Assembly: GCF_018860745.1 (NCBI RefSeq)
Contig: NZ_JAHKPY010000003.1
Location: 756,062-820,061, forward strand
From: Zobellia uliginosa
Lineage (GTDB): Bacteria; Bacteroidota; Bacteroidia; Flavobacteriales; Flavobacteriaceae
Length of the DNA stretch: 64,000 nt
Direction: 5' to 3'
Below are positions 1 to 64,000 of this stretch, piece by piece. The notes under the pieces were generated by a model that saw nothing but the letters and a program-made list of their open reading frames with translations, ran no database searches and was not told the origin of the DNA. Within the stretch, counting starts at the first letter, position 1; every line of letters begins with the position of its first letter. The position numbers and the translations under genes are program-made.

Positions 1-24
1 GATATTAACATAGAAGGTGGTTTT

Positions 25-258
25 ATGGGTATTCCCAAGAGACTTGAGGGAGAAATAAAACTGGACAAGAACGAAGAACAAGAAATGCGGGATGCTATTA
101 GCATCAGGCAAGAAGACCAAGGTCATTTGCGAGATGGTTTTATGTATACGGTGAAGTTGACTGATGAAGAAGGGGTGTATGAATCGCAATTCAACGAATC
201 TAATTTGCCCAAGAAAATCAGACATTTTATAACCGATATCCAGAAAGGTGGCAACTGA
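25..258 (+). CDS. Small hypothetical protein, possibly 5'-truncated by the window edge
   Basis: A 77-residue acidic, polar protein with no recognised domain, signal peptide or membrane segment. AGGTGG lies four bases before the ATG, which supports this start. However, the same frame is open without a stop to base 1, so the gene could begin outside the window. It ends 24 bases before a HAD-family hydrolase on the same strand, so the two may be cotranscribed. I do not recognise the family. Confidence 0.5.
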   Translation: MGIPKRLEGEIKLDKNEEQEMRDAISIRQEDQGHLRDGFMYTVKLTDEEGVYESQFNESNLPKKIRHFITDIQKGGN

Positions 259-282
259 ACTACATTTAAAACATCAGATAAA

Positions 283-954
283 ATGAAGAAGCCCAAGTTG
301 CTTATTTTTGATATTAACGAAACGTTGTTGAACTTAAAACCGTTAACCGTTGCAATAAACAAGTCATTAGATTCAAAACATGCTTTCTCTCTGTGGTTCA
401 GAACGTTGCTTCATTATTCTTTAGTTGAAACTTTAACTGGTAATTATGTGGATTTTAGCGTTATAGGAAAAGCTACTTTGCAAATGACCATGCAAAAGTT
501 TAATAAAAACTTATCGGAAGATGTGTTGGATTCTATTTTAGGAAACATTAGAAAATTACCTGCACATGAGGATGTAAAGGAAGGGTTGAAGATTCTGAAG
601 GAAGATGGCATTAAACTTGTAGCGCTTTCCAACAGTAATGAACAACTTTTGAACGAACAGCTACAATTTGCTGGGATTGCTTCTTTTTTTGATGCCATTG
701 TTTCGGTCCAGGCGGTAGCTAGCTATAAACCAGAGCCGGCTCCGTATAAAGCCGTACTTTCTAAAATGGGCATATCACCAGAAAATACCATAATGGTTGC
801 TGCTCACGGTTGGGATATTTTAGGTGCTAAGCGCGCAGGTTTACGAACAGCCTTTGTTGCACGTAAAGGTCACGCTATTTATCCTTTGGACGGAACACCG
901 GAGATAGAGGGCAAAACTATTCTTGATGTAGCCCATACAATTTTAAAAAACTAG
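283..954 (+). CDS. Haloacid dehalogenase type II-like HAD hydrolase
   Basis: Predicted cytosolic HAD-superfamily hydrolase of the L-2-haloacid dehalogenase-like branch, 223 residues, normal length for the family. Motif I is D10-I-N-E-T14, with the nucleophile Asp10. Motif II is LSNSN around S116, motif III is K149 in SYKPEP, and the C-terminal HGWD element with D178 is followed by GAKRAGLRTAF, a hallmark of type II dehalogenases. The dehalogenase-typical Tyr after the nucleophile (DxY) is Asn12, so true dehalogenation is uncertain and a phosphatase or other substrate is possible. It sits just downstream of a small hypothetical gene and ends tail-to-tail with a minus-strand micro-gene, overlapping it by four bases. 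Confidence 0.85.
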   Translation: MKKPKLLIFDINETLLNLKPLTVAINKSLDSKHAFSLWFRTLLHYSLVETLTGNYVDFSVIGKATLQMTMQKFNKNLSEDVLDSILGNIRKLPAHEDVKEGLKILKEDGIKLVALSNSNEQLLNEQLQFAGIASFFDAIVSVQAVASYKPEPAPYKAVLSKMGISPENTIMVAAHGWDILGAKRAGLRTAFVARKGHAIYPLDGTPEIEGKTILDVAHTILKN

Positions 955-1094
955 TTCTTGACTAGTTCGTCTTTGTCGTTCAAATCACCATAATCTTGAA
1001 AAATACCACAAGAGTATTCTTTCTTGATTAAAGATTTTTCTTCTTGCTTTCTCTTTTTGGCCAAAACTTCGATTTGAGGAGATAAGTAACCCAT
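951..1094 (-). CDS. Micro-protein of 47 residues
   Basis: A complete ATG-to-TAG frame on the minus strand, convergent with the HAD gene and overlapping its stop codon by four bases. The product begins MGYLSPQIEVLAKK, has a highly charged Lys/Glu-rich middle and a single cysteine in EYSCGIF. Codon use looks like that of neighbouring genes and the frame fills the space exactly, which argues for a real gene. No signal peptide or membrane helix is visible. I do not know a function; a short soluble basic/acidic helix is the most that can be said. Confidence 0.5.
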   Translation of the reverse strand: MGYLSPQIEVLAKKRKQEEKSLIKKEYSCGIFQDYGDLNDKDELVKN

Positions 1095-1363
1095 GGTTTT
1101 TGTTTTTTAGGTATCGTTAGAACGCCCTTAGTATAAAATTGTTGTCTTCGTTTTCAGTTTTTAGTCTAAATACAATTCAAATGTAAATGGGTAATCTGAA
1201 ACCGAATATAATTTTACAAAAACTTTGTGATTTGTTGACCTATGAGTTGATAATGAACTACATAGAGGTATTCAACAATTTACTCCAGAACCATGAAGAT
1301 ATTGTTTTAGTTGTATGAAAATCACTAAAAATAATTAGGAAATTAAGATATTCGTTGAAAAAT
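1095..1363. other. Intergenic, nothing recognised
   Basis: AT-rich spacer between the 47-residue micro-gene and the 3' end of the GntR-type regulator, both read on the minus strand. No convincing coding frame, terminator stem or repeat was seen. Confidence 0.5.
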
Positions 1364-1996
1364 CTATAATACCACAAGTTGCTTTTCAATATAGCTTTTT
1401 ACCAACATTAAATTCATTTTTAGAACTAGTGCAGCGGAGGGTATATTATCATCCTCAATGGCTGAAATTATAGCATCGTGTTGATCATTGGAGTTGTAAT
1501 GGTAAGAATCGTTGGACATAAAAGCACGTTCGTAGAAAAATACACGGGTTTTCAAGTCTTTCAAAATTTGTTGAAAAACAGGGTTTTTATAGTTGGAAGT
1601 AAGCAGTCTGTGAAACTCCATATACGCATTCACCCGATTTTGAGCATCTTCTGAATTTGCAATACAATCTCTCTGTTTTTTGAGTTTGGATATTGAAAAT
1701 TCATCAAAATTAGACTCTTCTAATGCCAGAACTTCCAAGTGGGCTACAAGTTCGTAAAGATTCTTTGCTTCTTCCGGATTTACCGCTGCAATTACAAATC
1801 CGCGGTTGGGAATAGCGCGTACAATGTGAGATTGCTGTAGTTGGGTAAGCGCTTCTCTAATAGGCGTTACACTTACTTTAAGCTTGCGGGATAAAGCGGC
1901 CAGATTAATGCCTTGCCCAGGTTGTAAATCGCCTTTTTGCATTTGTTTTAAAAGATGCTCCCTTACTTTATCACGTAATATTATACTCATTCCCAT
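1364..1996 (-). CDS. GntR-family regulator, FadR/FCD type
   Basis: DNA-binding repressor or activator. The N-terminal winged helix carries the GntR signature VSVTPIREAL. The C-terminal half is an all-helical FCD-type ligand domain with the EFHRLL...N and DQHDAII segments that usually hold a metal and a small carboxylic acid. The frame is open for 44 more codons upstream, but that extension is basic, unlike the family and crosses the operator palindrome. I therefore start at the ATG at 1996; a second ATG two codons later at 1990 is equally possible. The gene is monocistronic, and a perfect 12-bp palindrome just upstream suggests autoregulation. Confidence 0.88.
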   Translation of the reverse strand: MGMSIILRDKVREHLLKQMQKGDLQPGQGINLAALSRKLKVSVTPIREALTQLQQSHIVRAIPNRGFVIAAVNPEEAKNLYELVAHLEVLALEESNFDEFSISKLKKQRDCIANSEDAQNRVNAYMEFHRLLTSNYKNPVFQQILKDLKTRVFFYERAFMSNDSYHYNSNDQHDAIISAIEDDNIPSAALVLKMNLMLVKSYIEKQLVVL

Positions 1997-2011
1997 TTTG
2001 TAAATATAAGT

Positions 2012-2023
2012 ATCGTATACGAT
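2012..2023. promoter_or_regulatory. Palindromic operator ahead of the GntR gene
   Basis: ATCGTATACGAT is a perfect 12-bp palindrome 15 bases upstream of the chosen start codon. FadR-subfamily GntR proteins commonly bind short palindromes with a GTATAC-like core, so an autoregulatory operator is likely. The assignment rests on position and symmetry only. Confidence 0.6.
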
Positions 2024-2195
2024 TTTTCGGTTCTTTTTGTAAACTGTTTTATTACATTGATAAAGGGTTTTATTAAAATATGACCTTATATTTTGCCATC
2101 TGCAAGTATTTTGATGCCGTTCATCCAATTAAGATCCTTAACTATAATATGCTGCATTATTTCCCGTTTTTGAACGATAACCTAAAATCTTAAAT

Positions 2196-3035
2196 ATGAC
2201 TTCCTATTTTAAACTTATTAGACCTTATGTTCTTGTTGGTGCATTTTCATTGTTAGCTTTTAGCTGTTCTGATGAGACCGATGAAATTCTAGATATAGGT
2301 CAAGAACAAGAAGATAAGCAAGAGCAAAAATTAGAATTGGAGCAAACGGAATTAGCCACTATTTTTGATTTAGAAGATTTGTCCAGTGCAGCGGATATAA
2401 CGATTGATGGAATATATGGAAATCGCGATTCTTCTAATTCAGGAAAAGATGAAACGTGCTACACGGCGGTATATACGGATAAAGGTTTTACCGCAACCTT
2501 TAATGATTGTGAAGCTGCAACTAATGATTATATAATGAGTGGCTCAATAGAGGTAGTTTATGGTGATGAAGGTGATGCTCATAATTATACGGTTACTTAT
2601 AACGATTTTTCAGTTGGTGGTATACAGTTAAATGGTAAAAGATCGGTAGGGGTTTCTGTAGAGGGATCTGTAAACGGATATGATTTGATTCTTGATATTG
2701 ATGTAGATATGGGTGTAGTTTTGGAAGATGGTCGTGAACTTTCCGAAGAAGGCACTAAAAACTATAGGTTCATGTCTACAGATTCTGGCGAAGGCTATGT
2801 TTTGCAAATGAACGGAGAGTGGATAGTCAATACTGATGATGACACTTATAATATAGATATTGCAAATGTATTACAAGCGGAGTCGTCTTGTGATTATATT
2901 GGAAAAGGTATAATGGAACTTGCTAAAAACGGATTAACGGTAGATGTTGATTTTGGTGATGGTTCTTGTGATGATGTTGCAGACCTTATTTATCCTGATG
3001 GCACTAAAGAAGTTATTTTGCTTAAAAAAGAATAA
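2196..3035 (+). CDS. Hypothetical secreted lipoprotein
   Basis: A 279-residue lipoprotein: signal peptide with lipobox LLAFSC around residue 24, followed by a Gln/Glu/Asp-rich linker. The rest is predicted beta-rich and acidic, with four further cysteines in the mature part (ETCYTA, FNDCEA, SSCDYI, GSCDDV) that could form disulfides. I do not recognise the domain. It is transcribed divergently from the GntR gene and closed by a strong bidirectional terminator, so it is a single-gene unit. Confidence 0.8.
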   Translation: MTSYFKLIRPYVLVGAFSLLAFSCSDETDEILDIGQEQEDKQEQKLELEQTELATIFDLEDLSSAADITIDGIYGNRDSSNSGKDETCYTAVYTDKGFTATFNDCEAATNDYIMSGSIEVVYGDEGDAHNYTVTYNDFSVGGIQLNGKRSVGVSVEGSVNGYDLILDIDVDMGVVLEDGRELSEEGTKNYRFMSTDSGEGYVLQMNGEWIVNTDDDTYNIDIANVLQAESSCDYIGKGIMELAKNGLTVDVDFGDGSCDDVADLIYPDGTKEVILLKKE

Positions 3036-3048
3036 AACTGTTATTTAT

Positions 3049-3086
3049 TAAAAAAGCCCTTGTCATATTATGGCAAGGGCTTTTTT
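3049..3086. terminator. Bidirectional intrinsic terminator
   Basis: AAGCCCTTG pairs with CAAGGGCTT; the stem extends inward through TCA/TGG around a TATTA loop, with A-tract and T-tract on the two sides. It serves the lipoprotein gene on + and the cytochrome gene on -, which converge here. Confidence 0.93.
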
Positions 3087-3111
3087 AATTGATTTTATTT
3101 AATTGAGAATA

Positions 3112-4578
3112 TTATAAAGTTTTTAGATACTCCAGTAAAGCTAGACGCTGTTCGTTGGTTAATTTATCACCGAAAATGTGTCCGCCGTTTCCATATCCTT
3201 TTAAAGTGGTGTCATAGGTTTCTTTATCTGTTTTAAAAACTTCTTCGGTATAATTCCAACCTAAATTTTCTTTGTCATAATCAGTACTATTAAAACTTCT
3301 GCTCCAATATTTTGGGCGTGTTGAGCTGTCTAATACTTGGGCAATGGTAGCTACGGAACCATTGTGAAAATATGGAGCTGTTGCCCAAACACCGTCTAAA
3401 GGAGGCGCTAAATACCCCCCTTCGGCATTAAACTCCAAACCAGCGGAACCTGTCCCGAACCAACCAGTATTGAACCAATCTAAAAAGTAATCGTTTACAT
3501 TGGAAGGCGTAGTGTATAGGTCGGAAAGTGCAGGGTCTGTCCCAATGGTTTTCAAGGAGACCAGAAGATTGGGGTATGACTCGTCATCGCCATAAGAACC
3601 GTGACATTTCACACAGTTTTCCTCAAATATAGGTTTGCCTTGGGCAGCACGATCGTCATCAATTTCAAAAGGATAAGAAGGAGCTTCCAAACTATAAATA
3701 TAGGCTAGGATATCCGGCATTTTTGTATCTAGTTCTTCGGCTTTGGTTTTGTCGTCCAAAGTTAAAAGGGCTGAACCAATAAAAGATTTACAAAAATCCT
3801 TACGTCCAATAGCATGGTAGAACATGGCGTTCTTTTTCTTTAATAACCACCAAGCGGGCACGTCAGTTGGTATAACTTCATCACTTACATTAACATTTGG
3901 GGTATCTGTCCATTCCAACGAATTTTTATCTCTATGCGCTGCTAGAACTCTAGTGATTTTATCTGCAGGATTGGCCCCACGGGTTTTTGTAAGCGTTTTA
4001 GGGCCAATGGCTTCTATACTTTTCCTGAACTGGTTATAAGCCGCCCATTCATCACTGTTTGGACCACCATAAAGCAAAGAAATGCCGGTACTTACCAGGC
4101 CAATATTATCAGCTCTGTTGATGGTGAAGTCAGCCGCGTGGTTTCCCAATCCTACAACAAACTCATTATTTATAAAACCGGCATGACAGGACATGCAATT
4201 GGGAGAAACTATCCGGACCCCATTTGCTGCGTCAACCGCAGTATATTCATAAGCAATATTGGCATTATCTCCACTACGTTCTAAGACATTGGTGTTATCT
4301 TCTCCAGAGCCTTGTACAAAGGCTTGATACGGCACTCCAGAACTCATATAGTTACCGTTGATCAAAAAGTCATACCCCTTTACAACATCTCCAATTCTCT
4401 GGGCGGAAGAAGGAATAGCGTCCAGCTCTAATATGGGTTCAGGTTCCGGTTCGGGATTTGGGGCGGGAGATTGCTCATCCGGATCAGGAACTGGTTCATA
4501 ATTGTTGCTGTCACTAGAGCAGGCATAACCAAAAAGCAATAGACCTGTAAGTGCAAAGATTTTAACGTGCTTTTTCAA
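3112..4578 (-). CDS. Dihaem c-type cytochrome lipoprotein, RoxA-like
   Basis: A 488-residue lipoprotein (lipobox GYAC, Cys20) with a Pro/Glu-rich linker and two haem c sites, CMSCH at 128-132 and CVKCH at 322-326. The C-terminal signature APPLDGVWATAPYFHNGS followed by the RPKYWSR segment is typical of the RoxA/dihaem cytochrome c peroxidase superfamily. RoxA proteins cleave polyisoprene with a haem-bound oxygen, while related proteins are peroxidases. Substrate here is unknown. It is predicted to act in the periplasm or on the cell surface, is monocistronic and converges on the preceding lipoprotein gene. Confidence 0.87.
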   Translation of the reverse strand: MKKHVKIFALTGLLLFGYACSSDSNNYEPVPDPDEQSPAPNPEPEPEPILELDAIPSSAQRIGDVVKGYDFLINGNYMSSGVPYQAFVQGSGEDNTNVLERSGDNANIAYEYTAVDAANGVRIVSPNCMSCHAGFINNEFVVGLGNHAADFTINRADNIGLVSTGISLLYGGPNSDEWAAYNQFRKSIEAIGPKTLTKTRGANPADKITRVLAAHRDKNSLEWTDTPNVNVSDEVIPTDVPAWWLLKKKNAMFYHAIGRKDFCKSFIGSALLTLDDKTKAEELDTKMPDILAYIYSLEAPSYPFEIDDDRAAQGKPIFEENCVKCHGSYGDDESYPNLLVSLKTIGTDPALSDLYTTPSNVNDYFLDWFNTGWFGTGSAGLEFNAEGGYLAPPLDGVWATAPYFHNGSVATIAQVLDSSTRPKYWSRSFNSTDYDKENLGWNYTEEVFKTDKETYDTTLKGYGNGGHIFGDKLTNEQRLALLEYLKTL

Positions 4579-4985
4579 AACATTAAATTTTACTCGCTTT
4601 AAGGAGAGCGATGTGACGCGGGCGTAAGATAGTAATAAAGCTGATTATAGTTATTTGATATTGATAATAAAACCAATATGCGGGAAGGAAACGGCGTTTT
4701 GTATAAAAGAAAGTATGGATAAATTGCCGCCCTAACTGTATATTATGACTTCTTTTTTGTATAAATCCATAACCGTTCATCGATTACTTTAAATATTGTT
4801 AAATGACCCACTGTCATTTTGTTTGTAAAAGGATGTTTATAATGTTGATAACAAGTATTTTGTGGGTTCGAACAAAGAATACGTCAACCCGTTGTACTCC
4901 CTGAATTTCTTCGATTATAAATGCAAAAAAAATCAAAATAATTTCTTACCTTATCCTCCTAATTTTAAAACAAGAAAAATACCGA
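4579..4985. other. Divergent intergenic region, no gene seen
   Basis: About 400 bases between the divergent cytochrome and cold-shock genes. A 65-codon minus-strand frame lies at 4583-4780 but has no protein-like features. Long leaders are usual for cold-shock mRNAs, so part of this may be 5' untranslated RNA. I could not fix a promoter. Confidence 0.5.
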
Positions 4986-5441
4986 ATGGCTAAATCTCAG
5001 CAAACCTATAATAAGACTGAAAAAGAGAAGAAACGTTTAAAAAAACGTGAAGAAAAAGCAAAGAAAAAAACTGCACGTAAAGCGGCTGCAAAAGAGAATG
5101 ATGAAGGAATTCCATTTGCTTATGTTGACTTTAATGGTAACCTTGTGGACACTCCGCCAGACCCATCACAAAAAATTCAGGTTGATGCCGAGGACATTGT
5201 TCTGGGGATTCCTAAGAAAGAAGAAGGAGACCAAGAAGAATTTGATCCGGTACGTAACGGAAAAGTGTCTTATTTTGATTTCTCAAAAGGATTCGGTTTC
5301 ATTATCGATTCAGAGAACCAAGAAAAATACTTCGTTCACGTGAGTGGTCTTATTGACGAAATTAACGAGAACGACAAAGTATCTTTTGAACTTGAAAGAG
5401 GTATGAAAGGTATGAATGCCGTTAGAGTCAAGAAAATATAG
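4986..5441 (+). CDS. Cold-shock domain protein with basic N-terminal tail
   Basis: A 151-residue RNA/DNA-binding protein. Residues about 88-150 form a cold-shock domain with RNP1 KGFGFI and RNP2-like YFVHVS, where CspA-type proteins bind single-stranded nucleic acid. The first 40 residues are an unusually Lys/Arg-rich, Ala-containing helix, probably an extra nucleic-acid contact; an acidic linker follows. Bacteroidota often encode this long form alongside short Csp proteins. Two weak hairpins follow the stop at about 5449-5461 and 5485-5502, possible terminators. Confidence 0.88.
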   Translation: MAKSQQTYNKTEKEKKRLKKREEKAKKKTARKAAAKENDEGIPFAYVDFNGNLVDTPPDPSQKIQVDAEDIVLGIPKKEEGDQEEFDPVRNGKVSYFDFSKGFGFIIDSENQEKYFVHVSGLIDEINENDKVSFELERGMKGMNAVRVKKI

Positions 5442-5515
5442 CACTCTTATTGCTTCGCAATTTTCTGATTGCATCGTTTAATTAGGACATTACTTCGTGT
5501 CCGATTTTTATACTT

Positions 5516-6199
5516 ATGAAAAAATTAATTTTGGTTTTTTCAGTACTTTTTGTCACATTATGGTCATGCAAACCAACAGCTAAAAGTCTGTTTAACGGTA
5601 AAGACCTTAGCGGTTGGCATATAGATGTTCCAGCAATGGATAGTACCGATGCAAGAAACCCCTTTATTATAAGAGATGGCATGTTGGTTAGCTTAGGCAC
5701 GCCAGCAGGCCATATTATTACTGATGCTTCTTATGAGGATTTCCGACTTGATGTGGAATATCGTTTTGCAGGAGAACCAGGTAATTGTGGTGTTCTGGTT
5801 TTTGCTTCTACACCGCGTTCTTTATATAAAATGTTCCCAAAATCTATTGAGGTTCAAATGATGCATGAAAATGCAGGTGATTTTTGGTGTATCGTTGAGG
5901 ATATTAAGGTGATAAATATGGAATCTCGTCGCGGTCCAAGAGAAGAGTGGGGGATTACCGAAGGAAAAAAACGAAGAATTCTTAATCTGACAGATGGTTC
6001 TGAAAGTCCATTAGGTGAATGGAACCACATGGTCATAGAATGTCTGGAAAACGAGATTAAGGTGTGGCTGAATGGGGACTTGGTAAACTACGGTTTTGAT
6101 GCTACGGCACGAACAGGACAGATTGCCTTACAGGCCGAAGGGTCAGAAGTAGAGTTCAGAAAGATCTTGCTAACACCTATTGACGAACTCACAGAATAA
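5516..6199 (+). CDS. DUF1080 (3-keto-glycoside hydrolase-like) lipoprotein
   Basis: A 227-residue lipoprotein: signal peptide ending in the lipobox TLWSC, then a concanavalin-like DUF1080 domain that opens with the diagnostic LFNGKDLSGW. Members of this family have been described as 3-keto-disaccharide hydrolases and are frequent near sugar-oxidation genes. Predicted to be anchored in the outer membrane or periplasm. A TIM-barrel isomerase and a sorbosone dehydrogenase-like lipoprotein lie 1.5-3.6 kb downstream, which fits a role in oxidised-sugar turnover, although an RNA-modification gene and an SDR lie between. Confidence 0.85.
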   Translation: MKKLILVFSVLFVTLWSCKPTAKSLFNGKDLSGWHIDVPAMDSTDARNPFIIRDGMLVSLGTPAGHIITDASYEDFRLDVEYRFAGEPGNCGVLVFASTPRSLYKMFPKSIEVQMMHENAGDFWCIVEDIKVINMESRRGPREEWGITEGKKRRILNLTDGSESPLGEWNHMVIECLENEIKVWLNGDLVNYGFDATARTGQIALQAEGSEVEFRKILLTPIDELTE

Positions 6200-6206
6200 T
6201 CTGGTT

Positions 6207-6806
6207 TTATTTTAACTTTAAATTCAATTTTTGCGGTAAGTTGGAAAGAGCTATCACGTCAGATGGATTCATTCCTTTTAAGGTAATCTCGCCAATTCGT
6301 ACCCGTACCAATCTCAGTGTGGGAAAGCCTACAACTGCGGTCATCTTACGTACTTGTCTAAATTTTCCTTCCGTTAAAGTAACTGACAACCAAGAATTAG
6401 GCCTATGGGTTCCAACTCGTAAAAGATGATGCGGTTCTGGAAAATCGGGCTCATCAGTAATCAGTTTAGCGTCACAAGGTTTTGTCAAATATTTTTTACC
6501 CTCAATACCAATCTCAACTCCTTTTTGTAATTTTTCTATAGCTTCGGGGGTAATGATACCATCTAATTGGGCATAATACTCCTTTTCTATTCCCGAGCGG
6601 TTAACGGTATCGCTCAGTTTGCCGTCTGTAGTCATTAATAACAGGCCTTCTGATTTTAAATCTAATCGGCCTATTGCCATAATAGTATCATCAAAAGCAT
6701 GAAGCTCACTAATGAAACGTTTGGTTCGCTTCTCCTTAATATTATTGGACCCCATTTGACTTATAAATCCAAATGGCTTATATATTTTATAATGTTTGTG
6801 GGACAT
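6207..6806 (-). CDS. rluE: rRNA pseudouridine synthase, RsuA/RluE family
   Basis: A 199-residue cytosolic enzyme that would convert a uridine in rRNA to pseudouridine. It begins with the KPFG segment of this family and carries the catalytic motif GRLDLKSEGLL with its Asp, plus the C-terminal GKFRQVRKM and GFPTLRLVR motifs. It lacks the N-terminal S4 domain, as does E. coli RluE (23S U2457), so RluE is the closest named match; the exact target base is inferred. It converges on the DUF1080 gene with only 7 bases between the stop codons. Confidence 0.88.
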   Translation of the reverse strand: MSHKHYKIYKPFGFISQMGSNNIKEKRTKRFISELHAFDDTIMAIGRLDLKSEGLLLMTTDGKLSDTVNRSGIEKEYYAQLDGIITPEAIEKLQKGVEIGIEGKKYLTKPCDAKLITDEPDFPEPHHLLRVGTHRPNSWLSVTLTEGKFRQVRKMTAVVGFPTLRLVRVRIGEITLKGMNPSDVIALSNLPQKLNLKLK

Positions 6807-6969
6807 GAAGTTAAATTAGGGTGTAAAGATAAGGTAGACTTTAGTTCATTTGCTAAATGTAAAATAGCGTATAAGCTTATGTATATGTCTTTGGGTTAAA
6901 AATGCATTAATCTGCATCAACTAAACAGCTCAGTGTAGTATAATTTTGTTACAACTAAAAAATAATGAA

Positions 6970-7599
6970 ATGGAAAATGTATTAGTAGCAGGCGCCAATG
7001 GCACTACAGGAAAAAAAATAGTAAAGCTTTTAAATGAATCTCAATATTTCAATCCAATTGCCATGATTCGCAAAGAATCGCAGAAAGAGCAATTCGAAAA
7101 GGATAATATCACCACGGTTATGGGTGATTTAGAAAAGGACATATCCCATACAGTAAAGAATATAGACAAGGTAATTTTTGCAGCAGGTTCGGGAGGAAAA
7201 AAGGTAGAAGCTGTTGATCAGGAAGGTGCTAAGAAATTAGTAGATGCCGCAAAAACAGCAAATCTCAAGAAATTTGTGATGCTCAGTTCTATGGGAGCAG
7301 AGAACCCGGCTGAGGCAAGTGAACTAAAAGAATATTTAAAGGCAAAACACAACGCAGACGTTTATCTCAAAGATAGTAATCTAACTTATGCCATAGTGCG
7401 ACCAGGTTCGTTAACTAACGATAAAGGTACGGGAAAGATAAAGGCCCAAGCAAATTTAGAGCAATCGGGGTCGATTAGTAGAGATGATGTTGCCCAAACG
7501 TTAGTACGTTCTTTACATGATGATGCCGTTAAGAATGCTACTTTCGAAATCTTGGAAGGTGAAACTTTAATTGGAGAGGCCATAGATTCGGTTTCATAA
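6970..7599 (+). CDS. NAD(P)-binding atypical SDR (NmrA/YwnB-like)
   Basis: A single Rossmann-domain protein of 209 residues. The dinucleotide site is VAGANGTTGKKIV near the N terminus, and SSMGAE and the LTYAIVRPGSL segment are typical of the SDR_a5/NAD(P)H-binding group that includes biliverdin reductase B-like proteins. There is no clear YxxxK pair, so the reaction is unknown. The frame can be extended to a TTG at 6946, but a TAATTTTG -7 element at 6941-6948 overlaps that codon, so the ATG at 6970 is preferred. Confidence 0.83.
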   Translation: MENVLVAGANGTTGKKIVKLLNESQYFNPIAMIRKESQKEQFEKDNITTVMGDLEKDISHTVKNIDKVIFAAGSGGKKVEAVDQEGAKKLVDAAKTANLKKFVMLSSMGAENPAEASELKEYLKAKHNADVYLKDSNLTYAIVRPGSLTNDKGTGKIKAQANLEQSGSISRDDVAQTLVRSLHDDAVKNATFEILEGETLIGEAIDSVS

Positions 7600-7642
7600 A
7601 GTGTATATATTTTCGGTCGTACGGAAAGATTGTAATATATTC

Positions 7643-7674
7643 GGGTTTGTCTTTTAAGGCAAACCCATTTTTTT
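7643..7674 (+). terminator. Intrinsic terminator after the SDR gene
   Basis: GGGTTTG pairs with CAAACCC around a short loop and is followed by seven T residues. It separates the SDR gene from the isomerase gene downstream. Confidence 0.85.
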
Positions 7675-7705
7675 GTTGAAATTTTATGAAATCGCCCCAT
7701 TTAAT

Positions 7706-8599
7706 ATGTATAGAAGAGACTTTATAAAACGGAGTAGTTTGGCTTATGCAGCTACATTTTTGCCGGTAACGGGCTTTACTATAAAAAACAAACCCAAATT
7801 TAAAATGGGATTGCAATTATTTACTATTAGAGATGCCATGAAAGCAGACCCATTGGGCAGTTTGAAAAAAGCAAAGGCTATGGGCTACGAAGACTTGGAA
7901 ATTTATGGTTTTGATCCTGAACAAATAGGATATTATGGTTATGAGGCAAAAGAGTTTAAGTTAATATTAGACGACCTTAACCTTACAACTACTAGTGGGC
8001 ATTATGACTTTTCGTCCTATTTTGATAAACCCGATGATGAACTTAAAAGCTATTTGAACTCTTGTATTCAAGGAGCACATATTCTTAACAAATCTTATAT
8101 TACTTGGCCTTGGTTGGCACCTGAATTCCGAACCATTGAAAACTATAAAATGCTTAGCGGTAAACTCAATTGGATGGCAGAGCACGTAAATTCCGCCGGA
8201 CTTGGTTTTGCCTATCATAACCACGATTTTGAATTTACGGACCATAATGGGCAAACCGGGTATGACATTCTATTAGAGGAAACAGATCCTGAATTGGTAA
8301 AATTACAGATGGATATGTATTGGGTAATGCATTCCTCAAAAAAAACACCACAACAACTTATTGCGGCAAATCCCGATCGCTATGTAATGTGGCATATAAA
8401 AGACATGGATAAAGTTTCTCGCGATTATACGGAATTGGGTAATGGCTCTATAGATTATGGGGCTATGCTTTCTCAGATAGACATCGGTGCATTACAGTAT
8501 TATTATATTGAGCAAGGCAGTAATTTTGCTCAGAACTCCATGCAGAGTATTGCGGACAGCGCTAAATTTTTCAAAAAAAACTTACGACAATACCTTTAA
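7706..8599 (+). CDS. Exported sugar phosphate isomerase/epimerase-like TIM barrel
   Basis: A 297-residue AP-endonuclease-2/xylose isomerase-like TIM barrel. The N terminus MYRRDFIKRSS is a twin-arginine (Tat) signal, so the protein is exported folded, probably with a bound metal. Typical metal-site segments are visible: YHNHDFEF, LQMDMYW and WHIKDMD. The frame is open upstream to 7673, but that would place the Tat motif internally and the start inside the terminator, so the ATG at 7706 is chosen. It is followed after 9 bases by a sorbosone dehydrogenase-like gene, so a two-gene sugar-oxidation operon is likely. Confidence 0.87.
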   Translation: MYRRDFIKRSSLAYAATFLPVTGFTIKNKPKFKMGLQLFTIRDAMKADPLGSLKKAKAMGYEDLEIYGFDPEQIGYYGYEAKEFKLILDDLNLTTTSGHYDFSSYFDKPDDELKSYLNSCIQGAHILNKSYITWPWLAPEFRTIENYKMLSGKLNWMAEHVNSAGLGFAYHNHDFEFTDHNGQTGYDILLEETDPELVKLQMDMYWVMHSSKKTPQQLIAANPDRYVMWHIKDMDKVSRDYTELGNGSIDYGAMLSQIDIGALQYYYIEQGSNFAQNSMQSIADSAKFFKKNLRQYL

Positions 8600-8608
8600 A
8601 ACAAACAC

Positions 8609-9811
8609 ATGAAAAACAACACTATTAAATCATTTTTAATCGCTATGACGGTTGTAGGTCTTGCCGCCTGTAATGAAAAAAAACAGAAAGTAGAGGAGAA
8701 AGAACCTATGGTAAACTATGATGAACCAGTTTCTGAACTGCCCGTTGACCGTTTGAACTTGCCCGCTGGTTTTAAAATAGAAGTATATGCAGATGGTATA
8801 GATGGTGCACGTTCCATGGCCATGGGAGATAACGGAACCTTGTTCGTTGGCACAAGAAATGAAAAACGTATTTACGCCGTTCAAGATCGCGATAAAGATT
8901 TTAAAGCAGATCATATTATTGAGCTAGATTCAACCTTGGAATCTCCCAACGGAGTGGCTTTTAGAAATGGGTCGCTTTATGTAGCGGATGTAAGTAAGCT
9001 TTTTAGATATGATAATATTGAGGAAAATCTAGACAGTGTTCCTAAGCCAACCTTGATTTATGAAGACTATCCTGAAAATTTTCACCATGGGTGGAAATAC
9101 ATTGCTTTTGGACCGGATGATAAGCTGTACGTGCCCGTAGGCGCACCTTGTAATATTTGCGATTCTACTTCCGTAGACAAGCGTTTTGCTTCTATTACCC
9201 GTATGGATCCGGACGGAAGTAACCGTGAGGTTTTTGCCCATGGCATTAGGAATACCGTTGGTTTTACATGGCACCCAGAAACCAAGGAAATGTACTTTAC
9301 GGATAACGGTAGGGATATGATGGGCGATGATATTCCTCCATGCGAGTTGAACCGTGTTACGGAAGCCGGCCAGCATTTTGGTTATCCGTTTTGTCATGGT
9401 GGTACAATTAAAGACCCTGAGTTTGGTGACCAACATCCCTGTTCGGATTTTATAGCCCCTGTACAGACCTTAGGTGCCCATGTTGCGCCGTTAGGGGTCA
9501 AGTTTTATACGGGCGATATGTTTCCTGAAAAGTACAAGCAGTATGCTTTTATAGCTGAGCATGGCTCTTGGAACCGCTCCAAAAAATCTGGATATAGAAT
9601 TTCTTTGGTAAAGTTTGAAAACAATGAAGCGGTGGCCTATGAAACCCTTATTGATGGCTGGTTAGATGATGAAACCCAAGATCAATTTGGTAGGCCTGTA
9701 GATTTATTATTTCTAAAAGATGGTTCGTTATTAATTTCCGATGATTTTGGAGATGCTATTTATCGTGTGAGTTTTGATGATGGGGAAAGCCAAGTAGCGA
9801 GTGTGGAGTAA
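8609..9811 (+). CDS. PQQ-type sugar (sorbosone/glucose) dehydrogenase-like lipoprotein
   Basis: A 400-residue lipoprotein (lipobox VGLAAC) with a six-bladed beta-propeller of the GSDH/L-sorbosone dehydrogenase family. Family landmarks are LPAGFKIEVYADG at the start of the propeller, GVAFRNGSLYVAD, FGPDDKLYVPVGAPCNIC, HGIRNTVGFTWHP and the C-terminal EHGSWNRS. Relatives oxidise aldoses with PQQ and calcium in the periplasm; cofactor use here is not proven. It is probably cotranscribed with the Tat-exported isomerase directly upstream. Confidence 0.87.
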   Translation: MKNNTIKSFLIAMTVVGLAACNEKKQKVEEKEPMVNYDEPVSELPVDRLNLPAGFKIEVYADGIDGARSMAMGDNGTLFVGTRNEKRIYAVQDRDKDFKADHIIELDSTLESPNGVAFRNGSLYVADVSKLFRYDNIEENLDSVPKPTLIYEDYPENFHHGWKYIAFGPDDKLYVPVGAPCNICDSTSVDKRFASITRMDPDGSNREVFAHGIRNTVGFTWHPETKEMYFTDNGRDMMGDDIPPCELNRVTEAGQHFGYPFCHGGTIKDPEFGDQHPCSDFIAPVQTLGAHVAPLGVKFYTGDMFPEKYKQYAFIAEHGSWNRSKKSGYRISLVKFENNEAVAYETLIDGWLDDETQDQFGRPVDLLFLKDGSLLISDDFGDAIYRVSFDDGESQVASVE

Positions 9812-9931
9812 GGAATAGTATGGTTACAGTTATATTAAACCTATAAAGTATGAAAATACATCGTTTGTATTCTGAAATTGGATATAACGATGTATTTTTC
9901 GTTTTGTTAGGCTGCGCTAATATTTATACAG

Positions 9932-10090
9932 ATGATGGAACTTCTACGTTTATTGAATATTTCAACTAATACTCTGAAGGATGTTGAAATGAATATAAGA
10001 CTCCAATACGAAACTGCTTCAGGAATTTTTGATCTGGAAAAATTGAAATTAATAGGAATTCCAGAAAACTATATAAGAAACGTCTCATAA
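9932..10090 (+). CDS. Doubtful 52-residue frame in a possibly decayed region
   Basis: An ATG-to-TAA frame (begins MMELLRLLNI) in the 340-base gap after the sorbosone dehydrogenase-like gene. A second short frame of 39 residues at 9850-9969 overlaps it in another phase. Two overlapping short frames, neither with a recognisable domain, could be the remains of one frameshifted gene. I report it as a weak candidate. Confidence 0.22.
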   Translation: MMELLRLLNISTNTLKDVEMNIRLQYETASGIFDLEKLKLIGIPENYIRNVS

Positions 10091-10153
10091 TTTAAAGCAA
10101 AATCAATCAGTTTCTTTTTCTACCAATCTAGAATCTTCCCTTAATTAAAAATT

Positions 10154-11140
10154 ATGAAGTCATGTTTTAAATCAATAATTATAGTCCTTACCAGTTTGAC
10201 GATTATACCTGCATACGCACAAGAGATTATTGATTCGTACAGGCAGGCAAAAAACGATAGTTTGCGAATAGGTGAATTGGACACTGATTTTTTAAAATTC
10301 ACAGAAAAAGGGTATATGTTGGCTTTACCGGATAACGGAAAAGTAAATGGAGTCCTTATCTTTTTTGAAGACGCTAAATTTGATAACAAGAATAATAGCG
10401 CAAAACAAATCTATTCCCAATCAAATAAATCAGGATACGCAGTTTTGTCCGTTTCAACAGAAATACCGTTAGACTTTTTCTTCTCGGATACTTCAATTAT
10501 AGATGCCCACAGCACAATAGAAAAGGCGTTCAAGGAAAATAAGCTGCCCAATGAAAATGTATTCTTAATGGGCGTAGGTTTATCAGGACATTGTGTTTTA
10601 AAATATGTAGAATTTGTAAAGAAAACCAATCTAAGTTTTATATTAAATATTTCTGGATTAGTAGTTTGTGATGCTCCCTTAGATTGGGTTAGACAGTATA
10701 ATGAAGGAAAAAGAGATAGAAGAATAAACTTTGATGAAGGAGCGGTTTGGGAAGGCACTTTCTCTAATTTTGTTCTTGAAAAAAACCTTGGAGGCACTCC
10801 AGTAACCAACCTTGAAAATTACCTTGAATTTTCAACCTATAGTTATTCTGATGAAACTAATAGGCATATTGAATATTTTAAGAAATATCCCGTAAGGGCG
10901 TATATAGAAGTCGCTATAGAATACTGGTTGGAGAAAAAACGGAAAACCACAATTGATAATAATGGTCCGGATATGGTTGGATTCATTGCCCAGTTGAAAC
11001 TGGCTGGAAATAAAAATTCAGATTTGGTTATCTTTTATCCCCAAGACAGTAAAACGGAGAAAAAAAATACCGCCGCGACTTGGGTGGCAGTAGATAAGGA
11101 TGAACTTATGGTTTGGGTAAAAAAGCAATCTTCTAATTGA
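10154..11140 (+). CDS. Secreted alpha/beta-hydrolase-like protein without a canonical nucleophile
   Basis: A 328-residue exported protein with a Sec signal peptide ending around IIPAYAQ. The segment KVNGVLIFF, the strand and helix pattern after it and MGVGLSGHCVL look like an alpha/beta-hydrolase core with its nucleophile elbow. The expected G-x-S-x-G reads G-V-G-L-S-G, so the usual serine position is glycine. It may be non-catalytic or use the neighbouring serine. I cannot name the family with confidence. It is monocistronic. Confidence 0.72.
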   Translation: MKSCFKSIIIVLTSLTIIPAYAQEIIDSYRQAKNDSLRIGELDTDFLKFTEKGYMLALPDNGKVNGVLIFFEDAKFDNKNNSAKQIYSQSNKSGYAVLSVSTEIPLDFFFSDTSIIDAHSTIEKAFKENKLPNENVFLMGVGLSGHCVLKYVEFVKKTNLSFILNISGLVVCDAPLDWVRQYNEGKRDRRINFDEGAVWEGTFSNFVLEKNLGGTPVTNLENYLEFSTYSYSDETNRHIEYFKKYPVRAYIEVAIEYWLEKKRKTTIDNNGPDMVGFIAQLKLAGNKNSDLVIFYPQDSKTEKKNTAATWVAVDKDELMVWVKKQSSN

Positions 11141-11300
11141 ATATGAAAGGCTGAAACCATACAGATGAAAAAGAAGTGGAATGCATAAACTTTTATGCCC
11201 CATTATGCGCACACTGAATACAAAGAGTAGAAAAATGTTAATGCAGCTTTATAAGTGTAAATAAAGTGTATAGGTTAGAAAAAATTTAGATGCAAAAAAA

Positions 11301-12044
11301 GTGAAAGCTGAACTTAAACCGTTTTGGAGTAAGTTTTTTAAATTCGATTGGAAATTCGGGTTGTTTCTTCTCTTAGTTATTTGTGTACCAAGGTTTCTAA
11401 TGGTATTACAAGCCAATCAGACAGGTAATTACGGTCCTATTGGTGTTATTATGGTTGTCTCTGCACTAGTCCCATTTATTTTTTTAAATAAAACTGCAAG
11501 AAATAAGATTGGTTTTAGAGGATCTAAGAAATGGAGTGCATTGGCATTGGCTTTAGGAGTAGGAGCTGCTTTTAGTTTTTTACTATACTTTTTAGGTCAG
11601 GAACTATATGGCAATTCATTTCAAAACTGGTATGAATATATTGGTAAATCATACCAAATTCCTGATGTAATTTCAGCTGAAGATAAGCTTTTTCTGTTCT
11701 CAATTATGGCAAGTACGGGTATGATATTTAGTCCTATTGGTGAAGAGTTGTTCTTTAGGGGTATTGTTCATGGAGCTTTTGCGAAGTCCGTAGGAGAAAA
11801 AAACGCATCGCTTATAGATAGTTCTGCTTTTGCGCTTACACATATAGCTCATTTTGGATTGTTGCATATAGATGGTAGATGGTATTTTTATAGTATTCCA
11901 ACGCTGATATGGGTTTTGGGAATGTTCGTTGTTAGTCTCATATTTTTTAGAATGAAAACTTCTTCAGATTCTCTATGGGGCCCTATTATTTGTCATGCTG
12001 GGTTCAATTTAGGTATGATTTATAGTATATTCTACTTACTTTAA
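11301..12044 (+). CDS. CPBP-family intramembrane metalloprotease (Abi/CAAX type)
   Basis: A 247-residue polytopic membrane protein. The three catalytic motifs of the ABI/CPBP family are present: EExxxR in GEELFFRG, FxxxH in FALTH and HxxxN in HAGFN. These are glutamate intramembrane proteases related to Rce1; bacterial members serve in bacteriocin self-immunity, prenyl-protein processing or unknown roles. The start is a GTG. An ATG at 11290 would give MQKK joined to this frame if the seven-A tract between them had one more A, so the true N terminus may differ by an indel. Confidence 0.85.
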   Translation: MKAELKPFWSKFFKFDWKFGLFLLLVICVPRFLMVLQANQTGNYGPIGVIMVVSALVPFIFLNKTARNKIGFRGSKKWSALALALGVGAAFSFLLYFLGQELYGNSFQNWYEYIGKSYQIPDVISAEDKLFLFSIMASTGMIFSPIGEELFFRGIVHGAFAKSVGEKNASLIDSSAFALTHIAHFGLLHIDGRWYFYSIPTLIWVLGMFVVSLIFFRMKTSSDSLWGPIICHAGFNLGMIYSIFYLL

Positions 12045-12091
12045 ATTATAAAATGCAAGTACAGTTTTTAGAATTCTAATTAGGGATTGAA

Positions 12092-12625
12092 TTGATCACA
12101 GACTTTAAAAATATAGTATACCTAAAACAAGGTAACGAGCGGCAAAAGTTGGCCTATGCCGCAATCGCTAAATATCAGGTATTAGAGAAACTAGAAGATT
12201 ACAATCCTATTTTAACGGGTACGATTCCTATTGAAATAGATTTGCCGGATAGTGATTTAGATATAATTTGCCATTGCAAAGACCACATGCGGTTTGGAGA
12301 CTTTTTAGAGAAGAAGTTTGGCAATGAAACAGATTTCAAATTAACCACTACACTCCAAAACGGAATTGAGGCTACGGTAGCAACATTCATAGCTGATGAT
12401 TTTGAGTTTGAAATTTTTGGTCAAAACGTACCAACGGAAAGACAAAACGCCTACCGGCATATGTTAATTGAGCATTGGCTTATACAGGAGAAAGGAAACG
12501 ATTTTAAACAGGCCGTTGTAGAATTGAAATCAAAAGGTTTCAAGACCGAACCTGCTTTTGCTAAATTATTAGGAATTAAAGGAGATCCGTATGTGGAGTT
12601 ACTAAAACTGGAAGATAATCTATAA
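12092..12625 (+). CDS. DUF4269 protein (nucleotidyltransferase-like)
   Basis: A 177-residue cytosolic protein recognisable as DUF4269 from its N-terminal YLKQGNERQKLAY, the LTGTIPIEIDLPDSDLDI segment and the C-terminal EPAFAKLLGIKGDPY. The GT...DSDLD arrangement resembles the metal site of minimal nucleotidyltransferases. No function is established. The start is a TTG at 12092; no in-frame ATG lies between it and the upstream stop. It follows the CPBP gene after 47 bases and may be cotranscribed. Confidence 0.8.
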   Translation: MITDFKNIVYLKQGNERQKLAYAAIAKYQVLEKLEDYNPILTGTIPIEIDLPDSDLDIICHCKDHMRFGDFLEKKFGNETDFKLTTTLQNGIEATVATFIADDFEFEIFGQNVPTERQNAYRHMLIEHWLIQEKGNDFKQAVVELKSKGFKTEPAFAKLLGIKGDPYVELLKLEDNL

Positions 12626-12630
12626 CTAGA

Positions 12631-12780
12631 AACATAAAGCAAAACCGGACACTTATCTTAATTCTAATTACTTGTTTTATTTCATTTTCTCTATGTGCTC
12701 AGAGCGTAATTATAGGGTTAAAGAATTTTTATTTCAAGAACAGGATGCCAAGATTTTCTTCCAGACAAAGTATATGTTAA
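12631..12780 (+). pseudogene. Remnant of an exported protein: signal peptide without a start codon
   Basis: The frame from 12631 reads NIKQNRTLILILITCF and then ISFSLCAQS, a complete Sec signal peptide with its cleavage region, followed by about 25 residues and a stop. There is no ATG, GTG or TTG at the expected place and nothing recognisable follows. I interpret it as the 5' stub of a decayed or deleted secreted-protein gene. Confidence 0.5.
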
Positions 12781-12837
12781 TACCTGTTAGGTTTAGAAAG
12801 CCTGCTTTTAGGTACTGAACCGTAAGTAGATAAAGCC

Positions 12838-12940
12838 AGGCTAGCGCGAGCGTCACGCTCGTACCCACAACTAAAAAGGGTAATCATCTTAAAGCATGCG
12901 GGCTATTCGGCACAAACAAGATGCCTACGCTAGCGTAAAA
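12838..12940. repeat. REP-like palindromic sequences
   Basis: A GC-richer patch in an AT-rich gap. CGAGCGT (12847-12853) and ACGCTCG (12855-12861) form an inverted repeat, and TACGCTAGCGTA (12926-12937) is a perfect 12-bp palindrome. GCTAGCG occurs in both halves. Such strong small palindromes next to gene debris are typical of REP elements or remnants of mobile-element ends. No transposase gene is present. Confidence 0.5.
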
Positions 12941-13097
12941 AATGTAATCTAAGATTTTGTTTATTAATAATTTAGCGCAAACTTTTCGGGAAAAGAGCTT
13001 TAATTCTACCCTAACTATTGCAAGCATAGTTCTGGCAACTGATTACTACACTATAAAAGCATATTTTAGTTTAGCAACCTAGAACAGGACTATTCAA

Positions 13098-13634
13098 ATG
13101 CATAAGTTAACAACAGACCTATATTTAGAATCTATTACGATAGGAGAATATCAAGAGCTATATGACTTAATGTCTAAAATATATCCGCCTGCATATTCAC
13201 ATTTGTGGCCGGACAAGGGAGCTTCGTATATAAACAGTTTATACGCTAAAGAGAATTTAGGCAAAGAGCTTGATCAGCCAAATTCCCAATACTTTTTCAT
13301 CACCTATAAAAATGAAAAAGCGGGAATTTTAAAAATACTCTTAAATGAATCTTTGCCTACTGCACATGCAGTTAATGGAACCAAACTGCAACGTATTTAT
13401 TTAGGCCAGTCACTGCAAGGTAAAGGTATTGGCAAAACGCTTATCCTTTGGATTGAGCAGGTATACAGAACCACGGAAAAATCAACTTTATGGCTAGAGG
13501 TTATGGATACACAACACCAGGCACTTCGGTTTTATGAGAAGTTAGGTTTTAAAAAGGTGAGTAGTTTTAGTTTTGATTCGGAGTTTATGTACGAGCCTAT
13601 GAGGGGCATGTACCGAATGGCTAAGGAGATTTGA
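13098..13634 (+). CDS. GNAT N-acetyltransferase
   Basis: A 178-residue acetyltransferase that would use acetyl-CoA to modify an amine. Motif A is visible as LQRIYLGQSLQGKGIGKTL, with the QGKGIG pyrophosphate loop, and motif B as ALRFYEKLGFKKV. The N-terminal half (YQELYDLMSKIYPPAYSHLW) is typical of Bacteroidota spermidine/amino-group acetyltransferases, but the substrate cannot be told from sequence. Monocistronic. Confidence 0.87.
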   Translation: MHKLTTDLYLESITIGEYQELYDLMSKIYPPAYSHLWPDKGASYINSLYAKENLGKELDQPNSQYFFITYKNEKAGILKILLNESLPTAHAVNGTKLQRIYLGQSLQGKGIGKTLILWIEQVYRTTEKSTLWLEVMDTQHQALRFYEKLGFKKVSSFSFDSEFMYEPMRGMYRMAKEI

Positions 13635-13788
13635 GAATTTCACTTTTTAATGGAGAAGTAAAAAAACAGTAACGCACTACTATAATCTTTCCGCAAGACA
13701 ATTAAATCAATCTTTGTAACCAAGGTAACTGTGGAGATTTTGATTGTGAAATACCTTCGTACCATTATTAATTATAAATATAAACGTA

Positions 13789-14520
13789 ATGGAACAAAAT
13801 CAAGAATATGAGACCATCAGCATGCCAAGAATAGGAGATGCCGCCCCAGAATTTAAAGCAGTAACAACACAAGGAGATATCAATTTTCCTGCGGATTATA
13901 AAGGAAGTTGGGTCATTCTTTTTAGTCACCCGGCTGATTTTACACCAGTCTGTACTTCTGAATTTATGACTTTCGCCTCCATGGAAGATAAATTTAATGA
14001 GGCAAATTGTAAGCTTGTAGGACTTTCTATAGACGGTTTGTACAGCCATATAGCGTGGCTACGTACTATAAAGGAAAAAATAGAGTACAAGGGAATGAAA
14101 AATATTGAAGTTACCTTTCCTTTAATTGAGGACATTAGCATGAATGTAGCTAAGAAGTACGGTATGATACAGCCCAATGAAGATACCACAAAGGCGGTAA
14201 GGGCAGTTTTTTTCATTGATCCTAAAGGAATTATCAGAACTATGATTTACTATCCTTTAAGTTTAGGAAGAAATTTTGACGAATTATACAGGGTAATAAT
14301 TGCTTTACAGGCAGCCGATGAATTTGATGTGGCAACTCCAGCTGATTGGCGCCCTGGCGATGATGTTATTGTTGGTCCTGCAGGTTCTTGTGGTACAGCT
14401 CAAGATAGAATGCAAGATGATGATATTGATTGTAAGGACTGGTTTTTCTGTACCAAGAAATTAGATAAAGATATGGTGCTGAATAGAATATTGAAAAATA
14501 AGCTAGTAGCGGAAGTATAG
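13789..14520 (+). CDS. Peroxiredoxin, Prx6/archaeal thioredoxin-peroxidase type
   Basis: A 243-residue thiol peroxidase that reduces hydrogen peroxide and alkyl peroxides in the cytosol. The peroxidatic cysteine is C55 in DFTPVCTSEF. The extended C-terminal domain carries further cysteines in GSCGTAQ and in IDCKDWFFCTKK. That pattern matches the three-cysteine archaeal-type Prx6 enzymes, in which the last pair can resolve the sulfenate. Its length fits the Prx6 class, not AhpC. It is monocistronic and followed by a strong terminator. Confidence 0.92.
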   Translation: MEQNQEYETISMPRIGDAAPEFKAVTTQGDINFPADYKGSWVILFSHPADFTPVCTSEFMTFASMEDKFNEANCKLVGLSIDGLYSHIAWLRTIKEKIEYKGMKNIEVTFPLIEDISMNVAKKYGMIQPNEDTTKAVRAVFFIDPKGIIRTMIYYPLSLGRNFDELYRVIIALQAADEFDVATPADWRPGDDVIVGPAGSCGTAQDRMQDDDIDCKDWFFCTKKLDKDMVLNRILKNKLVAEV

Positions 14521-14535
14521 CTTAAAATTTGTACT

Positions 14536-14580
14536 AAAAAAAGAGGGTGCTGGTTTCAAAACCAATACCCTCTTTTTTTT
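14536..14580 (+). terminator. Intrinsic terminator after the peroxiredoxin gene
   Basis: AAGAGGGT and TGGTTT pair with AAACCA and ACCCTCTT around a CA loop, with one internal mismatch, followed by eight T residues. Confidence 0.92.
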
Positions 14581-14725
14581 AGTTATATATAAGCGTAGTG
14601 CTTGTACGTTTGCTTGATAGTAAATATCCTTATATTTAAATTTTTGTGTGAAAAACATCATTTTAAATTAATCTGTATTTTTTAGAATTACAGAAGGGTA
14701 TAGCGCAACACCGCAATAAAAAACT

Positions 14726-15919
14726 ATGTTTAAAAAAGTAGGCCCCGGGGTATTGGTAGCAGCAGCATTTATAGGTCCGGGCACGGTTACCGCATGCACG
14801 TTGGCTGGAGTTGAGTTTGGCTATGCACTTTTGTGGGCTATGCTTCTTTCCGTAATCTCCACCATAATTTTGCAAGAAATGTCGGCTCGCTTGGGCATCA
14901 TCACACAAAAAGGCTTGGCAGCTGTTATTAAGCAAGAATTAAAGACGCCTTGGGTAAGAAATACGGTCATCACCATTGTTCTAAGTGCCATCGTTATTGG
15001 TAATACTGCTTATGAAGCCGGTAATATAGGAGGGGCATCATTAGGACTGGAAGCCATTTTTGGAGAGCGGTTCACGCCTTTTTATCCTTGGGTAGTTGGC
15101 TTTTCTGCATTTGTTTTACTCTATATAGGGGATTATAAAGTGCTAGAAAAAGTATTGGTTTCTTTAGTACTTGTTATGAGTCTTTCTTTTTTACTTACGG
15201 CCATAATCACTAAGCCCGATATTTTAGCTGTATTAAAAGGAGTGTTTGTGCCATCTGTTCCTAAGGAAAGTATATTAACGATTATAGCTTTGGTGGGTAC
15301 CACTGTAGTTCCTTACAACTTGTTTTTACACGCTTCTTTGGTAAGTGAAAAATGGAAATCACCCAATGATTTAAAATCAGTTAAAAAAGATACCTACATA
15401 TCAATTGCAGTTGGAGGATTAGTATCTATGTCCATTATCATTGCCGCAACAACAATTCAAAGCGGTGAAGTAAAAAGCGTGATGGATTTGGCCAAGGGCT
15501 TGGAGCCGCTTTATGGCAATGCTGCTAAATATTTTATGGGGATTGGGCTTTTTGCGGCTGGAATTACCTCGTCTATTACAGCGCCATTGGCAGCAGCCTA
15601 TGTTGCAAATAGTTGTTTTGGTTGGAATGTTGGAATGAATCATATTAAATTTAAAATGGTTTGGATGGTTATTGTAGTCATCGGAGTTGTTTTTATGTCC
15701 TTAGGTATTAAACCCATAGAAATTATAAAATTTGCTCAAATAGCGAATGGCATCCTGTTACCGGTAATTGCAATTTTTTTGCTTTGGGTGGTGAATAGAG
15801 TGGCTGTTATGGGTAACTACAAGAATACCTTGCTGCAGAATATTTTGGGAAGTGGTATTATTATTCTCGCTATACTATTAGGAGCTAAAAGTATTTTTAA
15901 AGTGATTGGCGTTTTGTAG
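14726..15919 (+). CDS. Divergent Nramp (SLC11)-family transporter
   Basis: A 397-residue membrane protein with about eleven helices and the Nramp fold. The helix 1 unwound motif, normally DPGN, is GPGT at residues 17-20. The helix 6 motif, normally MPHN, reads VPYN at 195-198. The Asp, Asn and Met that coordinate Mn2+ or Fe2+ in canonical MntH are therefore all replaced. Overall homology is clear from sequences such as VPYNLFLHASLV and YEAGNIGGA. It belongs to a non-canonical branch whose substrate is unknown and should not be called MntH. Monocistronic. Confidence 0.87.
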   Translation: MFKKVGPGVLVAAAFIGPGTVTACTLAGVEFGYALLWAMLLSVISTIILQEMSARLGIITQKGLAAVIKQELKTPWVRNTVITIVLSAIVIGNTAYEAGNIGGASLGLEAIFGERFTPFYPWVVGFSAFVLLYIGDYKVLEKVLVSLVLVMSLSFLLTAIITKPDILAVLKGVFVPSVPKESILTIIALVGTTVVPYNLFLHASLVSEKWKSPNDLKSVKKDTYISIAVGGLVSMSIIIAATTIQSGEVKSVMDLAKGLEPLYGNAAKYFMGIGLFAAGITSSITAPLAAAYVANSCFGWNVGMNHIKFKMVWMVIVVIGVVFMSLGIKPIEIIKFAQIANGILLPVIAIFLLWVVNRVAVMGNYKNTLLQNILGSGIIILAILLGAKSIFKVIGVL

Positions 15920-16078
15920 CAGTGCTGTCTATTCTTATAAAGTCAGTACAATCCTTAACTATAGGGTATAAATGTAATTTAGTGTTAATTTCATTGCAAC
16001 TTAATTTTTGATCTTTTTTGCTTACAAGTTGACTCCAAAATATATCGGTTGGGCCACGTATAGATTTTTTACACTTAT

Positions 16079-16123
16079 GTAACCAGTTACGATTAAATTA
16101 TTATATTTGCGTAACCAGTTACG
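16079..16123. promoter_or_regulatory. marR promoter flanked by two identical operators
   Basis: GTAACCAGTTACG occurs twice, at 16079-16091 and 16111-16123. Each is an inverted repeat (GTAAC/GTTAC) and the two are 32 bp apart, about three helical turns. Between them lies a Bacteroidota -7 element, TATATTTG, at 16102-16109. The upstream copy lies over the -33 region and the downstream copy over the start site, the expected layout for repression by the MarR protein encoded immediately downstream. Confidence 0.8.
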
Positions 16124-16132
16124 TATAATAGA

Positions 16133-16615
16133 ATGAATGATTTTTTATCAGAGATTGAATTTGCAGGATTAAACAGTAGAATAAAACGGTTGAGTGACGA
16201 GATACTATATAGTACCAGAGATTATTATAAGACCATGGGATTGGATATTGAACCCAATTGGCACTTAATTTTTCTGTTGTTAGAGAAGTATGATTCTATG
16301 ACCATAACGGACATATCAAAAGAATTAAGAATGTCGCATCCCGCTTGTGTGAAAATCATAAATAAAATGAAGAAGAAGGGGTACGTGAATTCTAGAACGG
16401 ATGATAATGATTTACGCAAACAATTGTTGGAGTTGTCCGAAAAATCATTAAAACAGCTCCCCGTTTTTCGGGAACATTGGAATGCGGGCGCGAAGACCAC
16501 CGAAGATTTGATGGAAAATAGTCCTCATTTTATTGATGAGTTAAAAGAGATAGAATTACGAATAAGCGAAAAAAGTTATAAAGAAAGAACCTTAAAACAT
16601 TTAAATTTGAAATGA
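16133..16615 (+). CDS. MarR-family regulator
   Basis: A 160-residue winged-helix regulator. The DNA-binding region covers about residues 50-110, with MTITDISKELRMSHPACVKI as the helix-turn-helix and the wing around SRTDDNDLRKQLLELS. MarR proteins usually repress their own operon and respond to phenolic or other small ligands. Two identical operator candidates flank the -7 element just upstream. The stop codon overlaps the next start codon (ATGA), so the small membrane protein gene is translationally coupled. Confidence 0.9.
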   Translation: MNDFLSEIEFAGLNSRIKRLSDEILYSTRDYYKTMGLDIEPNWHLIFLLLEKYDSMTITDISKELRMSHPACVKIINKMKKKGYVNSRTDDNDLRKQLLELSEKSLKQLPVFREHWNAGAKTTEDLMENSPHFIDELKEIELRISEKSYKERTLKHLNLK

Positions 16616-16857
16616 ATCTGTTTGCTGAAATACTAGGATATATTGCAATTGCGACGGGCTTCTTCGCAGCTACAAAAAAAGAAATGGGGGCATTTAGAAT
16701 ATGGCACCTAATTTCAAGTTTTTTCTATATTATTTATGGGTTTTTCTTAGAATCCGCACCATTGATTATTGCAGGAGTGGTCTTCTGTATTATTCACGTG
16801 TATCACTTGTATAAGATGAAAGGCAATCAAATCAATAAACCTCAGAAGACACAATAG
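16612..16857 (+). CDS. Small membrane protein, YgjV-like
   Basis: An 81-residue protein with three predicted membrane helices (FAEILGYIAIATGFFAA, the WHLISSFFYIIYGFFL stretch and APLIIAGVVFCIIHVYHLY). It resembles a half-length member of the bacterial inner membrane protein family that includes YgjV. Function is unknown. It overlaps the end of the MarR gene by four bases, so it is probably the effector or cotranscribed target of that regulator. Confidence 0.75.
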   Translation: MNLFAEILGYIAIATGFFAATKKEMGAFRIWHLISSFFYIIYGFFLESAPLIIAGVVFCIIHVYHLYKMKGNQINKPQKTQ

Positions 16858-16895
16858 GGCAGATGTAATTAGATTTCTTATTTTTAGGTGAAATT

Positions 16896-16929
16896 GCAGG
16901 ACTATTGATTTAAAAATCAGTAGTCCTGT
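16896..16929. terminator. Long hairpin between the ygjV-like and sigma factor genes
   Basis: AGGACTATTGATTT (16898-16911) pairs with AAATCAGTAGTCCT (16914-16927), one G-T pair in 14, and outer C-G and G-T pairs extend it. No T-run follows directly, but a T-rich stretch begins ten bases later. It could be a terminator for the MarR operon or a control element in the leader of the sigma factor gene. Confidence 0.55.
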
Positions 16930-16944
16930 TCAAATCTTTTTAGT

Positions 16945-17481
16945 TTGAAGCTAGATACACAAGCCATATGGATTGACCTAAATGAAGAACTGTACAAGTT
17001 TATTTTGGGTAAGGTTAACGATGAACAAACGGCTAAAGATATTCATCAAGAAGTTTTCTTAAAGATTGAAACTAAGATTTATCAACTAAAACATTCTTCA
17101 AAAATTACTTCTCGGATGTATACAATTACTAGGAACACCATTATTGGTTACTTCCGCAAAGCGAAGAATCAAAACATAGCCATAGGTGATTTGGATATTC
17201 CGGAAACAGCACGGGACAATTTTGAATATGCGAATTTATCCAATTGCATCAATTCAAAAATAGATAGTCTTTCCGCAGAACATAAGGAAGCAATTGTTTT
17301 AACGTCCTTTAAAAACTATTCTCAAAAGGAACTCGCTCAACATCTAAAAATCTCTTATTCCGGAACAAAATCAAGAGTTCAAAAAGCCCGAGAAATTTTG
17401 AAAGATAATATATTGGACTGCCCTAATGTTGCCTCCGATAGTTCTGGAAAAATAATCGATTTTGAAAAGAATGAAGATTAG
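16945..17481 (+). CDS. sigZ: ECF sigma factor, SigZ-like
   Basis: A 178-residue extracytoplasmic-function sigma factor. Region 2 covers about residues 10-75 (IWIDLNEELYKFILGKVND, KDIHQEVFLKI), and region 4 about 110-165, with a helix-turn-helix at YSQKELAQHLKISYSGTKS. The N terminus and spacing match SigZ proteins. There is no anti-sigma gene next to it, which is usual for this group. The start is TTG at 16945. It lies directly behind a long hairpin and 56 bases before a PhzF gene. Confidence 0.88.
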   Translation: MKLDTQAIWIDLNEELYKFILGKVNDEQTAKDIHQEVFLKIETKIYQLKHSSKITSRMYTITRNTIIGYFRKAKNQNIAIGDLDIPETARDNFEYANLSNCINSKIDSLSAEHKEAIVLTSFKNYSQKELAQHLKISYSGTKSRVQKAREILKDNILDCPNVASDSSGKIIDFEKNED

Positions 17482-17537
17482 CTACGTCTTTTTCCTTTTC
17501 ATTCCGTCTATAAGTTGTAACCCAATACATAGATACA

Positions 17538-18422
17538 ATGAACACTTCAAAAAAGAAAGTAACAGTACAGATTCTTAATGCCTTTGCCGAAAACGGAAAA
17601 GGAGGAAACCCCGCAGGAGTAGTGCTCAATGCAGATGAACTCACTGCAAAAAACAAATTAGAAATAGCTAGAAAAGTAGGTTTTTCTGAAACCTCATTCG
17701 TTTCGAAATCCAAGACAGAAGATTTTAAGTTGGACTTCTTTACGCCTAACAAACAAATAGCCCATTGTGGCCACGCCACCGTAGCTACGTTTTCATATTT
17801 AAAACAAATAGGGGCCTTAAAAAGCGATAGATCTTCCAAAGAAACCATTGATGGAAGCCGGAAAATTAAGATGATAGGAGACTTGGCTTTTATGGAGCAA
17901 TTGGCTCCAAAATATTTAGATATTAGTCATAAAGAAAGTGATATTCTAAAATCCTTGGGGTTAAGCAAGACTGACCTTTTACTGAATGCTCCAATCCAAT
18001 TAGTGAACACGGGAAACTCATTTATACTAATTCCGGTAAAGAGCAAAGAGATACTTAACAGCATAGTTCCAGATTTAAACCTAATAACTGAAGTCAGTAA
18101 GGAATTTGATTTGATAGGTTATTATGTTTTTTCCACCGAAACGGAAAGTACAGCATATGATGCTACTTCAAGAATGTTCGCACCCAGTTATGGAATTGAA
18201 GAAGAAGCAGGAACAGGAATGGCTGCCGGGCCGCTTGCCAGTTATCTGTTTGACGTTTTGAAAATGGAGCAGAGCAGTTTTAAAATCCAACAAGGAAAAT
18301 ATATGAAAGTACCTTCGCCTAGCTTAATTGTAGTAAATCTACAGATTGAAAAAGACGAGATAATGGGCTTGATGGCTGGAGGAGTAGGGTTGCTTCAACG
18401 TGAAATAGAGATTGATATTTAA
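17538..18422 (+). CDS. PhzF-family isomerase
   Basis: A 294-residue protein of the PhzF/diaminopimelate epimerase fold, made of two similar halves. The N-terminal half has the conserved VQILNAFAENGKGGNPAGVV and GFSETSFV, whose Glu is the acid-base residue in PhzF, followed by IAHCGHAT. The second half has EEEAGTGMAAGPL. These proteins catalyse allylic isomerisations, and most members outside phenazine clusters have no known substrate. No phenazine genes are nearby. A terminator follows the stop codon. Confidence 0.9.
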   Translation: MNTSKKKVTVQILNAFAENGKGGNPAGVVLNADELTAKNKLEIARKVGFSETSFVSKSKTEDFKLDFFTPNKQIAHCGHATVATFSYLKQIGALKSDRSSKETIDGSRKIKMIGDLAFMEQLAPKYLDISHKESDILKSLGLSKTDLLLNAPIQLVNTGNSFILIPVKSKEILNSIVPDLNLITEVSKEFDLIGYYVFSTETESTAYDATSRMFAPSYGIEEEAGTGMAAGPLASYLFDVLKMEQSSFKIQQGKYMKVPSPSLIVVNLQIEKDEIMGLMAGGVGLLQREIEIDI

Positions 18423-18425
18423 TAA

Positions 18426-18460
18426 TAAACCACCTTACACTAGAAATGTAAGGTGGTTTA
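18426..18460. terminator. Hairpin terminator after the PhzF gene
   Basis: TAAACCACCTTACA pairs perfectly with TGTAAGGTGGTTTA (14 bp) around a seven-base loop. There is no long T-run, but the flanks are A/T-rich and genes converge here. Confidence 0.75.
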
Positions 18461-18477
18461 GTTGTAAACACTCCAAA

Positions 18478-18568
18478 CTTTTACTCGATAATCGAGATTA
18501 AATGCTCCGAGGCTTGTCTCGAAATCAAAATGTATTCTTTTTAATGCCTCGTGGACTTGTCCCGAGGT
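18478..18568 (+). repeat. 91-bp intergenic repeat, copy 1
   Basis: The same 91-bp sequence recurs at 20457-20547, same orientation and roughly 85 percent identical by eye. It starts with CTTTTACTCGATAATCGAG, which contains a 13-base palindrome, and contains two further hairpins: CGAG-GCTTGT-CTCG and CCTCG...CGAGG. This copy ends 3 bases from the stop codon of the minus-strand lipoprotein gene. Confidence 0.8.
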
Positions 18569-18571
18569 AGT

Positions 18572-19570
18572 TTACTTCGTTGTTATTTCGCCCATTTGGA
18601 TGACTTCAAAATTGTTTAGGGTAACTTGTTTTAACGCTCTAAGGTCGTCATTATCCCAGTTTTCATCTGGCGCGCCGGATATGAACATATTTGACCCAAC
18701 ATCTGCTAGTATTAACCCGTATTTTTTCATTGCTTGAAGAATTATTTTATTTGTTTCAGAAAAATCACTGGTATCAAATGTTGGTTTAAGTCTTAAAACA
18801 GCACCAAAAGGTAATAATTCACCGTTTGTATTGCCAGAAACTAAATGACGTGCCGGATGTATATACCCCTCATAAATTTTAGATCTAGGAATGGTGAACC
18901 TAATGGGGTGGTCTATTTCTCCTTTTTCAATTTCACTATACCTAACCAGTAATGGAAAAATTGGTAAACCTGCCGCATCTGCTGATGTCCATCCATCTGG
19001 CCTAAAGGTATTTTCATTTAAATCAAATGCAGCAGCACTTGCCACTTCAAAACCAGTACCAACTTGTTTTGAATAAAATAATTCATACAACATACCATTT
19101 TCTATATCTACAGAAATAACATGACTATCTCCTTTTCCATTACCTTCAATTGGTGCATCTAGGGGAATAGGAAAAGGACCCTTATCGCTTTCTGAAGGAT
19201 AACCGTTTTCACTAAAAGAAATAGGCACATTTTCTTGGCTACCATCAACTACAACATAAGGTATGCCAATTGGAGCATCATTGTACAAACCACTACCAAA
19301 ATCAGGAAAAAGCCCAGAATTTAAACCTATATTTTCTAGTATGATATCTGAATGTGGGTCTACAGGGCTATTGGTAACCTCTTTATTTAATGGATGATTT
19401 GATGGAAAAATCTGAATGTTCTCTGCACTAGATAGTTCAACTGATCCACTAGATAGCTCATTTGATTCACTATCGTCAATTAGAATTGTATCTGACTCCG
19501 ATGAACAAGAAGTAGCGAGTATTACCATTGGTACAATTAAAAGACATTTTAGGTGAAGCAAATATTTCAT
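18572..19570 (-). CDS. Lipoprotein of a conserved uncharacterised secreted family
   Basis: A 332-residue lipoprotein (lipobox ILATSC). The domain from about residue 60 shows strongly conserved-looking segments: PHSDIILENIG, APIEGNGKGDSHVISVD, GMLYELFYS, RPDGWTSADAAGLPIFP, IHPARHLVSGN and GLILADVGSNMFISGAPD. From memory this combination is seen in secreted proteins of diverse bacteria, but I know of no assigned function. It is divergent from a Crp/Fnr regulator gene and abuts a 91-bp repeat at its 3' end. Confidence 0.8.
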   Translation of the reverse strand: MKYLLHLKCLLIVPMVILATSCSSESDTILIDDSESNELSSGSVELSSAENIQIFPSNHPLNKEVTNSPVDPHSDIILENIGLNSGLFPDFGSGLYNDAPIGIPYVVVDGSQENVPISFSENGYPSESDKGPFPIPLDAPIEGNGKGDSHVISVDIENGMLYELFYSKQVGTGFEVASAAAFDLNENTFRPDGWTSADAAGLPIFPLLVRYSEIEKGEIDHPIRFTIPRSKIYEGYIHPARHLVSGNTNGELLPFGAVLRLKPTFDTSDFSETNKIILQAMKKYGLILADVGSNMFISGAPDENWDNDDLRALKQVTLNNFEVIQMGEITTK

Positions 19571-19888
19571 AATTATAGATTTTTTTTGGTACGGTTTGAT
19601 GGAGTAGTTTTTAATAATATGGCAACGTAAGATGTAAAAACGATTTTGTTAGCTAAAAGTCTTGCTCCTTGATTATTACTGGTGATGACGTTAGTTGAAA
19701 ACTTCTTTCCTTATTCATTATTGTTATATGGTTTAAAAAAAATAGAGTTAGTAAAATATATTTGTGCAGTATTGAATAGAACTTCTAGAGACCTCATATT
19801 TTTTGGCGTTCTGATTTTTCGGAAATCTATTTATAAAAGTTCGTAAATTTTCAGTTCAAAAGAAGCATAAAACAAAACGTTATTCAAA
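19571..19888. other. Divergent intergenic region with a possible promoter
   Basis: About 320 bases between the divergent lipoprotein and Crp/Fnr genes. A -7-like element TATATTTG at 19757-19764 faces the Crp/Fnr gene, which would give a leader of about 118 bases. Nothing else was recognised. Confidence 0.45.
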
Positions 19889-20452
19889 ATGGGTGATCGG
19901 CTTAGAAAACATATTGAGGAAGTAGTTCCTTTAAGTGATGACGAATATGCCTTTGTCCTGTCTCATTTCTCAAAAGAAGCCTATGGCAAGAATGATTTTA
20001 TTATTCAGCAAGGAGAATCCGTAAACCATTGCTATTTTGTTATATCCGGACTTTTAAAATTGGACTATAATGGTCTAGATGGAAAAGATCATATTATATC
20101 TTTTGCTATGGAAAATTGGTGGGAAAGTGATTTTGCTGCTTTTTTTACCCAAACAAAGGCTCAGATGTCATTGCAATGTATTGAGGAAACTCATGTGCTA
20201 AGCATTAGTTTAAATAATTATAACAAACTGGCCGCGGACTTTCCTAAAATGGAATATTTCTTTTTAAAGAAATCCAATGCAGGTCATATAGCTTCCCAAA
20301 GAAGAATTTTATCTTTTTTAACTTCAAGTGCCAAAGAAAGGTATGAACAACTGTTGGAACAATATCCAATACTATTTCAACGAGTTCCTAAAATGCTTTT
20401 GGCTTCCTACTTGGGCGTATCCCGCGAAACACTCAGTAGGCTATCCCATTAA
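19889..20452 (+). CDS. Crp/Fnr-family regulator
   Basis: A 187-residue transcription factor. Residues about 20-120 form a cyclic-nucleotide-binding-type jelly roll (YGKNDFIIQQGESVNHCYFVISG). The C terminus has a short helix-turn-helix, MLLASYLGVSRETLSRLSH. It lacks the four cysteines of Fnr and the typical phosphate-binding cassette of Crp, so its ligand is unknown. Such short Bacteroidota members often control a neighbouring gene. A 91-bp intergenic repeat starts five bases after the stop codon. Confidence 0.87.
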   Translation: MGDRLRKHIEEVVPLSDDEYAFVLSHFSKEAYGKNDFIIQQGESVNHCYFVISGLLKLDYNGLDGKDHIISFAMENWWESDFAAFFTQTKAQMSLQCIEETHVLSISLNNYNKLAADFPKMEYFFLKKSNAGHIASQRRILSFLTSSAKERYEQLLEQYPILFQRVPKMLLASYLGVSRETLSRLSH

Positions 20453-20456
20453 GAAT

Positions 20457-20547
20457 CTTTTACTCGATAATCGAGATCAAATGCTCCGAGGTTTGCCTCA
20501 TAATCAAAGCGTATTTCTTTTTATGTCTCGTGGACTTACCTCGAGGT
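20457..20547 (+). repeat. 91-bp intergenic repeat, copy 2
   Basis: Second copy of the repeat at 18478-18568, same length and orientation, with the same CTCGATAATCGAG palindrome and CCTCG/CGAGG-type arms. It begins five bases after the stop of the Crp/Fnr gene. Differences between the copies are scattered and some look compensatory in the stems. Confidence 0.8.
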
Positions 20548-20711
20548 TTCTAATTTTTTTTTCATAATTGTGATGTTTGTCACACAATAGTGAGTACCGA
20601 AGTTTAAATCTTTGTAAAGCACCTAATAATTAAATAGGTGACAAATAAAAAGAAATTTTAGTAATCGTGTTAGTGACCATTACATTGGTTTCCGCACAAC
20701 ATCAAAATCAA

Positions 20712-21101
20712 ATGAAAAAAAGAATAGTTAACCCATGGAAATGGCAAAACGAAAGAAGTTATGTACAAGCTGTTGAAGTGACCAATACACAAGGAACACT
20801 CCATATATCTGGCCAGACGGCAATTGATGCAGATGGAAAATCTAGCACGGAGGATATGAAGCAGCAGTTGATAAAGGCAATTGAAAATCTAGAAAAGGTT
20901 ATAGAAGAAGCCGGTTATGAATGTAGAAATATAGTTAGGTTAAACATTTACACGACATCTACCGAAGAGTTTTTTAGCTGCTTTGATGTGTTTCAAAATT
21001 GGACAAAGGAGAATAACGTGCAACAGGCAAGTACGGTCATTGAAGTGAAAGGCTTATTTGAAACTCTAAAAATCGAATTGGAAGCGACCGTAGTTAAGTA
21101 G
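20712..21101 (+). CDS. RidA/YjgF-family protein, atypical
   Basis: A 129-residue Rid-superfamily protein (QTAIDADGKSSTEDMKQQL, NIVRLNIYTTSTEEF). The arginine that binds the substrate carboxylate in RidA enamine deaminases, normally in ARSxVEV, is replaced (QASTVIEV), so it belongs to a Rid subgroup without proven deaminase activity. Upstream, in frame, lies VLVTITLVSAQHQNQ, which looks like the end of a signal peptide. Its charged start is in another phase and ends at a TAG. The ancestral protein was perhaps exported; the ATG at 20712 gives a normal cytosolic form, GTG at 20667 is an alternative. Confidence 0.75.
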   Translation: MKKRIVNPWKWQNERSYVQAVEVTNTQGTLHISGQTAIDADGKSSTEDMKQQLIKAIENLEKVIEEAGYECRNIVRLNIYTTSTEEFFSCFDVFQNWTKENNVQQASTVIEVKGLFETLKIELEATVVK

Positions 21102-21137
21102 GGTTGCAATAACTCCAAGAGAAATATATAAAACAAA

Positions 21138-21168
21138 AAAAGCTTACCGGATACCGGTAAGCTTTCTT
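21138..21168. terminator. Bidirectional intrinsic terminator
   Basis: AAAGCTTACCGG pairs perfectly with CCGGTAAGCTTT around ATA, with A- and T-rich flanks, between the convergent rid and DJ-1-like genes. Confidence 0.9.
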
Positions 21169-21188
21169 ACTAATTGGGGGATATGCAA

Positions 21189-21866
21189 TTAGTTTAAACT
21201 AGCCAAAAGTTTCTCGGCTACTAACTCAGATGATGCAGGATTTTGTCCTGTAATTAAGTTGCCATCTTGTAAAGCGTAGGCAGCCCAATCTTCACCTTTG
21301 GAGTAGATACCTCCATTTTCTTTCAATGCATTCTCTACTAAGAAAGGAACTACATCCGTAAGTTGAACTGCATCTTCTTCTGTATTTGTGAATCCGGTTA
21401 CTTTTTTACCTTTCACCAAGAATTCTCCGTCTTGTCCTTTTACGTTTTTTAAAGCAGCAGGCGCGTGACATACAAAAGCAATAGGTTTTTTCTGTGCGTT
21501 GAATTTTTGAATCAATGCTATAGAATTAGCATCGTTCGCCAAATCCCATAACGGACCGTGACCACCAGGATAAAAAACTGCATCAAAATCATCGGCGTTC
21601 ATATCTGCCAATACTTTTGTGTTCTTGATTTTTTCTTGAGCTACAGCGTCTTTTTCAAAACGCTCTGTATCTGCAGTACTTGCATCTTGAGTATTACTAC
21701 TAGGATCTATTGGTGCAGCGCCACCTTTTGGAGTTGCCAAAGTAATATCAGCACCTTTGTCCAATAATGTATAATATGGATTTGCGAATTCTTCTACCCA
21801 AAATCCAGTTTTTTTACCTGTGTCTCCCAATTTATCATGAGAGGTTAAAACGAATAATATTTTCAT
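21189..21866 (-). CDS. DJ-1/PfpI-family protein, Hsp31-like
   Basis: A 225-residue class I glutamine amidotransferase-like protein. The nucleophilic cysteine sits in AFVCHAPAAL with the following His, and the conserved Glu in GFWVEEF. The YPGGHGPLWDL segment is typical of the Hsp31/HchA-like branch, which acts as glutathione-independent glyoxalase (methylglyoxal to lactate) and in protein deglycation. It is the last gene of a five-gene minus-strand operon for electrophile reduction, 23 bases after the YqhD-type gene, which supports a reactive-carbonyl role. Confidence 0.88.
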   Translation of the reverse strand: MKILFVLTSHDKLGDTGKKTGFWVEEFANPYYTLLDKGADITLATPKGGAAPIDPSSNTQDASTADTERFEKDAVAQEKIKNTKVLADMNADDFDAVFYPGGHGPLWDLANDANSIALIQKFNAQKKPIAFVCHAPAALKNVKGQDGEFLVKGKKVTGFTNTEEDAVQLTDVVPFLVENALKENGGIYSKGEDWAAYALQDGNLITGQNPASSELVAEKLLASLN

Positions 21867-21889
21867 CTTTTTTAGTTTTTCAATTATTA

Positions 21890-23050
21890 TTAATATGCCA
21901 TTTTTACAATCTTCTCAGCATCCTGAGGTGTTAAAGCTTGGCGTTCACCAAGACCTTTCCAACCACGATCGGTAAAACGTTGTGCAATTTTTTCTGCGGT
22001 ACCTTCATACTCAGAAGTGTAGTCAGACAATTTGGTATCAATACCTAACTCTTTAAAGAAAGCTTCCGTTTTTTCAATAGCAGCATACGCTTTATCATCC
22101 ACACTTCCTTCGGTAATGTTCCAAACGCGCTCTCCGTATTGAGCCAATTTTTCTTTCTTCGCCTCAAAGTTATACTTGTAATGACTTGGTGCCACTACTG
22201 CCAAAGTTCTTGCGTGATCAATTCCGTACATTGCCGTAAGCTCGTGGCCCATCATATGTACAGCCCAGTCTCCAGGAACACCTTGTTGAATAAGTCCGTT
22301 TAGTGCCATAGTACAGCTCCACATAAAGTTGGCCGCAGCCTCATAATCAGTAGGGTCTTTAATTACTCTAGGAGCAATCTCAATAAGGGTCTGTAGAATA
22401 CCTTCGGCAAAACGGTCTTGTAAAAGTCCGCCTGCTGGGTACGTCATATATTGTTCAAGAACGTGTGTAAACGCATCGGTAATTCCATTTACCAACTGTC
22501 TTTCTGGAATAGAGGTAATTACCTGTGGATCCAATACCGAAAACTGTGGGAATAGGGCAGGACCTCCAAAAGCTAACTTCTCTTGAGTTTCTTTTCTAGA
22601 GATAACCGTTCCCGAGTTCATTTCTGAACCTGTTGCCGGTAAAGTTAAAACCGTTCCAAAAGGCATTCCTTTTTTAATAGGCTTTCTTTTTTGCACGAAG
22701 TCCCATGGTTCATCACCTTCATAAACTGCAGCAGCAGACAAGAATTTAGTTCCGTCAATGACCGAACCACCACCAACAGCTAATAGATATGTAATATTCT
22801 CTTCCTTAATTACCTTTAGGGCATCCATAAGAACAGCGTATTCCGGGTTGGCAGGTATGCCACCAAACTCAACCACATTGGCATTGGCCAAAGCCGCCTT
22901 TACTTGGTCGTATATACCATTTTTCTTAATACTTCCACCTCCGTAAAGCATTAATACCTTAGCGTCAGAAGGTATTTCTTCTATTATTTTTTTGATTGTA
23001 TCTTTTCCAAATATAATTTTGGTAGGATTCTTAAATTCAAAATTCGTCAT
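21890..23050 (-). CDS. yqhD: NADPH-dependent aldehyde reductase, YqhD family
   Basis: A 386-residue iron-containing alcohol dehydrogenase closely resembling E. coli YqhD over its full length. It has LLAVGGGSVIDGTKF for NADPH binding and the metal-ligand segments DAFTHVLEQ and GHELTAMYGIDHART. YqhD reduces a wide range of short aldehydes such as methylglyoxal, acrolein and malondialdehyde, which are products of lipid peroxidation. In this operon it lies between an enone reductase and a DJ-1-like protein, under TetR control. Confidence 0.92.
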   Translation of the reverse strand: MTNFEFKNPTKIIFGKDTIKKIIEEIPSDAKVLMLYGGGSIKKNGIYDQVKAALANANVVEFGGIPANPEYAVLMDALKVIKEENITYLLAVGGGSVIDGTKFLSAAAVYEGDEPWDFVQKRKPIKKGMPFGTVLTLPATGSEMNSGTVISRKETQEKLAFGGPALFPQFSVLDPQVITSIPERQLVNGITDAFTHVLEQYMTYPAGGLLQDRFAEGILQTLIEIAPRVIKDPTDYEAAANFMWSCTMALNGLIQQGVPGDWAVHMMGHELTAMYGIDHARTLAVVAPSHYKYNFEAKKEKLAQYGERVWNITEGSVDDKAYAAIEKTEAFFKELGIDTKLSDYTSEYEGTAEKIAQRFTDRGWKGLGERQALTPQDAEKIVKMAY

Positions 23051-23083
23051 AGTTCCTTTTCTTTAATTTTTTTAATTCAATCG

Positions 23084-24079
23084 TTATATTTTAACGATCA
23101 TTTTTCCTTTGTTTTTTCCATCGAATAAATCGATAAAAGCTTGAGGGATATTTTCAAATCCTTCAACAATGGTCTCACTGTAGGTTAATTTGCCTTCAGC
23201 CAACCAAGTGGATAAATGTTTCATAGCTTCAGGGAATTTCTCGCTATAGTTTGAAACAATAAATCCTTGCATTAGCGCGCTATTCTTAACTAAAAAAGGT
23301 TGTACGCTAACACTTTTAGGCAGTTCTGTATTGTTGTATACAGAGATAGCACCACAAATAATCATTCTTGCAAAGTGATTTATGTTGAACAGCACCGCGT
23401 CCGAAATAGGACCGCCAACGTTATCAAAATAAACATCAACTCCGTTTGGCGCTGCTTTTGCAATAGCGGCCGTCATGTCTTCCGTAGTATTGTAATTAAT
23501 GCCTTCATCAAAACCGAATTTTGATTTTAGCATATCTACTTTTTCATCGCTACCCGCTATACCAATAACACGAAGACCCAATATTTTACCTATTTGGCCA
23601 ACCACACTACCTACGGCACCAGCCGCGCCAGAAACCACAAGAGTTTCTCCTTTTTTAGGCTTACCAATTTCAGTAAGACCTAAATAAGCGGTTAAACCGG
23701 TCATTCCTAAAATTCCCAAATAAGTACTTAAGGGAGCTTTTTTACCATCAACTTTTGTAAGACCTTCACCATTGGAAACCTGTTGGGTACTCCAATTAAG
23801 CATTCCGGCAAGGTAGTCGCCATTGTTAAATTCCTTGTGCTTAGATGCAATAACTTTTGCCACTATGCCTGAATGAACAGGTTTGTTCAATTCAAAAGGA
23901 GGCACGTACGACTTAGCATCGCTCATTCTTCCTCTCAAATAAGGGTCTACAGAAACGTAAGTCGTTTCCAAAAGCAACTCACCATCTTTAATATTTAAAG
24001 GCGAATCATTTTCTACAAATTCGAAATCAGAGACCGAAGGTTTTCCCTTAGGTCTGTTTTTTAATAATATAGTTTTCAT
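23084..24079 (-). CDS. NADP-dependent MDR oxidoreductase (CurA/PTGR type)
   Basis: A 331-residue zinc-free medium-chain reductase. The family marker DPYLRGRMSD near residue 55, SGAAGAVGSVVGQIGKI for NADPH binding and the C-terminal ENIPQAFIDLFDGKNKGKM match the leukotriene B4 dehydrogenase/CurA/YncB group. These enzymes reduce the C=C bond of alpha,beta-unsaturated ketones and aldehydes. It sits 20 bases after a nitroreductase gene and 33 bases before the YqhD gene in the TetR-led operon, consistent with enone detoxification. Confidence 0.9.
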   Translation of the reverse strand: MKTILLKNRPKGKPSVSDFEFVENDSPLNIKDGELLLETTYVSVDPYLRGRMSDAKSYVPPFELNKPVHSGIVAKVIASKHKEFNNGDYLAGMLNWSTQQVSNGEGLTKVDGKKAPLSTYLGILGMTGLTAYLGLTEIGKPKKGETLVVSGAAGAVGSVVGQIGKILGLRVIGIAGSDEKVDMLKSKFGFDEGINYNTTEDMTAAIAKAAPNGVDVYFDNVGGPISDAVLFNINHFARMIICGAISVYNNTELPKSVSVQPFLVKNSALMQGFIVSNYSEKFPEAMKHLSTWLAEGKLTYSETIVEGFENIPQAFIDLFDGKNKGKMIVKI

Positions 24080-24098
24080 AGTAGTATTCTTTTTGTAA

Positions 24099-24731
24099 TT
24101 AGTCCATTACGGTTACCAAGTCTTCAGTGCTTTTTCTCACCTTAACCAAATTTGCCAACCAATCTTCATCTGTTTTTCTGTAGCCGATTGGCAACAATAC
24201 ACAGCTACGTAAACCTTTTGCTCTTAGACCAAGAATTTCATCTACAGCATCCGGATCAAAACCTTCCATTGGTGTGGAATCAACCCCTTCAAAAGCAGCA
24301 GCCGTAAGTGCTTCGGCAAAGGCTATGTATGCTTGTCTTGCTGCATGTTGAAAGTTGACTTCTGGGTCCCGTTGTGGATACATGCCCAATAATTGCTGTC
24401 TGTAATTTTCAAAACCTTCATTTTTAAACCCGCGAATTTCATTGGTTAAATCGAACATCTTATTAATCCGCTCTTCCGTATAGTTATCCCAAGCAGCGAA
24501 AACCAATAAGTGAGAACAATCTGTCACTACAGATTGGTTCCAAGCTACAGGCTTTATCTTTTCCTTTAGTTCTTGATTGGTTACCACTATTATTTCAAAA
24601 GGTTGTAAACCGCTAGAAGTAGGGGCAAGGCGAGCAGCTTCTAAAATAATGTCTACTTTTTCTTGTGGTACCGTTTTACCGTTCATTGCTTTAGTAGCGT
24701 ATCTCCATTTTAATTTATCAAGTAATTCCAT
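24099..24731 (-). CDS. Nitroreductase-family NAD(P)H oxidoreductase
   Basis: A 210-residue FMN flavoprotein of the NfsB type. WRYATKAMNGKTV at the N terminus, LAPTSSGLQPFEIIVV for flavin binding and EGFDPDAVDEILGLRAKG at the C terminus are typical. It would reduce nitroaromatics, quinones or enals. It is the second gene in the operon, 28 bases after the TetR gene, and has a paralogue at 37503-38162 in the AraC cluster. Confidence 0.9.
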   Translation of the reverse strand: MELLDKLKWRYATKAMNGKTVPQEKVDIILEAARLAPTSSGLQPFEIIVVTNQELKEKIKPVAWNQSVVTDCSHLLVFAAWDNYTEERINKMFDLTNEIRGFKNEGFENYRQQLLGMYPQRDPEVNFQHAARQAYIAFAEALTAAAFEGVDSTPMEGFDPDAVDEILGLRAKGLRSCVLLPIGYRKTDEDWLANLVKVRKSTEDLVTVMD

Positions 24732-24759
24732 TTCTATTTTATATTTAAGATGATCGTAT

Positions 24760-25338
24760 TTATTTTTTTATACTGCTCCATGCAGACTGGTAAGCTTCTT
24801 CTAAGTGGCTTTCATTTAATTGAAAGCCGCCTCTCTTTTGTGCTATCATTAAAAACGACAACGGGTTAATTGCATAGGCATATAATATGTAATCTGATAA
24901 GGGTTTGATAATGCCTTCTTTTTTACCACGTTCCCATAAATCCAATAAAGGTTGTAAGTGTTTAATGCCTTCTTGTCTGCTGGGTTCATCTATCATAGGT
25001 GTGTTGTCACACTGTGCAAGAAACATGGCCTCTTCGCATTCTTTTAATTTAAAGTCAGCAATACGCTTCCATATAATTTCAAAACCTTCTTCAACTCCCA
25101 TTTTAGGATTAAATGTGGCAAACGCATATTGGGTAAAAGCCGCTTTCACTTCTATATATACTTGGTTAACCAAATCCTGCTTGTTCTCAAAATAGAGATA
25201 TATAGTAGCAGGGGATACATTAGCCATTTTTGCAATCTTAGACATAGGCGCTGCATGGAACCCGCTGTTGTTTACTAACTCTATTGTGGCTTTCACCAAT
25301 GCATTTCTTTTAATTTCGCTTTTTGTTAATTCTGCCAT
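24760..25338 (-). CDS. TetR-family repressor of the carbonyl-detoxification operon
   Basis: A 192-residue TetR/AcrR regulator. The N-terminal helix-turn-helix is MSKIAKMANVSPATIYLYF followed by ENKQDLVNQVY; the C-terminal ligand domain is divergent. It is the first gene of a five-gene operon. A perfect 14-bp palindrome at 25372-25385, next to a -7 element, is its likely operator. Control by electrophiles, as for NemR, is an attractive inference from the downstream enzymes. Confidence 0.9.
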   Translation of the reverse strand: MAELTKSEIKRNALVKATIELVNNSGFHAAPMSKIAKMANVSPATIYLYFENKQDLVNQVYIEVKAAFTQYAFATFNPKMGVEEGFEIIWKRIADFKLKECEEAMFLAQCDNTPMIDEPSRQEGIKHLQPLLDLWERGKKEGIIKPLSDYILYAYAINPLSFLMIAQKRGGFQLNESHLEEAYQSAWSSIKK

Positions 25339-25355
25339 GATTTACAATTCTGGTA

Positions 25356-25385
25356 CAAAGATATAAACAAAAATGAACGTTCATT
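25356..25385 (-). promoter_or_regulatory. Promoter and TetR operator of the electrophile operon
   Basis: On the minus strand, TATCTTTG (25356-25363) is a TAnnTTTG -7 element 18 bases before the TetR start codon. Just upstream is AATGAACGTTCATT (25372-25385), a perfect 14-bp palindrome over the -33 region and a typical TetR-type operator. Binding there would block RNA polymerase. Confidence 0.8.
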
Positions 25386-25496
25386 CTTTTTTAACAAATG
25401 TTTAGTTTTTCAATTTTAATAGGGAAGGAGTATCCTCGGTTTACTTTAGTAAATTTGTAGGTAAAGGCTACTGTAAAATATGGGAGTTTTAGAAAA

Positions 25497-26006
25497 ATGC
25501 AAACAACCAATTTAGTTAATATCAAGATTATGAGTGATAAGCAAGAATTGACAATAGACACTATTTTATCCAAATTGAAGCAAAACAATATAGATTGGCA
25601 ACACGTTTTAGAAAATGTAATTAGTGTTTTTGATTGTACTACCGGAACCATTCATTTTTTAGATCAAGAAACAAAATTGTTACAGATACAGGCGCATAAA
25701 GGAATTCCTCCTTTTTTAATACCAAAGCTGTCTACTATTCCTATTGGTAAAGGAATGGCAGGCATTGCCGCTGAACGTAAGGAAGCGGTTGAAATGTGCA
25801 ATTTGCAAACCGATGATTCTGGTGTAGCGCGTCCTGCAGCCAAAGAAACTAAAGTGGAAGGTTCTATTGCCGTACCTATGTTGCTAAATGGAAAACTTTT
25901 TGGAACCTTGGGTATAGCTAAACCAATATCTTACGATTTTACGGAGGATGAACGCAATAGTCTTCTTAAAATTGGTGAAGCTATGAGTAAGGCTTTATTA
26001 GCCTAG
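25497..26006 (+). CDS. GAF-domain sensor protein
   Basis: A 169-residue protein made almost wholly of one GAF domain, from about residue 35 to the end (FDCTTGTIHFLDQETKLLQIQ, IPIGKGMAGIAAE, GSIAVPMLLNGKLFGTLGIA). Free-standing GAF proteins bind small ligands or act in redox sensing. Two cysteines (FDCT, EMCN) are present, but it is not a clear methionine-sulfoxide reductase fRMsr. A -7 element TAAATTTG lies at 25450-25457. An ATG at 25530 is an alternative start. Confidence 0.82.
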   Translation: MQTTNLVNIKIMSDKQELTIDTILSKLKQNNIDWQHVLENVISVFDCTTGTIHFLDQETKLLQIQAHKGIPPFLIPKLSTIPIGKGMAGIAAERKEAVEMCNLQTDDSGVARPAAKETKVEGSIAVPMLLNGKLFGTLGIAKPISYDFTEDERNSLLKIGEAMSKALLA

Positions 26007-26014
26007 TTTTTTGA

Positions 26015-26776
26015 TTAAAGGGAAAATGTAAGCCCTAGTTTAAGGTTGGAAGAACGATCACTTTCGGTAGTAGTTGAAAAACTGCTATAAGAATAATTGT
26101 ATAAGGCAGAAATACTTAAGTGTCCCGTTAACGGCATTTCTGCTTTCAATTGGCTGAGTACCCGGTGGTTGGCTATGTAGCGGTATAGGGGCTGAAAATA
26201 TACCGTGCCCGTAAAATCCAATCTAGTTTTAGGGAATGAATAGGTAGCCGACAGGTAGCTGCTGTTTCTGTGGTTGTAAAATCGATCTTCAGAATCTACG
26301 AGCTTCTCAATTTCATACATATATGCATTCCCGAAATAGACTTTTGCATGGTCTTGCGATATTAATTTTAAGCGAACTCCCACGCCTGCTAAATTTCTGT
26401 TGGATATGGTGAGAAGGGTGTTGTTCTGATTTTGTATAAAGCCTTCCAGTCTCAAGAAATCCGTAATTTTATGGTTGTATCTTAAATGAAAAAAGTAGGA
26501 GTTCTGAAAATCTTCGTCCTTACTTCTTATGAGGTTGTAATTACCGATAAAAAATAAAATTTTCTTCAGGTCCCTAGATTTTAACTGGGTTGTGATATTA
26601 GAACCTATTTGTAGAATATAGGCACCATTGTTATCCGTATAGTTAAAGAGTAAATCACTTTTTAGAGCAAAACGAACCGAATCTTTTTGCATGCGTTTAG
26701 ATTCAATATTAACCAACTGTGCATTAACCTTACAAATGAAAATTAATAGAAAACAAAAGGATAATAGAAATTTCAT
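26015..26776 (-). CDS. DUF481-family outer-membrane beta-barrel
   Basis: A 253-residue exported protein with a signal peptide ending CKVNAQ. The rest alternates short amphipathic strands and ends in an aromatic-rich strand with C-terminal GLTFSL, as expected for an outer-membrane barrel of the DUF481 type. Landmarks are NYTDNNGAYILQIGSN, RLEGFIQNQNN and YLSATYSF. Function unknown. It converges on the GAF gene. Confidence 0.8.
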   Translation of the reverse strand: MKFLLSFCFLLIFICKVNAQLVNIESKRMQKDSVRFALKSDLLFNYTDNNGAYILQIGSNITTQLKSRDLKKILFFIGNYNLIRSKDEDFQNSYFFHLRYNHKITDFLRLEGFIQNQNNTLLTISNRNLAGVGVRLKLISQDHAKVYFGNAYMYEIEKLVDSEDRFYNHRNSSYLSATYSFPKTRLDFTGTVYFQPLYRYIANHRVLSQLKAEMPLTGHLSISALYNYSYSSFSTTTESDRSSNLKLGLTFSL

Positions 26777-26995
26777 GTACTAACCGATTTTATGAAAATG
26801 CAAAATTATCCAATTTCTTCTTTAATCAAATAGCTTATAGGGTTAATCTTACACTAAGTATTATTTTGATAAAAAATAGCAATCAACAGTGTAAACAGAA
26901 GGTAAAAATCATATAATTCAGTATTTTGCATAGAGCCGGAGGTATGTATGGGGTTAAATTGAAATATGGGAATAAATAATTAAAGGGCGATAGTT

Positions 26996-28210
26996 ATGGA
27001 AATACTTGGGGAATTACAAAAGGATATTAATGACATTCAATCAATTAGTATCGTACCCACTATTTTAGATGTGGTCTGTAGAGCTACAGGCATGAGGTTT
27101 GCTGCCATTGCTCGGGTAACTGAAAAAACATGGATTACTTGCGGGGTTTTGGACGGAGTGCCATTGGGGCTTGCCATTGGTGATGAACTTGAGATAAGTA
27201 CCACATTTTGTAAACAAGTTCGTGAAAGTAATAGCTTGGTAGTAATTGATCATGTGGATAAAGACGCAGTATATCACGACCACCCAATACCTGCACAATA
27301 TGGATTTCAAAGCTATATTTCCGTACCTATAGTACGAAATGATGGAGCTTTCTTTGGTACACTTTGTGCTTTGGACCCTGAGCCTAACAGAGTCAATACT
27401 GCCGAAATTATAGGTATGTTCACCATGTTCACAGAGCTGATAGCATTTCATTTAGAAGCTATTGAGAAAATGGAGAAACAGGATAACGTTCTCAAAAAGA
27501 AAAATATAGAATTAGCGGCATATGATTTTATATCAAGCCATGATTTGCAAGAACCGCTACGTAAAATTCAGATTTTAACCAGTGCGCTGGAAAGGAAAGA
27601 GAAAGATAACCTTTCCGAAAGTGGAAAAAAGTATTTTAAATCCATTAAGAAAGCAGCCAAGAGAATGCGCAACATTTTTAAAGATCTGTTGACCTATTCG
27701 GAAGCGGAGTTTAAACCTCAAAGTTTTAAAGAGCGAGATTTAAAGGAGCTGGCTATACAGGCAAAATCAAGGCTTAGCAAGCAAATAGATAAGACGAACG
27801 CCATTGTAAATATAGATGAGCTGTGTAGGTTAAGTGTGGTTCCTATACAAATAGAACAGCTTTTCTATAATCTATTCGCTAATAGTTTGAATTTTAAAAG
27901 TGAGGATAGACCGTTACTAATTGAAGTAAGTAGCTCTCAAGGTTTGGGCGATACCTTTGGTGTTAAAGGTCTGCAAGCTAATGTAAAGTATTGTGAAATT
28001 ACGGTAAAGGATAATGGTGTGGGATTTGATCAGCAATACAGCGAAAAAATATTTGATATTTTTCAACGACTTAAAACTAATGAAGATGATAAATCCACAG
28101 GCATAGGTCTTTCCATTGTAAAAAGAATTGTAGAAAACCATCAAGGAAAAATCATCGCTCTAGGAAAGCCAGATTATTTTGCTGTTTTTAAAATGTATTT
28201 ACCTCTATAG
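26996..28210 (+). CDS. GAF-domain histidine kinase
   Basis: A 404-residue soluble sensor kinase. Residues about 20-155 are a GAF domain, a short coiled coil follows, and the H-box is DFISSHDLQEPLRKI with its phosphorylated His. The catalytic domain has the N-box region LFYNLFANSLNF, the G1 box DNGVGFD and the G2 box STGIGLSIVKRIVENH. It has no membrane segment and no response regulator next to it, so it is an orphan kinase. It resembles Bacteroidota phytochrome-like kinases without the PHY domain, and there is no obvious chromophore cysteine. Confidence 0.88.
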   Translation: MEILGELQKDINDIQSISIVPTILDVVCRATGMRFAAIARVTEKTWITCGVLDGVPLGLAIGDELEISTTFCKQVRESNSLVVIDHVDKDAVYHDHPIPAQYGFQSYISVPIVRNDGAFFGTLCALDPEPNRVNTAEIIGMFTMFTELIAFHLEAIEKMEKQDNVLKKKNIELAAYDFISSHDLQEPLRKIQILTSALERKEKDNLSESGKKYFKSIKKAAKRMRNIFKDLLTYSEAEFKPQSFKERDLKELAIQAKSRLSKQIDKTNAIVNIDELCRLSVVPIQIEQLFYNLFANSLNFKSEDRPLLIEVSSSQGLGDTFGVKGLQANVKYCEITVKDNGVGFDQQYSEKIFDIFQRLKTNEDDKSTGIGLSIVKRIVENHQGKIIALGKPDYFAVFKMYLPL

Positions 28211-28223
28211 CAAAGTTTCTTTA

Positions 28224-29684
28224 TTAAGCCAACAGGGTTGTTTTATTCAAGATGAAGCTCCCTTGTTTTTCAATCTCATTGAGGAGTTCTATAAAATCCG
28301 ATTTAGAGGTTAATGGATTCATAACCGTGCAACGCAATGTGCGTTGGTCAGCTATTGTGGTCTGTACAATATAGAAATTTCCTGAGGCGACTATTTTTTT
28401 TCTAATATCAGTATTCAAAGTATTCAATTCACTGATGCTCATATTTTTATGAGGTGCATATCTAAAATTCACAATATTGGATTCTGGTTCATGTACTAAC
28501 TGAAAACTGGACTTTTCACTAACCAATTCTGATAGTGTTTTGGCAGAATCATATAACTGGTTCACATTTTTTTCAAAAATACCCATCCCATGCGTTTTAA
28601 GAATGAGATAAACCTGCGCCGATAAGAATGGTTTACTGCATTCAAAGGTTCTCTTTGCGGAATTATACCATTCTTCTGTTTCTGGAGAATCCCAAAGATA
28701 TTGTGCTCGCTGCGCAAAGGTGCGGTATACTTTGTTTCCTTCTTTGAAAACCAAGGCAGTATTAAGAACGGGAGTCATTAACATTTTGTGAAAGTCTATG
28801 GCAACAGAATCTGCTTTTTCAATTCCTTTGGCGCGATTCCTATATTTTTCAGAAAAGACAACTGCCCCACCATGTGCCCCATCAACATGTAACCAAAGAT
28901 TGTGTGCTTCACTAAATTTAGATAGCTCTTTAAGATCATCATATGAACCAGTGGCAGTAGACCCGGCACAGCCAATTATGCAAAATACATGAAGGCCATC
29001 GGCTTTGGCCTTTTCTAAATAACAGGGCAATAAATCTGTACGAATCTTAAAATTAGAATCCACAGGAACTTTAATGATTCCCTTATCTCCTAAGCCTAAT
29101 ATGCGTGCAGCCCTATCAATACAATAATGGGCTTCTGCAGAAACCAATACCGCTAGCTTTTTATTATGACCCTCTTCCCATACGTTATGCGGTGCTTTAT
29201 CTTTTCTAGCAGCTAATAATGCTGTTAGATTGGCTAGACTACCCCCTGACGTCATTATTCCAGAGGAGGAAGAACCGTAGCCAATTTTTTTTGCCGTAAA
29301 ATCTGTTATAACCCGCTCCATGGCATTAGAAACAGGACCCATTTCGTAAACCCCGGTGCTATTGTTTATCATGTTGGTTACCAGTCCGGTAAGTGCTGAT
29401 ATAGGAGCAGGGGCAGCTGTTTGGTGACCCATGTATTTGGGGTGTTGTGTTTGCTGTGAACGTTGGAGTATTGTTTTTAATGTTTGAATAGGCTCAGATG
29501 TAATACCTAAACTTTCTTTCCAAAATTGAAATTCCTCATCTGGAGCGTTATCAGGATAGACCTTATGTGCTTTCTTATTTTGTAGATCGCCTAAATGATC
29601 TGCAAGCGCATCTATCAATTCCTTTCCTAACATTCTAAATTGTTCTACGTCATAAACATCTGCAAGGCTACTTTCTGTGGTCAT
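28224..29684 (-). CDS. PLP-dependent group II amino-acid decarboxylase
   Basis: A decarboxylase of the glutamate/aspartate/aromatic amino-acid family, 486 residues from the chosen start. The PLP lysine is in DFHKMLMTP, with HVDGAHGGA as the PLP-contacting Asp segment. Possible substrates are aspartate (giving beta-alanine), 2,4-diaminobutyrate, glutamate or tyrosine; sequence alone does not decide. The frame is open for 17 more codons to 29735, but the sequence from MTTESSLADVYDVEQF matches a family-like start. Divergent LysR-type regulator upstream. Confidence 0.87.
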   Translation of the reverse strand: MTTESSLADVYDVEQFRMLGKELIDALADHLGDLQNKKAHKVYPDNAPDEEFQFWKESLGITSEPIQTLKTILQRSQQTQHPKYMGHQTAAPAPISALTGLVTNMINNSTGVYEMGPVSNAMERVITDFTAKKIGYGSSSSGIMTSGGSLANLTALLAARKDKAPHNVWEEGHNKKLAVLVSAEAHYCIDRAARILGLGDKGIIKVPVDSNFKIRTDLLPCYLEKAKADGLHVFCIIGCAGSTATGSYDDLKELSKFSEAHNLWLHVDGAHGGAVVFSEKYRNRAKGIEKADSVAIDFHKMLMTPVLNTALVFKEGNKVYRTFAQRAQYLWDSPETEEWYNSAKRTFECSKPFLSAQVYLILKTHGMGIFEKNVNQLYDSAKTLSELVSEKSSFQLVHEPESNIVNFRYAPHKNMSISELNTLNTDIRKKIVASGNFYIVQTTIADQRTLRCTVMNPLTSKSDFIELLNEIEKQGSFILNKTTLLA

Positions 29685-29796
29685 ACTGAATATTTTAGAA
29701 TTGAACATCTTCCCGTTCAGCACAAAACTAGGCAACAGTAGTTATAAATATAAATACTTAATTTTGATGAATTAATAACAAATATGTATTAGTTAC

Positions 29797-30678
29797 ATGG
29801 ATTTACAACATATACGCAGCGCTATTCTCTTGTCAAAAAAACTGAATTTTACAAAGACAGCTGAGGCTCTCCATATTGTTCAGCCCGCTTTGAGTCGTAA
29901 AATTAAACAGTTGGAAGAAGCTATTGCATCACCACTTTTTATAAGAAACAAACGAAATGTTGAGTTGACCCATGCGGGAGCCTATTTCGTTTCCGAGATG
30001 GAGAAATTACTCATGCAGTATGATTTTATTCTAAAACGAACCACTCAAATTCATAAAGGGGAGGCCGGGGAATTGAAAATTGGTTTTACGCACTCCGTAA
30101 TGCAATCCATTCTCCCGGAAATTTTAATAGATATCAGGAAGAATCTTCCAAATATTAAGACAATTTTGAAGGAGCTCAACAACCGGGACCAGTATGTGCG
30201 TCTGCAAACTGGGGAATTAGATATTGGTTTTGCAACGAACCCATTAGTACCAGTAGGATTAAAGAGCAAAGTTTTGCACATAGACAACTACGCGGTACTG
30301 CTCCCTAAGGCTTATGATTTAAGTAGGTTGGATGAACTGGGTTTTTTTGCATTTGCAAAGGAGCCCTTTATCTTTCCATCAAAAACAGATGGGCCTAATT
30401 ATGTGAATATTATAGAATCTATTTGTACGGGAGCTGGTTTTATACCTAATGTTGTTCATGAAACGGATTCGGTAAGTACAAGTATAAGATTGATAGAAGC
30501 AGGTATGGGAGTATCTCTGGAACCAATTTCATCTATAAGAGGGTTACATTTGCCCATTGATTTTCATGAATTAAAAGATACACCTCAAAAAGCACAATTA
30601 ACTATGATTTGGAATCCAAAATTAGAAACGGAACATCCAAAATTATTTGGTTTGTTAAATGCTTTTAATGAGCTTTAA
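29797..30678 (+). CDS. LysR-family regulator
   Basis: A 293-residue LysR-type regulator. The winged helix at residues 1-60 is typical (LSKKLNFTKTAEALHIVQPALSRKI), and the rest is the periplasmic-binding-like effector domain, with GELKIGF and LDIGFATNP. It is transcribed divergently from the PLP decarboxylase gene with about 110 bases between start codons. This is the usual layout for a regulator and its target, so it probably controls the decarboxylase in response to an amino acid or amine. Confidence 0.9.
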   Translation: MDLQHIRSAILLSKKLNFTKTAEALHIVQPALSRKIKQLEEAIASPLFIRNKRNVELTHAGAYFVSEMEKLLMQYDFILKRTTQIHKGEAGELKIGFTHSVMQSILPEILIDIRKNLPNIKTILKELNNRDQYVRLQTGELDIGFATNPLVPVGLKSKVLHIDNYAVLLPKAYDLSRLDELGFFAFAKEPFIFPSKTDGPNYVNIIESICTGAGFIPNVVHETDSVSTSIRLIEAGMGVSLEPISSIRGLHLPIDFHELKDTPQKAQLTMIWNPKLETEHPKLFGLLNAFNEL

Positions 30679-31167
30679 AACTTCTATGGAAAGTGCAAAA
30701 TTTTGTTATTTATGATGGCCGAGGTTACTGGAATTGCGTTTTAGAGGGAAAAAATAGACGTAATATAACGGGTGTAATTCCTATAAAATTTGCATTTTTT
30801 GGTATTTTTTAACATATGGTGCATAAAAAGCATCAAGATATATTTGTTAAAAATATAGTCTTGTTGTAATAAAAGAGGTCGTTTTAGTTCCTATTTTTAA
30901 ATATATACTAATAATATGTCGTTTTTATGTGATTTTATCAAGGTATCATAGCATAGCATAAAAACAAAAATGCAAAAAAACCTTTATTTATACCTAAGTT
31001 AGTGGAATTAATTATTAAATTAATGTATGGTGCATTAACGGTTTGTTGGTACTGTAGAAAACGGCTTTCGGGTAATTCAAAATCCGGTTTATTAGGTTTA
31101 GAAAAAACAGGAATACGAATGGTTAAATTACGAATTAAGGATAGCCAATCTCCCAAATTATAGAATC
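30679..31167. other. AT-rich intergenic region with a repeated 10-mer
   Basis: Nearly 490 bases without a convincing gene. TATGGTGCAT occurs at 30815-30824 and 31026-31035. A minus-strand frame at 30938-31156 has low-complexity, non-protein-like composition. The region may hold the promoter of the thioredoxin-like gene or gene debris. Confidence 0.45.
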
Positions 31168-31755
31168 ATGACATTTGTTTTGTCTAGCATGATGGAATTG
31201 GGGAATAAAGCCCCGGATTTTACGCTTCCCGATACGGTTTCGGGAGAACTCATCTCATTGAGTCAAATTAAATCAGAAATTGCTACAGTTGTACTTTTTA
31301 TTTGTAACCACTGTTTGTTTGTTCAACATATCAATTCCAAATTGGTAGAATTGGCCAACAAGTATCAATCGTTGGGCATGCAATTTGTAGCTATAAGCAG
31401 CAATGATATTAAACAATTTCCGCAAGACGACCCTGTTTTTATGGCTCAAATGGCAAAATATAATAAGTATTCTTTCCCGTATTTGTATGATGAATCTCAA
31501 GATGTAGCACTAGACTATGGAGCTGAGAGTAATCCTGATTTATTTGTTTTTGATAAAAGATTGGAGTGTGTTTATACTGGACGTTTTGATATGACCAGAC
31601 CTGGGGTGCAATCTGCCACCGGAAGTGATTTGTCTGCCGCTCTTGACGCCGTGTTAAATGGAGAAGAGGTGGACCCAAATCAATATCCCAGCATGGGAAC
31701 TAGTATTGCATGGAAAAGAGGCACCTCTAAAAACAATTTCAATATGTTTTACTGA
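31168..31755 (+). CDS. Thioredoxin-like/AhpC-TSA protein
   Basis: A 195-residue thioredoxin-fold protein. LGNKAPDFTLPDTVSGE opens an AhpC/TSA-type domain and the redox site is CNHC in LFICNHCLFVQHINSK, the mark of a family of cytosolic thioredoxin-like proteins common in Bacteroidota. No signal peptide is present. The start may instead be the ATG at 31192 (MELGNKAP). Its last bases overlap the end of the convergent AraC regulator gene by seven bases. Confidence 0.87.
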   Translation: MTFVLSSMMELGNKAPDFTLPDTVSGELISLSQIKSEIATVVLFICNHCLFVQHINSKLVELANKYQSLGMQFVAISSNDIKQFPQDDPVFMAQMAKYNKYSFPYLYDESQDVALDYGAESNPDLFVFDKRLECVYTGRFDMTRPGVQSATGSDLSAALDAVLNGEEVDPNQYPSMGTSIAWKRGTSKNNFNMFY

Positions 31756-32666
31756 TTTGCCACGCTCAAATCTGTATTTCTTGGTGTGGAACAAGAGCTG
31801 CGTTTCAATAATATATATTCTCCATTCTTCTTAAATTCCCGAATAGAGGTGCCTATGTAACGCTTAAAAGTTTTGGATAAATGGCTAACATCTGTAAAGC
31901 CTAAATCATCTGCTATTTGAGTTAGGGTAAAATCCGAATTTAATAAGCGTATCTCAACAAGCTTTAGTTTTCCTTTTATTATGTATTCCCTTAGTGATAA
32001 ATTTGTCTGCTTTTTGAAAAATTCACTTACATACGTAGGGGACATCATAAAGACTTCCGCTAGGTTTTCAATTCTTAGGAGTTCTGGGGAATCTATGTTT
32101 TCATTGATGTAGGTCAGCATTTTGGTAATACGGTCATCGGTATTTTTTTGAGGAATTTCATAGAAACTACCTTTTTTTATATTTCTTATTAGAATTTCCG
32201 TAACGGAAATCATCAGGCTCTGAATTAGTGCGAAGGATTTATTTTCACGATCTCTAGATTCCTGCAATATAATAGAGGTTAACTTTTTTAGATACTCTCT
32301 GTCTTTTTCACTTTTAATAATGTCACCCGGCAACTGATTGTAATTGGATAAGATGTACGATGCCTCTTTAAACCACTCATTTCTATCAATAGTAATCTTG
32401 TTCGCATTTTTAAAGAAAGAATCGGTAAACTTTAAAAAGACAAAACGTGTCGGTTTTATGATGGTAAAAGAATGGCATTTTAATGGCGGTAGCAAAAACA
32501 TGCTATTCTTCTCATATGTATAATCGTTGTAGTTGATGCATTGGGTACCTTTTCCTTCCTTTACTAATACCAGCTCAAAAAAATTATTCTTAACGGGTCG
32601 TTGTTTCCAATCCGTCAGTTCAATTTCTTGTATTTCAAAAGGTTTATGTGCTTCTAGTATCTGCAT
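31749..32666 (-). CDS. AraC-family regulator 1 of the accessory cluster
   Basis: A 305-residue regulator with an N-terminal cupin-like sensor domain (FFELVLVKEGKGTQCINYND) and a C-terminal double helix-turn-helix (ENLAEVFMMSPTYVSEFFKK and LTQIADDLGFTDVSHLSKTF). It is divergent from the first yellow-type gene. The shared intergenic region carries a four-box operator of the type AraC dimers bind, so it probably controls that gene and possibly itself. A related regulator is encoded at 41616-42482. Confidence 0.9.
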   Translation of the reverse strand: MQILEAHKPFEIQEIELTDWKQRPVKNNFFELVLVKEGKGTQCINYNDYTYEKNSMFLLPPLKCHSFTIIKPTRFVFLKFTDSFFKNANKITIDRNEWFKEASYILSNYNQLPGDIIKSEKDREYLKKLTSIILQESRDRENKSFALIQSLMISVTEILIRNIKKGSFYEIPQKNTDDRITKMLTYINENIDSPELLRIENLAEVFMMSPTYVSEFFKKQTNLSLREYIIKGKLKLVEIRLLNSDFTLTQIADDLGFTDVSHLSKTFKRYIGTSIREFKKNGEYILLKRSSCSTPRNTDLSVANQ

Positions 32667-32730
32667 AATAGGCCATTTAGGCTGCTAAAATACAATTTTA
32701 TACGACCACAGTGCTGGTTTATATTCATTT

Positions 32731-32798
32731 TAACCTTTAAAAATACATAATTATCCTTTTTCTATACTTCTAAAGAGATACAAGTACAAATATCTTTG
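32731..32798 (+). promoter_or_regulatory. AraC-type operator and promoter P1 (yellow-type gene 1)
   Basis: Four boxes at offsets 0, 12, 21 and 33 from 32731: TAACCTTT, ATACATAA, TATCCTTT, ATACTTCT. The -7 element TATCTTTG follows at 32791. The same architecture is found at 37397, 42580 and 44795. Boxes 1+2 and 3+4 form a 21-bp direct repeat. Confidence 0.75.
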
Positions 32799-32838
32799 CC
32801 TTGTATTTATAAACGAATCAAATTTTAAAAATAACTAT

Positions 32839-33894
32839 ATGAAAAAAGTACTATTGGTATCCGCTTTAGCATCTGTATTTATGATGTGTAAATCACCAAA
32901 CGAGAAAAAAAAGGTGACCGTTCAAGAATCAGCGCCAACCGAAAATGTTTCACAAGAAATAAAAACTGTAGAAACTATTTTTGCTAGTGATACCATAAGA
33001 CCTGGTAATCTAGCTTTAACTGGTGATGGTAGATTATTTGTTACCATGAACCCTATGATGTCACCTGACACTAAAGTTTTTGAAGTGTATAAAAATGGTG
33101 AAAATAAGGCTTACCCAAACGCCGAATATGCGACCGGCGAAAACTCGGTTTTTAAGGCAGTTATTGGAATAAGAGCTGACAGCAATGACAATCTTTGGTT
33201 ATTGGATATGGGAAACAAGCAATTTGTGATTTGGGATACTAAGTCAGAAAAATTAGTTAAAACTATAAAAATTCCGGCAAACGTAGTAAAACCGGCTAGT
33301 TTTTTACAGGATTTTGTGATTGATGAAAAACACAACCGTGTGATAATTGCAGATATGACCCAGGGTGATTTAAAAAGTGCGCCTGAGCCTGCATTTATCG
33401 TAATCAATACCGAGAATGGGGAAGCTAAGAGAATGGCACAGAGTCATCGATCATTGATGCCAGAAATGGAAGGTGGTTTCGCGCTAAATCCAATAGCTAT
33501 TGATCCACTATATAACTGGGTATATTTTGGAGCCTTACACGGCAACACCATGTATAGGGTACCTGCAGCTAACTTTGGTAGCGATGAAGAACTAGTAAAT
33601 TCTATAGAAACATATGGTAAAAAATCATACTCAGACGGCATGGCAGTAGATGCTGTCGGAAATGTGTATGTAACTAATGTAACAGATGGGGAAATAGGGC
33701 TATCTACTAAAGAAGCTTATGTTCCTTTAGCAAAAATTCCTGAAGGGCAATCTTGGCCAGATGGTCTTTATGTAGCTAACGATGGATTTTTATACGCTAC
33801 AATTGATCAATTAAATAGAATACCACCTATGAACAATGGAAAAGATGATAGTGAAGGCCCTTATTTAGTAGTTAAAACAGAATTAGTAAAGTAA
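32839..33894 (+). CDS. Yellow/major royal jelly-type beta-propeller lipoprotein 1
   Basis: A 351-residue protein with a lipobox (VFMMC, Cys17) and a six-bladed propeller of the MRJP/yellow family. Typical segments are GIRADSNDNLWLLDMGNKQ, LQDFVIDEKHNRVIIAD, YFGALHGNTMYRVPA and SWPDGLYVANDGFLYAT. Insect relatives include yellow-type proteins linked to dopachrome conversion; bacterial members are uncharacterised. It is anchored to a membrane, probably facing the periplasm. It forms a unit with the small monooxygenase-like gene 17 bases downstream and is led by operator P1. A paralogue lies at 35194-36291. Confidence 0.87.
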   Translation: MKKVLLVSALASVFMMCKSPNEKKKVTVQESAPTENVSQEIKTVETIFASDTIRPGNLALTGDGRLFVTMNPMMSPDTKVFEVYKNGENKAYPNAEYATGENSVFKAVIGIRADSNDNLWLLDMGNKQFVIWDTKSEKLVKTIKIPANVVKPASFLQDFVIDEKHNRVIIADMTQGDLKSAPEPAFIVINTENGEAKRMAQSHRSLMPEMEGGFALNPIAIDPLYNWVYFGALHGNTMYRVPAANFGSDEELVNSIETYGKKSYSDGMAVDAVGNVYVTNVTDGEIGLSTKEAYVPLAKIPEGQSWPDGLYVANDGFLYATIDQLNRIPPMNNGKDDSEGPYLVVKTELVK

Positions 33895-33911
33895 TTTATA
33901 AACAAAACATC

Positions 33912-34211
33912 ATGAGAAAATCATATTTGACAATAATAGCAAGAATTTTAGTAAAAGAGGAGCATAGAGAGTTTGTAAAAGCAGAATTACTTAAACTGTT
34001 AGATGTTACAAGAGCTGAGGAAGGTAATATTAGTTATGACCTTCACCAAGACAATGAAAATCCTAATTTTTTCTTATTTCATGAAAAGTGGGTTAATCGT
34101 GAGTTATGGCAAAAACATATGGATAATAAATATTTGGCCCATTATATGAAAGTAACTGATGGCAAAGTGGAAGAGTTTATATTAAATGAAATGTCGGAAA
34201 TAGGGAACTAA
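33912..34211 (+). CDS. Antibiotic biosynthesis monooxygenase (ABM)-like protein 1
   Basis: A 99-residue dimeric alpha/beta-barrel protein of the ABM/YgiN group. IIARILVKEEHREFVKAEL, EEGNISYDLHQDNENPNFF and FLFHEKWVNRE are the usual strand-helix elements. YgiN-like members act as quinol monooxygenases or small-molecule oxygenases without a cofactor; others degrade haem or have no known role. It is cotranscribed with yellow-type gene 1 and closely related to the ABM protein at 36994-37293. A terminator follows. Confidence 0.88.
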   Translation: MRKSYLTIIARILVKEEHREFVKAELLKLLDVTRAEEGNISYDLHQDNENPNFFLFHEKWVNRELWQKHMDNKYLAHYMKVTDGKVEEFILNEMSEIGN

Positions 34212-34220
34212 TAAATTTTT

Positions 34221-34256
34221 AAACACACGCAAGTAATACTGCGTGTGTGTTTATTT
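34221..34256 (+). terminator. Intrinsic terminator after ABM gene 1
   Basis: AAACACACGCA pairs with TGCGTGTGTGTTT around an AGTAATAC loop, followed by a T-rich tail. It closes the yellow-ABM unit. Confidence 0.85.
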
Positions 34257-34281
34257 AAAACTAAATTTTTTTCAGTAACCA

Positions 34282-34315
34282 GATTTAGTTGTACAGATTT
34301 AATTGTACAGATTTA
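34282..34315. repeat. Tandem 14-bp repeat upstream of the betaine-binding-type gene
   Basis: GATTTAGTTGTACA is followed directly by GATTTAATTGTACA and then GATTTA: two units of 14 bp plus a partial third. It lies 86 bases upstream of the next start codon and could be a regulator-binding array. Confidence 0.6.
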
Positions 34316-34400
34316 GGTAAGTAAATTGTCTTTCTTTTAAAAGCTACTTCTATCTAGATTAAAGTTGCAATTTCATGTTTCATTTTTAAAATTATAACAG

Positions 34401-35180
34401 ATGTCAAAATCAATAAATTTAGGAGTAACCGATTTGTCTTTTCATCGTATAGCGGCCTCTTTGGTAGCCAACACACTGGAAGAAATAGGTTTTACCGTAA
34501 AACGCACATATTCACCTCACGAAGAGAATTTTGAGCGATTAAAAACAGGCGATGTAGATATATTGGCTTCGGCATGGTTGCCTTCCAGTCACGGTATTTA
34601 TAAAAATGAGGTTGAAAAAGTAGTTCCTTTAGTAGAATTAGGACTTCACTATAAACCGTATGCTCTTTGGGGAGTACCAGATTATGTGCCAGAAAAAGAG
34701 GTTTCAAAGATTGCAGATTTGCTGAAACCAAATGTAGTATCAAAAATTAAAAAGGATATTCAAGGGATAAACCCAGGTGCTGGAATTACGCGTTTTTCTA
34801 TTCAGATGATGAATGATTACGGACTTAATGACGCAGGATATTCATTTCATACCGGTACTGAAGAAGATTGCTTCAGTGCTTTTGAAAATGCGGTTGAAAA
34901 GAAAGAATGGATAATTATCCCTCTTTGGAAACCTCAATTTTTACATTATAAATACAATATAAGAGAACTAAAAGAACCTAAAGGTCTATTAGGTAGTGTT
35001 GACAAAGCTGTCTTATTGCTACGCAAAGACAAAGAAAATATGTTCAATAAGAAGCATCTTCAAAAATTAGATGGTTTACAATTCACTAATGACATTATTG
35101 CAGAATTAGACTATAAGGTTTCACGAGAAGGTAAAAATATAGATGAAGTAACAAAGCGGTGGTTGAAAAATCACCATTAA
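34401..35180 (+). CDS. OpuAC-type betaine-binding protein without a signal peptide
   Basis: A 259-residue type 2 periplasmic-binding fold of the OpuAC (glycine betaine/proline betaine) family. Landmarks are LGVTDLSFHRIAASLVANTL, GDVDILASAWLPSSHG, GINPGAGITRFS and WIIIPLWKPQFLHYKY. The tryptophans in SAWLP and PLWKP are candidates for the aromatic cage. The protein starts MSKSINLGVTD with no signal peptide or lipobox, and no permease or ATPase gene is near, so it is probably cytosolic and not part of an importer. It begins a unit with yellow-type gene 2. Confidence 0.85.
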   Translation: MSKSINLGVTDLSFHRIAASLVANTLEEIGFTVKRTYSPHEENFERLKTGDVDILASAWLPSSHGIYKNEVEKVVPLVELGLHYKPYALWGVPDYVPEKEVSKIADLLKPNVVSKIKKDIQGINPGAGITRFSIQMMNDYGLNDAGYSFHTGTEEDCFSAFENAVEKKEWIIIPLWKPQFLHYKYNIRELKEPKGLLGSVDKAVLLLRKDKENMFNKKHLQKLDGLQFTNDIIAELDYKVSREGKNIDEVTKRWLKNHH

Positions 35181-35193
35181 AAAAGAACACACA

Positions 35194-36291
35194 ATGAAAA
35201 AACATATATTTATTTTGACTACAATTTTAACAGGCATGACGGCAAATGCACAAACAGAAGCTGAAGTTTTTACCACAACTGATGAAGCCGTGGGGAACAT
35301 CACATTTACTAATAAGGGCGATTTGGTATACAGCCAACATCCTTTTTTTGAACCTGTAATCAGAGTTAAGATTATGGATGCCAAAACTAAGGAGAGTAAA
35401 CCATTCCCCAATGAAGCATGGAATACACCTAGAGATACAGACGATAATTATTTAAGCAATGTATTAGGTATTAGAAATGATGAAAACGGAATTATTTGGA
35501 TGCTAGATATGGCACAGCGTAATAATGTTACTCCAAAAATTGTCGGTTGGAACATGATTACCAATCAATTGGAACGTATCTACTATTTACCTGAATCATC
35601 TGCGCCAAAAGAATCACAACCAAATGATATGGTTGTAGATACTAAAAACGGATATTTTATTATAGCGGATGAAGGTATTGGTAATGGGGGAAATGGTAGT
35701 AAAGGGGCTTTTATTGTAGTTGATATGAAAACCGGTAAAACACGACGTGTTTTAGAAGGTACACGTACAACTTCACCAGAAAATACTCCTACGGTTATTA
35801 ATGGTGAACATTTAGCTGTTGACGGTAAAGATTTGCTGATTGGTAATGACGGTATAACCGCCGATGCCAATTTTGAGTATATCTATTACGGCCCATTGAA
35901 CGGAACTAAAATTTATAGAGTTAAAACGGTTGATTTGGTAAACGAAAATTTATCCGAAGATGAGCTCGACAGTAGAATTGAAACGTATTCTGAAAAGCCT
36001 AATAATGGCGGTATGAGTATCGATAAAGACGGTAACCTATATCTAACTGCTATAGAAACAAATAGAGTCGCTGTGGTACTAGCAAAAGATAGAAGTGTAA
36101 AAACTATGGCCCAAGACGAAAATATGGTTTGGCCGGATGGTGTAAGCTATAATCATGTAGATGGTTACATGTATGTATCTGCAGCTCAGGTAAACAGAGG
36201 TTCTGCCTTCAATGAAGGTAAAAGCGTTGCCACCAAACCCTTTTATATCTTTAGATTTCAACCTTTTGTAGAGGGCGTTTCATTTAGATAA
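35194..36291 (+). CDS. Yellow/major royal jelly-type beta-propeller protein 2
   Basis: A 365-residue exported protein with a signal peptide ending MTANAQ and an MRJP/yellow propeller (GIRNDENGIIWMLDMAQRN, NDMVVDTKNGYFIIADEG, YYGPLNGTKIYRVKT, WPDGVSYNHVDGYMYVSA). It is a paralogue of the lipoprotein at 32839-33894 but soluble in the periplasm or secreted. It sits 13 bases after the betaine-binding-type gene and 11 before alkB. Its C terminus VATKPFYIFRF...VEGVSFR is duplicated as a stub at 39706-39771. Confidence 0.86.
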   Translation: MKKHIFILTTILTGMTANAQTEAEVFTTTDEAVGNITFTNKGDLVYSQHPFFEPVIRVKIMDAKTKESKPFPNEAWNTPRDTDDNYLSNVLGIRNDENGIIWMLDMAQRNNVTPKIVGWNMITNQLERIYYLPESSAPKESQPNDMVVDTKNGYFIIADEGIGNGGNGSKGAFIVVDMKTGKTRRVLEGTRTTSPENTPTVINGEHLAVDGKDLLIGNDGITADANFEYIYYGPLNGTKIYRVKTVDLVNENLSEDELDSRIETYSEKPNNGGMSIDKDGNLYLTAIETNRVAVVLAKDRSVKTMAQDENMVWPDGVSYNHVDGYMYVSAAQVNRGSAFNEGKSVATKPFYIFRFQPFVEGVSFR

Positions 36292-36302
36292 TTAGAAAAG
36301 AG

Positions 36303-36932
36303 ATGGATTTATTTAGTCAAACAGACCTATTTTTCACAAATGAAGTCCGTAAAATAGAATTTGATCTACCAGGAGCCGATGTTACTTTATTTGAGAATTT
36401 CTTTAGTTTAGAAGAAAGTAATAAGTTGTATGCTAGCTTACTTCAAAATACACCTTGGCAGCAAGAGCAAATTACCATTCACGGTAAATTGGTAGATTAC
36501 CCTAGGTTGACCGCTTGGTACGGAGATGCTGACAAAGACATTAAATACACGAATACAAAAAGTAAAATGCATTTATGGAATGATGATTTACTTTTCATTA
36601 AAGAACGTATAGAGAAGGAGGTAGCTATTAAATTTACACGCTGTTTGCTCAATTATTATCGCGACGGAAAAGATAGCGTAGACTGGCATCAAGATTATAA
36701 AGGAGAACAAAGAAAAAATACGGTCATTGCTTCTGTTACCTTTGGTGCAACCAGACCCTTTCAATTAAAACATGTATCAAGAACAGATTTAAAACGATTA
36801 GATATTCCATTGGCAAATGGTAGCCTTCTATTGATGCAAGGCGCTACCCAGGAAAATTGGAAGCATAAAATACCGAAGACCGCAAAACAGATTTCCCCAA
36901 GAATTAACCTAACCTTTAGATGGATCGGTTAA
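36303..36932 (+). CDS. alkB: AlkB-like 2OG-Fe(II) dioxygenase
   Basis: A 209-residue oxidative demethylase of the AlkB family. Iron ligands are His and Asp in DWHQDYKGEQ and a distal His in NWKHKIPK, and the 2-oxoglutarate-binding arginines are in PRINLTFRW. The substrate-lid segment YPRLTAWYGD is typical. AlkB repairs 1-methyladenine and 3-methylcytosine in DNA or RNA, and etheno adducts made by lipid-peroxidation aldehydes. Its place inside an oxidoreductase cluster is consistent with alkylation or aldehyde damage. Confidence 0.92.
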   Translation: MDLFSQTDLFFTNEVRKIEFDLPGADVTLFENFFSLEESNKLYASLLQNTPWQQEQITIHGKLVDYPRLTAWYGDADKDIKYTNTKSKMHLWNDDLLFIKERIEKEVAIKFTRCLLNYYRDGKDSVDWHQDYKGEQRKNTVIASVTFGATRPFQLKHVSRTDLKRLDIPLANGSLLLMQGATQENWKHKIPKTAKQISPRINLTFRWIG

Positions 36933-36993
36933 TTTATCCGCTATCAATCTTTACTTTTATAATTCGAATTTTTGAACCAATTTAAAGCATCTT

Positions 36994-37293
36994 ATGAAAA
37001 AATCTTATTTAACCTTAGTGGTACATATTTTAGTAAAAGAAGAATTTAGAGAAGAAATAAAAGCCGAGTTGCTAAAACTTGTTAGTCCCACTAGAGGAGA
37101 AGAAGGTTGTATTGCTTACGACTTACATCAAGATAACGATAACCCCAATCTGTTCTTATTTCACGAAAAATGGGTGAATCAAGATTATTTGACAAAACAT
37201 TCGCAAAGTGACCATATTGCAGCCTATAGACTTGCTTCTAAAGATAAGCTTGAGAATGTTTCATCTTATAAAATGACAGAGCTTACCAATTAG
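36994..37293 (+). CDS. Antibiotic biosynthesis monooxygenase (ABM)-like protein 2
   Basis: A 99-residue ABM/YgiN-like protein sharing long near-identical stretches with the one at 33912-34211 (YDLHQDN, LFLFHEKWVN, the KAELLKL segment). The pair arose by duplication together with the yellow-type genes. It follows alkB after 61 bases and probably ends the unit that begins at 34401. Confidence 0.87.
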   Translation: MKKSYLTLVVHILVKEEFREEIKAELLKLVSPTRGEEGCIAYDLHQDNDNPNLFLFHEKWVNQDYLTKHSQSDHIAAYRLASKDKLENVSSYKMTELTN

Positions 37294-37396
37294 AATTGTA
37301 ATTATAAAGGCTTAACATTAAATTAATGTATTAAAAACCGGTAATTTTACCTATAACAAGCTTCTTTTGGCAATATTTTAAGATTTTACCATTTAA

Positions 37397-37465
37397 AAAC
37401 CTCTATTTATACCTTATTCTCCTTTTTTTGTACTCTGTTTAGAGTGTTTGTTACAATTATCTTTG
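37397..37465 (+). promoter_or_regulatory. AraC-type operator and promoter P2 (nitroreductase unit)
   Basis: Boxes at offsets 0, 12, 21 and 33 from 37397: AAACCTCT, ATACCTTA, TCTCCTTT, GTACTCTG. The -7 element TATCTTTG lies at 37458, 28 bp after the last box. Same architecture as P1, P3 and P4. Confidence 0.78.
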
Positions 37466-37502
37466 TTTTAAAATAAGAATCAACGGTATTAAATATAAAA
37501 AG

Positions 37503-38162
37503 ATGAATTTACAAGAAACTATAGATTGGAGATACACAACAAAAGAATACAATACAAGCAAGAAAATATCTGATGCAGATATGACTAAAGTCAAAAACTT
37601 GTTGAGAATGAGTCCTTCTAGTGTAAACCTTCAACCTTGGCATTTTATAGTTACCGAAACTGCAGAAGGTAAAGCACGTATAGCAAAAGGAACTCAAGGT
37701 TTTTTTAGCTTCAATGAGCCAAAAGTAACTAATGCCTCTGCTGTTGTATTGTTTTGTTCTAAAATTGATGCGAATGATGCATACTACCAGCACATTGCAG
37801 ACACTCAAGATAAAGATGGAAGATTTCCTAATGAGGATATTAAAAATGGATTTTTAGGGGCTGTAAAAGCTTTTACAGGGATTCATAAATACGATTTAAA
37901 AGATTTACAGCACTGGATGGAAAAGCAAGTCTATCTTAACATTGGAAATTTTTTATTAGGCGTTGCAAGTTTAGGTATTGATGCTACACCCATGGAGGGT
38001 ATTGATGTAAAAGCTTTAGATGAAGAATTCGGATTAAGAGAAAAAGGATTCACCTCTTTAGTTGCTGTTTCTTTAGGATATAGAGCGGAATCTGATTTCA
38101 ACTCTCCTGATAAAACGCCAAAATCTAGATTAGCGGAAAGTGAAATTTTTACGATAATATAA
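37503..38162 (+). CDS. Nitroreductase-family oxidoreductase, NfsB-like
   Basis: A 219-residue FMN enzyme: WRYTTKEYNTSKKI at the N terminus, MSPSSVNLQPWHFIVT for flavin binding and ATPMEGIDVKALDEEFGLREKG near the C terminus. It probably reduces quinones, enals or nitroaromatics with NAD(P)H. It is the first gene of a unit with an MDR oxidoreductase (20 bases on) and a cupin gene, under operator P2. A paralogue is in the TetR operon. Confidence 0.92.
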   Translation: MNLQETIDWRYTTKEYNTSKKISDADMTKVKNLLRMSPSSVNLQPWHFIVTETAEGKARIAKGTQGFFSFNEPKVTNASAVVLFCSKIDANDAYYQHIADTQDKDGRFPNEDIKNGFLGAVKAFTGIHKYDLKDLQHWMEKQVYLNIGNFLLGVASLGIDATPMEGIDVKALDEEFGLREKGFTSLVAVSLGYRAESDFNSPDKTPKSRLAESEIFTII

Positions 38163-38182
38163 TTTTAAAAATTCTAATACAG

Positions 38183-39190
38183 ATGAAAGCAATAGGATAC
38201 AAAGAGAACCTTCCAATTGACAATATAAAGTCTTTGCAAGATGTAGAATTGGAAACTCCAAAAGCTACGGGAAGAGATATTTTAGTAGAAATAAAAGCTA
38301 TTTCTGTAAATCCTGTAGATTATAAAATTAGAGCCAACAGACCTTCTCCAGATGATAATTGGAGTGTAATTGGTTGGGATGCAACGGGAATTGTAACTGC
38401 TATTGGAGAAGATGTGACTCATTTTAACGTTGGGGATGAAGTTTGGTATGCCGGTGATTTAACACGACAAGGAAGTAATGCCGAATATCAAGTTGTAGAT
38501 GAGCGTATTGTGGGTAAAAAACCTTCAAGTTTATCTTATGCTGAAGCTGCTGCATTACCATTAACCACACTTACAGCCTATGAAATGTTGTTTGATCGAT
38601 TAGAGGTATCTAAAGACGATGCCAATAAATCTATTTTGGTTATCGGTGCTGCCGGTGGTGTAGGTTCTATTTTGGTGCAATTGGCTAAAAAACTGACGAA
38701 GTTGAACATTATAGGTACGGCTTCTCGTGAAGAAACTACGTCTTGGTTAAAAGAATTAGGTGCAGACACGGTTATTAACCACAAAAATAAATTGAGCGAA
38801 GAGTTCGAGAAATACAATTTACCGGCTCCAGAATATGTAGTAAGCTTAAATGCTACGGAACACCACGTAGATGAAATTGCTAAACTAATTAAACCTCAAG
38901 GGAAATTCGGATTTATAGACGATCCAAAATCGCTAAATGTAATGCCTTTTAAAGGTAAAGCGGTTTCTACGCATATAGAGTTAATGTTTACGCGCTCAAT
39001 GTTTCAGACCGAAGACATGATTGAGCAACATAACATCTTAAATAAAGCTTCTGAATTGATAGATAACGGAACCGTAAGAACTACATTAGGTGAAAACTTC
39101 GGAACTATAAATGCTGAAAACCTTAGAAAAGCACATGCTTTCTTAGAAACAGGCAAAGCAAAAGGTAAAATTGTTTTGGAGGGGTTTTAG
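38183..39190 (+). CDS. Zinc-free MDR oxidoreductase (quinone reductase/YogA-like)
   Basis: A 335-residue medium-chain reductase. VNPVDYKIRANRP and the GWDATGIVTAIGEDV segment form the GroES-like domain, and VIGAAGGVGSILVQLAKKL binds NADPH. The catalytic zinc ligands of alcohol dehydrogenases are absent, so it belongs to the quinone oxidoreductase/enone reductase branch. It is translationally close (20 bases) to the nitroreductase gene and shares promoter P2. Confidence 0.9.
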   Translation: MKAIGYKENLPIDNIKSLQDVELETPKATGRDILVEIKAISVNPVDYKIRANRPSPDDNWSVIGWDATGIVTAIGEDVTHFNVGDEVWYAGDLTRQGSNAEYQVVDERIVGKKPSSLSYAEAAALPLTTLTAYEMLFDRLEVSKDDANKSILVIGAAGGVGSILVQLAKKLTKLNIIGTASREETTSWLKELGADTVINHKNKLSEEFEKYNLPAPEYVVSLNATEHHVDEIAKLIKPQGKFGFIDDPKSLNVMPFKGKAVSTHIELMFTRSMFQTEDMIEQHNILNKASELIDNGTVRTTLGENFGTINAENLRKAHAFLETGKAKGKIVLEGF

Positions 39191-39220
39191 ACTCAATGAA
39201 TCAAATAAAACACATGTAAA

Positions 39221-39694
39221 ATGAATTTCAAGTCAATTATAGCAGCAGTAGCTGTAACAGTATTTTTTGCTAGCAATACAGCAAACGCTCAAGTAAACAC
39301 CATAGATTCTGTAGCAACCTCAAAAGTGCAACATTTTAATTTTGATGATATGGAATCTGAAACTATTGGAAAAGGTATCAAACGTAAATGGTTTCACGGT
39401 GAAAAAGGACAAATGACCATTTTCGATTTAGAGAAAGATGCACATATTCCTTGGCACCAACACCCTAACGAACAGATTACTTACATCATGTCTGGGAAGG
39501 TAAAAATCAAGACTATAATAGATGGTAAAGAGGAATTGGTAATTGTCTCTGGTGGTGAAGTAATTGTATTTCCTGAGAATGTACCGCACGAATTTTGGGC
39601 ATTGGAAAAAACGGTGGATTTAGATGTCCACGTTCCGGTACGTCAAGACTGGTTGAGTAAAGAATTACCGGAATATTTAAAGAAAAGTGAATAA
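39221..39694 (+). CDS. Exported cupin-domain protein
   Basis: A 157-residue protein with a signal peptide ending NTANAQ and a single cupin barrel. Metal ligands are visible in IPWHQHPNEQITYIMSG (His, His, Glu) and FPENVPHEFWA (His). Periplasmic cupins of this kind may be dioxygenases, isomerases or metal-bound sensors. It is the third gene behind P2, followed by the stub of a yellow-type gene and a terminator. Confidence 0.87.
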   Translation: MNFKSIIAAVAVTVFFASNTANAQVNTIDSVATSKVQHFNFDDMESETIGKGIKRKWFHGEKGQMTIFDLEKDAHIPWHQHPNEQITYIMSGKVKIKTIIDGKEELVIVSGGEVIVFPENVPHEFWALEKTVDLDVHVPVRQDWLSKELPEYLKKSE

Positions 39695-39705
39695 GATGAA
39701 AAAGT

Positions 39706-39771
39706 GTAGCGACCAAGCCTTTTTATATTTTCAGGTTTAAACTTATTGTTGAAGGCGTTTCTTTTAGATAA
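39706..39771 (+). pseudogene. C-terminal stub of a third yellow/MRJP-type gene
   Basis: Read in frame the bases give VATKPFYIFRF, then KLI, then VEGVSFR and a stop. The intact protein at 35194-36291 ends VATKPFYIFRF, QPF, VEGVSFR. About 18 of 21 residues match while codons differ, so this is the diverged 3' end of another copy, joined directly to the end of the cupin gene. The rest of that copy has been deleted. Confidence 0.85.
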
Positions 39772-39800
39772 GGCTTAGTTAAATACTGAACAACCAGTCT

Positions 39801-39830
39801 AAAAGCCACTTTTTTTAAGTGGCTTTTTCA
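39801..39830 (+). terminator. Intrinsic terminator after the cupin gene and stub
   Basis: AAAAGCCACTT pairs perfectly with AAGTGGCTTTT around TTTT, with a T-tract following. Confidence 0.9.
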
Positions 39831-40029
39831 TTTTAACGCTTTCTTGAATGTGTAAAGCAAACTGAAGTATTCAATTTTTAAGCGGTAGACTTTGTAAGAT
39901 TAGTACGATGAATATCAGATAATCGATATCATTTATAAAAACGGCGGTGAATTGTTTCGGAAAGCCCTTCAATATATTAGTAATTACTTTCCGAAGGTTT
40001 TACCTTTGCATGCTACAGAAAATGATATC

Positions 40030-41583
40030 ATGCAAGAGACTCAATTTGAACTACAAGAAAAGAAGACTGAAAAAGAACTTTATAGCTACCAGCAAGGTGC
40101 CATTCAGCGCATATTTGAAAAGTTCGATAATGAAAGAGATGATTATCATCTTTTATATCAACTACCAACAGGAGGTGGAAAGACCGTAATTTTTTCTGAA
40201 ATGGTCCGCCAATACCTTAAAAATCACTCGAAAAAGGTTTTGGTAATGACACACCGTGTAGAGCTCTGTAACCAGACTTCTAAAATGCTCACCAGTTTTG
40301 GAGTGGTTAATAAAGTAGTCAACAGCAAAGCCAATTTAGATGACCATGAACGTTACAACTGTTATGTTGCCATGGTAGAAACACTAAATAATAGGCTTAA
40401 CGATGGTATATTGGATATTTCGGATGTTGGCCTGGTCATTGTGGATGAGGCTCATTATAATTCCTTTACAAAACTGTTCAAGTTTTTCGAAAATTCTTTT
40501 ATTCTTGGCGTTACCGCTACGCCTTTAAGCTCCAATAAGGAGCTGCCCATGAATGGTAATTATGATGAGCTAATTCCTGGGGAATCCATAGAAAACTTAA
40601 TAGAAAACGACTTTCTGGCCAGGGCTGAAACGTATCAATATGATATGGGGTTAACCTCTTTGGAAGTAGGTTCCAATGGAGACTATACCGTTAAATCTTC
40701 TTCTGACCTTTATACGAGCCCTTCCATGTTGAATAAATTATTGGAAGCTTATACTTTACATTCCAAGGGTAAAAAAACGTTGATATTCAACAATGGTATA
40801 GAAACCTCAATTCAAGTTTATCATACCTTCAATGATGCCGGTTTGCCCATTATGCATTTGGATAATAACGCTACGAAAAAACAACGAAAACAAATATTGA
40901 ATTGGTTTCATGAAACTCCAAATGCCATACTAACTTCTGTAAGTATTTTAACGACTGGTTTTGATGAACCCACCATAGATACCATCATCCTTAACAGGGC
41001 CACAAAATCGTTAACCTTGTACTACCAAATGATTGGTAGGGGTTCTCGTGTGCTAAACAACAAATCTAAATTCACCGTCATAGATCTTGGTAATAATATA
41101 TATCGTTTTGGACCTTGGGGAGCGGACCTGGATTGGGAGACCATTTTTAAATCTCCAAATTTCTACATAGATCGTATAAAGGACGATGAGGATATTGAAG
41201 GTTCTTTTAAACATGAGTTGGCCGATGACATTCGTGAAGAATTTTCAAAATCTAAGGATACTTACCTAGATATTAAAGCTGTATATAAGGAAGCGACCTT
41301 TTCCGGAGAATCTTCTAAAGTGGTATTGGAAAAATCCATTGAACAACATGCCTATATCTGTATAGAAAACAGTGAAGATGTGTATGATGCGCTTGCGTTG
41401 GCAAAATTACTTAAAGATGATATAGATAATAGGATACAAGTTTATGGCAAGTGCATAAGTAAAAGCACCTATAATTTTATCAATTGGCTGAAAATGGATT
41501 ACCAAAAAAAGCTTAATGCCTATCTTAGAGAAAACTTTGATACCGTTTTTGAGCAGATTCACGGGCATCTGCCGGAAGATTAG
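40030..41583 (+). CDS. DEAD/DEAH superfamily 2 helicase
   Basis: A 517-residue helicase-like ATPase of the type III restriction-subunit/SSL2 group. Motif I is PTGGGKTVIF, motif II IVDEAHYN, motif III TATPLS and motif VI YYQMIGRGSRV; an ISILTTGFDEP segment is also present. The C-terminal 140 residues match no nuclease I recognise. It would unwind or translocate on nucleic acid. The frame can be extended to TTG at 39952; the ATG at 40030 starts close to the first conserved helix. It is followed after 32 bases by AraC regulator 2. Confidence 0.87.
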   Translation: MQETQFELQEKKTEKELYSYQQGAIQRIFEKFDNERDDYHLLYQLPTGGGKTVIFSEMVRQYLKNHSKKVLVMTHRVELCNQTSKMLTSFGVVNKVVNSKANLDDHERYNCYVAMVETLNNRLNDGILDISDVGLVIVDEAHYNSFTKLFKFFENSFILGVTATPLSSNKELPMNGNYDELIPGESIENLIENDFLARAETYQYDMGLTSLEVGSNGDYTVKSSSDLYTSPSMLNKLLEAYTLHSKGKKTLIFNNGIETSIQVYHTFNDAGLPIMHLDNNATKKQRKQILNWFHETPNAILTSVSILTTGFDEPTIDTIILNRATKSLTLYYQMIGRGSRVLNNKSKFTVIDLGNNIYRFGPWGADLDWETIFKSPNFYIDRIKDDEDIEGSFKHELADDIREEFSKSKDTYLDIKAVYKEATFSGESSKVVLEKSIEQHAYICIENSEDVYDALALAKLLKDDIDNRIQVYGKCISKSTYNFINWLKMDYQKKLNAYLRENFDTVFEQIHGHLPED

Positions 41584-41615
41584 TCGACTTAATTCTCCGT
41601 TGAAAAGAAAACACT

Positions 41616-42482
41616 ATGGCGCGTACTATCATTGAAAATATTGTAATTGCGAAATACAAGGACCAAACATTTTTTGAGTTTTGTAAATACACGACTATTC
41701 GTTTTTTTGAAATTGTATATTTTGAAAAAGGAACAGGAACTATTAAAATCAATGGTAATACTGTACCCTATACTTCTAACAGTGTTTTTGTTTTTATTCC
41801 TGACGATATTTACATCGTAAACCCTGATTCTGCGACCACTACAGTGGCTATAAAATTTTTAAAGAGCTTTTTTAGAAAAACATCTGCGCTAAACGAAACC
41901 TTACCAGTTAATGATTGGTTTCGAAAAATCGAAGAAATACTAAATAGCGAAAGTCATCAGCTTCGTGAAATGCAATTTGCAACCGAATCTGACCGGTCAC
42001 ACTTAGTATCTCTTATTAACATGGTTGCGACTGAATATATGAGCGAGCAAACTTTTGATATTTTCATTATTCAAAATTCCGTATCGGTTATTCTACATCT
42101 TATTGCCAGAAATATTCAATTCATTAATACGGCAGATACGGTAAAGAATGTGAAGTCATCTAAAATTCAACAAATCATTAACTACATTCACGCCAATATT
42201 TACAATTCCGAATTGCTTACCACCAAAAGTCTGGCAGAGGAATTTCATATGTCAGATAATTATATGAGTGAATATTTTAAAAAGCATACTGATGTTTCAT
42301 TAAAGAAATACATTATCAACTACAAGTTAAAACTTGTAGAAACCCGATTAAAGTACACAGACATGCAATTTTCAGAAATAGCATTGGAATTGGGCTTTAC
42401 AGATTCTAGTCATTTGAACAAGACTTTCCAAAGCTATAAAGGGATGACTATCGGTGCTTATAAGGCTACTATATCGGCATAA
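41616..42482 (+). CDS. AraC-family regulator 2 of the accessory cluster
   Basis: A 288-residue regulator related to the one at 31749-32666. It has a cupin-like N-terminal domain (RFFEIVYFEKGTGTIKING) and a C-terminal double helix-turn-helix (KSLAEEFHMSDNYMSEYFKK and FSEIALELGFTDSSHLNKTF). It lies about 100 bases upstream of operator P3, which drives the crotonase unit. One or both AraC proteins are expected to recognise P1-P4. Confidence 0.9.
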   Translation: MARTIIENIVIAKYKDQTFFEFCKYTTIRFFEIVYFEKGTGTIKINGNTVPYTSNSVFVFIPDDIYIVNPDSATTTVAIKFLKSFFRKTSALNETLPVNDWFRKIEEILNSESHQLREMQFATESDRSHLVSLINMVATEYMSEQTFDIFIIQNSVSVILHLIARNIQFINTADTVKNVKSSKIQQIINYIHANIYNSELLTTKSLAEEFHMSDNYMSEYFKKHTDVSLKKYIINYKLKLVETRLKYTDMQFSEIALELGFTDSSHLNKTFQSYKGMTIGAYKATISA

Positions 42483-42579
42483 GCTTTACATAAAATATTT
42501 TAAGTCAGTATTAGTAATGGTTCAAAGTAATCGCTATTACTACTGGCTTTCTTATTTCATCTACTCAGAAAAATACCAT

Positions 42580-42648
42580 TTACCTCTTTTTTTACCAAAA
42601 CCACTTTGTTTTATACCCATTTTAAGCTGGTGTCCCTAAATAACTTTG
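42580..42648 (+). promoter_or_regulatory. AraC-type operator and promoter P3 (crotonase unit)
   Basis: Boxes at offsets 0, 12, 21 and 33 from 42580: TTACCTCT, TTACCAAA, CCACTTTG, ATACCCAT. The -7 element TAACTTTG lies at 42641, 28 bp after the last box. Third member of the P1-P4 set; its third box is the weakest. Confidence 0.75.
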
Positions 42649-42693
42649 TACTGTAATTAATACAGAATAAATATCAACCAAAAACATACTATT

Positions 42694-43539
42694 ATGGACT
42701 ACAAGAATTTTCAAACATTTACGGCAGAACAAAAAGGCGGAATTTTAAAAATTGATATCAACTTTGGACCAGTAAACGTACAAGGACAAGAAATGTTAGC
42801 AGATTTAAGCAGCCTTTGTTTACGGTTAGAAAGAGATAGAAGCGTAAAAGTTGTGGTTTTTGAATCTTCAAATCCAGGATATTGGGTATGTCATTATGAT
42901 ACGAACCTATTAAAAGATATGTCTACAGAAGCTGTTCCAAGAAATGAAGTGCAATTATTAGATCTTCAGTCGGTATTGGAAAGACTGAGCAAGGTACCAC
43001 AAGCAACTATTGCGAAAATTGAAGGTTTTGCAAGAGGAGGAGGAAATGAAATGGCGTTGGCGTTAGATATGCGTTTTGCAGCTAGAGGAAAGGCTAAGTT
43101 CATGCAGATGGAAGTTGGCATGGGAATTTTACCCTGTGGTGGTGGAGCGTCTCGTATGGCTAGACAAACAGGATTAGGAAAAGCACTAGAAATTATTCTA
43201 GGAGCAAGAGATTGGGATGCCGATGAAGCTGAAAAATTCGGGACTATAAACAAAGCCTTAGACGCAGATGAAATTGGAGCTTATGTAGATGCCTTAGCAC
43301 AACGTATATCTCAATTTCCAGCAGATTCTATTGCCGCTAGTAAACGTGCAGTATACGCGTCCATAGATTTACCAATAAAAGAAGCTTTAAAAGAAGAAGC
43401 ATACCAATTGTTTCAAGCTACGAGTAGAACTCCTGCAATAAAAAGATTTGCCTATGCAGATGATAACGGAGCACAGTTTGACCATAATAACCAAAAGAAT
43501 TGGGAGCAAATGGTGATGGATATTCAAGAAGTGAATTAA
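42694..43539 (+). CDS. Enoyl-CoA hydratase/isomerase (crotonase)-family protein
   Basis: A 281-residue crotonase-fold protein. The oxyanion-hole loop is IEGFARGGGNEMALALDM and the active-site Glu equivalent may be in FMQMEVGMGILPCGGGASRM. The canonical CoA-binding and catalytic residues are only partly conserved, so the substrate may not be a standard fatty enoyl-CoA. Closely related proteins in Bacteroidota and Proteobacteria accompany oxidoreductases like the ones here. It is driven by P3 and followed by an MDR gene after a repeat-filled 160-base gap. Confidence 0.88.
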   Translation: MDYKNFQTFTAEQKGGILKIDINFGPVNVQGQEMLADLSSLCLRLERDRSVKVVVFESSNPGYWVCHYDTNLLKDMSTEAVPRNEVQLLDLQSVLERLSKVPQATIAKIEGFARGGGNEMALALDMRFAARGKAKFMQMEVGMGILPCGGGASRMARQTGLGKALEIILGARDWDADEAEKFGTINKALDADEIGAYVDALAQRISQFPADSIAASKRAVYASIDLPIKEALKEEAYQLFQATSRTPAIKRFAYADDNGAQFDHNNQKNWEQMVMDIQEVN

Positions 43540-43662
43540 GGCGCTGAGCGCCATACGCTTTGCGCCAAGCGCATTTCGCATATCGCTTTTCAATTTTTAT
43601 GTAGAGCGCATAGCGCACAGCGAACAACGAACAACGAACAACGAACAACGAACAACGAAAAA
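43540..43662. repeat. Palindromes and heptanucleotide tandem repeat
   Basis: GGCGCTGAGCGCC (43540-43552) directly follows the stop codon and is a palindrome around one base. GCGC-rich imperfect repeats continue to about 43620. Five perfect copies of CGAACAA (43621-43655) and a degenerate sixth follow. Slippage at the heptamer could change the distance between the crotonase and MDR genes. Confidence 0.85.
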
Positions 43663-43700
43663 CAATTAAATATTAACGAAATAAATAAAGAAGAAAGATT

Positions 43701-44684
43701 ATGAAAGCAATGTTATTAAACAGTTACGGAGAAAATTCAAATTTTGAAGTTTCAGAAATAGCAAAACCAGCTGTAAAAGTAAATCACGTTTTAGTGAAAA
43801 TAGCGGCATCTAGTGTCAATACTATTGATATGATGATTAAAAATATGGGGACAGATTTACCTTTGTCTCCTGCTACTCCAGCTTTATTAGGTATGGATTT
43901 TTCCGGAGTAATTGAAGCTGTTGGAGAAGGTGTAGAGGGTTATGCTGTAGGCGATGAAGTATACGGTTGTGCTGGTGGATTAGCAGATTTACCTGGAACA
44001 TTGACAGAATACATTGTAGCCGATAGTAGTTTAATTGGTCACAAACCAAAAGACTTGACTATGCGCGAAACTGCAGCTTTACCTTTAGTTGCAATTACAG
44101 CTTATGAAGGTTTGACAAGAGCAGGCGTAAAAGCAGGTCAAAAAGTATTAATTCATGGTGGTTCTGGCGGTGTTGGTCATTTAGCGGTACAACTGGCTAA
44201 ATATTTTGGAGCAGAAGTTTTTGCTACTGGTACAGGTGACAAACAAAAAGCAATTGTTGAAAAATTCGGGGCAACCTTTATCGATTTTAAAACTGAAAAA
44301 GTAGCAGATTATACAGCAAAATATACCGATGGTGGTTTTGATGTTGTTTTTGATACCGTTGGTGGTCCAAACCTGACAAACTCTATGGAAGCAGTTGCCC
44401 TAAACGGTCATATTTCCACAACGGTTTCCTTGTTGGAAATCGATTTAACTCCGTTGCACTTTAAAGGAGCATCATTACACGTGGTCTTTATGTTGATTCC
44501 GATGTTACATAACTTCAAAAGAGAAAATCACGGTAGTATTTTAGAAAAATTAGCTGAAATTTCTAACGAAGGTCATTTAACTCCGATTGTTGATGAAAAT
44601 CAATTTTCATTAGAGCAAGTAGGTGATGCTTACGCACACTTAGCTAGTGGTACAGCTATTGGTAAAGTTGTGGTTGAAAACTAA
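43701..44684 (+). CDS. MDR oxidoreductase (quinone/enone reductase type)
   Basis: A 327-residue zinc-free medium-chain reductase. SSVNTIDMMIKNMG and LGMDFSGVIEAVGEGVEGY form the N-terminal domain, and IHGGSGGVGHLAVQLAKYFG binds NADPH. VLVKI and GKVVVEN are family-typical ends. It resembles quinone oxidoreductases and crotonyl reductase-like enzymes. It is second in the P3 unit and separated from the crotonase by the repeat region; an intrinsic terminator follows. Confidence 0.9.
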   Translation: MKAMLLNSYGENSNFEVSEIAKPAVKVNHVLVKIAASSVNTIDMMIKNMGTDLPLSPATPALLGMDFSGVIEAVGEGVEGYAVGDEVYGCAGGLADLPGTLTEYIVADSSLIGHKPKDLTMRETAALPLVAITAYEGLTRAGVKAGQKVLIHGGSGGVGHLAVQLAKYFGAEVFATGTGDKQKAIVEKFGATFIDFKTEKVADYTAKYTDGGFDVVFDTVGGPNLTNSMEAVALNGHISTTVSLLEIDLTPLHFKGASLHVVFMLIPMLHNFKRENHGSILEKLAEISNEGHLTPIVDENQFSLEQVGDAYAHLASGTAIGKVVVEN

Positions 44685-44756
44685 ATAATAGTAAATAAAA
44701 TATGTAGTAAGATTAGAGTTGCAGGCTCTAAACATGTCGATTAATATGTACTGTTG

Positions 44757-44783
44757 AATGCCCCAGAAATGGGGCATTTTTTT
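44757..44783 (+). terminator. Intrinsic terminator after the MDR gene
   Basis: AATGCCCCA pairs with TGGGGCATT around GAAA, followed by a run of T. It insulates the P3 unit from P4, which starts 12 bases later. Confidence 0.94.
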
Positions 44784-44794
44784 GCTTTAAAAAA

Positions 44795-44863
44795 AAACCT
44801 TGAAATTTACCTAAACAACCGTTTTTACTACCAAAAAATTACTGCTGTCTCATACTACCTTTG
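44795..44863 (+). promoter_or_regulatory. AraC-type operator and promoter P4 (oxygenase unit)
   Basis: Boxes at offsets 0, 12, 21 and 33 from 44795: AAACCTTG, TTACCTAA, CAACCGTT, CTACCAAA. The -7 element TACCTTTG lies at 44856, 28 bp after the last box. Fourth member of the P1-P4 set. Confidence 0.78.
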
Positions 44864-44927
44864 TTATCAGAATAAGTAAATAAAACCAAAATACTTTTAA
44901 AGAGGTTTTGATTAAAACAAATATATC

Positions 44928-45890
44928 ATGAAAACAATAACAAATACAAATGCACTCGCACAAGCTCGTGCGCTTAAACTACCAACTCGCGAAGCTTCAC
45001 TAAATCGTGATCCTTCTGTGTCACAATTTTGGAATAGTAACCGAGAGTTACTTGAAGATGCTTGGAGCGAATGGGAAATTGAAAACAAAGACGGTTTGCT
45101 AGTTCCTGATGAAACCTTACTTGATCCGAAATTAAGAAAAGCTATAAACGATGCTTGGAAAAATCCAGAAAAGGAAAATGCTGTTGCTGATTTATGGGAA
45201 GAGATTATTCCTGGGGTATATTCTGCTCAGTTTTTTGATTTGGAACGTCTAGCAGATTTTCGTAAATATCTAGAAGCTACGGTAAATTCTGAAATTCCCA
45301 GACGTGCACCTTATGGCATTCAGTTGAATCGTTATGGCGTTATGTTAGACCCACGTTCAGAAGGTCATCTTGCTGCACCCAATTTTCAGGCATTTTACAA
45401 CGAAATCATGGATCGCTATATGCGTCCGATCGCCCGTTTATTACTAGGTACTTATGGCTACGATAACCAAACCTTTGGTTTTTCTATTCAGTACAATCCA
45501 GATAAGGATAAAGATTTGCATGCCCATACGGATGCTTCTGCAGCTACCTTGAATATCAATATTAACTTACCTGAAGAAAAATTTACAGGTTCACAAGTCG
45601 ATTTTCATGATACGTCTACAAGAAAGGTTGTTCAAACTATCTTTGAACCCGGCAAGGCAATAATTCATACTGGCAAAGTACCTCATGCTACCCATCCAAT
45701 TACTAGCGGACAACGTAGTAACTTGGTTGTATGGTTGTATGGAGATCGTATGCAAATACCACGAGGGGGTGCAAGTAGTTATGGTAGTGTTGATAATTCA
45801 ACATCAAAAGTTGTTGCAGCAGAAAATATTACGGCTCGCGAGCGTTGGAGTTTACCAGAAGGTCCCAAAGATACCTTTGCACCGTTTTAA
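44928..45890 (+). CDS. 2OG-Fe(II) oxygenase-like protein
   Basis: A 320-residue protein with a double-stranded beta-helix oxygenase domain in its second half. Iron ligands are the HxD of LHAHTDASAATLNI and the distal His in KVPHATHPI, and the 2-oxoglutarate arginine is in GQRSNLVVWL. The N-terminal 100 residues are helical and not recognised. It would hydroxylate a small molecule or protein. It is first in the P4 unit, 74 bases before an SDR gene. Confidence 0.87.
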   Translation: MKTITNTNALAQARALKLPTREASLNRDPSVSQFWNSNRELLEDAWSEWEIENKDGLLVPDETLLDPKLRKAINDAWKNPEKENAVADLWEEIIPGVYSAQFFDLERLADFRKYLEATVNSEIPRRAPYGIQLNRYGVMLDPRSEGHLAAPNFQAFYNEIMDRYMRPIARLLLGTYGYDNQTFGFSIQYNPDKDKDLHAHTDASAATLNININLPEEKFTGSQVDFHDTSTRKVVQTIFEPGKAIIHTGKVPHATHPITSGQRSNLVVWLYGDRMQIPRGGASSYGSVDNSTSKVVAAENITARERWSLPEGPKDTFAPF

Positions 45891-45964
45891 AAATAAAAGA
45901 AAACAGAATTTTGGCAGAACATATTCTGCCAAAATTCCATTTATAAAATACTAAAGTCTAAAAA

Positions 45965-46756
45965 ATGAAACATATATTAATTACGGGAAGCACAGACGGT
46001 ATAGGAAAGCTACTGGCGCTTCGTTTGGCGAAAGAAGGTCATTTTGTTGGCGTTCATGGTAGAACCGATGCTAAGTTAAAGGCTACTGTAACCGAAATCA
46101 AAGCGGAATCAAAGAATGACAATATAGTAGGTTTTTTAGCTGATTTCTCAAACTTGTCAGAGGTTAAACAAATGGCAAAAGAAGTTGCTGAAAAAATGCT
46201 GAAAATTGATGTTTTGGTAAACAATGCCGGTGTTTTGAAAACTAAAACTGATACTGCTTCGAACGGAGTAGATGTTCGTTTAACAGTAAACTATTTAGCA
46301 CCATATCAATTTACAAATGCGGTATTACCGTTATTGAAAAAGTCAGATACACCTAGAATTGTAAATCTTAGTTCTGCGGCACAATCCCCAGTTTCTTTAA
46401 GTGCATTAAAAGGTGAAATGAATTTAGGGGCTAATGATGCTTATGCTCAAAGTAAATTAGCGTTGACCATGTGGAGTTTTGATTTGGCAAAAAAAGAACC
46501 AAGTATTTTGGTTGTTGCCGTGAACCCAGGTTCGTTATTGAATACCAAAATGGCAAAGGAAGCCTACGGTCAACATTGGTCTCCTGCAGAAAAGGGAGTA
46601 GATATTCTTTATGATTTAAGTATGACCGACAAAGCGAAAACAAACGCTTATTTCGATAATGATAAAGGAAGTTATGCTCAAGCACACCCAGATGCCTATG
46701 ATGATGAAAAAATTAAAGAATTGGTTGAGTTAAGTAATACAACTGTTTTACATTAG
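45965..46756 (+). CDS. Short-chain dehydrogenase/reductase
   Basis: A 263-residue classical-type SDR. TGSTDGIGK binds NAD(P), VLVNNAGVL is the NNAG motif, and the catalytic residues are Ser in IVNLSSAA and Tyr/Lys in AYAQSKLAL (YxxxK). It resembles retinol dehydrogenase-like SDRs acting on lipophilic aldehydes or alcohols. It is second in the P4 unit. Confidence 0.92.
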   Translation: MKHILITGSTDGIGKLLALRLAKEGHFVGVHGRTDAKLKATVTEIKAESKNDNIVGFLADFSNLSEVKQMAKEVAEKMLKIDVLVNNAGVLKTKTDTASNGVDVRLTVNYLAPYQFTNAVLPLLKKSDTPRIVNLSSAAQSPVSLSALKGEMNLGANDAYAQSKLALTMWSFDLAKKEPSILVVAVNPGSLLNTKMAKEAYGQHWSPAEKGVDILYDLSMTDKAKTNAYFDNDKGSYAQAHPDAYDDEKIKELVELSNTTVLH

Positions 46757-46837
46757 AAGGACTAATTAATGCCTATATTTCTTTTAAATAATAACTAGAT
46801 TGATTTGTTACTTATCATTTTCAACTAAATTAGTAAA

Positions 46838-47431
46838 ATGAAGAATATATTGGTTTTGTTTTCTCACCCTAAATTCGAAAAATCTAGGGCCAATGCTATT
46901 TTAGTTGATAAAGTCAAAAATCGGAAAGGGGTAACGTTTCATGATCTATATGAGTGTTACCCTGATTTTAATATAGATGTAGATGCGGAAAGGACATTAA
47001 TGGAGGCACATGATATTATCATTTTTCATTACCCCTTTTATTGGTATAGCTGTCCTCCATTAATGAAGCAGTGGATAGATATGGTATTGGAGTTTGGTTG
47101 GGCTTATGGCCCCTCCGGAAATGCACTTTTAGATAAAAAATGGATAAACGTAATTACAACCGGAGGGTCTAAAGCTATGTATTGCGAAAACGGTACCAAT
47201 TGTTATGCTATAAATGATTTTTTACGTCCATTTCAACAAACGGCCAACTTATGTGGTATGGGTTACTTGCCTCCTTTTGCGGTGATGGGTACCCATAAAA
47301 TAGAAGATGAAACTTTGCATGCGTATGCCGATCAATATGATAAATTATTAGATCTATTGATTCAGGACCTAGTAGTTGTCGATATAGGCAGCACCTCTTT
47401 TTTAAATGATATTGCACAATTAAATACGTAA
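46838..47431 (+). CDS. kefF: KefF-like NAD(P)H quinone oxidoreductase
   Basis: A 197-residue flavodoxin-fold protein: ILVLFSHPKFEKSRAN at the FMN phosphate loop, HYPFYWYSCPPLMKQWIDMV and FGWAYGPSGNALLDKKW are classic for the KefF/DT-diaphorase family. KefF binds the KefC channel and activates it. Only four bases separate it from the KefC-type gene, so the pair is translationally linked. It probably also reduces quinones itself. Confidence 0.92.
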   Translation: MKNILVLFSHPKFEKSRANAILVDKVKNRKGVTFHDLYECYPDFNIDVDAERTLMEAHDIIIFHYPFYWYSCPPLMKQWIDMVLEFGWAYGPSGNALLDKKWINVITTGGSKAMYCENGTNCYAINDFLRPFQQTANLCGMGYLPPFAVMGTHKIEDETLHAYADQYDKLLDLLIQDLVVVDIGSTSFLNDIAQLNT

Positions 47432-47435
47432 AGCT

Positions 47436-49322
47436 ATGACGGGGAGTATTCTTTTTGAAGCTATTGTCTTTTTATTAGGCGCTATTATTTGTGTTTCTAT
47501 AGCCAAGCGCATAGGGCTTAGTTCTGTTTTAGGATACTTAATTGCAGGTGTATTAATAGGGCCGTACGTCTTGGGATTTATAGGAAATGAAGGTGAGGAT
47601 ATTTTGCATTTTGCTGAGTTCGGGGTGGTAATGATGCTATTTTTAATAGGATTGGAGATAGAACCCAAAAACTTTTGGAAAATGAGGAAGACTATAATGG
47701 GTATGGGGGGTATTCAAGTCGCAAGCACCATGTTACTTTCCTATTTTTTGTTCGTTTTGTTTGGTTTTGATTGGAAGGTAGCTTTAACGTTTTCCATGGC
47801 AGTAGCCTTATCATCTACGGCTATAGCACTCCAAACCATAAAGGAAAAAGGACTTTTGAACACTACTTTCGGGACCTCATCTTTTTCCATTTTACTTTTC
47901 CAGGATATTATCGTGATTTTTATGTTAGGTGCCTTGCCTTTATTGGTAAACACAGATAAAACACAAACAGAAAATAGTGGGGAGCATGCTAATTTACTTC
48001 AAAATTTACCTTTAGGCTTGCAAACCTTGGCTATCTTGGTTTCTGTTGCTGCAATTGTTGTAGCAGGCCGTTTTTTAATTGTTCCTCTATTACGTAAAGT
48101 TGCCAAAACTGGAGTTCGTGAATTGCTTATAGCTGCGGCTTTGCTTATTGTTTTTAGTATTTCGTTTTTGATGGAGTTGGTAGGCTTAAGTCCGGCATTG
48201 GGCGCTTTTCTAGGAGGTGTAGTTTTATCAAATAGCGAATTTAAGCACGAGCTTGAAAGCACATTGGAGCCTTTTAAAAATTTGCTTCTAGGTCTGTTCT
48301 TTATGGCAGTTGGTGCTTCTATAAACTTTATTGTTATTGCTAAAAGTCCTTTGACTGTAGGAGGCATTCTAGTTGCTGTTATTCTCTTAAAAGGTTTGGT
48401 GCTATTTGTTACGGGAAGTCTTTTCAAATTAAGATTGAATCAAAAATTATTACTGACGTTTAGTTTGGCTCAGGTAGGGGAATTTGCTTTTGTACTGCTG
48501 TCATTTGCTTTCTCCTTAAATATTTTGGAGCAGGAGCAATTGGATATTATGCTCGTGGTCACAGCCTTGACAATGACCGTTACACCAATTATCGGAATGA
48601 TAAACGAACGGGTTTTGTTACCACGATTAGGCACGAAGGAATCTATAAAAAGACCAATGGATCATATAGCGAAATCTCAGAAAGTAATTTTAGTAGGTTT
48701 TGGTCATTTCGGGAGTACTATTGGTCGCTTTTTACGCACTCACGGTGTAGAAGCAACTATTTTGGACCATGATTCCAATAGAGTGGATTTTCTACGTAAA
48801 ATGGGTTTTGAGGTATATTATGGAGACGCAACCAGAACAGATTTACTAGAGTCTGCAGGTATAACGGAAGCTAATATTTTGATTTGTGCCATGGATAATC
48901 CGGAGGTGGTAAAACAATTAGCAAAAACCGTAAAGAATAAATACCCTCAAGTAAAGCTAATGGTGCGTGCTAGGGATCGGTATGCTGCTTACGAGTTTTT
49001 AAATATGGAGATAGACCATATTTATAGAGAATCTTTGGAAACGTCCTTAAAATTGGCCAGTGAAGTTCTAAGTCAAATGGGTTTTAGAAAATATACGTTA
49101 CAACGCCAAATCCAGAATTTTATAAAGTACGATGAAGATAGCCTTAAACGATTGGCCAAAGAGAAGAAAATAGGTGATGAAAATTATATTTTTAAAGCAC
49201 GTAAGGAACTAGAGCACCAAGAAAAATTATTAGAACAGGATTTTAAAAGGGGTATTGTTGAGTTTGATACCCATTGGGATGGGGAACAAATAAGGGCGGC
49301 TTTGGAAAATTCTAAAATATAA
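47436..49322 (+). CDS. kefC: KefC-like K+/H+ antiporter (CPA2)
   Basis: A 628-residue protein with about 12 membrane helices of the Na+/H+ exchanger fold (GYLIAGVLIGPYVLGFIG, FLIGLEIEPKNFWKM) in residues 1-390. A cytosolic KTN/RCK domain with the Rossmann motif VGFGHFGSTIGRF follows, then a charged tail. In E. coli KefC exports K+ when glutathione adducts of electrophiles bind, acidifying the cytoplasm and so protecting against electrophiles. Flavobacteria may use another thiol. Confidence 0.92.
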   Translation: MTGSILFEAIVFLLGAIICVSIAKRIGLSSVLGYLIAGVLIGPYVLGFIGNEGEDILHFAEFGVVMMLFLIGLEIEPKNFWKMRKTIMGMGGIQVASTMLLSYFLFVLFGFDWKVALTFSMAVALSSTAIALQTIKEKGLLNTTFGTSSFSILLFQDIIVIFMLGALPLLVNTDKTQTENSGEHANLLQNLPLGLQTLAILVSVAAIVVAGRFLIVPLLRKVAKTGVRELLIAAALLIVFSISFLMELVGLSPALGAFLGGVVLSNSEFKHELESTLEPFKNLLLGLFFMAVGASINFIVIAKSPLTVGGILVAVILLKGLVLFVTGSLFKLRLNQKLLLTFSLAQVGEFAFVLLSFAFSLNILEQEQLDIMLVVTALTMTVTPIIGMINERVLLPRLGTKESIKRPMDHIAKSQKVILVGFGHFGSTIGRFLRTHGVEATILDHDSNRVDFLRKMGFEVYYGDATRTDLLESAGITEANILICAMDNPEVVKQLAKTVKNKYPQVKLMVRARDRYAAYEFLNMEIDHIYRESLETSLKLASEVLSQMGFRKYTLQRQIQNFIKYDEDSLKRLAKEKKIGDENYIFKARKELEHQEKLLEQDFKRGIVEFDTHWDGEQIRAALENSKI

Positions 49323-49611
49323 AATCGATTTACATTATTCGAAGTGGCTGATTATGGTTTGTTAAGCTAATTTTTTCTTTTTTTATTTCAAATGGATACA
49401 ACGTATTTCTACGGTTGTGCCTATTCTGGGTCAAGTATATTAAAATTTGACTTTCTTTCTTATTTGTCAATATTCAATCATCTACAGATAATGTGTTAGA
49501 AATTGTACAGTGAATTTTTACCCATGTCAAGTTTTTGATCAGTGGTTTTTTTTACTTCAACAGGGTTCATCCTGTATCTTGGTGAAATCAAAGAAATAGA
49601 AAAAAGCCTCA
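49323..49611. other. Intergenic, nothing recognised
   Basis: AT-rich gap of 289 bases between the KefC-type gene and the GH16 gene. No terminator stem, promoter or repeat could be assigned. Confidence 0.45.
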
Positions 49612-50577
49612 ATGAATTCTATAAAAATAGGAACCGTAATTCTCAGTCTTATTTGTCTTTGCTGTAAGAGCGAACCCCAAGAACAGCCTGAGCCACAACA
49701 AATTGAACAAAAATTACCGAATGAAGAGGCACTAACACCTACGGAAGGTGTTGAAGATGAAAATGAGACGAATGATATAAATAATAACATGGTATATGAT
49801 TTTACCGGAAAAACACCGCCACAAGCGCCAGAAGGAATGGAGTGGAAGCTCGTTGATGAACTGACCGACGAATTTGGGAGTAACAATCTAAACACGTCTA
49901 AATGGACAAAATCATTATGGAATTATGGTGTTCCTGTCCAAATGATAGGGGAAAATTCAGGAGTAACAGATGGTAATCTCTGGATAAAAGCAACCCTGAA
50001 CGATGATAAAGAACGTTGGTTTCAGAGCTCTCGAGTAATGTCCTTAGCTCAAATTAATTATCCTATGTATACAGTTAGCAGAATAAAAAATGCACACATA
50101 TCTGCCTATAACACCTTTTGGATGAACAATGGAAACATTTCAAATCGAAATGAAATCGATATTATAGAAAACAATTCTAATCCTTCATGCAACTGCCAGC
50201 CAGATTTTCCATGGCAAATGAACGCTCAGTACTTTCATGTGGTAAATGATGATACCAAACGCAACAAAGGCAATTATGATAATCGTAAGTTATCAGATGG
50301 GAATCCGCTAAAAGGAGTGGCATGGAATGAAGAATACCACACTTTTGGAGTATGGTGGAAAGACGCTACCCACATTCAGTTTTATTTAGATGGAGAACCT
50401 GCGGGAAGTGTGGCTTCTGCAAGGGAATTTACAAGAGAGCTAAGTATCATATGGGATTTGTGGACTGTAGATGCGGACTGGTTAGGAGGGCTGGCTAAAA
50501 AAGAACACTTATCCGATAGTACTTTGAATACCATGAAAATAGATTGGATACACACATATAAATTAGTGAGTGAATAA
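49612..50577 (+). CDS. GH16 glycoside hydrolase lipoprotein (agarase/porphyranase-like)
   Basis: A 321-residue lipoprotein (lipobox LICLCC) with a Pro/Gln/Glu-rich linker and one GH16 jelly-roll domain. The catalytic motif ExDxxE is NEIDIIENN. SGVTDGNLWIKATL, the SRVMSLAQINYPMYTVSRIK stretch and WWKDATHIQFYLDGEP resemble the marine agarase, porphyranase and carrageenase branch of GH16. It is predicted to cleave an algal galactan at the cell surface, but its exact substrate is not decided by sequence. No SusC/SusD pair is adjacent, so it is not part of a visible polysaccharide-utilisation locus here. Confidence 0.9.
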   Translation: MNSIKIGTVILSLICLCCKSEPQEQPEPQQIEQKLPNEEALTPTEGVEDENETNDINNNMVYDFTGKTPPQAPEGMEWKLVDELTDEFGSNNLNTSKWTKSLWNYGVPVQMIGENSGVTDGNLWIKATLNDDKERWFQSSRVMSLAQINYPMYTVSRIKNAHISAYNTFWMNNGNISNRNEIDIIENNSNPSCNCQPDFPWQMNAQYFHVVNDDTKRNKGNYDNRKLSDGNPLKGVAWNEEYHTFGVWWKDATHIQFYLDGEPAGSVASAREFTRELSIIWDLWTVDADWLGGLAKKEHLSDSTLNTMKIDWIHTYKLVSE

Positions 50578-50797
50578 AATTCTAAATAGTGAGTTGTTTA
50601 TTTGAGTTGAATAGGGCATGAACATGACGTTCCTGCCTTATTTTTTTATTACTAATTACGCCGGATATTATTAATTTGGGGATATTAAAAACAAAATTCT
50701 TCTAAAACATTTAGTAAATTGTGGAAGTTCCAACATATTCGTACATAAAAGGGTTTCGTTTTTTGGAGTAAATATGATTTGCCGCACAACATTGAAT

Positions 50798-51523
50798 ATG
50801 AGAAAATACATTGCCACACTTCTGATGTTTTTTACAGTAGGAAGTATATTTGCCCAAGTTGATAGTTTAGAATTCAAACCAAAAAAGCAGTTATTCAAAA
50901 AGACTATTTTACCTCTTTCCTTACTTACCACGGGAATATTGTTATCCGATAGTGGATTTGAACAATCACTTCATGAGACAGCTCAAGGTTGGGTTGGCAA
51001 TGATTTTCGAACCCACTTTGATGATTACACTAGATACGCGCCAGTAGCAACACTATTTATCGCTAATGTTGTTGGAGTCAAAGCTAAAAACCATTGGTTT
51101 GATCAGACCAAGAATCTGGCCGTCTCAATGATTCTAACAGATGTTTTCACAAGAGCCTTAAAGAATTCTATTTACAAAATTAGACCTGATGGTTCTAATG
51201 AACATGCATTTCCTTCTGGGCATACATCCATTTCTTTTTCGTCTGGTTCTGCGGTCTACGAAGAGTATAAAGATACCAATGTTTACTTAGCGTATAGTGG
51301 TTATGGGTTTGCAGCGGTTACGGGTGGCCTAAGGCTTTTCAATAATAAACATTACATTTCTGATATACTTGCAGGTGCCGGAGTAGGAATCTTGGTAACA
51401 AAACTTGTCTATCATTTTGATTATTTATGGAGATGGAATCCTTTCTTAAAATTTAAAGATGTAACACTGGTACCTCGTTATGCTCAAGGAAATGTTGGGC
51501 TATATTTCTCTAAATCTTTTTAA
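50798..51523 (+). CDS. PAP2-family phosphatase
   Basis: A 241-residue protein with a signal peptide or N-terminal anchor (MRKYIATLLMFFTVGSIFAQ) and a type 2 phosphatidic acid phosphatase domain: KIRPDGSN (motif 1), PSGHTSISFSSG (motif 2) and LRLFNNKHYISDILAG (motif 3). It probably dephosphorylates a lipid phosphate or undecaprenyl pyrophosphate in the periplasm. The frame is open upstream to 50774, but the ATG at 50798 gives a clean signal peptide. Confidence 0.9.
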   Translation: MRKYIATLLMFFTVGSIFAQVDSLEFKPKKQLFKKTILPLSLLTTGILLSDSGFEQSLHETAQGWVGNDFRTHFDDYTRYAPVATLFIANVVGVKAKNHWFDQTKNLAVSMILTDVFTRALKNSIYKIRPDGSNEHAFPSGHTSISFSSGSAVYEEYKDTNVYLAYSGYGFAAVTGGLRLFNNKHYISDILAGAGVGILVTKLVYHFDYLWRWNPFLKFKDVTLVPRYAQGNVGLYFSKSF

Positions 51524-51528
51524 GAAGT

Positions 51529-51738
51529 TCATTTAAGTTCTACACATTCAAAATTTTGATTTTTTAATACGTTTACAACGTTATAAACTAAATCGTATTT
51601 ACTTTCTATCCTTAGGATATTATCACAATCTTCTAAATCAAAATTCCATTTACACCCCTCTAGTAATCTATCAAGAATGGGTTTTAGGCTTTTTATTTGG
51701 GAACTAGATTGAACACTTGTTTTAAAGACAAATACCAT
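51529..51738 (-). CDS. Small HMA-like protein without metal cysteines
   Basis: A 69-residue protein with the beta-alpha-beta-beta-alpha-beta rhythm of a heavy-metal-associated domain (MVFVFKTSVQSSSQIKSL, KWNFDLEDCDNILRIES, VVNVLKNQNFECVEL). The CxxC of copper chaperones is missing; only two isolated cysteines remain. It is the last gene of the TetR-controlled membrane operon, one base after the DUF3817 gene stop. Function unknown. Confidence 0.72.
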   Translation of the reverse strand: MVFVFKTSVQSSSQIKSLKPILDRLLEGCKWNFDLEDCDNILRIESKYDLVYNVVNVLKNQNFECVELK

Positions 51739-51739
51739 G

Positions 51740-52048
51740 TTATAAGTTTAGTTTACTAAGAATCTTTTTATCAATATAGAAAGTTCCAAAAGGGATAAAA
51801 CAGGCTAAAATCACTTTCCAAGTTGTTTTACTGAACTTCCAGTTCTGTTCAATACCTACACTCATCGTATTAATAATGAAAAGTAAAAATAAAGCCCCAT
51901 GAATAGGGCCTAGAGATTTAGTTAAGCTAGGATTGTGAAAATAATATTTAAGGGGTACAGCAATAAAAACCAGTATCAAAAGAGAAATACCTTCTAAATA
52001 GGCTATAATACGTAATCTCCCAATAGTTGTTTTAAATAGATTTCCCAT
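51740..52048 (-). CDS. DUF3817 membrane protein
   Basis: A 102-residue integral membrane protein with three predicted helices and the DUF3817 markers LRIIAYLEGISLLILVF, LKYYFHNPSL and GPIHGALFLLF. Function unknown; members are common in Bacteroidota and actinobacteria. It starts 2 bases after the stop of the preceding four-helix protein gene, so translation is probably coupled. Confidence 0.85.
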   Translation of the reverse strand: MGNLFKTTIGRLRIIAYLEGISLLILVFIAVPLKYYFHNPSLTKSLGPIHGALFLLFIINTMSVGIEQNWKFSKTTWKVILACFIPFGTFYIDKKILSKLNL

Positions 52049-52050
52049 GT

Positions 52051-52509
52051 TTATCTTATATAAGGTCTATGTGCTAATGGTGAAAACGGCCAAGGAATAG
52101 CAATAAAAATGATTAAAAGTGCTAGTGCAAACCAAATCAGCATGGTTTTGAACTTTGCACTGTCTGTAGGTTTCCGTTTTGCTAACGCAGAGCCAATTGT
52201 TAGGAAAACTATGGCTAATAACATGAGTATAATGTGTATTAACCCAAAAAAAGTGGACTCTAAGTCTGTTATGGCTTGATCAAAGTTTTCCCAGAAGTAT
52301 TTTATGGTAGGACTTTGACTATATAAAATAATACCAATAACCAATTGAATATGTGCTATTGTAGCGGTCCAATGTCTTGTAAGGTTATCTCGCTCGGTAA
52401 ACTTTAAACCTTGAAAATACCCTTTGTATGCCCTGTATACTGAATAGATTAGGCTGAATAAAACAAGCCATCTAACAATGGAGTGCACGTATGTAAACGA
52501 TTGATACAT
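52051..52509 (-). CDS. Four-helix membrane protein (cytochrome b-like annotation in relatives)
   Basis: A 152-residue protein with four predicted membrane helices and histidines inside or near them (YVHSIVRWLVLF, HWTATIAHIQLVIG, FGLIHIILMLLAIV). Relatives are sometimes annotated as cytochrome B, but haem binding is unproven. The frame extends to a TTG at 52536, which lies inside the -7 element, so the ATG at 52509 is chosen. It is the first gene of a three-gene operon with a TetR operator in front. Confidence 0.83.
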   Translation of the reverse strand: MYQSFTYVHSIVRWLVLFSLIYSVYRAYKGYFQGLKFTERDNLTRHWTATIAHIQLVIGIILYSQSPTIKYFWENFDQAITDLESTFFGLIHIILMLLAIVFLTIGSALAKRKPTDSAKFKTMLIWFALALLIIFIAIPWPFSPLAHRPYIR

Positions 52510-52533
52510 CAATATGTAAATTAAATATTGATG

Positions 52534-52566
52534 CAAAGATAATAAATAACATACTAGTTAGTATGT
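52534..52566 (-). promoter_or_regulatory. Promoter and TetR operator of the membrane operon
   Basis: On the minus strand TATCTTTG (52534-52541) is a -7 element 24 bases before the start codon. Directly upstream, ACATACTA-GT-TAGTATGT (52549-52566) is an inverted repeat with 8-bp arms. The 15-bp core ATACTAGTTAGTATG recurs in front of the TetR gene. Confidence 0.82.
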
Positions 52567-52577
52567 TTTGAGTTAAA

Positions 52578-53171
52578 TTATGAATTCAGACTTTCTAAGT
52601 AGAGTTTAAGTTCTTGTAAATAAGAATGATAACAATCTATATTATTGGTTATTTTTCCAAAATTCCGAATGCCCCAGTAACCAGAAATTACAAAATAGGC
52701 TACTTGTTTGGGATTTATTCCAGCTTTTACGGTACCATTTATAATCTCTTTTTTTATAACATTTTCTATTGTGGTCAACCATTCTAGTGTTATCTCATTT
52801 AATACCGCAGAAAATTCAGTATTCCAAGGCGCCATTTCTTGTGATAAATTACTGGCAGGGCAACCATACTCGAATTTTAAAAAAGAGTTTTCTAAGAGAA
52901 GAGATTTTGTCATGAGATAGATTCCTTCCAATGGTTTTGTAGCATTGTCTAAATTTGTAATTAACAAATTATGCATGGCAGGTTTAACAATCTCTTTAAT
53001 AACGGCAATGCCCATCTCATCCTTTGTTTTAAAATGATAATAGAAAGCGCCTTTCGTAACATTAGTTGTTGCTATAATTTCATCTATACTAGTGGTTTGA
53101 TATCCTTTTTTATAAATTAAATCGAATGCTTTTTGAAGTATGGTAAGTCGAGTATTAGATGCTTTTGTCAT
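52578..53171 (-). CDS. TetR-family regulator of the membrane operon
   Basis: A 197-residue TetR/AcrR regulator with helix-turn-helix TSIDEIIATTNVTKGAFYYHF and a C-terminal ligand domain (TKPLEGIYLMTKSL, EYGCPASNLSQEM). Identical operator cores stand in front of it and of the operon immediately downstream, so it is predicted to repress both. The ligand is unknown. Confidence 0.9.
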   Translation of the reverse strand: MTKASNTRLTILQKAFDLIYKKGYQTTSIDEIIATTNVTKGAFYYHFKTKDEMGIAVIKEIVKPAMHNLLITNLDNATKPLEGIYLMTKSLLLENSFLKFEYGCPASNLSQEMAPWNTEFSAVLNEITLEWLTTIENVIKKEIINGTVKAGINPKQVAYFVISGYWGIRNFGKITNNIDCYHSYLQELKLYLESLNS

Positions 53172-53176
53172 AAAAA

Positions 53177-53191
53177 ATACTAGTTAGTATG
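53177..53191 (-). promoter_or_regulatory. TetR operator ahead of the tetR gene
   Basis: ATACTAGTTAGTATG, identical over 15 bases to the core of the operator at 52551-52565, starting six bases upstream of the TetR start codon. It indicates autorepression, perhaps by blocking transcription or translation start. Confidence 0.8.
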
Positions 53192-53421
53192 GTGTGCAAT
53201 GTAAACAAAATAATAGTAATGGATGTACGATATGTAAAGTAAGGGGAAATCCTAAATACGAATCCATTAGAGGATATTGGTAATACTCAGGATATAAAAT
53301 ATGTGGCCAAAAGCGGCATTATAGTCCAATAATACTATTGTTGTAATAGGGTAGAAGTATACTATTTTTCTATGGTGATACCCACTTCAAATCACTATTA
53401 TCTTGTTTCAAAATGTTATCT

Positions 53422-53813
53422 AACATCAAACACCGTATTGTCATGTATTTTAATACTACCTTGTTACGTTGCGCTTGCTTCTTCACCTACCAAAAAGTAC
53501 CTTAATGAAATATAGCTCGGCCATATTCTTCTTCATGGGCCCAATCAATAGCGGCTTGTAGGTTTATTGTTGTTTTAATAGCATCTGTTCTATCATTGGG
53601 AATGGCCCCTTGGCCCTGGTCTACAAGCTATTCTTGACTGTTTTTTGTGGGTAATTCTGCTTGGGATTCTATTTTTGGTAACCCTAGTCCCTCTATATTT
53701 TACATATCCGTTTCTCATGCTTTGTCTTCTTTACCTAAGTTTAAAACATCTTTTTTACAGGAAACTACAGAGAGGATAGTAAAGAGAAGTAGATAGAATG
53801 ATATATTTTTCAT
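53422..53813 (-). pseudogene. Decayed secreted beta-helix (pectate lyase-like) lipoprotein gene
   Basis: Read on the minus strand from an ATG at 53813, the first frame gives a lipoprotein signal (MKNISFYLLLF, lipobox SVVSC) and stops with TGA at 53715-53717. After a frameshift another frame continues with GLPKIESQAELPTKNSQE, a stop, then LVDQGQGAIPNDRTDAIKTT and NLQAAIDWAHEEEYGRAIF, two more stops, and weaker similarity (KIHDNTVFDV) down to about 53422. NLQAAIDWAHE followed by a GT-F segment is the start of a right-handed beta-helix domain of pectate lyase type. The bulk of the gene is gone. Confidence 0.75.
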
Positions 53814-54093
53814 TTGAAAGGCTTGAAGTTTTAGCTATAAAATCAAACTCAATTTTAAAATGAAAAGTGTGTATAGCTACACTTTTTCAATACACCGCAT
53901 CAAGCTATTTACTAAGATGATATGTTTAGGCCGGTACTGGTTTTAGTACTAGTGCGTTGATATTTTAAAATTGTCCATAGACCAGAAATCACCATTCACT
54001 GAAAAGACCACCGCATTCACAGATTCTATAAATTTGCTATTCTTCTTCTCTGCATCTTTACCCAGTAACAAAAACTAATAAACTGAATATAGA

Positions 54094-55569
54094 ATGAAAA
54101 AAATAAGTATACTGCTACTATTAGCTATCCATTTTACCTTCATAATTTCCTGTGCAGATGATGATACCATCATTACCGATGAAGATTCTGAAAATGCGGA
54201 AGTGATAGATGACCAAACGGATGAACAAGATGAAACGACCTATGTAGAATCTTATGATGATACTGATTTTGATGCAACAGACTGGACCGATGCTACCCAT
54301 AGCAAATCTGCAGACCCTAATTTTGATGTGGTTTTTGAGGATAATACGGTAAAACGTTTAGATCTTGTAATTACAGAAGAACGTTGGCAGAGCATGTTGG
54401 ACGACATGACTTCCCTTTATGGCAATTTTGGTGGAACCAGTGGTCCTGGGTCAGGAGGTCCAGGTGGCGGTGGATTAGTAGAGACAGATGAAGATCCTAT
54501 TTTCGTACCGGGAGAAGTACTTTTTGAAGATAAGGAATGGTACCGCGTAGGATTACGATTTAAAGGTAATTCTAGTTTACAGTCAAGCTGGTCAGCTGGT
54601 ATTTTAAAACTATCGTTTAAGTTAGATTTTGATGAATTTGAAGATGAATATCCGCAAATAGATAATCAACGTTTTTATGGCTTCAAGAAATTAAGCCTAA
54701 AGAATAACTACAATGATAAATCTATGCTACGCGAAAAAATAGCGACTGATGTCTTTAGAGAGGCTGGTTTGGCCAGCTCACATGCGTCTATCTATGAAGT
54801 GTATGTTGATCATGGAGACGGCCCTGAATACTTTGGAGTGTATACCATGGTAGAAGAAGTGGATGATACGGTAATAGATACACAGTTTTCGGATAATGAC
54901 GGGAATTTATACAAGCCAGATGGCGATGGTGCTAGCTTTGCAGAAGGTACTTTTTCAGAAGATGTATTCGTAAAGAAAACCAATGAGGATGAAGCTGATT
55001 TTTCTGATATTGAAAATCTTTTTGCAGCATTGCATGCAGATAACCGCACAACGGATCCAGAAGCTTGGCGTACCAATCTGGAGACTGTTTTTGATACGGA
55101 TATTTTCTTGAACTATTTAGCGGTTAATACGGTTATCCAAAATTGGGATACCTATGGTAGAATGACGCATAACTATTTCCTATATAACAATCCTGATACA
55201 GAAAAGCTAGCATGGATTCCTTGGGATAATAATGAAGCGCTACAGAGAGGAAATCAGCAGGGTTCCTTGGCTTTGGATTTCTCTGATTTAAATGACACAG
55301 AATGGCCGTTAATAGGTTATTTGTATGAGGACGCAACCTATAAAGCAAAGTATGATAGCTATGTACAGGAATTTGTAAACAACGTATTCACAGTAAGTGC
55401 TATGCAATCTGAATATGCTGCCTACGCTTCATTAGTAGAACCTTATGCTACTGCCGAAGTTGAGGGGTTTACATTCTTGAATTCTAGTGCAGACTTTCAG
55501 GCAGCTATTAGTGAGTTGAATAGTCACGTGTCCGAGCGAGTGGCCGCAGCGGAAAATTATTTGAATTAG
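54094..55569 (+). CDS. CotH-type kinase-like lipoprotein
   Basis: A 491-residue lipoprotein (lipobox FIISC), with a very acidic Asp/Glu/Thr linker, then a CotH domain from about residue 85. Landmarks are LRFKGNSSLQ, KKLSLKNNYNDKSMLREKIA, YTMVEEVDD, GNLYKPDGDG and FLYNNPDTEKLAWIPWDNNEAL. CotH proteins are atypical kinases in spore formers; Bacteroidota members are secreted and of unknown role. The usual WDxD element reads WDNN. A Gly/Pro-rich insert (SGPGSGGPGGGG) interrupts the N-terminal part. A -7 element TAAATTTG lies at 54029-54036. Confidence 0.87.
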   Translation: MKKISILLLLAIHFTFIISCADDDTIITDEDSENAEVIDDQTDEQDETTYVESYDDTDFDATDWTDATHSKSADPNFDVVFEDNTVKRLDLVITEERWQSMLDDMTSLYGNFGGTSGPGSGGPGGGGLVETDEDPIFVPGEVLFEDKEWYRVGLRFKGNSSLQSSWSAGILKLSFKLDFDEFEDEYPQIDNQRFYGFKKLSLKNNYNDKSMLREKIATDVFREAGLASSHASIYEVYVDHGDGPEYFGVYTMVEEVDDTVIDTQFSDNDGNLYKPDGDGASFAEGTFSEDVFVKKTNEDEADFSDIENLFAALHADNRTTDPEAWRTNLETVFDTDIFLNYLAVNTVIQNWDTYGRMTHNYFLYNNPDTEKLAWIPWDNNEALQRGNQQGSLALDFSDLNDTEWPLIGYLYEDATYKAKYDSYVQEFVNNVFTVSAMQSEYAAYASLVEPYATAEVEGFTFLNSSADFQAAISELNSHVSERVAAAENYLN

Positions 55570-55614
55570 TGAGTTTTATATAGCGTGATGATCAAGAGGA
55601 GTTATTTGGGAGAA

Positions 55615-55650
55615 GAATCCGGTTACCAGGAGGTAATCGGATTTTTTTTT
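55615..55650 (+). terminator. Intrinsic terminator after the CotH gene
   Basis: AATCCGGTTACC pairs with GGTAATCGGATT (one G-T pair) around AGGA, followed by nine T residues. Confidence 0.93.
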
Positions 55651-55668
55651 GTGATTTGGTTTCAGAAC

Positions 55669-56034
55669 CTAAAACGTATGGATAATAAAAACTGGTTAGT
55701 TGCGGGTAGGTTAGATATGGTAGTTCTTCCGAATTGCACACCTATTTCTAATTTCATCTTTTTCTTTATTCTATAACCAATACCTAGGTTAACGTTAATT
55801 AAATTTCCTTCCGTAGTTACTGTAACTCGGTTGATGTCATAGGTTGGTCCACCGCGAAAAATAAATACTTCTTTTCGTTTAAATTATGTGTAAAACTACA
55901 GATAGAGTTATGCGCTCATGGGTTCCAAATTTGGCATAATCATGCTTCAAGCCTAAATATATTTTCTCTGATATTTTATACTCGAAAGCTCCAGTTGTAA
56001 ATACTTCCCCATTTAAACTCATAGGGGTCTCAAC
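55669..56034 (-). pseudogene. Decayed outer-membrane beta-barrel protein gene
   Basis: On the minus strand one frame reads MSLNGEVFTTGAFEYKI, then SEKIYLGLKHDYAKFG and THERITLSV before a stop. After a frameshift another frame reads RGGPTYDINRVTV, TEGNLINVNLGIGYRIKKK, MKLEIGVQFGRTTISN and ends FLLSIRF and a stop. Alternating strands and a C-terminal Phe identify the last part of an outer-membrane barrel. The 5' part upstream of 56034 is no longer recognisable. The space between the CotH and tolC genes is filled mainly by this remnant. Confidence 0.72.
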
Positions 56035-56222
56035 GTTGTAGTGAAATAATTTTTAATGAGCAAAGAGTCCAATGAGAGATATTCCTTTTGTGGGATTTGC
56101 GCTTGTATATGAGAAGAGAAGCATAGATAAGGGCCACTAACTATATAGCTATCATTAAAATCCCGTAGATAAAATAGTGGTTTATGTATAGCTAAAAGGG
56201 CCAAACTTCTATTTCCTTTTAA

Positions 56223-56274
56223 TTGAAGGATGTAAAGTTTCACTTTTGAAGTGTAAAATAATAACATCCTTCAA
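56223..56274 (+). promoter_or_regulatory. Leader hairpin ending at the tolC start codon
   Basis: TTGAAGGATGT (56223-56233) and ACATCCTTCAA (56264-56274) are perfect 11-base inverted arms; between them TTTCACTT and AAGTGTAAA can form an inner stem. The ATG of the TolC gene is the next base. In RNA the hairpin would cover the ribosome landing site; in DNA it could be a regulator-binding site. Confidence 0.7.
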
Positions 56275-57606
56275 ATGAAACTATATATAATCCTAGCAAG
56301 CGTTTTGTTCGCTCAGATTTCTTTCGGTCAACAGGCCGATGCCAACTCGGCATCAAAAATATGGTCTCTAGAAGACTGTATTGATTATGCTATTAAGAAC
56401 AACATTACCATAAAAGATGCTACGTTAAACAAAACTATTACTGAAGTTGATTATAGCAAGTCCAAATCTGCGAAGCTTCCGGATTTGTTTGGGAGTGCTT
56501 CGCAAGGGTATTCTAGTGGTACCACCATAGATCCTATTACAAGTGATTATGTGTCCGACGAGATACACAATACCAATATTGGCATTAATAGTTCTATGAC
56601 CCTTTTCCAAGGAAATCAATTGAACAACCAGGTTAAACAGAATAAATTGCTTGTAGAACAAAGTGCTCTACTGCAAGAAGAAGCAAAGAATAGTATTGTA
56701 ATAAGCATTTTAGAAACCTATTTACAGACGTTGTTTAGTAAAGAAGGTATTGCCATTGCAGAGAATAACCTGAAAGCTTCGGAACAAGAGGTTATTCAGG
56801 CTAAATCTAGACTAGACGCAGGTTCTATTGCTTTAAGTGATTATACGGAGGCTCAAAGTCAAGCAGCTACAAACAAGTTCAATGTTATTTCTGCTAAAAA
56901 TGACTATGAGCTAAACATTATCAGTTTAAAACAATTATTGGAATTATCTCCCTTAGAAGATTTACAAATTGAGACAGTTGACGAGAATCAGGATCTTATT
57001 AATCTAGAACTTAACAAAGAGGTTATTTATGCCAACGCATTGGCATATCTACCAGAAATAGAGGCAAGCAATACCAACATCATCATAAATGAAAAAGAAT
57101 TGGATATCGCAAAAGGAGGTTACCTGCCTACATTATCCCTTATTGGTAGCTTAGGTTCTGGATATACCAGTATAAACGACAATACATTTTCTGATCAGTT
57201 AGATGTCAATTTTAACCAAAAACTCGGATTGAGTTTAAGTATACCAATTTTTAATAGAAATCAAACAAAGTCCGCGGTACAAATAGCAACTTTTAATATA
57301 GAAAAAGCTGAAATACAAAAACAAACAGTAGAAAAAGAGGTAATTAAAAAAGTAGAAACAGCATACCAAAACGCATTATCATCGCAAGAGCAGTTAGTTG
57401 CTGCAGAAGCATCACAAGATGCCGCAGAACAGTCGTATAATCTAGCTCAAAAGAAATATGAGTTGGGAGATTTAAGTACTACAGACCTTGTAGTCAGTCA
57501 AAATACGTATACAAATGCCCAACAGAATTATTTACAATCTAAATACCTAAATATTTTATACCATCAATTATTACAATTCTATCAAGGAAACGAAATTAAA
57601 CTTTAA
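56275..57606 (+). CDS. tolC: TolC-family outer-membrane efflux protein
   Basis: A 443-residue TolC-like protein with a signal peptide ending ISFGQQ. It has the duplicated helical-hairpin pattern: WSLEDCIDYAIKNNITI near the N terminus and ALAYLPEIEASN with the second coiled-coil (LVAAEASQDAAEQSYNLAQKKYELGDLS). It forms the outer-membrane exit duct for the MacAB-type transporter encoded directly downstream (5 bases to the next start). It is first of a six-gene operon. Confidence 0.92.
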   Translation: MKLYIILASVLFAQISFGQQADANSASKIWSLEDCIDYAIKNNITIKDATLNKTITEVDYSKSKSAKLPDLFGSASQGYSSGTTIDPITSDYVSDEIHNTNIGINSSMTLFQGNQLNNQVKQNKLLVEQSALLQEEAKNSIVISILETYLQTLFSKEGIAIAENNLKASEQEVIQAKSRLDAGSIALSDYTEAQSQAATNKFNVISAKNDYELNIISLKQLLELSPLEDLQIETVDENQDLINLELNKEVIYANALAYLPEIEASNTNIIINEKELDIAKGGYLPTLSLIGSLGSGYTSINDNTFSDQLDVNFNQKLGLSLSIPIFNRNQTKSAVQIATFNIEKAEIQKQTVEKEVIKKVETAYQNALSSQEQLVAAEASQDAAEQSYNLAQKKYELGDLSTTDLVVSQNTYTNAQQNYLQSKYLNILYHQLLQFYQGNEIKL

Positions 57607-57611
57607 TCAAA

Positions 57612-58838
57612 ATGAAAAATAAAAAAAATATCATAATAGGCGGTGTCATTTTGGTCATCTTGGCTTTTGTTGCATATAGTTTTTTTAAGAGTGATGATAC
57701 TGTTGCTATTGAAGCCAAAACAGTAGCTGCCAAAAAAGGTGATGTAACTACAATGGTAACAGCAACAGGAACTATTGAACCTATAAATCAAGTTGATGTA
57801 GGTACGCAAGTTTCGGGTGTTGTAGAGAAGATATATGTGGATTATAACAGTGTAGTTACAGAAGGACAATTGATTGCTGAATTAGATAAAACCAATCTTA
57901 GAGCTGCTATGACGCAGGCACAAGCTTCATATGATAACGCGGTAAGCAATCGTAATTATTTACAAACTATTTACGATAGACAAAAGTCCCTATATGACAA
58001 TCAAGTTATTAGTAAATCCGATTATGATGATGCGTTGTACAATTACGAAACTGCAAAAGGTACGGTAACACAGCGTTTATCGGATTTGCAGCAGGCAAGA
58101 ACAAACTTGGGGTATGCTAATATTTACTCCCCTATAAACGGTGTAGTGCTTTCACGAGATATTGAAGAAGGGCAAACGGTTGCCGCAAGTTACAGTACAC
58201 CAACACTATTTACCATTGCCCAAGATTTAAAAGAAATGCAAGTGGAAGCTGATGTTGATGAGGCAGATATAGGTGTAGTAAAGGAGGGGCAACGTGTAAG
58301 TTTTACGGTTGATGCCTATCAAGGTCAAGAATTTGAAGGTGAGGTAACGCAGGTAAGGCTAGACCCTACAATTACTTCGAACGTAGTTACTTATACAGTG
58401 GTAATTAAAGCTGACAACCCTGATTTAAGATTAAAACCAGGTCTTACAGCTACCATTTCAATCTACACTTTAGAATTAAAAGATGTTTTATCTGTAGAAG
58501 CGAAGGCAATAAATTTTAAGCCGACTCCGCCAGAAATGATGGCTTATAATGAACAAGAACAATTGACTGTGGAACCTCCAAAAGGTGGCGGTCCAAAACC
58601 TGATGAGAATGATGATAGTACAAGGGTTTGGGTTCTCGAATCCAATGGTGCTATTTCTCCAAAAAAGGTGACTTTAGGAGCTAGTGACGGGGTAAATGTT
58701 CAAATATTAAGCAGTATTAATGAAGGAGATAAACTGGTGTATAGTTTAAAATCAGAAGCTACTCAATCTGGTGCCCCAGCAGGAGGTACAGAAGAGAGTC
58801 CGTTTATGCCACAACGCCCGGGAGGTAAAAAGAAATAA
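57612..58838 (+). CDS. macA: MacA-like periplasmic adaptor (HlyD family)
   Basis: A 408-residue membrane-fusion protein: N-terminal anchor (IIIGGVILVILAFVAYSFF), lipoyl half-domains (GTQVSGVVEKIYVDYNSVV and IYSPINGVVLSRDIEEGQTV), a coiled-coil hairpin of about 60 residues between them, and a C-terminal beta-barrel. It would link the inner-membrane MacB parts to TolC. The C-terminal tail is Pro/Gly/Lys-rich. Two bases separate it from the ATPase gene. Confidence 0.92.
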   Translation: MKNKKNIIIGGVILVILAFVAYSFFKSDDTVAIEAKTVAAKKGDVTTMVTATGTIEPINQVDVGTQVSGVVEKIYVDYNSVVTEGQLIAELDKTNLRAAMTQAQASYDNAVSNRNYLQTIYDRQKSLYDNQVISKSDYDDALYNYETAKGTVTQRLSDLQQARTNLGYANIYSPINGVVLSRDIEEGQTVAASYSTPTLFTIAQDLKEMQVEADVDEADIGVVKEGQRVSFTVDAYQGQEFEGEVTQVRLDPTITSNVVTYTVVIKADNPDLRLKPGLTATISIYTLELKDVLSVEAKAINFKPTPPEMMAYNEQEQLTVEPPKGGGPKPDENDDSTRVWVLESNGAISPKKVTLGASDGVNVQILSSINEGDKLVYSLKSEATQSGAPAGGTEESPFMPQRPGGKKK

Positions 58839-58840
58839 CC

Positions 58841-59584
58841 ATGAGTAAAGAAATCATAAAAATTGAAAACTTAAAGCGTGAGTTTACCATGGGTACCGAA
58901 ACGGTTCATGCCTTACGTGGTATATCATTTACTATTGAAGAAGGTGAATTTGTAACCATCATGGGTTCTAGTGGATCTGGTAAAAGTACGATGCTTAATA
59001 TTTTAGGGTGTCTGGACCAACCCACATCGGGTACCTATGAAATTGATGGTGTTAGTATGAAAGATTTAAGTAGAAATGAATTGGCGACAATCAGAAATGA
59101 AAAAATCGGATTCATATTTCAATCATATAATCTTTTAGCTAGAACTTCAGCCATTGAGAATGTAGAGTTACCGCTATTATATAATAGCAAGGTGTCTACA
59201 GACGAACGCAGAGAACGTGCGATAAAAGCTCTTGAAATGGTTGGTTTAGGAGATAGATTACATCATACTCCTTCTCAACTTTCTGGTGGTCAGCAACAGC
59301 GTGTAGCAATTGCCAGATCTTTAGTAAACAACCCAGTAATGATATTGGCCGATGAGGCGACAGGAAATCTTGACACGAGAACATCTTATGAAATTATGTC
59401 GCTATTTCAAGATTTGAACAAAAAGGGAATTACCATCACATTCGTTACTCATGAGCCAGATATAGCAACATTTAGTAGTAGAACAATCGTATTAAAAGAT
59501 GGTAGTATTATGCAAGATTATAAGAATCATAAAGTACAATCTGCAGCAGAAGAATTAGCAAAATTGCCACAAGAAAATCATTAA
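58841..59584 (+). CDS. macB: MacB-type ABC ATPase
   Basis: A 247-residue ATP-binding subunit of the LolD/MacB group. Walker A is GSSGSGKST, the signature is LSGGQQQRVAIARSL, Walker B is VMILADEATGNLD and the switch is FVTHEPDI. In E. coli MacB the ATPase and permease are fused; here they are separate genes, as usual in Bacteroidota. It powers mechanotransmission through MacA and TolC for export of peptides, lipids or drugs. Confidence 0.94.
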   Translation: MSKEIIKIENLKREFTMGTETVHALRGISFTIEEGEFVTIMGSSGSGKSTMLNILGCLDQPTSGTYEIDGVSMKDLSRNELATIRNEKIGFIFQSYNLLARTSAIENVELPLLYNSKVSTDERRERAIKALEMVGLGDRLHHTPSQLSGGQQQRVAIARSLVNNPVMILADEATGNLDTRTSYEIMSLFQDLNKKGITITFVTHEPDIATFSSRTIVLKDGSIMQDYKNHKVQSAAEELAKLPQENH

Positions 59585-59586
59585 TT

Positions 59587-60807
59587 ATGAGAATATTAAA
59601 TCTACTTAAAATTGCATTCAAGGCTATTGTTCTCAATAAAATGAGAACATTACTGACCATGCTTGGTATTATTATAGGTGTAGCATCTGTAATTGCAATG
59701 CTAGCTATTGGGGAAGGTTCTAAAGAAAGTATAAGAAGTACCATTTCTAATATGGGTTCTAATATGATTACCATTAGACCTGGTACCGATGATAGAGGAC
59801 CGGCAAGAGGTAGTGGTGGTGATGTGCAAACGTTGACACTTAAAAATTTTGAAGTCATTAAAGAGAAAGCTACTTTGTTAAGCTATGTTACACCAGTTGT
59901 AAATGGCGGCGGTCAAGTAATTAGCGGTGCAAATAACTGGCCTAGTACGATTTATGGTGTAAATCCTGATTATCTAGAAATTAAAGTTGTTGGTCTTCAA
60001 AGCGGTAGCATGTTCACCGATGCCGAAGTAAAATCTGCTTCTAAAGTGGTCATTCTTGGGCAAACGGTAGTCGATAATGTATTTCCTGACGGGCAAGAAC
60101 CAGTAGGGCAAATGATACGTTTTGATAATATTCCGTTTAAGGTAATAGGAGTTTTAGAAGAAAAAGGGGAAAATACCTTTGGTCAAGATCAAGATGATGT
60201 TGTAATTGCACCATACACAACTGTTCAAAAACGAATTTTAGCAATAGATTATTTAAATCAAATAATGGGGTCGGCCGTTAGCGAAGATGACGCTCCCGAT
60301 GCTGTTATAGAGGTCACCGATATTCTACGTGAAGAACATAAGCTCATGGATAATGAAGAAGATGATTTTACCGTACGGTCTATGGAAGAATTAATATCAA
60401 CATTTAGTTCTACTAGTGAAATGCTAACTGTACTTTTAGTTGCTGTTGCCAGTATTTCATTGCTTATTGGTGGTATTGGCATTATGAATATCATGTACGT
60501 ATCAGTAAAGGAGCGTACTAAAGAAATAGGGCTTCGTATGGCTGTTGGTGGTAAAGGATCAGATATTTTGCTGCAGTTTCTGATAGAAGCAATTTTAATA
60601 AGTATTACGGGCGGTGTGCTTGGGGTATTATTAGGGCTTAGCGCTACTGTTTTTATTGAAAAGTTCTTACATTGGCCTACAAGCGTAGCGATGTATTCTA
60701 TAATAATTTCGTTTGCTGTTTGTGCGGTTACAGGTATTTTCTTTGGATGGTATCCTGCAAGAAAAGCTTCTGCATTAGACCCGATTACAGCTTTACGTTA
60801 TGAATAA
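59587..60807 (+). CDS. MacB-type ABC permease (FtsX fold)
   Basis: A 406-residue permease with four membrane helices: one near the N terminus (LTMLGIIIGVASVIAMLAIG) and three at the C terminus (SLLIGGIGIMNIMYV onwards). A large periplasmic MacB core domain lies between them. The KERTKEIGLRMAVGGKGSDI coupling segment and the PARKASALDPITALRYE end are diagnostic. It starts two bases after the ATPase gene stop and is the MacB partner of that ATPase. Confidence 0.94.
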   Translation: MRILNLLKIAFKAIVLNKMRTLLTMLGIIIGVASVIAMLAIGEGSKESIRSTISNMGSNMITIRPGTDDRGPARGSGGDVQTLTLKNFEVIKEKATLLSYVTPVVNGGGQVISGANNWPSTIYGVNPDYLEIKVVGLQSGSMFTDAEVKSASKVVILGQTVVDNVFPDGQEPVGQMIRFDNIPFKVIGVLEEKGENTFGQDQDDVVIAPYTTVQKRILAIDYLNQIMGSAVSEDDAPDAVIEVTDILREEHKLMDNEEDDFTVRSMEELISTFSSTSEMLTVLLVAVASISLLIGGIGIMNIMYVSVKERTKEIGLRMAVGGKGSDILLQFLIEAILISITGGVLGVLLGLSATVFIEKFLHWPTSVAMYSIIISFAVCAVTGIFFGWYPARKASALDPITALRYE

Positions 60808-60813
60808 ATAATT

Positions 60814-61848
60814 ATGTACAAGAATAAAAAAATAGTAATTGCGCAGCATCTTATAATTTGGCTGGTGTTGTTTAGCATGCCCTTCGTTCTATCTTACGGG
60901 CAAGATTTGGATACAAATAGGTTGATTGCACATTTCTTAATACCAATGTTGTTCTATGCCGTAATATTTTATTTAAACTTTTTTGTACTCATAGACAGGT
61001 TTCTTTTCTCTAAAAAAACGCTGATTTTTATCATCGTCAATTTAGTCTTAATCGGTTTGTTTATTTTATTGAAAGAGTTTATTGAAGACAATTATTTTAG
61101 CGAACTAATTAATAATAGACCCCCAAATGCAAATAGGGAAGGACCACCGTTTAAATTGTTCATATATGTGCAAATGTTATCCTATGCGGCTCCTGTATTA
61201 CTGTCCATAGCTATTAAATCGACTAAAAAATGGGTGAAGACAGAAGCAGAGCGAAAAGAAGCTGATAATTTTAAGTTACAAACAGAATTACAACATCTAA
61301 GATATCAGCTTCAACCGCATTTCTTTTTCAACTCTTTAAACAACATCTATTCATTGGTTGATATTTCGCCGGATAAAGCTAAATCTACCATACATAGTTT
61401 AGGCAAGCTAATGCGGTACCTTTTATATGAAACGAATACCGAATTGGTGCCACTTTCAAAGGAGATTGACTTCATGAGAAAGTATATCGATTTAATGAAG
61501 TTACGCTTAACCGAAAAAACACAAATCGAATCTAGCTTCCCATTAAGTGATTCACAAATTAAAATAGCACCCTTATTATTTATATCTTTAATAGAGAATG
61601 CTTTTAAACACGGGGTTTCCGCAAATCAAGAAAGTATGATTTCTATTGATATGAACATTCGGAAAAACGTAGTAAACTTTACATTGGAAAATCATAATTT
61701 TCCAAAAGAGGAAAGTGACAAGAGTGGTTCTGGTATTGGTTTAAAGAATCTAGAAAAACGGTTACGGTTATTATATCCAAATAAATATGCCTTTGAAAAG
61801 GAGCTTAAGGAAGGTGTTTATAGAATTAATCTAAAAATTGAAACTTAA
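60814..61848 (+). CDS. LytS/YehU-type sensor histidine kinase
   Basis: A 344-residue kinase with four predicted membrane helices in residues 1-150, then a His_kinase domain. The phosphorylated His is in QLQPHFFFNSLNNIYSLV, and the catalytic domain has LFISLIENAFKHG and the G-box SGIGLKNLEKRL. It lacks a large extracellular sensor domain, so it may read membrane state or the neighbouring transporter. It is six bases from the permease gene and its stop abuts the start of its regulator. Confidence 0.92.
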   Translation: MYKNKKIVIAQHLIIWLVLFSMPFVLSYGQDLDTNRLIAHFLIPMLFYAVIFYLNFFVLIDRFLFSKKTLIFIIVNLVLIGLFILLKEFIEDNYFSELINNRPPNANREGPPFKLFIYVQMLSYAAPVLLSIAIKSTKKWVKTEAERKEADNFKLQTELQHLRYQLQPHFFFNSLNNIYSLVDISPDKAKSTIHSLGKLMRYLLYETNTELVPLSKEIDFMRKYIDLMKLRLTEKTQIESSFPLSDSQIKIAPLLFISLIENAFKHGVSANQESMISIDMNIRKNVVNFTLENHNFPKEESDKSGSGIGLKNLEKRLRLLYPNKYAFEKELKEGVYRINLKIET

Positions 61849-62586
61849 ATGGAGGCTGTTCAACTTACGTGCATGATTGTAGATGACGAGCCTATGGCTC
61901 TTAATCTCGTAGAAAGCTATGTGGCAAAGACCCCATTTCTAACGCTTAAAAATAAGTGTCATAGTGCCATTGAAGCATTACAGTCTATAAATACAGAACC
62001 GGTTGATGTTCTTTTTTTAGATATTCAAATGCCCGATTTAACCGGACTGGAGTTTTCTAAAATGCTTCCCAAACAGACACGTGTAATCTTCACTACAGCC
62101 TTTGATCAATATGCATTGGAAGGCTTTAAGGTAGAGGCGTTGGATTATTTACTAAAACCTTTTGACTATGCTGAATTTCTAGTAGCGGCCAATAAAGCTT
62201 TAGAGTGGTTTACATTGCTAAGAGGCAATAAAGAGGCTTCCGCTGTATCCGGGAAAAAAGAATTTCTTTTCGTGAAGTCGGAATACAAGCAATTACGCAT
62301 CAAATTGGCAGATGTTCTTTATTTTGAAGGGTTGAAAGACTATATAAAAATATGGTTAAAGGATAACCCCAAAGCTATTTTAACGCTTATGAGTTTAAAG
62401 TCTTTAGAGGAAGAACTTCCAAAGACCGAATTCATGCGGGTACATCGTTCCTTTATCGTATCCTTAAAAAACATTGAGGTTATTGAACGGAGTCAGATTG
62501 TCATCAACAAACAACGTATTACGGTTTCTGAGCAGTATAAACCTAAGTTCTTGGAGTACATTAATGGTAATTCCCTAAATTCTTAA
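61849..62586 (+). CDS. LytTR-family response regulator
   Basis: A 245-residue regulator. Residues 5-125 are a receiver domain (IVDDEPMALNLVESY, phospho-acceptor Asp in VLFLDIQMPDLTG, Lys in YLLKPFDYAEF). The C-terminal LytTR DNA-binding domain includes VLYFEGLKDYIKI and FMRVHRSFIVSLKNIE. It partners the kinase directly upstream and is predicted to control this efflux operon. Confidence 0.93.
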   Translation: MEAVQLTCMIVDDEPMALNLVESYVAKTPFLTLKNKCHSAIEALQSINTEPVDVLFLDIQMPDLTGLEFSKMLPKQTRVIFTTAFDQYALEGFKVEALDYLLKPFDYAEFLVAANKALEWFTLLRGNKEASAVSGKKEFLFVKSEYKQLRIKLADVLYFEGLKDYIKIWLKDNPKAILTLMSLKSLEEELPKTEFMRVHRSFIVSLKNIEVIERSQIVINKQRITVSEQYKPKFLEYINGNSLNS

Positions 62587-62725
62587 ATTACAGAAACAGC
62601 TTCTTCCCGTGCATCCATCCATTATATTGCAGCTGTAATCATCTCGCTTTATTGTGCCAAAAATGTGTTGAATATAATCAATCGTAAATAGTGGTTTCTA
62701 CTAAATTACATCAAAAACTAGATAG

Positions 62726-63232
62726 ATGAGTAGAGGATTTGTAAAAGAAGAAGACCAAGAAGAAATACCAATGGTACCGCCAAGGGCTGATTTACCACAG
62801 GGAGCAATAAATTATGTTACGGAAAAAGGCTTTCTGAAGCTTCTAAACGAACGAGAAAAACTGATAGCGGATAAAGAATTATCTTATGAGGAGAATGAAA
62901 AGGAACAACGTATTGCTATCAACCTATTAAATTCAAAACTTCAATTATTAAATGAGCGTATCGCATCTGCCAAGGTAATTAATCTTGAAGACCAACCCCT
63001 AAACGAAGTACGTTTTGGAGCTAAAGTATTATTGTCGATTGACAATGCAAATACACCACAAGAGTTTCAGATTGTTGGTGTTGATGAAGCAAATATAGCT
63101 GAGAATAAAATTTCGTTTCTTTCTCCAATCGCTCGGGCCCTAATTTCAAAGAAAGTCAATGATGTGGCTTTACTCCACATAGGAAAAACGGATCGTTTAT
63201 TCAAAATCCTAGGAATACGCTATAACAATTAG
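62726..63232 (+). CDS. GreA/GreB-family protein
   Basis: A 168-residue protein related to transcript-cleavage factors. Residues about 30-85 are a coiled-coil hairpin (YVTEKGFLKLLNEREKLIADK), and the C-terminal FKBP-like domain includes GAKVLLSIDNANTPQEFQIVG and KKVNDVALLHIG. The coiled coil is shorter at its tip and its acidic pair is not obvious, so it may be a GreAB-like modulator of RNA polymerase that does not stimulate cleavage. Monocistronic. Confidence 0.87.
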   Translation: MSRGFVKEEDQEEIPMVPPRADLPQGAINYVTEKGFLKLLNEREKLIADKELSYEENEKEQRIAINLLNSKLQLLNERIASAKVINLEDQPLNEVRFGAKVLLSIDNANTPQEFQIVGVDEANIAENKISFLSPIARALISKKVNDVALLHIGKTDRLFKILGIRYNN

Positions 63233-63396
63233 GGTGTTATTCCATCTAAGATATTCTTTGTTAACCCTTTTGAGCATACTAATTTGCGTTAAAAACACCT
63301 TATTTAAAGGTTAGTATCACCCAAATAAAAAAACGTAATATTTAACCTAACTCGTTCAAAATAAAGACGTAGCTTCGCGGCTTCAAAATTGGGTCT

Positions 63397-63843
63397 ATGA
63401 AACGCATAAGTCAGTATAAGAAGTTATTCGGAATTGAGAAAGAGATTGAGCTGAAGTCACTTAAGTCTACGTATCGTAATTTGGTAAAAGAGTGGCATCC
63501 AGATAAATTTCAAGAAGGAGACGCTAAGCGTGAAGAAGCAGAAGTGCAAAGTCGCGCTATTATTGACGGGTATCACTTTTTAGTGAGTATCGCTCCAGAA
63601 ACTATTGCTGCAAACTTAGATGCATACACAGAGACCACAAATTCTGGTATAGCAGATTACGTACACAAAGGAATGTTGCTAGAAATTACTTTTGTAGACG
63701 GCGCTACCTATGAGTATTTTGGTGTTACCAAGCCTGTTTATATAAAAATGGTGAACTCTAATAAGTTGAACCGTTTCGCTAAACGTAGCATTTACCCAAA
63801 GTACATCTACAGAAAATCTAAGCGTACGCTTCAAGAAGCATAA
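63397..63843 (+). CDS. J-domain/KTSC-domain protein
   Basis: A 148-residue protein. Residues about 8-65 resemble a DnaJ J-domain, including LKSTYRNLVKEWHPDKFQEG with the HPD tripeptide that stimulates Hsp70. Residues 80-140 are a KTSC domain (GMLLEITFVDGATYEYFGV, FAKRSIYPKYIYRK), which binds nucleic acid or acts with lysyl-tRNA synthetase-like proteins. It is common in Bacteroidota. A terminator follows. Confidence 0.87.
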   Translation: MKRISQYKKLFGIEKEIELKSLKSTYRNLVKEWHPDKFQEGDAKREEAEVQSRAIIDGYHFLVSIAPETIAANLDAYTETTNSGIADYVHKGMLLEITFVDGATYEYFGVTKPVYIKMVNSNKLNRFAKRSIYPKYIYRKSKRTLQEA

Positions 63844-63865
63844 ACGTTATTTTTTATAGAATTTT

Positions 63866-63895
63866 AAAAGGGGCTTAAAACTAAGCCCCTTTTTT
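63866..63895 (+). terminator. Intrinsic terminator after the J-domain gene
   Basis: AAAAGGGGCTTA pairs with TAAGCCCCTTTT around AAAC, with a T-run following. Confidence 0.93.
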
Positions 63896-63966
63896 AGAAT
63901 TATTTAGTGCATTACTTTACACGATTCTACAAGCTCGTGTACCTATCTTTGCTTAAATTTATTTTT

Positions 63967-64000
63967 ATGTCTAAATCATTTTCCGGATTAGGAATCAACG
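63967..64000 (+). CDS. Start of a gene cut by the window end
   Basis: An ATG followed by SKSFSGLGIN and the window edge. A phenylalanine-x-x-leucine-glycine-isoleucine opening occurs in DEAD-box RNA helicases (Q-motif region), but eleven residues are too few to assign a product. Confidence 0.45.
   Translation, partial: MSKSFSGLGIN

Follow-up and report, generated by a model that had tools for sequence, protein, structure and literature searches.

The window, by which we mean the whole 64,000-nt stretch of Zobellia uliginosa DNA analysed, contains four promoter-associated sites that, as far as sequence can tell, very probably constitute a real small regulon. These sites are in all likelihood operators for two paralogous AraC-family proteins, AraC1 and AraC2, encoded in the same cluster, each of which probably has its own operators built to a common plan and would control genes for oxidoreductases and for detoxification. 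We consider an AraC-type tandem operator the best explanation because the sites contain a 21-bp repeat, keep a fixed distance to the -7 element, are conserved beside AraC1 and/or AraC2, and are nearly absent where both are missing.

Operator and promoter architecture

A search of both strands of the window for WWACCT-N7-TAC-N8-C-N9-TAC gave exact matches at 32731, 37397, 42580, and 44795, all on the plus strand, and no fifth match, so the four sites have the positions and bases given in the preliminary description. The P1 operator (32731..32767, +) lies between the divergent AraC1 and MRJP1 genes, and AraC1-flanking operators are also seen in related loci. P2 (37397..37433, +) precedes a nitroreductase gene, P3 (42580..42616, +) lies between AraC2 and an enoyl-CoA hydratase-like gene, and P4 (44795..44831, +) precedes an OGFOD2-like gene. 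All four sites are AT-rich and identical in their core bases, P1 being the weakest (29.4 versus 44.0 to 47.4 with a matrix built from the four sites). The -7 element TAnnTTTG follows at offset 60 from the operator start in P1 (TATCTTTG, 32791..32798, +) and at offset 61 in P2 (TATCTTTG, 37458..37465, +), P3 (TAACTTTG, 42641..42648, +), and P4 (TACCTTTG, 44856..44863, +), as originally described. The box spacing in the title of that description, 0/12/21/33, has to be corrected, as the boxes start at 0, 13, 21-24, and 34.

In the operator, a 16-bp half-site, AAACCT-N7-TAC, recurs as a direct repeat after 21 bp, and the part of ACCT strongly kept in the second half-site is only CC (or C). The site is most similar to itself when displaced by 21 positions (correlation of 0.80, with 0.32 as the next best), which bears out the tandem arrangement suggested beforehand; a direct repeat spaced by about two helical turns beside the promoter is a trait of AraC/XylS regulators. 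A half-site, AAACCTTTATTTATAC (30978..30993, +), without the second one, is located upstream of an AhpC/TSA-like gene, and this region scores only 4.1 as a whole operator with the four-site matrix; some relatives (e.g., L034 and L039) have fuller operators at the same place.

Among 194 sites collected from 99 loci with a matrix that does not include the -7 element, TAnnTTTG is found at offset 59 to 62 in 163 (132 at 61 and 27 at 60). The 31 sites with no exact in-place element include seven of the eight that precede the AhpC/TSA-like gene. The second half-site ends 23 to 24 bp before the -7 element, and the operator would span about -73 to -37 relative to the transcription start. Promoters of the P1-P4 type have no recognizable -33 element, but this argues only weakly for dependence on an activator, as no -33 element was identified in Flavobacterium johnsoniae promoters in general (PMC7366714). 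The AraC1-adjacent operator is also at a fixed distance from the opposite promoter, in front of AraC1, whose own -7 element on the other strand lies 36 to 38 nt from the operator for 39 of 86 sites. Located ahead of the -7 element, the motif should not be transcribed, and we discarded an RNA element.

Conservation beside the AraC genes

Eight exact matches (six forward, two reverse) occur in the 4.86-Mb genome, four of them in this 12-kb stretch, while the pattern read backwards gives two. The other four sit inside open reading frames of 353 to 423 codons, with no TAnnTTTG in the 110 bases inspected for each. The matrix scan proposed in the preliminary description, with a matrix built from the four window sites alone and applied to 77 non-Zobellia loci, gave 141 matches scoring at least 18 in 74 loci, compared with 6 in 4 loci when the matrix was reversed. 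The concern that such a matrix would score equally well at random AT-rich positions is not borne out at this score, but at a threshold of 12 the matrix is noisy (283 matches versus 131 reversed). A matrix derived from related sites found 138 sites scoring at least 18 in 75 of the 77 non-Zobellia loci with an AraC1 orthologue; its reversed version found 5, and 10 column-shuffled versions found a mean of 0. Of the loci missed, L143 has the exact pattern with its -7 element at offset 60, and the contig of L149 starts 65 bases before AraC1.

The motif was present in 10 of the 11 related regions fetched. At least one of the 194 sites occurs in 97 of the 99 loci, a set that includes two repeats of counted genomes (L158/L123 and L161/L133) and whose members are related by descent, so that the counts are not independent. 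Within 199 genomes of the family, the motif turned up in 15 of the 17 that have AraC1 or AraC2 versus 3 of the 182 without them; the searches for the two AraC genes considered no more than 12 candidates in each genome, so that absences of these genes are not certain. The three genomes with only the motif lack a -7 element in the right place, while the two AraC-bearing misses still have an operator beside the AraC gene (L160, score of 23.3 and no exact -7 element; L157, score of 32.0 and an exact one). The motif lies just after AraC2 in all seven AraC2-only regions read and is divergent from AraC1 in all four AraC1-only regions read. The anticipated conservation ahead of related genes thus appears as a motif kept next to AraC1 and/or AraC2 in other genomes, among them many marine Flavobacteriaceae and sequences labelled Saprospiraceae.

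When a sequence-only model of 32 sites was searched against 12 whole genomes, considering the best 150 candidates of each, all 41 matches with an E value of ≤0.01 were within a few kilobases of AraC1 or AraC2, most of them being the training sites themselves. The first match away from the AraC genes had an E value of 0.0136, so these genomes gave no indication, among those candidates and at E≤0.01, of a regulon dispersed over the genome. Clustering of the operators near the AraC genes is usual but not universal: one further genome, G210, carries three good operators on contigs elsewhere, with the -7 element at 61. They precede genes of the kinds also seen in the cluster, namely for a nitroreductase, for a protein similar at its start to the DUF4437 protein of L126, and for the OGFOD orthologue.

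A chance likeness of AT-rich promoter DNA has a negligible probability of explaining these sites: their composition and the noise of the four-site matrix at low thresholds speak for it, but it has to face the genome search, the reversed and shuffled matrices, the conservation, the -7 spacing, and the co-occurrence with AraC genes. It is also very improbable that the motif belongs to another regulator travelling with the clusters, such as the LysR-type gene at 29797. The cluster genes do co-occur with the motif as well, and this gene is only 2 kb upstream in the window, but AraC1-only and AraC2-only loci both carry the motif, beside the AraC gene. Moreover, the sites predicted for AraC-family rhamnose regulators take the form of a 21-bp tandem repeat (PMC3870299), and the only regulators among the 20 window proteins scanned were the two AraC proteins, other loci having been scanned in part. 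The LysR-type gene itself was rejected, as a relative occurs in only 9 of 105 loci, the named ones being Zobellia, and the motif is far more widespread.

Two regulators, their operators, and their targets

AraC1 (31749..32666, -; 305 aa; Pfam HTH_18, 59.1 bits, and HTH_AraC, 56.8 bits) and AraC2 (41616..42482, +; 288 aa; HTH_18, 63.7 bits, and HTH_AraC, 46.4 bits) both have the C-terminal double helix-turn-helix typical of the AraC/XylS family (HTH_18 cut-off, 33.6 bits), and the AraC1 profile matches the DNA-binding domains of AraC, MarA, and SoxS. They are indeed related to each other, as had been noticed at the outset, with 36% identity, and AraC1 was the only other match to AraC2 in the genome at E≤1e-30 (42 candidates, 40 scored). 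Two segments, SPTYVSEFFKK/SDNYMSEYFKK and FTDVSHLSKTF/FTDSSHLNKTF in AraC1/AraC2, are very alike, and we take them to be the recognition helices. In the N-terminal part, where the family has a cupin-like domain for ligand binding and dimerisation, AraC2 matches AraC_binding (27.1 bits; cut-off, 21.1) and AraC1 has no Pfam match. A moderate structure model of AraC1 (pLDDT 67), used for fold comparison only, resembles the regulatory domains of AraC, RhaR, and BgaR, with a large rmsd in full-length alignments; the AraC2 model was too poor to use (pLDDT 51). C43 and C64 of AraC1 are invariant in 80 of 80 sequences, as are many other residues.

The preliminary description grouped the four promoters into one regulon. 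Its AraC-type operator regulon stands, but the four promoters are probably not an undivided one, because the two operator classes can be told apart and there are genomes in which one regulator accompanies such operators and the other was not found. AraC1-flanking and AraC2-ECH operators were separated in 112 of 112 leave-one-locus-out trials, offsets 25, 12, and 28 being the best, in a comparison of many different promoters (class A) with one orthologous promoter (class B), for which shared descent could mimic specificity. P2, held out of class training, scored +23.9 and is AraC1-like; P3, itself part of the training, scored -40.1. P4 scored +16.5, while the 19 sites formed by P4 and those before its orthologues have a median of -1.6, and two of the latter are in AraC2-only loci (L151 and L155). 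P1 and P2 thus look like AraC1 sites and P3 like an AraC2 site, with P4 uncertain. That both proteins bind all four operators interchangeably, being redundant, competing, or forming heterodimers, is a less probable but serious alternative: the similar helix regions, the identical core bases, and the intermediate score of P4 favor it, against the separation of the two operator classes and the genomes that pair such operators with either regulator alone, as far as the searches show.

P1 precedes an MRJP/SMP-30-like gene (32839..33894, +; Pfam MRJP, 43.4 bits), which probably forms an operon with an ABM-domain gene (33912..34211, +; Pfam ABM), judging from the 17-bp gap. The P2 target codes for an oxygen-insensitive NAD(P)H nitroreductase (37503..38162, +; NF008275, 295.7 bits; cut-off, 227), probably together with a zinc-type alcohol dehydrogenase family protein (38183..39190, +; TIGR02817, 531.7 bits; cut-off, 284.05). 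P3 is followed by the enoyl-CoA hydratase-like gene (42694..43539, +; Pfam ECH_1, 107.3 bits) and a quinone-oxidoreductase-like MDR gene (43701..44684, +) whose best model, TIGR02824, scores below its cut-off (186.8 versus 296.8 bits). The P4 target is a weak OGFOD2-like match (44928..45890, +; PF25238, 21.7 bits, below the cut-off of 31), and P4 may also control a downstream pair (46838..49322, +) consisting of a KefF-like flavoprotein (46838-47431) and a KefC-like antiporter (47436-49322). Both score below their specific cut-offs (209.3 versus 210 bits and 596.8 versus 752 bits), although the KefC-like protein passes the broader CPA2 model (248.8 versus 238.3).

The role of the regulon is perhaps to cope with reactive chemicals. 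The nitroreductase, the quinone-reductase-like and alcohol dehydrogenases, the ABM proteins, and perhaps the KefF/KefC-like pair give roughly even odds that it protects the cell from reactive electrophiles, for example quinones or aldehydes. This theme is drawn from the names of protein families, and the genes for the BCCT transporter, OpuAC, the 2OG-oxygenase, and MRJP do not match it neatly. Acrylate or DMSP use, suggested by the betaine-type transporter, OpuAC, cupin, and crotonase-like genes, is supported by no listed model and was rejected.

In the mechanism we infer, which extends to binding, the division of targets, the operon extents, and the inducer, one dimer would set its pair of DNA-binding domains one behind the other on a single face of the DNA, on half-sites 21 bp apart, in the manner of AraC on its two proximal sites. 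The downstream half-site would end where the upstream contact of the sigma factor is expected to lie and, for this reason, a bound dimer loaded with its signal could recruit RNA polymerase to a -7 promoter without a recognizable -33 element. AraC1 would probably serve P1, P2, and its own divergent promoter, and AraC2 would serve P3 and perhaps P4, with cross-binding possible. That both proteins are activators is proposed with less confidence than the operators themselves. Repression, in which the proteins would occupy the operator until the signal made them leave it, is compatible with the sequence, and AraC itself represses by looping without arabinose (PMC4760080); we regard it as unlikely here, as the operator precedes the -7 element rather than covering it and ends at an activator position, with a constant spacing in 163 of 194 sites. 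A more speculative reading, to which we give a low probability, is that AraC1 and AraC2 are a duplicated electrophile-sensing pair of marine Bacteroidota. AraC1 would then sense reactive compounds, for example, algal quinones or halogenated phenols, via its invariant C43/C64 and control itself and its targets from one operator set at fixed distances between divergent promoters, AraC2 being a copy that has acquired separate operators and a second signal.

Comparison with known systems

In the araBAD promoter of Escherichia coli, the AraC half-sites have a 21-bp tandem spacing, araI2 overlaps the -35 element, and the regulator gene is divergent. The Zobellia system shares with AraC on araI1-araI2 an AraC-family protein and two adjacent half-sites, of which the promoter-proximal one recruits RNA polymerase in E. 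coli (PMC4760080), and differs in half-site sequence, the Bacteroidota -7 promoter, the lack of arabinose genes, and the two paralogous regulators. The likeness to the AraC-family RhaR of the Bacteroides rhamnose regulon is in the form of the repeat, and the regulated genes differ. Within the same genus, the AraC-family protein CgrA (ZGAL_3159) of Zobellia galactanivorans acts on a carbohydrate cluster for carrageenan use, which its deletion indicates is positively regulated; the part of that paper used here describes no operator (PMC5698469).

The AraC tandem architecture is already known, while our literature searches, made outside supplementary tables, turned up neither this regulon nor anything usable on the Zobellia cluster. 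The data provide a sharply defined operator and promoter geometry for a Bacteroidota AraC-family pair. They make it possible to test directly whether transcription from -7-only promoters depends on an activator and how duplicated regulators diverge together with their sites. If the electrophile reading is true, the system would show how algae-associated bacteria sense reactive algal chemicals. A further parallel is RclR, an AraC-family hypochlorous acid sensor that regulates a redox defence and is switched on when two of its cysteines are oxidized (PMC7464077). AraC2 scores 20.7 bits with the curated RclR model (cut-off, 400), and AraC1 is not listed at E≤1e-3, so neither is assigned to RclR itself. 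The likeness lies in an AraC-family regulator, a possible redox defence theme, and the invariant C43/C64 of AraC1 as a candidate cysteine pair, and the differences lie in the cysteine positions (21 and 89 in RclR) and in the target genes.

Architecture of the probable shared operator

An exact search of the window for WWACCT-N7-TAC-N8-C-N9-TAC returned four plus-strand sites, starting at 32731, 37397, 42580 and 44795, before the genes for MRJP1 (P1), a nitroreductase (P2), an enoyl-CoA hydratase-like protein (ECH; P3) and an OGFOD2-like protein (OGFOD; P4), each followed by the -7 element TAnnTTTG at offset 60 or 61 from the operator start, a spacing that agrees with the preliminary description. 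The whole genome (4,863,267 bases, 15 contigs) holds eight exact matches, versus two for the pattern read backwards; the other four matches lie within ORFs of 353 to 423 codons, with no TAnnTTTG in the 110 bases inspected for each.

Among 186 distinct sites from the window and its relatives, the strongest columns were A2 C3 C4 T5, T13 A14 C15, C24 C25 and T34 A35 C36, and self-similarity was highest at shift 21 (correlation 0.80; next 0.32), so the four fixed-spacing boxes described previously are present and resolve into two copies of a 16-bp half-site. The operator is AAACCT-N7-TAC plus a looser nnnCCT-N7-TAC, the half-sites lying 21 bp apart. If TAnnTTTG starts at -12, the operator would occupy about -73 to -37. 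No conserved -33 element was evident between operator and -7 element in the columns of these 186 sites; excerpts of PMC7366714 likewise report none identified for Flavobacterium johnsoniae promoters generally.

As the -7 element was left out of the matrix, it is independent of site calling. Over 194 sites from 99 loci, it was found at offset 61 in 132, 60 in 27, 59 in 2 and 62 in 2, with none within the offsets examined at 31 sites (1 of them interrupted by the locus end). Kinship among loci inflates all counts, and two genomes are represented twice (L158 with L123, L161 with L133).

A lone half-site (30978-30993) precedes an AhpC/TSA-like gene. In relatives, fuller operators occupy its place, and 7 of these 8 lack a matching -7 element; this operator is perhaps decaying or used differently.

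Conservation and pairing with two regulators

The genes AraC1 (31749..32666, minus strand) and AraC2 (41616..42482, plus strand) both match the AraC family in Pfam and their products are 36% identical, which confirms that they are related. In AraC1 orthologues, C43, C64 and H65 are invariant (80/80) and C292 is found in 75/80, while C23 of AraC2 is invariant in 28/28 sequences, translated matches with internal stops being excluded. In a fold model of AraC1 (pLDDT 67), resemblance was seen to the regulatory domains of AraC, RhaR and BgaR.

Conservation ahead of orthologous genes, proposed earlier as a check, was found: the exact pattern occurs in 10 of 11 regions fetched around relatives' AraC genes (31 occurrences, most of them preceding the corresponding orthologues), and the eleventh, L040, lacks it and has an AraC only 30% identical. 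A sequence-only model gave 41 matches in 12 genomes (E<=0.01), none of them more than a few kb from AraC1 or AraC2. Of the 115 AraC1 relatives that turned up in a public genome collection we retained the best 80, which come from Maribacter, Cellulophaga, Winogradskyella, Tenacibaculum, Arenibacter, Flavobacterium and others, and also from metagenome sequences labelled Saprospiraceae. With three Zobellia loci excluded, as their genomes had fed the matrix, 75 of 77 non-Zobellia AraC1 loci have a site scoring at least 18. One miss (L143, score only 9.1) has the exact pattern with the -7 element at offset 60; in the other (L149) the contig starts 65 bases before AraC1.

Across 199 family genomes, the motif was detected in 18 (E<=0.001), AraC1 in 10, AraC2 in 13 and at least one of the two in 17; the motif occurs in 15 of these 17 versus 3 of the 182 others, and those three show no -7 element at the proper offset and no cluster gene within the 11 kb read. 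The two missed genomes (G194 and G225) nonetheless carry operators beside an AraC gene (L160 and L157). AraC2 was found without AraC1 in seven genomes, with the operator directly after it in all seven regions read, and AraC1 without AraC2 in four, with the operator divergent from it. Genome G210 is an exception to the usual clustering: its three family-search matches are all on contigs other than that of AraC1, each with the -7 element at offset 61, before genes for a nitroreductase-family protein (28% identical to that of the window), a DUF4437-like protein resembling the L126 product and an OGFOD orthologue (78%); the site beside AraC1 scores 18.6. Taken together, the AraC1-only and AraC2-only regions and the unlinked G210 sites tie one operator design to either regulator on its own, as well as to target genes that lie away from the regulator. 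The G210 AraC1 copy (L161:7695-8570) has one in-frame TAA, and same-design operators are retained elsewhere in that genome. A LysR-type gene (29797-30678) was dropped as the motif's regulator, since relatives occur at only 9 of 105 loci searched, those named being Zobellia; it seems to be a genus-level neighbour.

The 86 AraC1-flanking and 26 AraC2-ECH operators were separated in 112/112 leave-one-locus-out trials, best by columns 25 (C versus T/A), 12 and 28, with shared descent a possible confounder because the AraC2-ECH class is one orthologous promoter. P2, held out of training, scored +23.9 (AraC1-like), and all 38 nitroreductase-gene sites outside the AraC1-flanking set likewise scored as AraC1-like. 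P4 scored +16.5, while the 19 OGFOD-gene sites had a median of -1.6 (7/19 AraC1-like), two of them belonging to AraC2-only loci. The scores of P1 and P3 carry no evidential weight because both were in the training sets.

AraC1-flanking operators start 52-53, 60-65 or 73-74 bp before the AraC1 start codon in 84/86, and an opposite-strand TAnnTTTG lies 36-38 nt from the operator at 39/86 sites and elsewhere at 4, so leader length seems to account for the 10-bp steps from 63 to 73, the operator-promoter distance being fixed. We infer from this arrangement that AraC1 may be autoregulated from the same operator. The window's own AraC1 leader contains no exact TAnnTTTG.

Putative target genes and neighboring features

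The first gene behind the site (n=194) was of the nitroreductase family in 60, ECH in 27, OGFOD-like in 20, the ABM-domain gene ABM1 (33912..34211) in 18, MRJP1 in 12, AhpC/TSA in 8, the alcohol dehydrogenase gene ADH1 (38183..39190) in 8, 2OG in 6, others in 6 and unassigned in 29. Nitroreductase-family genes fall into one group with about 80-90% identity to that of the window and another with about 25-31%. Ten proteins chosen among those left unassigned comprise an aldo/keto reductase, an aldehyde dehydrogenase, a nitroreductase, a DUF4437, a SnoaL-like protein, a bestrophin, two DUF1330 and two BCCT transporters. It is plausible, judging by these annotations, that the targets share an electrophile theme; electrophile protection is given as a role of Kef systems in the part of PMC10224563 consulted.

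A protein with an OpuAC (betaine-type binding) domain (34401-35180, starting MSKSINLGVTDLSFH) has no signal peptide evident by eye and may therefore be cytoplasmic; in some relatives the gene behind the same operator encodes a BCCT betaine transporter. Between ABM1 and this gene lies a 14-bp tandem repeat (CAGATTTAGTTGTA, 2.6 copies, 34280-34316). The 2OG-Fe(II) oxygenase (36303-36932) matches Pfam 2OG-FeII_Oxy_2 at 115 bits and the curated AlkB model at only 23.6 bits (cut-off 267), and a RadD-like helicase at 39952 reaches 108 bits (cut-off 720). Between the ECH gene and the quinone-oxidoreductase-like gene ADH2 (43701..44684), GCG/GCGC words are abundant at 43541-43663, ending in 6.7 copies of ACAACGA (43617-43663), which looks like a small repeat insertion.

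Relation to known regulators

The AraC1/AraC2 pair with its operator was not found in the literature searched, which covers few subscription papers. The operator design is already known, because regulators that bind direct repeats are few and mostly of the AraC family, according to the portion of PMC9723621 consulted, and because Bacteroides AraC-family rhamnose regulators have, in excerpts of PMC3870299, a predicted 21-bp direct repeat, like the repeat spacing of this operator.
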